NCBI GenBank assembly: GCA_020355945.1
Contig: CP070627.1
Span: forward strand, 7,346,687 to 7,369,666
Source: Candidatus Aminicenantota bacterium
GTDB lineage: Bacteria > Acidobacteriota > Aminicenantia > UBA2199
DNA: 22,980 nt
Direction: 5' to 3'
Shown here one piece after another: positions 1 through 22,980 of this stretch. The position numbers and the translations under genes were made by a program. Under the pieces are notes generated by a model that saw only the letters and a program-made list of their open reading frames with translations, was not told where the DNA came from and did not search any database. Positions within the stretch are counted from its first letter, which is position 1. Every line of letters starts with the position of its first letter.

Positions 1-17
1 CTGCCAGAAAATGGCAG
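1..17 (-). terminator. Possible hairpin downstream of the operon
   Basis: A perfect 6 bp inverted repeat, CTGCCA / TGGCAG, with a 5-base loop, lies 92 bp beyond the stop of the last gene. It could be a transcription terminator for the minus-strand operon, but the bases that would hold the U-tract lie outside the window, so this is only a suggestion. Confidence 0.25.
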
Positions 18-60
18 AATTTCACGGATTAATAATTAGTGGTGGTATTCTGGCCTGGCA

Positions 61-96
61 CCAAAATTCCAAAATTGCCAAAATCCGCCAAAATCC
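61..96. repeat. Short tandem repeat in the intergenic tail
   Basis: Two copies of an 8-mer (CCAAAATT) followed by two copies of a 10-mer (GCCAAAATCC), together 36 bp directly downstream of the last gene. The same taste for very short AT-rich units is seen inside the megasynthase gene (AAATTCC/AAATTAC repeats). Confidence 0.75.
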
Positions 97-108
97 ATGC
101 GGGAAACA

Positions 109-732
109 TTACTTCTTCCGGGTATAAGTGATTTCCATCACCTTGAATTCACTGCCGTTGGGATCTGGTTCATAATACTCGTAGATATATTTGTCCGGGT
201 TAATGATTGTGGTGACAGCCCTGATTTTGTATTCCCGGCCTGTAAAAATATTAGTACGCATACCGGTGTCAATCCTGGTTTTACCGCTTTTGTCCAATGT
301 ACCGGTTAGTATCGTAAAATCAGTGGCCTTGTTACTAAAAGTTGTGGATATCACTTTTTGTTTATAATTATCGTAACCGGTTATCACAATGGTTTCAGTA
401 TAACTTCCCATAGATTTTTTTTTAGCTTTGATATGAGCTTTAATAAAACGGCCCTCAAAAAGCGATTCCACATGAATTTCCTGGTACATGACCATGACCT
501 CATCACCGGCAGACCGGGGAAATATATTTTGCACGCTTTCCCAATGGCCCACAAAATATTGAAGATATTTATGCATTTCACCGGGGGAACTGTATTTCTT
601 CCAGGTTTCTATTATCTTTTGCTGCTCTTTTTCCGCTTCTTTTTGATTGCCGGCAAAAACAAAAACCGTGGAAACCGAAGTCATTAAAAATATGACCAGT
701 AGAATAAAAATAAAATGGTTAATGACTTTCAT
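109..732 (-). CDS. Secreted DUF1579-like protein
   Basis: A 207-residue protein with a clear signal peptide: basic Lys2, a hydrophobic stretch at residues 6-26, and a likely cleavage near VFA|GN at 27-28. The mature part fits the DUF1579 family of small lipocalin-like beta-barrel proteins: a GHW motif at 62-64, LFEGRFI at 91-97, ITGYDNYKQK at 117-126, TGTLDKSGKTR at 143-153 and the closing MEITYTRK at 199-206. Length is about right for the family, which has no established biochemical role. The ATG follows the upstream stop by 13 bp, and its ribosome-binding site overlaps that stop (TAAAGGAG), suggesting translational coupling. It is the last gene visible in the operon. Confidence 0.85.
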   Translation of the reverse strand: MKVINHFIFILLVIFLMTSVSTVFVFAGNQKEAEKEQQKIIETWKKYSSPGEMHKYLQYFVGHWESVQNIFPRSAGDEVMVMYQEIHVESLFEGRFIKAHIKAKKKSMGSYTETIVITGYDNYKQKVISTTFSNKATDFTILTGTLDKSGKTRIDTGMRTNIFTGREYKIRAVTTIINPDKYIYEYYEPDPNGSEFKVMEITYTRKK

Positions 733-740
733 CGGATTAT

Positions 741-747
741 CTCCTTT
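741..747 (-). promoter_or_regulatory. Ribosome binding site of the DUF1579-like gene
   Basis: On the minus strand AAAGGAG, with GGAG eight bases before the ATG at 730-732. It overlaps the TAA stop of the preceding gene (746-748), consistent with coupled translation. Confidence 0.8.
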
Positions 748-2971
748 ATTTTAGGCGCCATAAGTAACTGGCTTTAAAAAATATTCCTTCTCTCATTTTC
801 AACAGGTCTCCTTGACCGGGAATCCACATCCCATTTTGCCACTGGTTTTCCAGGTAAAGGGAACCGTATCCCAGGTACACCACTGTTCCCGGTATCAAAG
901 TAAAAGAGGCCAGGAAATCGGTTAATAATTTATCCTGGAGACTATCATAACGCACAATGCCTCGCAGGGAAAAATACTTGTTGAACTGATAAGTAGTGAA
1001 GAGATCATAAATATTTAGAGAATAAATTTTCCGGCCGGTTTGTTTCTCTTTAAAATCGGAATACCAATAATCTAGGCCCAATTTCAACTTTGTAGTAGGT
1101 TCCAACAAAAAAGTGAGATTGATGGTTTTGGCGCTGCCTTTAAAGGGGTCGCTGGGGTGATAATAAATTTGCTCGCCGATGGTGATATCTTCATACAGTT
1201 GCAGCCATTTGAACAGTTGAATAAAGCCGATGGAGTGGAAGTATTTTTTGTCAAAGATTCTCCCGGCCCATGCTTCGTTTTCGTGCCAGTATTCCAGGTT
1301 GAGTTCTCCAATTGGTGAAAAGCCGAGGTTTACGGCAAATTCCCGGCTGATGTCGGTCATTTTGGTTCCCAGGTCATACAGGCGGTAGTAATGCACAAAC
1401 GGGATAATTCGTTTCAGCCAGGGTAACTGTTTTATTTTGACAGGAAGTATCGGCCCGATGCCACATGCCCCCCGGCTAATACCGACACGGTTATGAAAGG
1501 CGGTGGCCATGAAAAAATCCGTGCTGTAGCGTTCATATATTCCCCAGGTGACCAGTTTTGGAGAATAAAACTCCAACATGGCATTGACCCCGCTGCCAAT
1601 TTCCAGGGAATCACCTTGTTCCTGGCGGGTGGCAGTATGAAGATAGGAGAAACTGCCTTTCAGGTATTTAGAAAACCGGTACTTGAGGTCCCCCCCCACG
1701 ACATCATTTCGTTGGTCTCCCAGGTGGCGGCCGGTGTATAAAAACCCGATGAAGTTATCGCCCCCGATGTTATATTTGGCTCGTGCAATTCCAAAGAAGG
1801 CGGATTTTCCTTCATGGGGATTGGTCCCGGTTTCCCAGGGCTGGCCGGCTGACCGGTCATTGGCTGCCAATACCGCAAAGTTCAGCTTACCTGATGTTCC
1901 GCTTACTTTAGCTGCCCAACCCGGGTCCACAATACGACGGGTATGCACTGCCGACAACATCATACTCTCTTTGATGATGGTGAATTCCAGTACTTCCTTA
2001 CTTTCCAGGAAAAACGGCCGCTTCTCACTGTAAAATAAAGGATAACGGCGATTCACTTCTACCTGGAAAGCATCGCTTTCCACCTGGCTGAAATCCGGGT
2101 TAACCGTGGCTTCCGCTGTTATCGAAGAGGTGATCCCATATTTTATTCCCACTCCCAGGTTGGTGAAGGTGCTTTTGTCCCATTTATTTTCTTCTATTCG
2201 TTCCGAATCCCTGTTGAAGGTAAAATTGGGTAGTATTTCCATTTTCAGTCCACCTGTTTTAAGACCGGTATAGACCAGGGTAGCCATGGCGTTAAACTCC
2301 ATTTGTTTCCAATAGTTCATCATGGGCCAGTAAGCTTTGATTCCTAGATGGGGAATCGATCGAAAGAAAAATACCCTCATTTTCACTTCTTTGTTTTTAC
2401 CTTTGCTTACCTGGTAACGGATACTTTCCAGTGGGATGCGTACTTCCACCTGGTAACCGTCACCAGTGAGTTTTCCCGCGCTTTCCCAGATAAAATCCGC
2501 TGTAAAGTCCATCCACTTTAGCGATGAAGTGACGGAATCCGTCTGGATGCCGTTGGGGTTGATGAAAAAGTCACAACTGCTTTGCCTGCTGCCCATCGTG
2601 TCCAGTGAAATTCCTACATGATCGTCCCTGAAAATATCGTCTCGCTGTGAGATGGAGTTCTTTATCTTACCTGGTTCAGGGTCCCGGCAGTAAAATGCAA
2701 AGTAGAGGTTTTTCTTATCGTAAGCAGCCCAAATCCGGGTTTCTATCTGCAAATCTTTCCCGGCGGTGGGAAGGATGGTTTTTAATACCGGCGTCAAGGC
2801 TGGCTGTTTCCAGGCTGTCTCTTCCAATTCACCATCGATGGTTATCTTGCCGGTTACTCTATCCGTGAAAATCTCTTGCCCATCTTTTGATAACCGGACC
2901 GACCACAATAGATTACCGGTAAATAACACAAAAAAGATGAATGCATCGATAACTAACGAACGTCTAAACAT
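746..2971 (-). CDS. DUF5916 family protein with CBM9-like N-terminal domain, predicted outer-membrane beta-barrel
   Basis: A 741-residue protein starting with a hydrophobic N-terminal segment (about residues 5-23), probably a signal peptide. Residues 40-230 resemble family 9 carbohydrate-binding-like domains: IDGELEETAW at 45-54, an RDDIFRDDHVG acidic loop at 110-120, and FFINPNGIQTD at 135-145. The rest matches the DUF5916 pattern, including NPDFSQVESD at 291-300 and FYSEKRPFFLE at 313-323, followed by many alternating aromatic strands typical of a beta-barrel, ending in FFKASYLWRLK. Family function is poorly known; an outer-membrane location is inferred. It begins 30 bp after the megasynthase stop with a perfect AGGAGG seven bases before the ATG, so co-transcription is likely. 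Whether it helps export the peptide or is merely a neighbour cannot be told from the sequence. Confidence 0.9.
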   Translation of the reverse strand: MFRRSLVIDAFIFFVLFTGNLLWSVRLSKDGQEIFTDRVTGKITIDGELEETAWKQPALTPVLKTILPTAGKDLQIETRIWAAYDKKNLYFAFYCRDPEPGKIKNSISQRDDIFRDDHVGISLDTMGSRQSSCDFFINPNGIQTDSVTSSLKWMDFTADFIWESAGKLTGDGYQVEVRIPLESIRYQVSKGKNKEVKMRVFFFRSIPHLGIKAYWPMMNYWKQMEFNAMATLVYTGLKTGGLKMEILPNFTFNRDSERIEENKWDKSTFTNLGVGIKYGITSSITAEATVNPDFSQVESDAFQVEVNRRYPLFYSEKRPFFLESKEVLEFTIIKESMMLSAVHTRRIVDPGWAAKVSGTSGKLNFAVLAANDRSAGQPWETGTNPHEGKSAFFGIARAKYNIGGDNFIGFLYTGRHLGDQRNDVVGGDLKYRFSKYLKGSFSYLHTATRQEQGDSLEIGSGVNAMLEFYSPKLVTWGIYERYSTDFFMATAFHNRVGISRGACGIGPILPVKIKQLPWLKRIIPFVHYYRLYDLGTKMTDISREFAVNLGFSPIGELNLEYWHENEAWAGRIFDKKYFHSIGFIQLFKWLQLYEDITIGEQIYYHPSDPFKGSAKTINLTFLLEPTTKLKLGLDYWYSDFKEKQTGRKIYSLNIYDLFTTYQFNKYFSLRGIVRYDSLQDKLLTDFLASFTLIPGTVVYLGYGSLYLENQWQNGMWIPGQGDLLKMREGIFFKASYLWRLK

Positions 2972-2978
2972 GTTTTCG

Positions 2979-2984
2979 CCTCCT
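2979..2984 (-). promoter_or_regulatory. Ribosome binding site of the DUF5916 gene
   Basis: On the minus strand AGGAGG lies seven bases upstream of the ATG at 2969-2971, inside the 30 bp gap after the megasynthase stop. It fixes the start codon choice. Confidence 0.85.
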
Positions 2985-3001
2985 AAATTTAATGTATAAG
3001 T

Positions 3002-6000
3002 TCATTTCTTCAATAATTCTTCTATCACTTCTGCCAGGTGGGCAATGGTGGGTATTTCATAAAAACGGTCTATAGGAATTTCTACCTGGTATTCTTCCAT
3101 CAAATGTGAAATCATTTGCGTGCCCATCAAGGAATTGCCGTTCATGAAGAAAAAATTGTCATGGATGCCGGCTCGACTGACTCCAAGAAGTTTTTGCCAC
3201 CAATGGGCGATGGATTTCTCCAATTCACTGCGGGGGGGCTGGTAATTTTCGTCCGCTGTCTCGCGGGCTTCTATGTGGTCCAGGGATTCCAATTCGGCAT
3301 TAGCTCCTTGTGCCGATGCTCCAGGGAACACCGGTGCAATGCCGCTGCTTCCCGACATCAGGTCATTTATGTTGGCTTCCGGCCAATATCTCTTCCCCTC
3401 GAAGGGATATGCTGGCAGGGATACCCGATATCTCGGCTCTTCACCATGGAACCCCTGCCAATCAACCGGTTGACCATGATTCCACATCTGTCCCACTTTA
3501 TCTAATAGGAAACAATGGTCCGTGGTTTTCTCCTGCTGGTGTTTGACCGTATTGAGGATGATATGCCCGGGTTTTTTATCCGGGTGCGTGCGTACCATCA
3601 TACCCAGGATTCGACCCGCCCCGATTTCGATGAAAATGGCATTTTCCTCTTTCAACAACTCTTTGAGTCCATGGGAAAACCGGACCGTGGAACACAAATG
3701 CTCCCCCCAATACCCGGGATTAGTTGCTTGTTGTCCTGTTATCCATTGAGAAGTGACATTGGATATATACGGGATTTGGGGGGGCTTAAATCGGAAGCGG
3801 CTGACCTGGTTTTCAAATTCTTCTCGAATGGGTGCCATCAAAGGGGAATGGATAGCCCGGGACATATTTAAAGGCACACATATCACTCTTTTTTTCTTCA
3901 TTTCTTTTTCAAAGGCGGCAACCGCGGCTTTGGCACCGGATACAATGCAGGTGGGACCATTGACAATGGCTAAATATAAATCCTTGTTCAACAGCGTTTT
4001 CAGTTGATTTTCCGGGAGCGGCACACTGGTCATGGCGCCTTCAGGGGTTTGTTGGATTAATTGTCCCCTGATAATGACCAGTTTTAATGCATCTGGCAAA
4101 GACAACACCCCGGCAATGCAGGCGGCAATGTACTCGCCAAAACTGTAACCCATCATCGCCCGCGGGGTGATTCCCCAACGTATTAACAATTTTGCCAACG
4201 CATATTCAAAAGAAAATACAATGGGCTGGGTGAATCGTGTTTGATGGATTTGGGAAACAGGGGACCCTTCCTCACTCACCTCGCCCCTACCCGGATAAAG
4301 GATTTCTTTGATATCGTAATCCAGCATCGGTTTTAAAATCTCGAAACACCGGTCCATCTCTTCACGGAAAATGGGTTCGCTGCGGTAGAGGTCAATTCCC
4401 ATATTGACATATTGGGAACCTTGACCGCAAAACATAAATACCACGGGCGGATTTTCCTCTTTTACATAAGCAGTGGGAATCCGTTTCATATAAAGGGCCA
4501 ACCGGTCATAGTCAGTATCGATAGTGGAGCACAGCAGCATTCTCCGGTAAGGAAAGTGTCTCCGGCCCACCTGCAGGGTATAGGCCATGTCTGCCAGGTT
4601 AATGCCAGGATTTTTTTTGATAAAGCGCACTAAATTTTCAGTTTGTTTTTCAAGGGCTGTGGGGGTTTTAGCGGACAATAAAATTAACTGGTGTTCGCTG
4701 CCACCTGTAATCCCTCTTCCGTGGTCTATCTTCGGTGCTTCTTCAAGTACCACATGGGCATTGGTGCCGCCGATACCAAAGGAACTGACGCCGGCTCGCA
4801 GCGGATACCCATTATTTTCCCATTCTTTCAGCCTGGTAACAACATAAAAAGGGGTGTTTTTAAAATCAATTGCCGGATTGGGGGTGTTGAAATGAAGACC
4901 TGGTGGAATAAGACGGTGTTTGAGGGCCAGGACGGTTTTTATAAAACCGGCTAGTCCGGCGGCTGAATAGAGATGACCTAAATTGCTTTTTATGGTACCC
5001 AGGGCACAGGACGCCTTTTTATTTGTATTAAATACCTGTTTCAGGGCTTCGATTTCCACGGTGTCGCCTAAGGCGGTAGCGGTACCGTGGGCTTCGATGT
5101 AGGTAATACTCTCTGGTACCACCCCGGCCATTAATTGAGCGGCTTTTATCACCTCTGCCTGGCCATCGACACTGGGCGCGGTGTAACCTACTTTGCGAAA
5201 ACCATCATTATTAATGGCGGAACCTTTTATCACCGCATAAATATTATCCCTGGCCGCGGCAGCGTCTGCCAATCTTTTCAACACCACCACGCCAACCCCG
5301 TCTCCAAATACGGAACCGCTGGCTTCCTCATCAAAAGACCGGTTGTGACCATCCGCGGAAAGGATCATTCCCGGCTGGTACAGGTACCCCCGTTTGGGTG
5401 GGTAATTGATGGATACCCCCCCGGCCAAAGCGATTTCACAATCACCGTGCAGCAGACCCTGCACTGCCCAATGAACAGCCACCAGTGAAGTGGAACAAGC
5501 GGTTTGCAGGGAAACACTGGGCCCTTTTAAATTTAATTTATAAGAAATATGAGTACACATAAAATCTTTGTCTGCCAATTGGGCCACCATAAATGCGCTT
5601 AATCCCTGGTTCGCACCGCCAAAACACGTTAATGCTTCCCAATTGAGATTAGGGGAAGCCCCGGCATATAACCCGATGCGGCCATTATAGGAAATCGGAT
5701 TATACCCGGCATCTTCCAATGCATGCCAGATGCACTGTTGAAAGATACGCATCTGGGGGTCCATGATCTGTGCTTCCCTGGCTGTATATCCAAAAAAAGA
5801 AGCATCAAAATATTCCACTCCGTCGATAACCCCCTTGGCTTTTATATAATTGGGATTATTGAGGGTATCGGCGTCAATACCTTCTGCTTGTAACTCTTCG
5901 TCCGTAAAAAAACAGATGGATTCGATACCGTTTTTCAAATTTTCCCAAAATTCATCGATATGCCGGGCCCCGGGAAAAATCCCGGCCATGCCGATAACAG

Positions 6001-9000
6001 CCAGTTCCAGGCCGGTTTCCTTGTTTTGTAATGACGCCTCATCTTTGTTTATGATTTTTTTTATTACCTTTTTACCTCTATCCAGGGCCTCAGACATTTC
6101 TTTTTGTTTTTCCCTGGCGATTCCTTTTTCATCATTCTCCTGTTCCAGGTAACCCGCCAGGGAACGGATGGTGCTGTGTTGGAACAGTGCTACTACCGGG
6201 ATTTGCCGGTTAAATGTCTCGTTTAACCTGGTGTTGATGGTAAAGATATCCAATGATGTCCCCCCCAGGTCGAAGAAATTATCCTCCAGTCCGACCCGGT
6301 CTTTTTCCAGCACTTGTTTCCAGATATCGGCCACTATTTTTTCTTTATTGCTGGCTGGCACGGCATAGGATTGACCGGGACTGGTTTCAGGTGGAGGTAA
6401 CTGTTTCCGGTGGATTTTACCGGTGATAGTTAAGGGAATTTCTTCCACTTCCATGATATAAGGAGGTATCATATAACCGGGTAATTTCAGGGCCAGCCGC
6501 GCTTTCACCCGGGATATATCCAGGACCGCTCCAGGATTCATCACCACGTAAGCAGCCAGGTAATTCTGACCGGATTTTCGTCTTTCTTCCACTACTACAG
6601 TTTTTTTAATGTTCTCAATATTAGCCAGTTGGTTTTCGATTTCCCCCAATTCGATGCGATATCCCCTGACCTTTACCTGGCGGTCGATGCGGCCCAAGAA
6701 TTCGATATTCCCATCAGATAACCACCGGGCTAAATCACCGGTTTTGTACACAGCGTGGAACTTCTCTGCGGTTAATTCCGGGCGGTTCAAATAGCCGCGG
6801 GTGACGCCTGAACCGGTCACACACAATTCACCAGCCACTCCAATGGGTAATAGATTACCGTATTTATCTAAGATATAAACCTGGTAATTGGCGATGGGTT
6901 TACCGATGCACACATTAGAAGGGAGTTTCCCATCCTGGCGGCACCGGTAATAAGTCGCACAAACTGTCGATTCAGTGGGACCGTAGGTGTTGTATACCTG
7001 GCCTATTTCCATGAGATTTTCAATATATTCAGCCTTTAATTGGTCGCCCCCGCTAATCATAATTCGCAGGGAAACCAGGGGGTTATTTCCCTTACCGCTA
7101 AAACCTGCCGCTGCTTGATTCAATTCATTTAACAACTGGGGCGAACAGGTGATAAAAGTGACCCGATGCTTTTCAATAAAATCACACAGCCCGGTAATAT
7201 CCCTGGTCACCTCCCGGCCGGCAATTACCAATTTGCCCCCTCTCAACAGGATCGGGTAAAGTTCTTCGACAAAGGCATCGAATGCATAAGAGACCTGCTG
7301 AATTACCGTGTCTTCCGGCCGGAGATCAAATTCTTGTTCAAAGGCATGGATATAAGCGGCTAGATTGCGGTGTTCCACCAATACACCTTTGGGACGACCC
7401 GTTGTACCCGAAGTGTAGATGATGTAAGCCAGGTTACCCCCCTGTTGGGGGGAAATTCCAAATTCCAAATTACAAATTACAAACGAAGGGGAGCCCTTCG
7501 GGCGGGTTTTAAACGCCTGCGGCGAAGAAAAATCCGCGATTTCTTGACCGGTTAAAAGAATTTTGGCACTGCTGTCTTCCAGCATGAAATCAATGCGATC
7601 TTGCGGGTAATCCGGGTCAACCGGCATATAAGCACCCCCGGCTTTTAATATACCAAACAGACCCATAACCATTTCTAAAGACGGTTCCACCTTGATACCT
7701 ACAATAGTGTCGGGCTGAACGCCCTTTTCCCTTAGCAGCTTAGCCAATCGATCGGATATTTCATTCAATTCTTTGTAAGTAATAGCTATTAGATCCTGGC
7801 GCTTAGCTCTTAGGCTACTTTCGCCCAAGGCGTTTAAAACTTGCCCGAAGGGCGCCTCTTCCTTCTTACCTTCTACCCTTCTACCCTTCCACCCTTCTCC
7901 TTTCCCTACCAGGGCCACATGATCCGGTGTTCCGGCTGCCTGGTCTGTAAATAATTCATAGACGGTTTGCATACGGGGATATTCCCGGGATGTATTGTTA
8001 AACGATTCCAGCAACTGGTTTTTTTCTTCTTCATCCATCACCCGGATATCCAGTAACCGGATGCCGGGGTCTTTCACCACTTCACTGATTATGTTAATAA
8101 AATGACGGCCAAACTGTTCCATGGTCTCCCGCTTATACAACCGTGTACAATATTCCAACCTGAAATAGACCTGGTCTCCGGCTTCCATGGCTTCAATGGT
8201 AAAATCCACTTTGGACATATGCCGGGCCTCTTCATCGGATGAATGATAAGGGGAAAATTTTAAACCTTCTAATTGAAATTCTGTTTTTTCTATATTTTGT
8301 ACAATTAACATGGCATCAAATACGGGATTACGGCTAATCTCATTTTCTGCTCCCAGCTTTTTAATCAATTCTTTAAAGGGATAGTCCTGGTTATCATAGG
8401 CGTCCAATGTTGACTGTTTCACAACTTTTAAAAATTCGCCAAAAGTTTGCTGGCCGAAGGGATAATTTCGTAAGGCCAGGGTTTCAATGAGAAGACCGGG
8501 GACATGTTCCAGGTCCGGGTGGTGTCTTGAGGCAATAGTCGTGCCAATGATAATATCTTCCTGACCGGTATACCTGGCCAATAAAATATTATATACCACC
8601 AATAGCGCCATGAATAATGTTGTTCCTGTTTCTTTTAGCAGGTGATTGAGACCCCTGGTTACGGATTTTTCCAGGACAAGAGTAAACCAGTCACCTTCAA
8701 AATGTTGTACCAGGGGTCTGGGAAAATCAGTAGCTATATCGAGAACCGGCAGTTCACCGTGAAATCGTTCATCCCAGTATGTTTCTTGTTTCTTTAATTG
8801 GCCTGATGTAAGCCGGTTATACTGCCAGCGGGCAAAGTCCTTATATTGCAACTGCAGCGGATTTATATCCCTGTCCGCATAAAGCGCCATAAATCCTGTT
8901 AAAAAAATCGACATGGAGGTACCGTCGGAAATAATATGATGCATATCAAACACCAGGATATGCTTCTCTTCCGCTAATTTTATCAAACCCAATCGCAGCA

Positions 9001-12000
9001 GCGGCGGCCGCGATAAATCAAAAGGACGGATGAAAGAACTTATAAGAGCGGTTGCGGGTTGCGGGTTGCGGTCTGCGAGTTCTTCCCACCTGCACCTGTC
9101 ACCTTCACCTGCCACCTCCGAATCATAATATTCGATTTCAAATTCCAGGTGCTGGCGAATACGTTGAACCGGTTCCCCTGCTATCATTTCAAAGGATGTC
9201 CGTAAAATTTCATACTGCCGGATCAATCGTTTCAGTGCATTTTCAAATCGTTCTTTTTCAACAGGTCCTTCCACTTGATAGACAGCGGTTATATTGTAGG
9301 CCGTACTTTGGGGTGTTACTCGCTGGAGAATATAGAACCTGGCCTGGGCCGATGACAGTGGATAATACTCTTTTTTTTCCGCTGATTCTATGGGAGCGTA
9401 CTTTGTTTTTTCCGCTGCATGGATGAAAGCGGACATTCCCCTGATGGTGGGCCTCTTAAATACCTCTGCCAGGGACACATTCACCTGCAGCGCCTGCTGC
9501 ACCTTTAAGACCAGGGAGGTGGCTTTCAGTGAATGCCCCCCCAGTTGGAGAAAATCACTATCAATACCGATTAAATGTTTCTCTATCCCCAGTACGCCGG
9601 ACCATATCACTGCCAGTTTTTCTTCTATTTGGCTGCGGGGTGCAATATAAACGCCTGATTGTTCCTTTTCGATACCGGGTACAGGAAGTGCTTTCCTGTC
9701 TATTTTACCGCTGGATGTACAGGGAAGCGTTTCTAACGGGACAAAATAGGAAGGGATCATGTAACCGGGCAGGGTCTGTGCCAGGTATTCCTTGAATTCA
9801 GCAGGTTCCGGTAAGTTCTTTTTTCCTGTTTTTCCTTCCCCGCTACCCGTAAAATAAGCACATATATAATTATCTTTTTTTTCATCTGTCCGGCATATCA
9901 CGGCTGTTTCTTTTACCCGGGGATGCTTGACCAATTGCTTTTCTATTTCTTCCAGTTCGATCCTGAATCCCCTGATTTTTACCTGGCGGTCGATTCGGCC
10001 TAGAAATTCAATATTGCCGTCCGGCAGCCAGCAAGCCAGGTCCCCGGTTTTGTAGATTTTTTTAGAAATATAGGTCCTATAGGACGTATAGGACCTATAA
10101 TATTTATCGTGGTAATCCGGGTAATCCTTTAAATCATGGTCAAACTTTTCTGCGGTTAATCCCGGGCGATTGAGGTATCCCCGGGCTGTCCCGGTACCGG
10201 CAATGCACAGTTCCCCGGGAACATTCACCGGCTGCAATCTATCATGCCGGTCCAGGATGTACAATCTTACATTTTGCAATGGTTTACCAATTGGTATACT
10301 ATTACCACCGCTCCAATCGCTTAAGGAATAACCGCTGGCGTAAACAGACGCTTCAGTAGGTCCATACAAATTTTCCAACCGGAGGTGATGAATCGTGCGA
10401 TTCAAACCCTGGAAAGTTTTCACCGTTTCTGCTTGAAGCGCTTCTCCTGCCAGGAATATGTATTTCAAAGCGCCTAATTTGACGATATTTAAGGGAGTTA
10501 AATACTCCAGGAACACGTTAAACATAGAGGGAACAAAATTGATATGGGTGACCTGTAATCGCTGGACTGTTTCCAAAATCCGCTGCGGTTCTTTTTCGCC
10601 CCCCGGTGCCAACAGGGCCAACCGCCCGCCTTTTTCCCCATCTACGGTAATTCCCATAAACCACCCGAACAATTCCGTCACTGAAACATCAAAAACGCAG
10701 GAGGTTTTCATAAGGTAAACATCCCGCCGGGTAAAGGGATAACTGCGGTACAAACCGGATAAGGTATTCACTATGGAAGTATGGTTCACCATCACGCCTT
10801 TGGGCTGACCGGTGGAACCCGAAGTGTAGATAACGTAACATAGTTGAGTAGGGTGAGTAGGGTGAGTAGGGTGAATAAGGTGAGTAGGGAGTTTTTCGGC
10901 CAATTCACCGGGTTTAATCACCTGAATTCCGTTACTTACCTCACTCAACGCACTCCCCTCACTCAGCAAAACCTTTGCATTGCTGTCTGACAACATGTAA
11001 TCAATACGTTCCTGCGGGTAATCCGGGTCAATGGGCAAATAAGCGCCGCCTGCCTTTAATATGGCTAATATGCCGACTATCATCTCCAGGGACCGCTCCA
11101 CCAGGATACCCACAATGGTGTCCGGCCGAACCCCCTTTTCTATTAAAACGTGCGCCAATTGGTTAGACCTATCATTCAACTCATTGTAGGAGAGATGCAC
11201 CTCGGCAAAGGAGTTTACATCTGCCCGAAGGACATCAATTTGTTTGTAATTTGTATTTTGTAATTTTGGTCCTACCAGGGCTGTACGGTCCGGGGCTCGT
11301 TCCACCTGTTCCGCAAATAATCCATGAACCAGTTTATCTTCCGGGTAGGAAACATCGGTGCGGTTAAAATCAAAAACTATCTGCTGCTTCTCTTCCGCAG
11401 TTAGTATTTCGATCTCTTTTAGTGCCAGGGTAGGATTATCCGTCACCTGCCGGAGTATTTTTTTTATATGCCCACCCACCCGTTTAATCAAGGTCCTGTC
11501 ATAGATAAGGACATTATAACTGAGCTTCAGCAAAATACTTTCCCCGGGAATAATAATGATATTAAAATGATAATTGGTTTGTTCCAGCACCTTTATATCT
11601 TCTAACCGTAAATCCAGTGCCGTACCCTGTTCCTTAGTATTTTTTACCTGTTGATGAATAGGATAGTTCTCAAAAACCAGGATATGATCGATAAGATTTG
11701 ACTTCATTGGGGATTTTGCCTGGATATCTGCCAGTGGCAGATATTCATAGGCTTTACCGGCAGCGCTGCTTTGCTGCAAGGTCTTTATTAATTGGGAAAA
11801 GTCCTGGCCCGGATGACTTGTAACTCGAACCGGGACAGTATTGATAAAAAGACCTATCATCTGTTCTACCCCGTGCAGTTCCGGGGGCCGGCCCGAGACC
11901 ACCGCACCAAATACCACATCATTAATATCATTGTACCTTTGCAGCAATAGACCCCACACCCCCTGGATAACCGTATTTAACGTTACCCCATCCCGGCCGG

Positions 12001-15000
12001 CAAAATCCTTCACTGCTGCGGTACTTTTTTTATCGATTTCAAACGTATATTCTCCTGTTTTGTAAGCCCCCCCGATTTCCGTCTTTGCCGAGGGTAACCC
12101 GGGCAAAGCAGCCCGGTGCCGGTAACCTGCCAGGTATCTTTCCCAATAGTCAAGACCTGCTTCTTTATCTTGCTTTACCCACCATTCAATGTAATTTTTA
12201 TAGGAGATAACACCTGGTAACCGGATGACTTGACCCGCCGCCAAACTTTTGTAGATTTCAACCAGTTCATTATAGATAATGCCAAGGCACCAGCCATCCA
12301 TTAATATATGATGAAATCCCCATACCAGTCGATACCTGTTGCCACCGGTTTTAAATAAAGAAAGCCTCATCAAGACATCTTTACCCAGGTCAACCCCCCT
12401 CTCTTTTTCTTTTTGCAGCCATTCTTCCAGGTAATTGGCCGGTGCTGCCACGATGTCTTCATAATGAACCTCTTGCTGTCGATGACTGAGAACCACCTGG
12501 CAGGGTTCCGCCAACCCCTGGTAAGCAAATATTACCCGGAAAATGTCATACCTTTCGATCAGTTTATTAAAACTGCCTTCCAATAGAGATTTGTCCAGGG
12601 TGCCTTCCACCTGGAAAACAGTCTGAATAAAATATATATCGTAATGAGTCCGGCTTAGCCAATGATAAAACATGCCTTTTTGCATCGGTGCCAGTGGATA
12701 CACGGCTTCTATGGCCGGGTTTCCCGGGATATTGCTCTTGATGTTATCGAGAATTCCTGTAAATTCTTCTAACGAAAGTGCCAAATAAGACACGTCCATC
12801 ACATCACTGGGAGTTAATTCTCTTTCCTGTTTCCCGCTGCAGTGACGGATAATCTCCAGGAGGTTTCTTTTGAAACCGTCTGCCAACGAACGGATAGTGC
12901 TCTTATCATATTCATGCCGGTTGTAAGCAAAGGACATCGACAGTTTCCCACCCACGATCATGCTGTTAATGCTCAGCCTGTGGACCTGGTCCGCTTCCGG
13001 GCTGGTACCGGACCCGGTCCCCAGCCAGGAAAAAACAATAGAGCCTGCCCCCCCCTGCCCGGATGCACCCGGTGAGTCAAATTGACCCAGGTAATTAAAC
13101 AGCAATTCCGGCTCATGTTCAATAACACCTCTCTCTTCCCCAGGGGTTAAATATTTCAATATACCATAACCGATACCTTTATGGGGTATTCGCCTTAAGG
13201 TCTCCTTAACACTCTTAATGGCATGGGAAAGCTCATCACATTGGCTCATATCAAGCATAACCGGGTACAACGAGGTAAACCAACCCACGGTGCGACCGAT
13301 ATCCACATCCTCGATAATAGATTCCCGACCATGACCTTCCAAATGGATGAATATGCTGTCTATTCCACCCCACTCTTTTATAGCAATGCCCAGGGCTGTT
13401 AATAATATGTCGTTTATTTCTGTATTATAGGCCCGGTTCACTCGCTTCAACAAACTTTGAGTGTCCGCTTGACTTAATTCCAGTGTGACGAATTCCGTAT
13501 GCTTTTGTTTTTTTTTGGCTTTACTGATCTTCTTGCCTTCGGCGACCAGGGGGCGAGAGCATTGCGCAGAGCGCAGAGTGCACAGCGTTTGGTGCAAAGC
13601 ACGCAGCCTTTTTAGGCTCCCCTCGCCGAGGGGCCCCTGGACCCGCCGCTCTCCGCAAAAACTTTCTATAAATGATGGTTTGGAGGCATATTCGGTTATT
13701 TTTTCAGACCAATGCTTGAAAGAGTCTGTTTTCTGCGGGAATTTTATCGGCTCTTCGTTCTCTGCCTGTCTATAAGCAGTCTTAAAATCTTCTAATAATA
13801 TCCGCCACGATACACCATCAATTACCAGGTGATGAATGACGATTAATAAATGATCTCCTTCAGCAGTTCCAAATAAACCCAATTTGACTAATGGCCCCTT
13901 TTCCAGGTCTATACTTCCCTGGATTTTAGTTGCTCGCTCTTCAATTTCTCTTTGGATACTGCGCTTGTTTACGTTTTTAAAATCGAAAACTTCCAGGTCA
14001 AATAATTTTCCCTGTAATCCCCTGTTTTTTTGTATTATTACCTCTTCACCTTTTTCGCAGCTAAATTCAAATACCATACGAAGCACATCATGATGTTCTG
14101 TTAACTTTGTAAAGACCTTTTTTAAAATGTTTTCATCAAATCCTTCTGCTCGGTATAACATTATTGCCTGGTTAAAATGGTGCCGGTGGGTAATATAAGA
14201 CTGGAAAAACCAGTGCTGAATAGGAGTTAAAGGCACTTCTCCCTGCACCGCTCCCTGGGGAATCTGACGCGTAACCGCATTAACACTTCCGGCTAATTGT
14301 TTTATCACCGGCTTCGCAAAGATATCATTGATTTTCAAATCCAACCCGTATTTCCTTAACCTGGAGGTTACCTGTATGGCTTTGATGGAATCCCCCCCCA
14401 TTGCAAAAAAATTATCCGTGATGCCGATTCGCTCAACTCCCAATACCTCCTGCCATATCTCCACCAACCTCTTTGCCACTTCATCACCAGGAGGCTCATA
14501 ATCTCGGCCCACAACTTTTCCAGGCACAGGGAGCGATTTACGATCTACTTTGCCATTGGCGGTTAACGGGATTTTATCTAAAAAAATAAAATAAGCAGGA
14601 ATCATATAGGCTGGCAATTCTGCAGATAAATAGTCCTGCAGTTCCAATGAAGGAATTTCACCCTCACTGACTATATAAGCGCAAAGATAATTATCACCGG
14701 TTTCATCTTTTCTCGCCAGCACCACCGCATTTTTTATCCTTGGTTTTTTTAACAACCGGCTTTCGATTTCCCCGGGTTCGATCCTGAACCCCCTGATCTT
14801 CACCTGGAAATCAATTCGCCCCAGGAATTCGATATTACCATCCGGCAGCCAACAGGCCAAATCACCGGTTTTGTAATAGGACAAATAAGAAATATAAGAC
14901 CTATAGGACCCATAGGACTTATGATATCCATCATGGTAATCCTGGTAATCCCATAAATCATGGTCAAATTTCGCAGCCGTTAGTTCAGGTTGGTTCAGGT

Positions 15001-18000
15001 AACCAGGGGCTAAACCGACACCTGTGATACACAATTCTCCCGCCATTCCAATGGGCTGCAGCCGACCCCACCGGTCCAACACAAATAAACCGATGTTATC
15101 AATGGGTTTACCGATAGGGACTTTATCAAGATTCTCTCCCGCGGAACAATCAAAATACGATACATCCACCGTGGCTTCAGTGGGACCATACAAGTTGGCT
15201 AACCGGGTCCTGTTTGTTCTATAGAGCAGCTTATTAAACCTGTTTACCTGACTTACGCTTAATGCTTCCCCACTGGCAAATACTTGCCTGAGACCACACA
15301 ACCGCCGGGCTGCACCAGCAGCCTCTATATAATCCATAAACGCCCCTAACATGGAAGGCACAAAATGCATCACCGAAACCCTGCACAGTTCAATGGCTTC
15401 CACTATTAACCCCGGGTCTTTTTCACCTCCGGGAACAAGAAGACATAACCCGGCTCCGGCAATTCCCCACCAAAACAACTCCCATACCGATACATCAAAG
15501 GTAAAGGGAGTTTTCTGTAATATCACGTCTTCCCCTGTTAACGGATACTGCTTCTGCATCCAAACCAACCGGTTCACCACTGACACATGCCGGATCAGGG
15601 TTCCTTTAGGCTTTCCCGTAGAACCCGAAGTGTAAATGACGTAGGCCAGTTGCGAGTTGCAAGCTGTGGGTTGCGGGTTGAAAAACACGGCTGTAGTTGT
15701 TGTTGCTTCATTCATTGACAATTGACAATTGACAATTGACAATTCTTCAAATTTTTCTTTTAGCCCGGGATCTGTCAGCAGAACTTTGGCTTTGCTGTCC
15801 GCCAGCATGTATTTGATGCCTTCTTCCGGGTATTCCGGCGCAATAGGCAAATAAGCACCACCAGACTTTAATATGCCTAATATCCCAAAAATCATCTCAA
15901 CAGACCGCGCCACCATTATTCCCACAATGGCATCGCATTCAACTCCTTTGTCGCACAATATCCGGGCCAATTGATCGGACCGTTCATTCAATTCCCGGTA
16001 AGTAATAAAAATATTCTTGCCGAAGGCATTTGAAACTTGCCCTACCAGGGCTATCCGGTCCGGGGTTCGTTCCACCTGTTCCCGAAACAATTGATGAACC
16101 GGTTTATCTACCGGAAAAGAAACACCTTTACCATTAAAAGAAAAAAGAATTTGCTGTTTCTCTTCTGCCGTCAGTATCCCGAGCTTTTTTAATTGTATCC
16201 CGGGATTAACCGCCACTTGCCGCAGGATTTCCCTCATATGTATCCCCACGCGATTAATAAAAGCCCTGTCATAAATAAGGGAATTATAACTCAACTTCAC
16301 CCGGATAACTTCACCGGGAAGAATCGTTATATAAAAGTCATAATTGGTTTGTTCAAATACGGTTATGTCCTGTACACGCCAGTTTAATAAGGCCCCTGGT
16401 TCACCGCCAACCTGCCGGCCCGGTGTTTGCTTTACCTGCTGATGCACCGGGTAATTCTCAAAAACCAGGATATGATCGATGAGATTCCCCCGTAATTCCG
16501 ACTGTGCCTGGATATCCGCCAATGGCAGGTATTCATAACGTCTGCCCGTGGTGCTGTCCTGCTGCAAAATCATCACCAATTGAGAAAACGTTTGTCCCTC
16601 ATGACTAATAACTCGAACCGGTATGGTATTGATAAAAAGGCCTACCATTTGCTCTATACCGGGCAGTTCCGGCGGACGACCCGATACCACCGCTCCAAAC
16701 ACAACATCGCTGCTATTATTGTACTTCTGCAGCAATAAACCCCATAATCCCTGGAATACCGTACTTACCGTTATCCGGTTCTTACTGGAAAAATCCACCA
16801 GTGCCAATGCCTCTTGTTCATCTACAGCAAACTGGCACTCTTCCAATTTGTAAACCCCTTCACCTGCCCCGCCGGCCTTTGATTTGGGCAAACCCGCCTG
16901 CTGCCGGTAACCGGACAGGTATTTTTCCCAATAATCAACAGCCGCCTCCTTATCCTGCTTCAACCACCACTTAATATAACTTCTATAAGGAGTAACCTCT
17001 TTTAAAGGGAAAGCTTTTCCCGCCGCCAAACTCTTGTAGATTTCCGCCAGCTCATTATAGATAATGCCAAGGCACCAACCATCCATTAATATATGATGAA
17101 ACCCCCATACCAGTTGATATTGGTTCTCACCGGTTTTAAATAAAGAAAGCCTCATCATCACATCTCTACCCAGATCAAATCCTCTCTCTTTTTCTCTTTG
17201 ACACCATTCTTCCACATAATGCGCCTGCTCTTTTCCCGGCAGGTGAAGGATATCTTTATAATGAACCTTCACCCGGCGATGATTAAGAACAGCCTGCAAA
17301 GGCTCCTCTACACCCTGGTAAATAAATATGGTCCGAAAAATATCATATCTTTGGATAAGATTATTTAAACCGGCTTCCAATAAAGATTTGTCCAGGCCGC
17401 CTTCCAACTGGAATAAGGTTTGAATAAAATACATATCGTAATGAGTCCGGGTTAGCCAATGATATAATATGCCCTTTTGCATCGGTCCCAGGGGATACAT
17501 GGCTTCTATTGACGGGTTTCCCGGGATATTGTTCTTGATGTAATCGAGAATTACTGTAAATTCTTCTAACGAGAGAGTCGAATAAGACACGTCCATCACA
17601 TCACTGGGGGTTAATTCTCTTTCCTGTTTCCGGGTGCAGTGGCGGATAATGTCCAGGAGGTTTCTCTCGAAACCCTTTGCCAACGAACGGATGGTGCTCT
17701 TATCATATTCATGCCGGTTGTAAGTAAATGACAGCGACAGTTTTCCCTCCACCACCATACCGGTAACAATCAAGGTATGAAACTGGTCCAATTCCGGGCT
17801 GAAACTCCGGCCCTTACTTAACGAGGAAAATTGAAACAGCGATTTTTCATCTCCCTTTGCCGGTTTATAGGGACTCCCCGCCAGGGAGTCGAATTGGCCG
17901 AGATAATTAAAACTGATCTCCGGCTCCTCCTCGAAAAAATCTCCCTCTCTCTCTTCCCGAAGGGTTAAATATCTCCAAATACCATACCCGATACCTTTAT

Positions 18001-21000
18001 GGGGTATACGCCTCAATGTCTCTTTCACACGCTTAATGGCATAAGAAAGATCATCACATTGACTCATATCCAGGATAACCGGGTACTGGGCAGTAAACCA
18101 ACCCACTGTACGACTGATATCAAGGTCCGGGATGATGGATTCCCGGCCGTGACCTTCCAAATTAATCATTACCTCATCTATCCCGGCCCACTCTTTTACA
18201 GTTTTACCCAGGGCAGTTAATAATATGTCGTTTATTTCTGTATTATAAGCCTGGTTCACCCGCTTCAACAGGGTCCGGGTGTCGGTTTCACTTAAATTTA
18301 AAGTAACCGCTTCGGTGTATTTTTGTTTTCTCTTATCTTTATTGATTTTTCTATCCAGGGGGGGCGCTTTTTGAAAAAACTGCCCCCCCCTTAATAGGCC
18401 GGGGCTGCCAGCCCCCCCCCCGCAAAAACTTTTGATTAATGCTTGTTTCCGGGCATACTCTGTTAAATTCCGGGACCAACGCTGAAAAGAGTCTGTTTTG
18501 TCCGGGAATCTTATTGGTTCTCCTTTCTGCACCTGGTTGAAAGCGGTATTCAAATCTTCTAATAATATTCGCCATGATACACCATCGATTACCAGGTGAT
18601 GAATGACAATTAATAGATGATCACCCCGGACAGTCTTAAATAAACCCAATTTAACCAATGGTCCCCTGGTTAAATCCACCCCGGCCTGGATGACATTGGC
18701 TTCTTTTTCAATTGACTGTTTAATATATGTATCATCGTCATTTTCAAAATCGAAAACAGCAAGATCAAATGATTGTCCCTCTATTCCTCTATTTCGCTGG
18801 ATCACGTCGCCTGTTTCCTGGTCCAATTCATAGACCATTCGTAAGGCATCATGGTGTTCGGTTAATTTGGTAAAGACCTGTTTTAAAATGTCTTGATCAA
18901 TTCCCCCGGGCCGGTACAACATCACCGCCTGGTTAAAATGGTGCCCGTCAGTAAAATTCTTAGCAAAAAACCATCGCTGGATAGGGGTTAAAGGGACCTC
19001 CCCCTTTACAACTTCCTGGGGAATTTGCCCTGTCACCGGGGTAACACATCCGGCCAGTTGTTTGATAGTTGGTTGGCTAAATAAATCATTGATCTTTAAA
19101 TTCAACCCCCTGGTTTTTAACCGGGACACCACTTGCATGGCTTTGATAGAATCGCCGCCCATTTGAAAAAAGTTATCCATGATGCCTACTCGTTCGATAC
19201 CCAGGACATCTTGCCATACTTCCACCAATCGCTTTTCCACCTCATCCCGCGGAGCCGCATAATCCGGGCCTGCTGTCAGACCGGGTTGGGGGAGTGCTTT
19301 GCTGTCCACCTTACCGGTGGAAGTCAGGGGTATTTTGTCCAGGAAAACAAAACAGGAAGGAATCATATAATCCGGGACCTGCTTTGATAAATACTCCTTC
19401 AATTCAAGATCCTGGATATTGCTGGCGCTGACAATATAAGCGCAGAGATATTTATTACCCCGCTCATCCTCTCTTGCCGCCACTACGGCATTTTTTATCC
19501 CGGTTTTGTTTAACAGTCGGTTCTCGATTTCTCCCGGCTCGATCCTGAACCCCCTGATCTTCACCTGGAAATCAATACGGCCCAGGAACTCGATATTTTT
19601 ATCCGGCAGCCAACGTGCTAAGTCACCGGTTTTGTAGATTTTTTTAGAAATATAGGACGTATAGGACCTATAGGACCTATGATAATTATCGTGGTAATCC
19701 TGATAATCCTTTAAATCATGGTCAAATTTTTCACAAGTTAATTCCGGTCTGTTTAAATATCCCCGTGCCACGCCGGCTCCTCCGATGCCCATTTCTCCGG
19801 CAGTGCCAATAGGCTGCAGTTGTTGTTGGCTGTCCAGGATGTAAATCATAGTATTCCATATCGGAGCACCGATTTTTATTTGATTATCTTTTTCCTGGTG
19901 TTGGTACAGGGTTGAGGTCACTGCGGCTTCGGTGACCCCGTATTCATGAACCACCTCGATTCCTGGATTTTTTTGCCTGGTGGCATCCAGTAAAGTAAGA
20001 GGTAAACGGTCACCCCCAAGAGTAACCACTTTTAACCATACCGCCTCTGTTTTGCTTAATCCTTCGATGATAGCCTGGTAAAGAGGCGGCGTACAAAAGA
20101 TATGGGTCACATGATTCCCGGTGATCAGAGATTTAATAACTCCCGGGTCCTTTCTCTCTTCCTGGCCTGTTAAAATCACACGGGCACCGGAAATAACCGG
20201 GGTAAAAAAGTCCGTGACAAACCCGTCAAAAGAATACGAAAACAACAACAAAGTGGTAACAGCCGGGTTCATTTTATAAATCTCTTTGCGGCACAACAGG
20301 ATATTCACTGCATTGCCGTGCTCTACCAACACTCCTTTGGGTTTGCCGGTGGACCCGGAAGTGTAGATGACGTAAGCCAGGCTGGAAGGGAGGGAAGCTG
20401 GGAAGCTGGGAAGCTGGGAAGTTGGGAAGTCAGGATGGAGTCCTTCGGACAATAAAATTTTTGTTCCGCTGTCTTTTAACATGTAATTAATGCGTTCTTC
20501 CGGGTAGTCCGGGTCAATGGGCAAATAGGCGCCGCCAGCCTTTAATATGGCTATAGTGCCGATGATCATTTCCACGGACCGCTCCACCATGATAGCCGCC
20601 ACAGTGTCGGGTTGAACACCTTTTTGCCTCAATACATGCGCCAATTGATCCGATTTTTGGTTTAATTCACTATATGAAATATGGGTCGTATAGGTCATAT
20701 AGATCCTATTTTTTGTCTGCGATGGTCCGACAACGGCGATATTATCCGGGGTTTGTTCCGCTTGTTCGGCAAATAAACCGGGGATAGTCTGATTACCGGC
20801 ATAGTCCCTGGCTGTATTATTCAGATCATGTAATAACTGTCTCTTTTCCTTTTCCGGTATAATTTCGTCTTTATCTAGAATCCCGTGGGGATGATAAATA
20901 AACTTTTCTAGCACTTCATTAAAGAAAGTATACAGTTTTTTTGCGTCTCCCTGGCTGATGAAGGCGGTTGAAAAATGAATGGTAAAAGTCAGTTGGCTGC

Positions 21001-22980
21001 CATAGGTAACGATACTGATTTCAAGGAGGAAATTGGTCCGGGCAAAACTTTGCAGGTCCAGTCTGTAGTCTTGCGCTGCGGCATCCCCCTGGTCCACCAA
21101 CTCACTATACACATGAAAATCCACCAGGTTAAATACGATATCAAAAAAAGGATTGCTGTGTTCGGGTGATTCCCCTACCAGTTTGGCGATCTCCATCAAT
21201 GATAATTTTTCGTATTTCTTTAAATGAACCATTTGGTTTTCAACGATCCCGATATAATCGGCCCAGGTGATTCCTGCCGGGATTTTTACCCGGAAAGGCA
21301 CCGTGTTTAAAAAACAGCCCAGTATCTTATCTCCATCTTCGGTTTCCGGGCGATTATGGGTTACCAATCCGGTGGTAATATCAGGCTCATAAGAAAACAT
21401 AGATAACACATAAATAAAAGCACTCAAACACAAATGCTTCAAGCTGGTGTGCTGCTTTTTCGCCATCTCCTCCAATTGCTCACGGACCCGGGCCCCCAAA
21501 TCAAAGGTGAAAAATTTGTACTCCCCTGTACCTGGCTGCGGGGGGAATTTCAGCCGTTTATAACCTGTTAATCGGTTTTTCCAATAATCGATGACAGCGG
21601 GATTGCGCTTTGCTGCCAATTGATAAGTAATAAATTGTTTATACCCCACTTTTAACTTGCCCGGTTTAAACCCCGGGTCTCTTTCTAACTCCAGGTAGGT
21701 ATTGTTTAACTCGGTTAAGAAGCTGGCGTTGCTCCAGCCATCGATGATGGCATGATGAGACTCCCATATCAATATCACCAGGCTGCTGCCGCACTTAAAA
21801 ACCCGGATTCGCCATAACGGCGCCTTAAAAATATCATACCCCCTCTTGCGGCTCTCTGATAAATATTTCTTTATATAGACTTCTTGCGCTGCTTTTTTCA
21901 TAGATGAAATGTCATGATACGAAACATCATTGGCAAAACGTTCATCATATCGATAAATAACATGGGCGGATTCTTCCGTGAAAAAACCGGTGCGCAGGAT
22001 AGGATGCTTCTCTACCAGGAGCGATACCGCCTGTTTCATCCGTTCCAAATCAAAATGGCGATAATTCCGCTGCACCACGATTTGATCGTGATAAACCCCT
22101 TCCCTGGCTCCTCTTAAATAATGAAACACCATACCTTTTTCTATATCGCTCATGGGATAGACATCTTCTACTCCTTTTGTCTCCAGGATTTGCGGATGTT
22201 TCATCATACGTTCCCGGAATTGTTCCACTTCCTGTAACGCTGCTTCAAAAAGCTCGTGCTGTATAACCAGGGATTGTTTATTTAAATGCCTGGTCATTTC
22301 CCCAATGGTTTGATGAGAATATATATCCACCACACCTAAATTTGTTCCCAGTCGATTATTAATGGAGCCAATCAATTTGATGGCTTTCATGGAATCCCCA
22401 CCCAGGGCGAAGAAATTGTCATTTGCCCCGATTCTTTCCACTGCCAATACCTGCTGCCAGATTTCCGCCAGCCCTTTACCTACCTCCCCTTCGGGGGCTT
22501 CATAATCAATCCCGGCAGCGGACCGGGGTTCGGGTAATCCCTTCCGGTCTAGTTTGCCGTTGGGGGTTAAGGGTATCTTCTCCATGGGCATAAAATAAGC
22601 AGGGATCATATAATCCGGTAACCGTCCCAGTAAATACTCCCGCAGCGTCTCGGCGTTCAGTGTTTTCCCGGGGTCTTGCCTCGGGACAAAATAAGCGCAA
22701 AGATACCGTTGGTTATCGTTTTGGTTTTGTTTTTGCCAATCAATGACAGCCGCTTGTTTGATGCCTTCATGGGCTAACAGTTCTTTTTCGATTTCCCCGG
22801 GTTCGATGCGGAACCCCCGGATTTTAACCTGGTGGTCGATTCGCCCCAGGTACTCCATTTCACCGTTTTCCAACAGCCGCACCAGGTCACCGGACTTGTA
22901 AATTTTTTGCCTCCGGCGGCCAGGGGGGGCGCTTTTTGAAAAAACTGCCCCCCCTGGACCCCCCTGCAAAAACTTTTTAT
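3002..22980 (-). CDS. Hybrid NRPS-PKS megasynthase, 3' part (5' end outside window)
   Basis: Multimodular nonribosomal peptide synthetase ending in a polyketide module. It builds a peptide on carrier-protein thioesters in the cytoplasm and extends it with one malonate-type unit. More than 6,655 residues are visible. Residue numbers in this annotation count from the TTG codon at 22967-22969, but the frame stays open to the window edge and that TTG lies inside an A domain, so it is not the start. Visible order: A (motifs A7-A10)-PCP; C-A-PCP-E; C-A-PCP-E; C-A-PCP; C-A-PCP; KS-AT-ACP. Every C and E domain has its HHxxxDG motif, every carrier its serine, and the KS its Cys-His-His triad. No thioesterase or reductase follows the last ACP; the TGA stop is at 3002-3004. 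The roughly 20 kb frame is unbroken despite many tandem-repeat and palindromic inserts, which argues against pseudogenization or gross misassembly. The product is unknown. Confidence 0.97.
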   Translation of the reverse strand, partial: KKFLQGGPGGAVFSKSAPPGRRRQKIYKSGDLVRLLENGEMEYLGRIDHQVKIRGFRIEPGEIEKELLAHEGIKQAAVIDWQKQNQNDNQRYLCAYFVPRQDPGKTLNAETLREYLLGRLPDYMIPAYFMPMEKIPLTPNGKLDRKGLPEPRSAAGIDYEAPEGEVGKGLAEIWQQVLAVERIGANDNFFALGGDSMKAIKLIGSINNRLGTNLGVVDIYSHQTIGEMTRHLNKQSLVIQHELFEAALQEVEQFRERMMKHPQILETKGVEDVYPMSDIEKGMVFHYLRGAREGVYHDQIVVQRNYRHFDLERMKQAVSLLVEKHPILRTGFFTEESAHVIYRYDERFANDVSYHDISSMKKAAQEVYIKKYLSESRKRGYDIFKAPLWRIRVFKCGSSLVILIWESHHAIIDGWSNASFLTELNNTYLELERDPGFKPGKLKVGYKQFITYQLAAKRNPAVIDYWKNRLTGYKRLKFPPQPGTGEYKFFTFDLGARVREQLEEMAKKQHTSLKHLCLSAFIYVLSMFSYEPDITTGLVTHNRPETEDGDKILGCFLNTVPFRVKIPAGITWADYIGIVENQMVHLKKYEKLSLMEIAKLVGESPEHSNPFFDIVFNLVDFHVYSELVDQGDAAAQDYRLDLQSFARTNFLLEISIVTYGSQLTFTIHFSTAFISQGDAKKLYTFFNEVLEKFIYHPHGILDKDEIIPEKEKRQLLHDLNNTARDYAGNQTIPGLFAEQAEQTPDNIAVVGPSQTKNRIYMTYTTHISYSELNQKSDQLAHVLRQKGVQPDTVAAIMVERSVEMIIGTIAILKAGGAYLPIDPDYPEERINYMLKDSGTKILLSEGLHPDFPTSQLPSFPASLPSSLAYVIYTSGSTGKPKGVLVEHGNAVNILLCRKEIYKMNPAVTTLLLFSYSFDGFVTDFFTPVISGARVILTGQEERKDPGVIKSLITGNHVTHIFCTPPLYQAIIEGLSKTEAVWLKVVTLGGDRLPLTLLDATRQKNPGIEVVHEYGVTEAAVTSTLYQHQEKDNQIKIGAPIWNTMIYILDSQQQLQPIGTAGEMGIGGAGVARGYLNRPELTCEKFDHDLKDYQDYHDNYHRSYRSYTSYISKKIYKTGDLARWLPDKNIEFLGRIDFQVKIRGFRIEPGEIENRLLNKTGIKNAVVAAREDERGNKYLCAYIVSASNIQDLELKEYLSKQVPDYMIPSCFVFLDKIPLTSTGKVDSKALPQPGLTAGPDYAAPRDEVEKRLVEVWQDVLGIERVGIMDNFFQMGGDSIKAMQVVSRLKTRGLNLKINDLFSQPTIKQLAGCVTPVTGQIPQEVVKGEVPLTPIQRWFFAKNFTDGHHFNQAVMLYRPGGIDQDILKQVFTKLTEHHDALRMVYELDQETGDVIQRNRGIEGQSFDLAVFDFENDDDTYIKQSIEKEANVIQAGVDLTRGPLVKLGLFKTVRGDHLLIVIHHLVIDGVSWRILLEDLNTAFNQVQKGEPIRFPDKTDSFQRWSRNLTEYARKQALIKSFCGGGAGSPGLLRGGQFFQKAPPLDRKINKDKRKQKYTEAVTLNLSETDTRTLLKRVNQAYNTEINDILLTALGKTVKEWAGIDEVMINLEGHGRESIIPDLDISRTVGWFTAQYPVILDMSQCDDLSYAIKRVKETLRRIPHKGIGYGIWRYLTLREEREGDFFEEEPEISFNYLGQFDSLAGSPYKPAKGDEKSLFQFSSLSKGRSFSPELDQFHTLIVTGMVVEGKLSLSFTYNRHEYDKSTIRSLAKGFERNLLDIIRHCTRKQERELTPSDVMDVSYSTLSLEEFTVILDYIKNNIPGNPSIEAMYPLGPMQKGILYHWLTRTHYDMYFIQTLFQLEGGLDKSLLEAGLNNLIQRYDIFRTIFIYQGVEEPLQAVLNHRRVKVHYKDILHLPGKEQAHYVEEWCQREKERGFDLGRDVMMRLSLFKTGENQYQLVWGFHHILMDGWCLGIIYNELAEIYKSLAAGKAFPLKEVTPYRSYIKWWLKQDKEAAVDYWEKYLSGYRQQAGLPKSKAGGAGEGVYKLEECQFAVDEQEALALVDFSSKNRITVSTVFQGLWGLLLQKYNNSSDVVFGAVVSGRPPELPGIEQMVGLFINTIPVRVISHEGQTFSQLVMILQQDSTTGRRYEYLPLADIQAQSELRGNLIDHILVFENYPVHQQVKQTPGRQVGGEPGALLNWRVQDITVFEQTNYDFYITILPGEVIRVKLSYNSLIYDRAFINRVGIHMREILRQVAVNPGIQLKKLGILTAEEKQQILFSFNGKGVSFPVDKPVHQLFREQVERTPDRIALVGQVSNAFGKNIFITYRELNERSDQLARILCDKGVECDAIVGIMVARSVEMIFGILGILKSGGAYLPIAPEYPEEGIKYMLADSKAKVLLTDPGLKEKFEELSIVNCQLSMNEATTTTAVFFNPQPTACNSQLAYVIYTSGSTGKPKGTLIRHVSVVNRLVWMQKQYPLTGEDVILQKTPFTFDVSVWELFWWGIAGAGLCLLVPGGEKDPGLIVEAIELCRVSVMHFVPSMLGAFMDYIEAAGAARRLCGLRQVFASGEALSVSQVNRFNKLLYRTNRTRLANLYGPTEATVDVSYFDCSAGENLDKVPIGKPIDNIGLFVLDRWGRLQPIGMAGELCITGVGLAPGYLNQPELTAAKFDHDLWDYQDYHDGYHKSYGSYRSYISYLSYYKTGDLACWLPDGNIEFLGRIDFQVKIRGFRIEPGEIESRLLKKPRIKNAVVLARKDETGDNYLCAYIVSEGEIPSLELQDYLSAELPAYMIPAYFIFLDKIPLTANGKVDRKSLPVPGKVVGRDYEPPGDEVAKRLVEIWQEVLGVERIGITDNFFAMGGDSIKAIQVTSRLRKYGLDLKINDIFAKPVIKQLAGSVNAVTRQIPQGAVQGEVPLTPIQHWFFQSYITHRHHFNQAIMLYRAEGFDENILKKVFTKLTEHHDVLRMVFEFSCEKGEEVIIQKNRGLQGKLFDLEVFDFKNVNKRSIQREIEERATKIQGSIDLEKGPLVKLGLFGTAEGDHLLIVIHHLVIDGVSWRILLEDFKTAYRQAENEEPIKFPQKTDSFKHWSEKITEYASKPSFIESFCGERRVQGPLGEGSLKRLRALHQTLCTLRSAQCSRPLVAEGKKISKAKKKQKHTEFVTLELSQADTQSLLKRVNRAYNTEINDILLTALGIAIKEWGGIDSIFIHLEGHGRESIIEDVDIGRTVGWFTSLYPVMLDMSQCDELSHAIKSVKETLRRIPHKGIGYGILKYLTPGEERGVIEHEPELLFNYLGQFDSPGASGQGGAGSIVFSWLGTGSGTSPEADQVHRLSINSMIVGGKLSMSFAYNRHEYDKSTIRSLADGFKRNLLEIIRHCSGKQERELTPSDVMDVSYLALSLEEFTGILDNIKSNIPGNPAIEAVYPLAPMQKGMFYHWLSRTHYDIYFIQTVFQVEGTLDKSLLEGSFNKLIERYDIFRVIFAYQGLAEPCQVVLSHRQQEVHYEDIVAAPANYLEEWLQKEKERGVDLGKDVLMRLSLFKTGGNRYRLVWGFHHILMDGWCLGIIYNELVEIYKSLAAGQVIRLPGVISYKNYIEWWVKQDKEAGLDYWERYLAGYRHRAALPGLPSAKTEIGGAYKTGEYTFEIDKKSTAAVKDFAGRDGVTLNTVIQGVWGLLLQRYNDINDVVFGAVVSGRPPELHGVEQMIGLFINTVPVRVTSHPGQDFSQLIKTLQQSSAAGKAYEYLPLADIQAKSPMKSNLIDHILVFENYPIHQQVKNTKEQGTALDLRLEDIKVLEQTNYHFNIIIIPGESILLKLSYNVLIYDRTLIKRVGGHIKKILRQVTDNPTLALKEIEILTAEEKQQIVFDFNRTDVSYPEDKLVHGLFAEQVERAPDRTALVGPKLQNTNYKQIDVLRADVNSFAEVHLSYNELNDRSNQLAHVLIEKGVRPDTIVGILVERSLEMIVGILAILKAGGAYLPIDPDYPQERIDYMLSDSNAKVLLSEGSALSEVSNGIQVIKPGELAEKLPTHLIHPTHPTHPTQLCYVIYTSGSTGQPKGVMVNHTSIVNTLSGLYRSYPFTRRDVYLMKTSCVFDVSVTELFGWFMGITVDGEKGGRLALLAPGGEKEPQRILETVQRLQVTHINFVPSMFNVFLEYLTPLNIVKLGALKYIFLAGEALQAETVKTFQGLNRTIHHLRLENLYGPTEASVYASGYSLSDWSGGNSIPIGKPLQNVRLYILDRHDRLQPVNVPGELCIAGTGTARGYLNRPGLTAEKFDHDLKDYPDYHDKYYRSYTSYRTYISKKIYKTGDLACWLPDGNIEFLGRIDRQVKIRGFRIELEEIEKQLVKHPRVKETAVICRTDEKKDNYICAYFTGSGEGKTGKKNLPEPAEFKEYLAQTLPGYMIPSYFVPLETLPCTSSGKIDRKALPVPGIEKEQSGVYIAPRSQIEEKLAVIWSGVLGIEKHLIGIDSDFLQLGGHSLKATSLVLKVQQALQVNVSLAEVFKRPTIRGMSAFIHAAEKTKYAPIESAEKKEYYPLSSAQARFYILQRVTPQSTAYNITAVYQVEGPVEKERFENALKRLIRQYEILRTSFEMIAGEPVQRIRQHLEFEIEYYDSEVAGEGDRCRWEELADRNPQPATALISSFIRPFDLSRPPLLRLGLIKLAEEKHILVFDMHHIISDGTSMSIFLTGFMALYADRDINPLQLQYKDFARWQYNRLTSGQLKKQETYWDERFHGELPVLDIATDFPRPLVQHFEGDWFTLVLEKSVTRGLNHLLKETGTTLFMALLVVYNILLARYTGQEDIIIGTTIASRHHPDLEHVPGLLIETLALRNYPFGQQTFGEFLKVVKQSTLDAYDNQDYPFKELIKKLGAENEISRNPVFDAMLIVQNIEKTEFQLEGLKFSPYHSSDEEARHMSKVDFTIEAMEAGDQVYFRLEYCTRLYKRETMEQFGRHFINIISEVVKDPGIRLLDIRVMDEEEKNQLLESFNNTSREYPRMQTVYELFTDQAAGTPDHVALVGKGEGWKGRRVEGKKEEAPFGQVLNALGESSLRAKRQDLIAITYKELNEISDRLAKLLREKGVQPDTIVGIKVEPSLEMVMGLFGILKAGGAYMPVDPDYPQDRIDFMLEDSSAKILLTGQEIADFSSPQAFKTRPKGSPSFVICNLEFGISPQQGGNLAYIIYTSGTTGRPKGVLVEHRNLAAYIHAFEQEFDLRPEDTVIQQVSYAFDAFVEELYPILLRGGKLVIAGREVTRDITGLCDFIEKHRVTFITCSPQLLNELNQAAAGFSGKGNNPLVSLRIMISGGDQLKAEYIENLMEIGQVYNTYGPTESTVCATYYRCRQDGKLPSNVCIGKPIANYQVYILDKYGNLLPIGVAGELCVTGSGVTRGYLNRPELTAEKFHAVYKTGDLARWLSDGNIEFLGRIDRQVKVRGYRIELGEIENQLANIENIKKTVVVEERRKSGQNYLAAYVVMNPGAVLDISRVKARLALKLPGYMIPPYIMEVEEIPLTITGKIHRKQLPPPETSPGQSYAVPASNKEKIVADIWKQVLEKDRVGLEDNFFDLGGTSLDIFTINTRLNETFNRQIPVVALFQHSTIRSLAGYLEQENDEKGIAREKQKEMSEALDRGKKVIKKIINKDEASLQNKETGLELAVIGMAGIFPGARHIDEFWENLKNGIESICFFTDEELQAEGIDADTLNNPNYIKAKGVIDGVEYFDASFFGYTAREAQIMDPQMRIFQQCIWHALEDAGYNPISYNGRIGLYAGASPNLNWEALTCFGGANQGLSAFMVAQLADKDFMCTHISYKLNLKGPSVSLQTACSTSLVAVHWAVQGLLHGDCEIALAGGVSINYPPKRGYLYQPGMILSADGHNRSFDEEASGSVFGDGVGVVVLKRLADAAAARDNIYAVIKGSAINNDGFRKVGYTAPSVDGQAEVIKAAQLMAGVVPESITYIEAHGTATALGDTVEIEALKQVFNTNKKASCALGTIKSNLGHLYSAAGLAGFIKTVLALKHRLIPPGLHFNTPNPAIDFKNTPFYVVTRLKEWENNGYPLRAGVSSFGIGGTNAHVVLEEAPKIDHGRGITGGSEHQLILLSAKTPTALEKQTENLVRFIKKNPGINLADMAYTLQVGRRHFPYRRMLLCSTIDTDYDRLALYMKRIPTAYVKEENPPVVFMFCGQGSQYVNMGIDLYRSEPIFREEMDRCFEILKPMLDYDIKEILYPGRGEVSEEGSPVSQIHQTRFTQPIVFSFEYALAKLLIRWGITPRAMMGYSFGEYIAACIAGVLSLPDALKLVIIRGQLIQQTPEGAMTSVPLPENQLKTLLNKDLYLAIVNGPTCIVSGAKAAVAAFEKEMKKKRVICVPLNMSRAIHSPLMAPIREEFENQVSRFRFKPPQIPYISNVTSQWITGQQATNPGYWGEHLCSTVRFSHGLKELLKEENAIFIEIGAGRILGMMVRTHPDKKPGHIILNTVKHQQEKTTDHCFLLDKVGQMWNHGQPVDWQGFHGEEPRYRVSLPAYPFEGKRYWPEANINDLMSGSSGIAPVFPGASAQGANAELESLDHIEARETADENYQPPRSELEKSIAHWWQKLLGVSRAGIHDNFFFMNGNSLMGTQMISHLMEEYQVEIPIDRFYEIPTIAHLAEVIEELLKK
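3005..6007 (-). other. PKS module 6: KS-AT-ACP, no reductive or release domain
   Basis: Ketosynthase from residue 5655 (ELAVIGMAGIFPGA) with catalytic Cys5825 (TACSTSL), His5961 (EAHGTATALGD) and His5999 (KSNLGHL). Acyltransferase from about 6174 (VVFMFCGQGSQY) with nucleophile Ser6276 in GYSFGEY and His6374 in RAIHSPLM; the usual motifs are GHSxGE and AFH. The substrate is probably malonyl-CoA because a methylmalonyl YASH motif is absent, but RAIH is atypical. The post-AT linker carries LPAYPFEGKRYW. The ACP has FFFMNGNSLMG with Ser6613, where the first glycine of the usual GG pair is Asn. With no KR, DH or ER the added unit should stay a beta-keto group. The protein ends some 40 residues after the ACP serine. 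Confidence 0.92.
7453..7484. repeat. Heptamer repeat (AAATTCC/AAATTAC) before A3 of module 5
   Basis: Two AAATTCC units, two AAATTAC units and a partial AAAC. It encodes FVICNLEFGI, just upstream of LAYIIYTSGTTG. Confidence 0.88.
7493..7524 (+). repeat. Small palindromic element, A domain, module 5
   Basis: Hairpin GCCCTTCGGGC, centre GTTTTAAAC and GC-rich CGCCTGCGGCG. It is about 300 bp from its inverted partner, so the pair could form a larger stem. It encodes part of the insert before A3. Confidence 0.7.
7822..7856 (-). repeat. Small palindromic element, inverted copy in A domain, module 5
   Basis: Made of hairpin CGCCCAAGGCG, an AT-rich centre GTTTAAAAC and hairpin GCCCGAAGGGC. It lies in reverse orientation to the copy at 7493-7524, and a diverged copy is at 16016-16042. 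Confidence 0.7.
7863..7902. repeat. 8-bp tandem repeat (TTCTACCC)n, A-domain N-terminal loop, module 5
   Basis: Five units from TTCTTACC through two perfect TTCTACCC to TTCCACCC and TTCTCCTT. It encodes KGEGWKGRRVEGKKEE after the ALVG strand (residues about 5022-5036). Confidence 0.85.
9048..9120. repeat. GGTTGCG heptamers and ACCT-rich repeat in C domain, module 5
   Basis: GTTGCGG three times (9051-9071) then TCTGCGA, followed by an ACCT repeat spaced every 6-7 bp (9087-9118). It encodes an insert with GEGDRCRWEELADRNPQPAT at about residues 4617-4641, some 40 residues before the HHxxxDG motif. Confidence 0.8.
10055..10141. repeat. 9-bp repeats in A6-A7 loop, module 4
   Basis: ATAGGTCCT, ATAGGACGT and ATAGGACCT in tandem (10070-10096), then GGTAATCCG and GGTAATCCT (10111-10128). 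They encode DYPDYHDKYYRSYTSYRTY before YKTGDL. Confidence 0.85.
10844..10888. repeat. 9-bp tandem repeat (GTGAGTAGG)n before A3 of module 4
   Basis: Five units of GTGAGTAGG with minor changes, encoding a (His-Pro-Thr)n run (HLIHPTHPTHPTQ) directly before the A3 motif YVIYTSGS. Confidence 0.9.
11238..11275. repeat. AAATTAC-type heptamer repeat, A-domain N-terminal loop, module 4
   Basis: On the minus strand AAATTAC, AAAATAC, AAATTAC then AAAC. It encodes LQNTNYKQI between the ALVGP strand and the LSYNELN motif. The same heptamer occurs in the opposite orientation at 7453-7484. Confidence 0.75.
11300..14870 (-). repeat. Module-scale duplication, copy 2 (A C-terminal part-PCP-E-C)
   Basis: Second copy of the block, from module 3's A-domain C-terminal part to module 4's C domain. 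Matching landmarks are offset by about 1,590-1,600 residues (HHLVIDG at 1457 and 3046; FNYLGQF at 1687 and 3291; HHILMDG at 1958 and 3553). Confidence 0.8.
13536..13666 (-). repeat. GC-rich palindromic element, copy 3 (E-domain loop, module 3), with internal heptamers
   Basis: Flanks match copy 1 (GCCTTCGGCGACCAGGGGG at the left, CCCCTGGACCC and GCAAAAACTTT at the right) but the middle is different: heptamer repeats GCGCAGA x2 plus GTGCACA (13564-13584), then GC-rich inverted parts. It sits at the homologous E-domain position (residues about 3102-3145) to copy 2. Confidence 0.78.
14878..14965. repeat. 9-bp repeats in A6-A7 loop, module 3
   Basis: Degenerate ATAGGACCT units (about 14893-14920) and two GGTAATCCT/GGTAATCCC units (14935-14952) encode DYQDYHDGYHKSYGSYRSY, at the same position as in modules 2 and 4. 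Confidence 0.82.
15650..15744. repeat. Heptamer repeats before A3 of module 3
   Basis: Two blocks: degenerate GGGTTGC-type heptamers (15650-15680) and 4.4 perfect copies of ATTGACA (15714-15744). They encode the insert LSIVNCQLSMNEATTTT through QPTACNSQ immediately before YVIYTSGS. Confidence 0.88.
16016..16042 (-). repeat. Small palindromic element, diverged copy in A domain, module 3
   Basis: On the minus strand GGGCAAGTTTCAAATGCC followed by TTCGGCAAG. It is the same plan as the copies in module 5, at the homologous loop after the ALVG strand (VSNAFGKN). Confidence 0.6.
16050..19630 (-). repeat. Module-scale duplication, copy 1 (A C-terminal part-PCP-E-C)
   Basis: From the A-domain C-terminal part of module 2 to the C domain of module 3 the sequence is closely matched by 11300-14870, one module further on. 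Examples are ERELTPSDVMDVSY before both C domains and near-identical DNA around 18220-18260 and 13400-13450. The A-domain cores between the copies differ. Confidence 0.8.
18354..18434 (-). repeat. GC-rich palindromic element, copy 2 (E-domain loop, module 2)
   Basis: It shares the G-run, GCTTTTTGAAAAAACTG, C-run core and the trailing GCAAAAACTTTT with the copy at the right edge, with an extra GGCCGGGGCTGCCAGCC part. It is read in a different frame here (GGQFFQKAPPL at about residues 1527-1537), inside the E domain some 55 residues after the HHxxxDG motif. Confidence 0.82.
19640..19723. repeat. 9-bp repeats in A6-A7 loop, module 2
   Basis: ATAGGACGT followed by two ATAGGACCT units (19652-19678), then two GGTAATCCT-like units. 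Together they encode the Tyr/Ser/Asp-rich insert HDLKDYQDYHDNYHRSYRSY and onward, just before YKTGDL. Confidence 0.85.
20392..20430. repeat. 8-bp tandem repeat (GGGAAGCT)n before A3 of module 2
   Basis: About 4.9 copies of GGGAAGCT with one change to GGGAAGTT. It encodes the Pro/Ser-rich stretch FPTSQLPSFPASLPSS immediately before the A3 core motif. The unit is not a multiple of three, yet the frame is kept. Confidence 0.9.
20683..20709. repeat. 9-bp tandem repeat near the start of A domain, module 2
   Basis: Three degenerate units (GGGTCGTAT, AGGTCATAT, AGATCCTAT) encoding the YMTYTTH area between the ALVG-like strand and the YSELN motif. The units resemble the ATAGGACCT family found in the A6-A7 loops. 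Confidence 0.65.
22274..22980 (-). other. NRPS module 1 (partial): A-domain C-terminal part and PCP
   Basis: Only the end of this module is in the window. The adenylation part starts between core motifs A6 and A7 (YKSGDL at residues 24-29), continues through A8 (RIDHQVKIRGFRIEPGEIE) and ends with A10 (NGKLDRK from residue 137). The substrate-binding core lies upstream, so the first visible residue cannot be predicted. The carrier protein has LGGDSMKAI with the phosphopantetheine serine at 193. GGDS is the carrier variant usually followed by an epimerization domain, yet a condensation domain follows directly. The A6-A7 loop carries a palindromic GC-rich insert. Confidence 0.9.
22911..22980 (-). 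repeat. GC-rich palindromic element, copy 1 (A6-A7 loop, module 1)
   Basis: On the plus strand it starts GCCTCCGGCGGCCAGGGGG, passes through a G-run / TTTTTGAAAAAA / C-run imperfect palindrome, and ends CCTGGACCCCC then GCAAAAACTT at the window edge. Translated in frame it gives the foreign-looking stretch GGAVFSKSAPPGRRR just before the A7 motif. It may continue past the window. Confidence 0.8.

Follow-up and report, generated by a model that had tools for sequence, protein, structure and literature searches.

The window, that is, the whole stretch of 22,980 nucleotides analysed here, carries an NRPS-PKS reading frame of 6658 residues on the minus strand (3002–22978), which is related to Candidatus Aminicenantes and whose 5′ end is open in the window. 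Condensation, AMP-binding, AMP-binding_C and PP-binding domains were all found in this frame with Pfam, its A domains matched LgrA and PheA chains in phmmer searches, and Foldseek placed the A-domain fold, from a weak model, near the solved structures 6p1j and 1amu. Because this structure model was poor (mean pLDDT 57), loops were placed by sequence alignment to solved A domains together with predicted coil. Three of them were distinguished: loop I after the first strand (ALVG), loop II before A3 and loop III between A6 and A7, where A3, A6 and A7 denote what we take to be these motifs.

All features given below lie on the minus strand. Loop II holds tandem arrays directly preceding A3 in each of modules 2–5: GGGAAGCT in module 2 (loop 20381–20446, array 20392–20429), ATTGACA and AGTTGCG in module 3 (loop 15653–15772, arrays 15714–15744 and 15648–15680), TGAGTAGGG in module 4 (loop 10847–10960, array 10845–10889) and AAATTAC/AAATTCC in module 5 (loop 7436–7549, AAATTAC array 7453–7483). 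At loop III, A6–A7 arrays are present in module 2 (TATAGGACC; loop 19637–19723, array 19651–19680), module 3 (loop 14879–14965, array 14885–14922) and module 4 (TATAGGACC; loop 10055–10141, array 10069–10099), and the site in module 5 is 'empty' (HAV, 6749–6757), without an array. These three A6–A7 inserts are near-identical in sequence, unlike that of the partial module 1 (22901–22978), which is an in-frame palindromic element (KKFLQGGPGGAVFSKSAPPGRRRQKI). The preliminary description was therefore correct about the repeat units that it named before A3 in four A domains and about extra A6–A7 sequence in three of four modules; its claim of unrelated units in successive modules holds only for the site before A3 and fails for A6–A7.

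Loop I, which measures 13, 17, 27 and 42 residues in the window by HMM borders, contains inserts in module 2 (20681–20725) and module 3 (16007–16039), an AAATTAC-like repeat in module 4 (11195–11269) and a CCTTCTAC array in module 5 (7784–7903). Since loop II of module 5 resembles, on the opposite strand, loop I of both module 5 (45 bp, 84%) and module 4 (59 bp, 78%), the units are not confined to a single module. Beyond the A domain, further sites are a feature of C, AT and KS-AT regions; in the window, E-type domains contain them as well. Here, the module 5 C-domain loop preceding ISSFIRPFDLS (9035–9118) carries GGTTGCG and CCACCTG arrays; by eye, the loop in the E-type domain between modules 2 and 3 (18323–18421) contains the palindromic element in imperfect form and that in the E-type domain between modules 3 and 4 (13505–13654) an insert bounded by CCAGGGG...CCCCTGG. 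The AT-domain loop (4241–4291) bears arrays in relatives and has none of score ≥30 in the window.

The window gene contains 10 arrays with a TRF score of at least 40. Seven of them fall in A-domain loops, which, counted with margins of 12 bases, account for 6.7% of the gene (binomial P 6e-7); lowering the score to 30 gives 27 arrays, 14 of them within these loops. Thirty codon shuffles of the same gene gave a mean of 0.57 and a maximum of 4 arrays at score 40, which places the repeats beyond random low complexity. Across the clade, 222 A-domain matches (159 of them near full length) carry 230 arrays in the three loops vs. 7 elsewhere in the domain. The eight control plasmids, with 53 A domains between them, have none in the loops and 3 elsewhere in the domain. 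The enrichment at loops anticipated from the window is thus borne out, also in genome G255, which was taken in after the loop borders had been set (56 loop arrays vs. 1 in the rest of the A domain). In NRPS of other Acidobacteriota, 85 A domains contain 22 loop and 15 core arrays. Arrays of score ≥50 occur at 0.206/kb in NRPS frames and 0.035/kb in other frames. As the sampled frames were selected for being open, broken copies would escape notice.

NRPS of such close similarity (E up to 1e-145) were found in 6 of 142 genomes of the class. Arrays are abundant in three of them (G001, G003 and G255), and the other three, G002, G252 and G254, have NRPS of the same type with only 6, 2 and 0 loop arrays, respectively. 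The array habit, first suggested as possibly lineage-wide, is therefore that of a subgroup of Aminicenantes and not of the whole lineage.

The proposal that the repeats alter loop length likewise stands in part. Loops I and III are longer than in the controls, in which the median of loop I is 6 residues in seven plasmids and 7 in the eighth. The median of loop II is 41–50 residues in every group that has full domains, the controls among them; here the sequence is replaced and the length is unchanged. An unchanged loop II length is not predicted by pure insertion.

The variability expected between orthologues was found for the module 5 A domain, whose counterparts in loci L001 and L003 are 63% and 61% identical to it: loops I, II and III are all unrelated among the three species, and at loop III L001 has a long insert vs. 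three residues in the window. The loops are also filled with little regard to reading frame. Of 230 loop arrays, 76 (0.33) have a unit length divisible by three, vs. 23 of 31 arrays in other genes, and the palindromic element occurs at loop III in six copies in each of the three reading phases, so that a single DNA element read in three frames yields three different peptides at one site. This element has a core of 30–38 bp, its arm runs are equal in all but 2 of 48 copies, its window copy lies in a folded stretch of 83 nt (folding z-score −5.0), and copies occur both in genes and between genes.

Two of the tandem units were searched for genome-wide. (AATGATG)3, with at most one mismatch, gave 650 matches in G255, 173 in G003, 70 in G001, 7 in G002, 6 in G252 and none in G254 (matches overlap within one array), and 8 matches, in 3 genomes, among the other 136 of the class. 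AATTCCAAATTACAAATTCC gave 65 matches in G001, 1 in G002 and none in the four others. Copy numbers of both units are thus strongly unequal between genomes. Among 25 AATGATG arrays sampled from the matches listed, 19 lay outside frames of at least 200 residues, 5 in A loops and 1 in another frame. For 49 of 252 loop arrays the unit was also found intergenically, vs. 17 ± 15 for shuffled units, in a small intergenic sample. Array density was higher outside gene calls than in genes in G002, G255 and G001 and also in G001 control contigs (2.10 vs. 0.15/kb); G003 showed no intergenic excess (0.31/kb outside vs. 0.32/kb in genes). A Y1 transposase (PF01797), a possible mover of the repeats by analogy with REP elements mobilised by RAYT transposases, had no consistent presence among the six genomes: it occurs in G001, G002 and G252 and was not found in G003, G254 and G255, all three drafts.

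Given the position of the arrays, their indifference to frame, the dispersal of the searched units and the turnover of orthologous loops, we consider it highly probable that dispersed repeats persist within coding DNA at places where any peptide is compatible with the fold, in line with the early suggestion that these loops are safe harbours, which both loop enrichment and orthologue turnover support. The Aminicenantes subgroup would possess a pool of short dispersed repeats, comprising tandem units of 7–9 nt and the palindrome with its core of about 35 bp, that would for the most part lie between genes, with others landing or growing within giant NRPS/PKS genes. Selection, presumably purifying selection on the fold, would purge them wherever fold or frame would break, and the survivors would be in-frame, stop-free pieces in a few loops that are probably surface-exposed. 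The tolerant sites would be A-domain loops I–III, a C-domain loop, an AT loop, the KS-AT linker and, in the window, the E-type loops. The encoded peptide would be arbitrary, with relatedness at the level of DNA and not of protein, which suggests that megasynthases accept almost any sequence in these loops.

The alternative that deserves most weight, though we think it the less likely course, is that the loops are simply under low constraint and that repeats grew there from chance sequence by replication slippage, with no mobile or dispersed source. The units are indeed mostly short and tandem, neighbouring modules differ in unit, and 112 distinct units occur among 252 loop arrays (other Acidobacteriota included). 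However, some units recur in many loops (AATGATG accounts for 32 arrays and AGCTATG for 27), and by eye the same peptides recur at one loop across modules within a genome. AATGATG lies at many extragenic places, non-tandem palindromes are common to loops and non-coding DNA, and composite stretches match non-coding DNA (for example L079, over 82 bp at 80%), all of which argues for a dispersed source. For any single array, growth in place may still apply.

It is very improbable that the 7- and 8-nt units are contingency loci that render megasynthases phase-variable by gain or loss of units and a shift of frame. Although 154 of 230 loop arrays have a unit that is not a multiple of three, those in the window comprise 1.9–5 mostly imperfect copies and lie mid-gene, away from the start, and with several arrays per gene the gene would be off most of the time; the openness of the sampled frames says little on this point, as they were selected for it. 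Just as improbable is selection on the peptides themselves, in which case the composition of the loops would matter to their function as linkers or docking patches. This would fit the length of loops I and III beyond the controls and the alike A6–A7 inserts of modules 2–4, but such likeness is also compatible with copying between modules, and the unrelated orthologous loops, the three residues of module 5 opposite the long L001 insert and the three peptides from one DNA element all speak against it. Random low complexity or assembly error can practically be dismissed, since, even though sequencing errors are common in long G runs and the genomes of the relatives are drafts assembled from metagenomes, the array count far exceeds that of codon shuffles, separate assemblies show the same pattern and the window protein is recorded on a contig of 9,131,798 bases.

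Survival of dispersed repeats in tolerant loops has partial parallels, compared here by description. Rickettsia palindromic elements, in the available passages of PMC10969869, are repeats of about 150 bp that lie between genes and in frame within unrelated metabolic genes. The element described here shares the palindromic fold and the occurrence in and between genes, but its core and folded stretch are shorter, and loop copies are found in one enzyme class alongside many tandem-unit families. The heptanucleotide repeats (7-nt tandem units) of Nostoc, Calothrix and Xanthomonas are, in the sections available of PMC4692102, under-represented in coding DNA, and those of Nostoc and Xanthomonas genome-wide and mostly extragenic; our arrays resemble this STRR type in their short tandem units, genome-wide for the two units searched, and differ in being enriched in megasynthase loops and in the strongly unequal numbers of the two searched units from genome to genome. 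Inter-motif loop lengths of A domains are known to vary with substrate and phylum (PMC10212144); repeat insertion, present here, is not described in the part of that paper at hand. No title among the literature matches listed pointed to repeats in NRPS loops.

Taken this way, the loops amount to a natural, evolution-made map of NRPS/PKS sites seemingly open to almost any peptide, of use to engineers for inserting tags or joining pieces. Mostly non-coding repeats would have entered coding DNA in any frame more than 200 times in the sampled stretches, and with over two hundred cases at defined loops, both the turnover of such insertions and selection on them become measurable.

The loops may also bear on exchange between modules, and add a testable idea to that subject. 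Exchange of A-core segments between NRPS modules is known, with boundaries that are diverse or lie between A2 and A5/A6 (PMC9205934, PMC8097286); the available text of these papers makes no mention of repeats at boundaries, whereas in the present clade the ends of shared tracts are concentrated at loops filled with repeats. When modules of one genome were compared, shared tracts ended within 10 columns of a loop in 102 of 242 cases in the repeat-rich clade (null 35), vs. 2 of 58 in other Acidobacteriota (null 8) and 8 of 142 in the plasmid controls (null 17). When the background was drawn from the clade alone and no domain entered more than once, the figure was 15 of 50 (null 7.3, P 0.0055). 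A fixed-window tract analysis was dropped as confounded by invariant motifs. We tentatively propose that the loops, beyond being tolerated, divide A domains into blocks and that stretches exchanged between modules by homology extend from one loop to the next, in which case the repeats would help to shuffle segments and, with them, peptide chemistry; unlike repeats would halt such exchange, or like repeats would initiate it. Segment correlations further indicated that the pocket segment varies independently of the remaining A domain, as was already known.

The reading of A-domain loops as safe harbours for repeats, put forward in the preliminary description, is well supported and can be given a sharper form: dispersed genomic repeats are kept in the coding DNA of megasynthases chiefly at loops where any peptide seems to be tolerated. 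The NRPS-PKS reading frame of the window (3002-22978, minus strand) is stop-free over 6,658 residues with an open 5' end, with condensation, AMP-binding, AMP-binding_C and PP-binding domains by Pfam, followed by ketoacyl-synthase and acyltransferase. The motif names A3, A6, A7 and P-loop follow common usage for A domains, and the between-module domains, called Condensation in Pfam, are labelled E-type. Loop I follows the first strand (ALVG), loop II precedes A3 and loop III lies between A6 and A7. Tandem Repeats Finder (TRF) recovered every array previously described in the window. At a score of at least 40 the gene holds 10 arrays, vs a mean of 0.57 (maximum 4) in 30 codon shuffles, and 7 of the 10 fall in A-domain loops, whose share of the gene, 12-base margins included, is 6.7% (binomial P = 6 × 10⁻⁷). 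The claim that the inserts are unrelated fails for those between A6 and A7, almost identical in modules 2, 3 and 4; extra length is real in loop I (11-22 residues in the clade vs 6-7) but not before A3, where the stretch is no longer than in other NRPS.

Enrichment was then assessed in NRPS-bearing stretches from six drafts of the class with related NRPS (G001, G002, G003, G252, G254, G255; the clade), using stop-to-stop frames of at least 250 residues, with broken genes outside the counts, and mapping arrays via an HMM built on the four A domains that are complete in the window. The first set (window, G001, G002, G003) gave 227 merged arrays in 79 NRPS frames, 178 within A domains and 49 outside; of those within, the three loops hold 171 (28, 80 and 63) and the rest of the domain 7. 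Loop borders were fixed on this result and left unchanged. Across the full clade, 230 loop arrays were found vs 7 in the remainder of 222 A-domain matches (159 near full length), and G255, new to the test after border setting, gave 56 vs 1. Eight plasmid control loci (two Paenibacillus, Mycetohabitans, Gloeocapsa, Bradyrhizobium, Streptomyces, Leptolyngbya, Methylocystis; 53 matches) had no loop arrays and 3 in the core, while other Acidobacteriota (85 matches) had 22 and 15. Some clade members are array-poor, with 6 loop arrays in 25 matches (G002), 2 in 11 (G252) and 0 in 7 (G254). Arrays scoring at least 50 occurred at 0.206/kb in NRPS frames vs 0.035/kb in 142 other frames, and at 0.000-0.008/kb when the NRPS frames were codon-shuffled five times. 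With 150 candidates scored per genome, the 10.4-Mb G001 draft has at least 158 A-domain matches and the 6.9-Mb G003 draft at least 155.

Median loop I length is 6 residues in other Acidobacteriota and in seven plasmid controls, the eighth having 7, compared with 11-22 across the groups of the clade. Loop III medians are 12-20 residues for plasmids, 16 for other Acidobacteriota and 19-32 for the clade groups, and loop II measures 41-50 in all groups having full domains. Among the best 120 of 870 scored database relatives, median loop I was 6 or 6.5 in 79 and at least 10 in 37, the window's own protein included. Read by eye, most of 30 long-loop-I relatives carry similar repeat peptides, the exceptions being P0066, a Nocardia protein, plainly, and P0005, which lacks them. 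The listed alignments to solved A domains (all LgrA) place gaps at loops I and III, and loop II in a variable stretch before the P-loop. The AlphaFold model, which Foldseek matches to A domains, has a low mean pLDDT of 57. In it a turn joins two strands at loop I, and coil forms loops II and III (block pLDDT 23-34), but pLDDT stays below 50 across all of 351-450, which makes this a weak indication.

The same repeats are dispersed through the genomes. With overlapping matches within an array counted, (AATGATG)3 with at most one mismatch matched 650 times in G255, 173 in G003, 70 in G001, 7 in G002, 6 in G252 and 0 in G254, and 8 times, in 3 genomes, among the other 136 of the class; the reversed pattern gave 10 matches over all 142. 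AATTCCAAATTACAAATTCC, with overlaps again counted, matched 65 times in G001, once in G002 and never in the other four, with none for its reverse. Among 25 AATGATG arrays sampled around match places, 19 lay outside frames of at least 200 residues, 5 in A-domain loops II or III and 1 in another frame; of the 24 AATTCCAAATTACAAATTCC arrays, about 20 distinct places as some loci overlap, 14 lay outside such frames and 5 in loop I, with a further 3 in NRPS regions beyond the A domains and 2 in other frames. In small samples, arrays per kb outside vs inside gene calls were 2.10 vs 0.15 (G001 control contigs), 0.56 vs 0.34 (G001 NRPS stretches), 1.09 vs 0.20 (G002) and 0.86 vs 0.41 (G255), with no intergenic excess in G003 (0.31 vs 0.32). 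One non-coding stretch of G001 (locus L074, near 4170-4300) holds two window-loop repeat kinds side by side, matching module 4 loop I (31 bp, 94%) and module 2 loop III (42 bp, 86%); by eye it also has a third kind, found in a G001 loop I.

The reading frame of the repeats in the loops does not matter. Unit length is a multiple of three in 76 of 230 loop arrays, the chance level, vs 23 of 31 for arrays of other genes. Matches of loop DNA to other loops occur in the same frame, in both other frames and on the opposite strand (in part owing to partly palindromic units), and there are matches to DNA without long frames; same-frame matches are commonest, as expected from copying between modules. 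Loops also vary in orthologues, as had been anticipated: the window's module-5 A domain is 63% and 61% identical to those of loci L001 and L003, yet none of loops I, II and III is related between any two of the three, and a long insert of L001 corresponds to three residues in the window.

Loop III of module 1 contains a palindromic element (22901-22978, minus strand) with the hairpin CCAGGGGGGGC-AGTTTTTTCAAAAAGCG-CCCCCCCTGG, whose folded strand has a z-score of -5.0. Overlaps counted, the half-palindrome pattern matched 378 times in G001, 146 in G003, 137 in G002, 85 in G255, 60 in G254 and 9 in G252, and never in three class genomes without a related NRPS match; the reversed pattern gave 0-3 per genome. 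A hairpin scan, which also picks up unlike hairpins, yielded 18 loop III copies, 6 per reading phase, with peptides such as PGGAVFSKSAPPG, SRGAILQKSPPG and VQGGSFLEKSPPG. Of 48 distinct palindrome copies, that of the window among them, 46 have G and C runs of equal length, between 3/3 and 7/7 (12.9 expected from shuffling); the front G/A run agrees as well, all three being equal in 34 of 42 copies, as if one arm had been copied from the other. Palindrome-like inserts also follow FCGG/FCGE in E-type domains between modules (18323-18421 and 13505-13654), the former by eye a further imperfect copy.

Segment exchange within A domains is already described in passages of PMC9205934 and PMC8097286. 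In two of three discordant module pairs read through, a stretch of near-identical DNA begins near loop I and stops near loop II; in the third it spans both loops and breaks off past A3. When same-genome pairs were scanned with a two-state model, 102 of 242 tract ends in the clade lay no more than 10 columns from a loop (null 35.2, s.d. 5.6), compared with 2 of 58 in other Acidobacteriota (null 7.7) and 8 of 142 in plasmid controls (null 16.7). With a clade-only background the count was 37 of 106 (null 15.6), and 15 of 50 (null 7.3, P = 0.0055) when no domain entered more than one pair. Misalignment or faster change beside loops could contribute to this excess, and 35 of the 50 once-per-domain ends lie away from loops; for both reasons we keep as a lead that tract ends may gather at repeat-filled loops.

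The nearest known cases are the Rickettsia palindromic elements, palindromes within genes (passages of PMC10969869), and the heptanucleotide repeats of Nostoc and Xanthomonas (passages of PMC4692102), both with a different target; no report of such repeats in NRPS was among the papers listed by our searches of one literature library. A script assigned 23 of the 64 clade arrays outside A-domain matches to the C-domain loop before FIRPFDLS, which carries arrays in the window too (9035-9118), 5 to the AT loop after ILYP and 3 to the linker after TNAHVVLEE; the remaining 33, read by eye, added 5 to the C-domain loop and 1 to a cut-off A loop, with 27 scattered.

Within the genome collection the window gene is closest to two Candidatus Aminicenantes drafts, at 67% and 64% over the best segment, and to an Acidobacteriota draft at 57%. 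Its database protein, on a contig listed at 9,131,798 bases, has 6626 residues, and from the length difference its start would be a GTG within motif A7 (22880-22978); immediately upstream of the window there may be a break in the frame, through error or in reality. Downstream lie genes for a CBM9/DUF5916 protein (746-2971) and a DUF1579 protein (109-732), and beyond the last of these TRF found tandem CCAAAATTG/CCAAAATCCG repeats (61-96).
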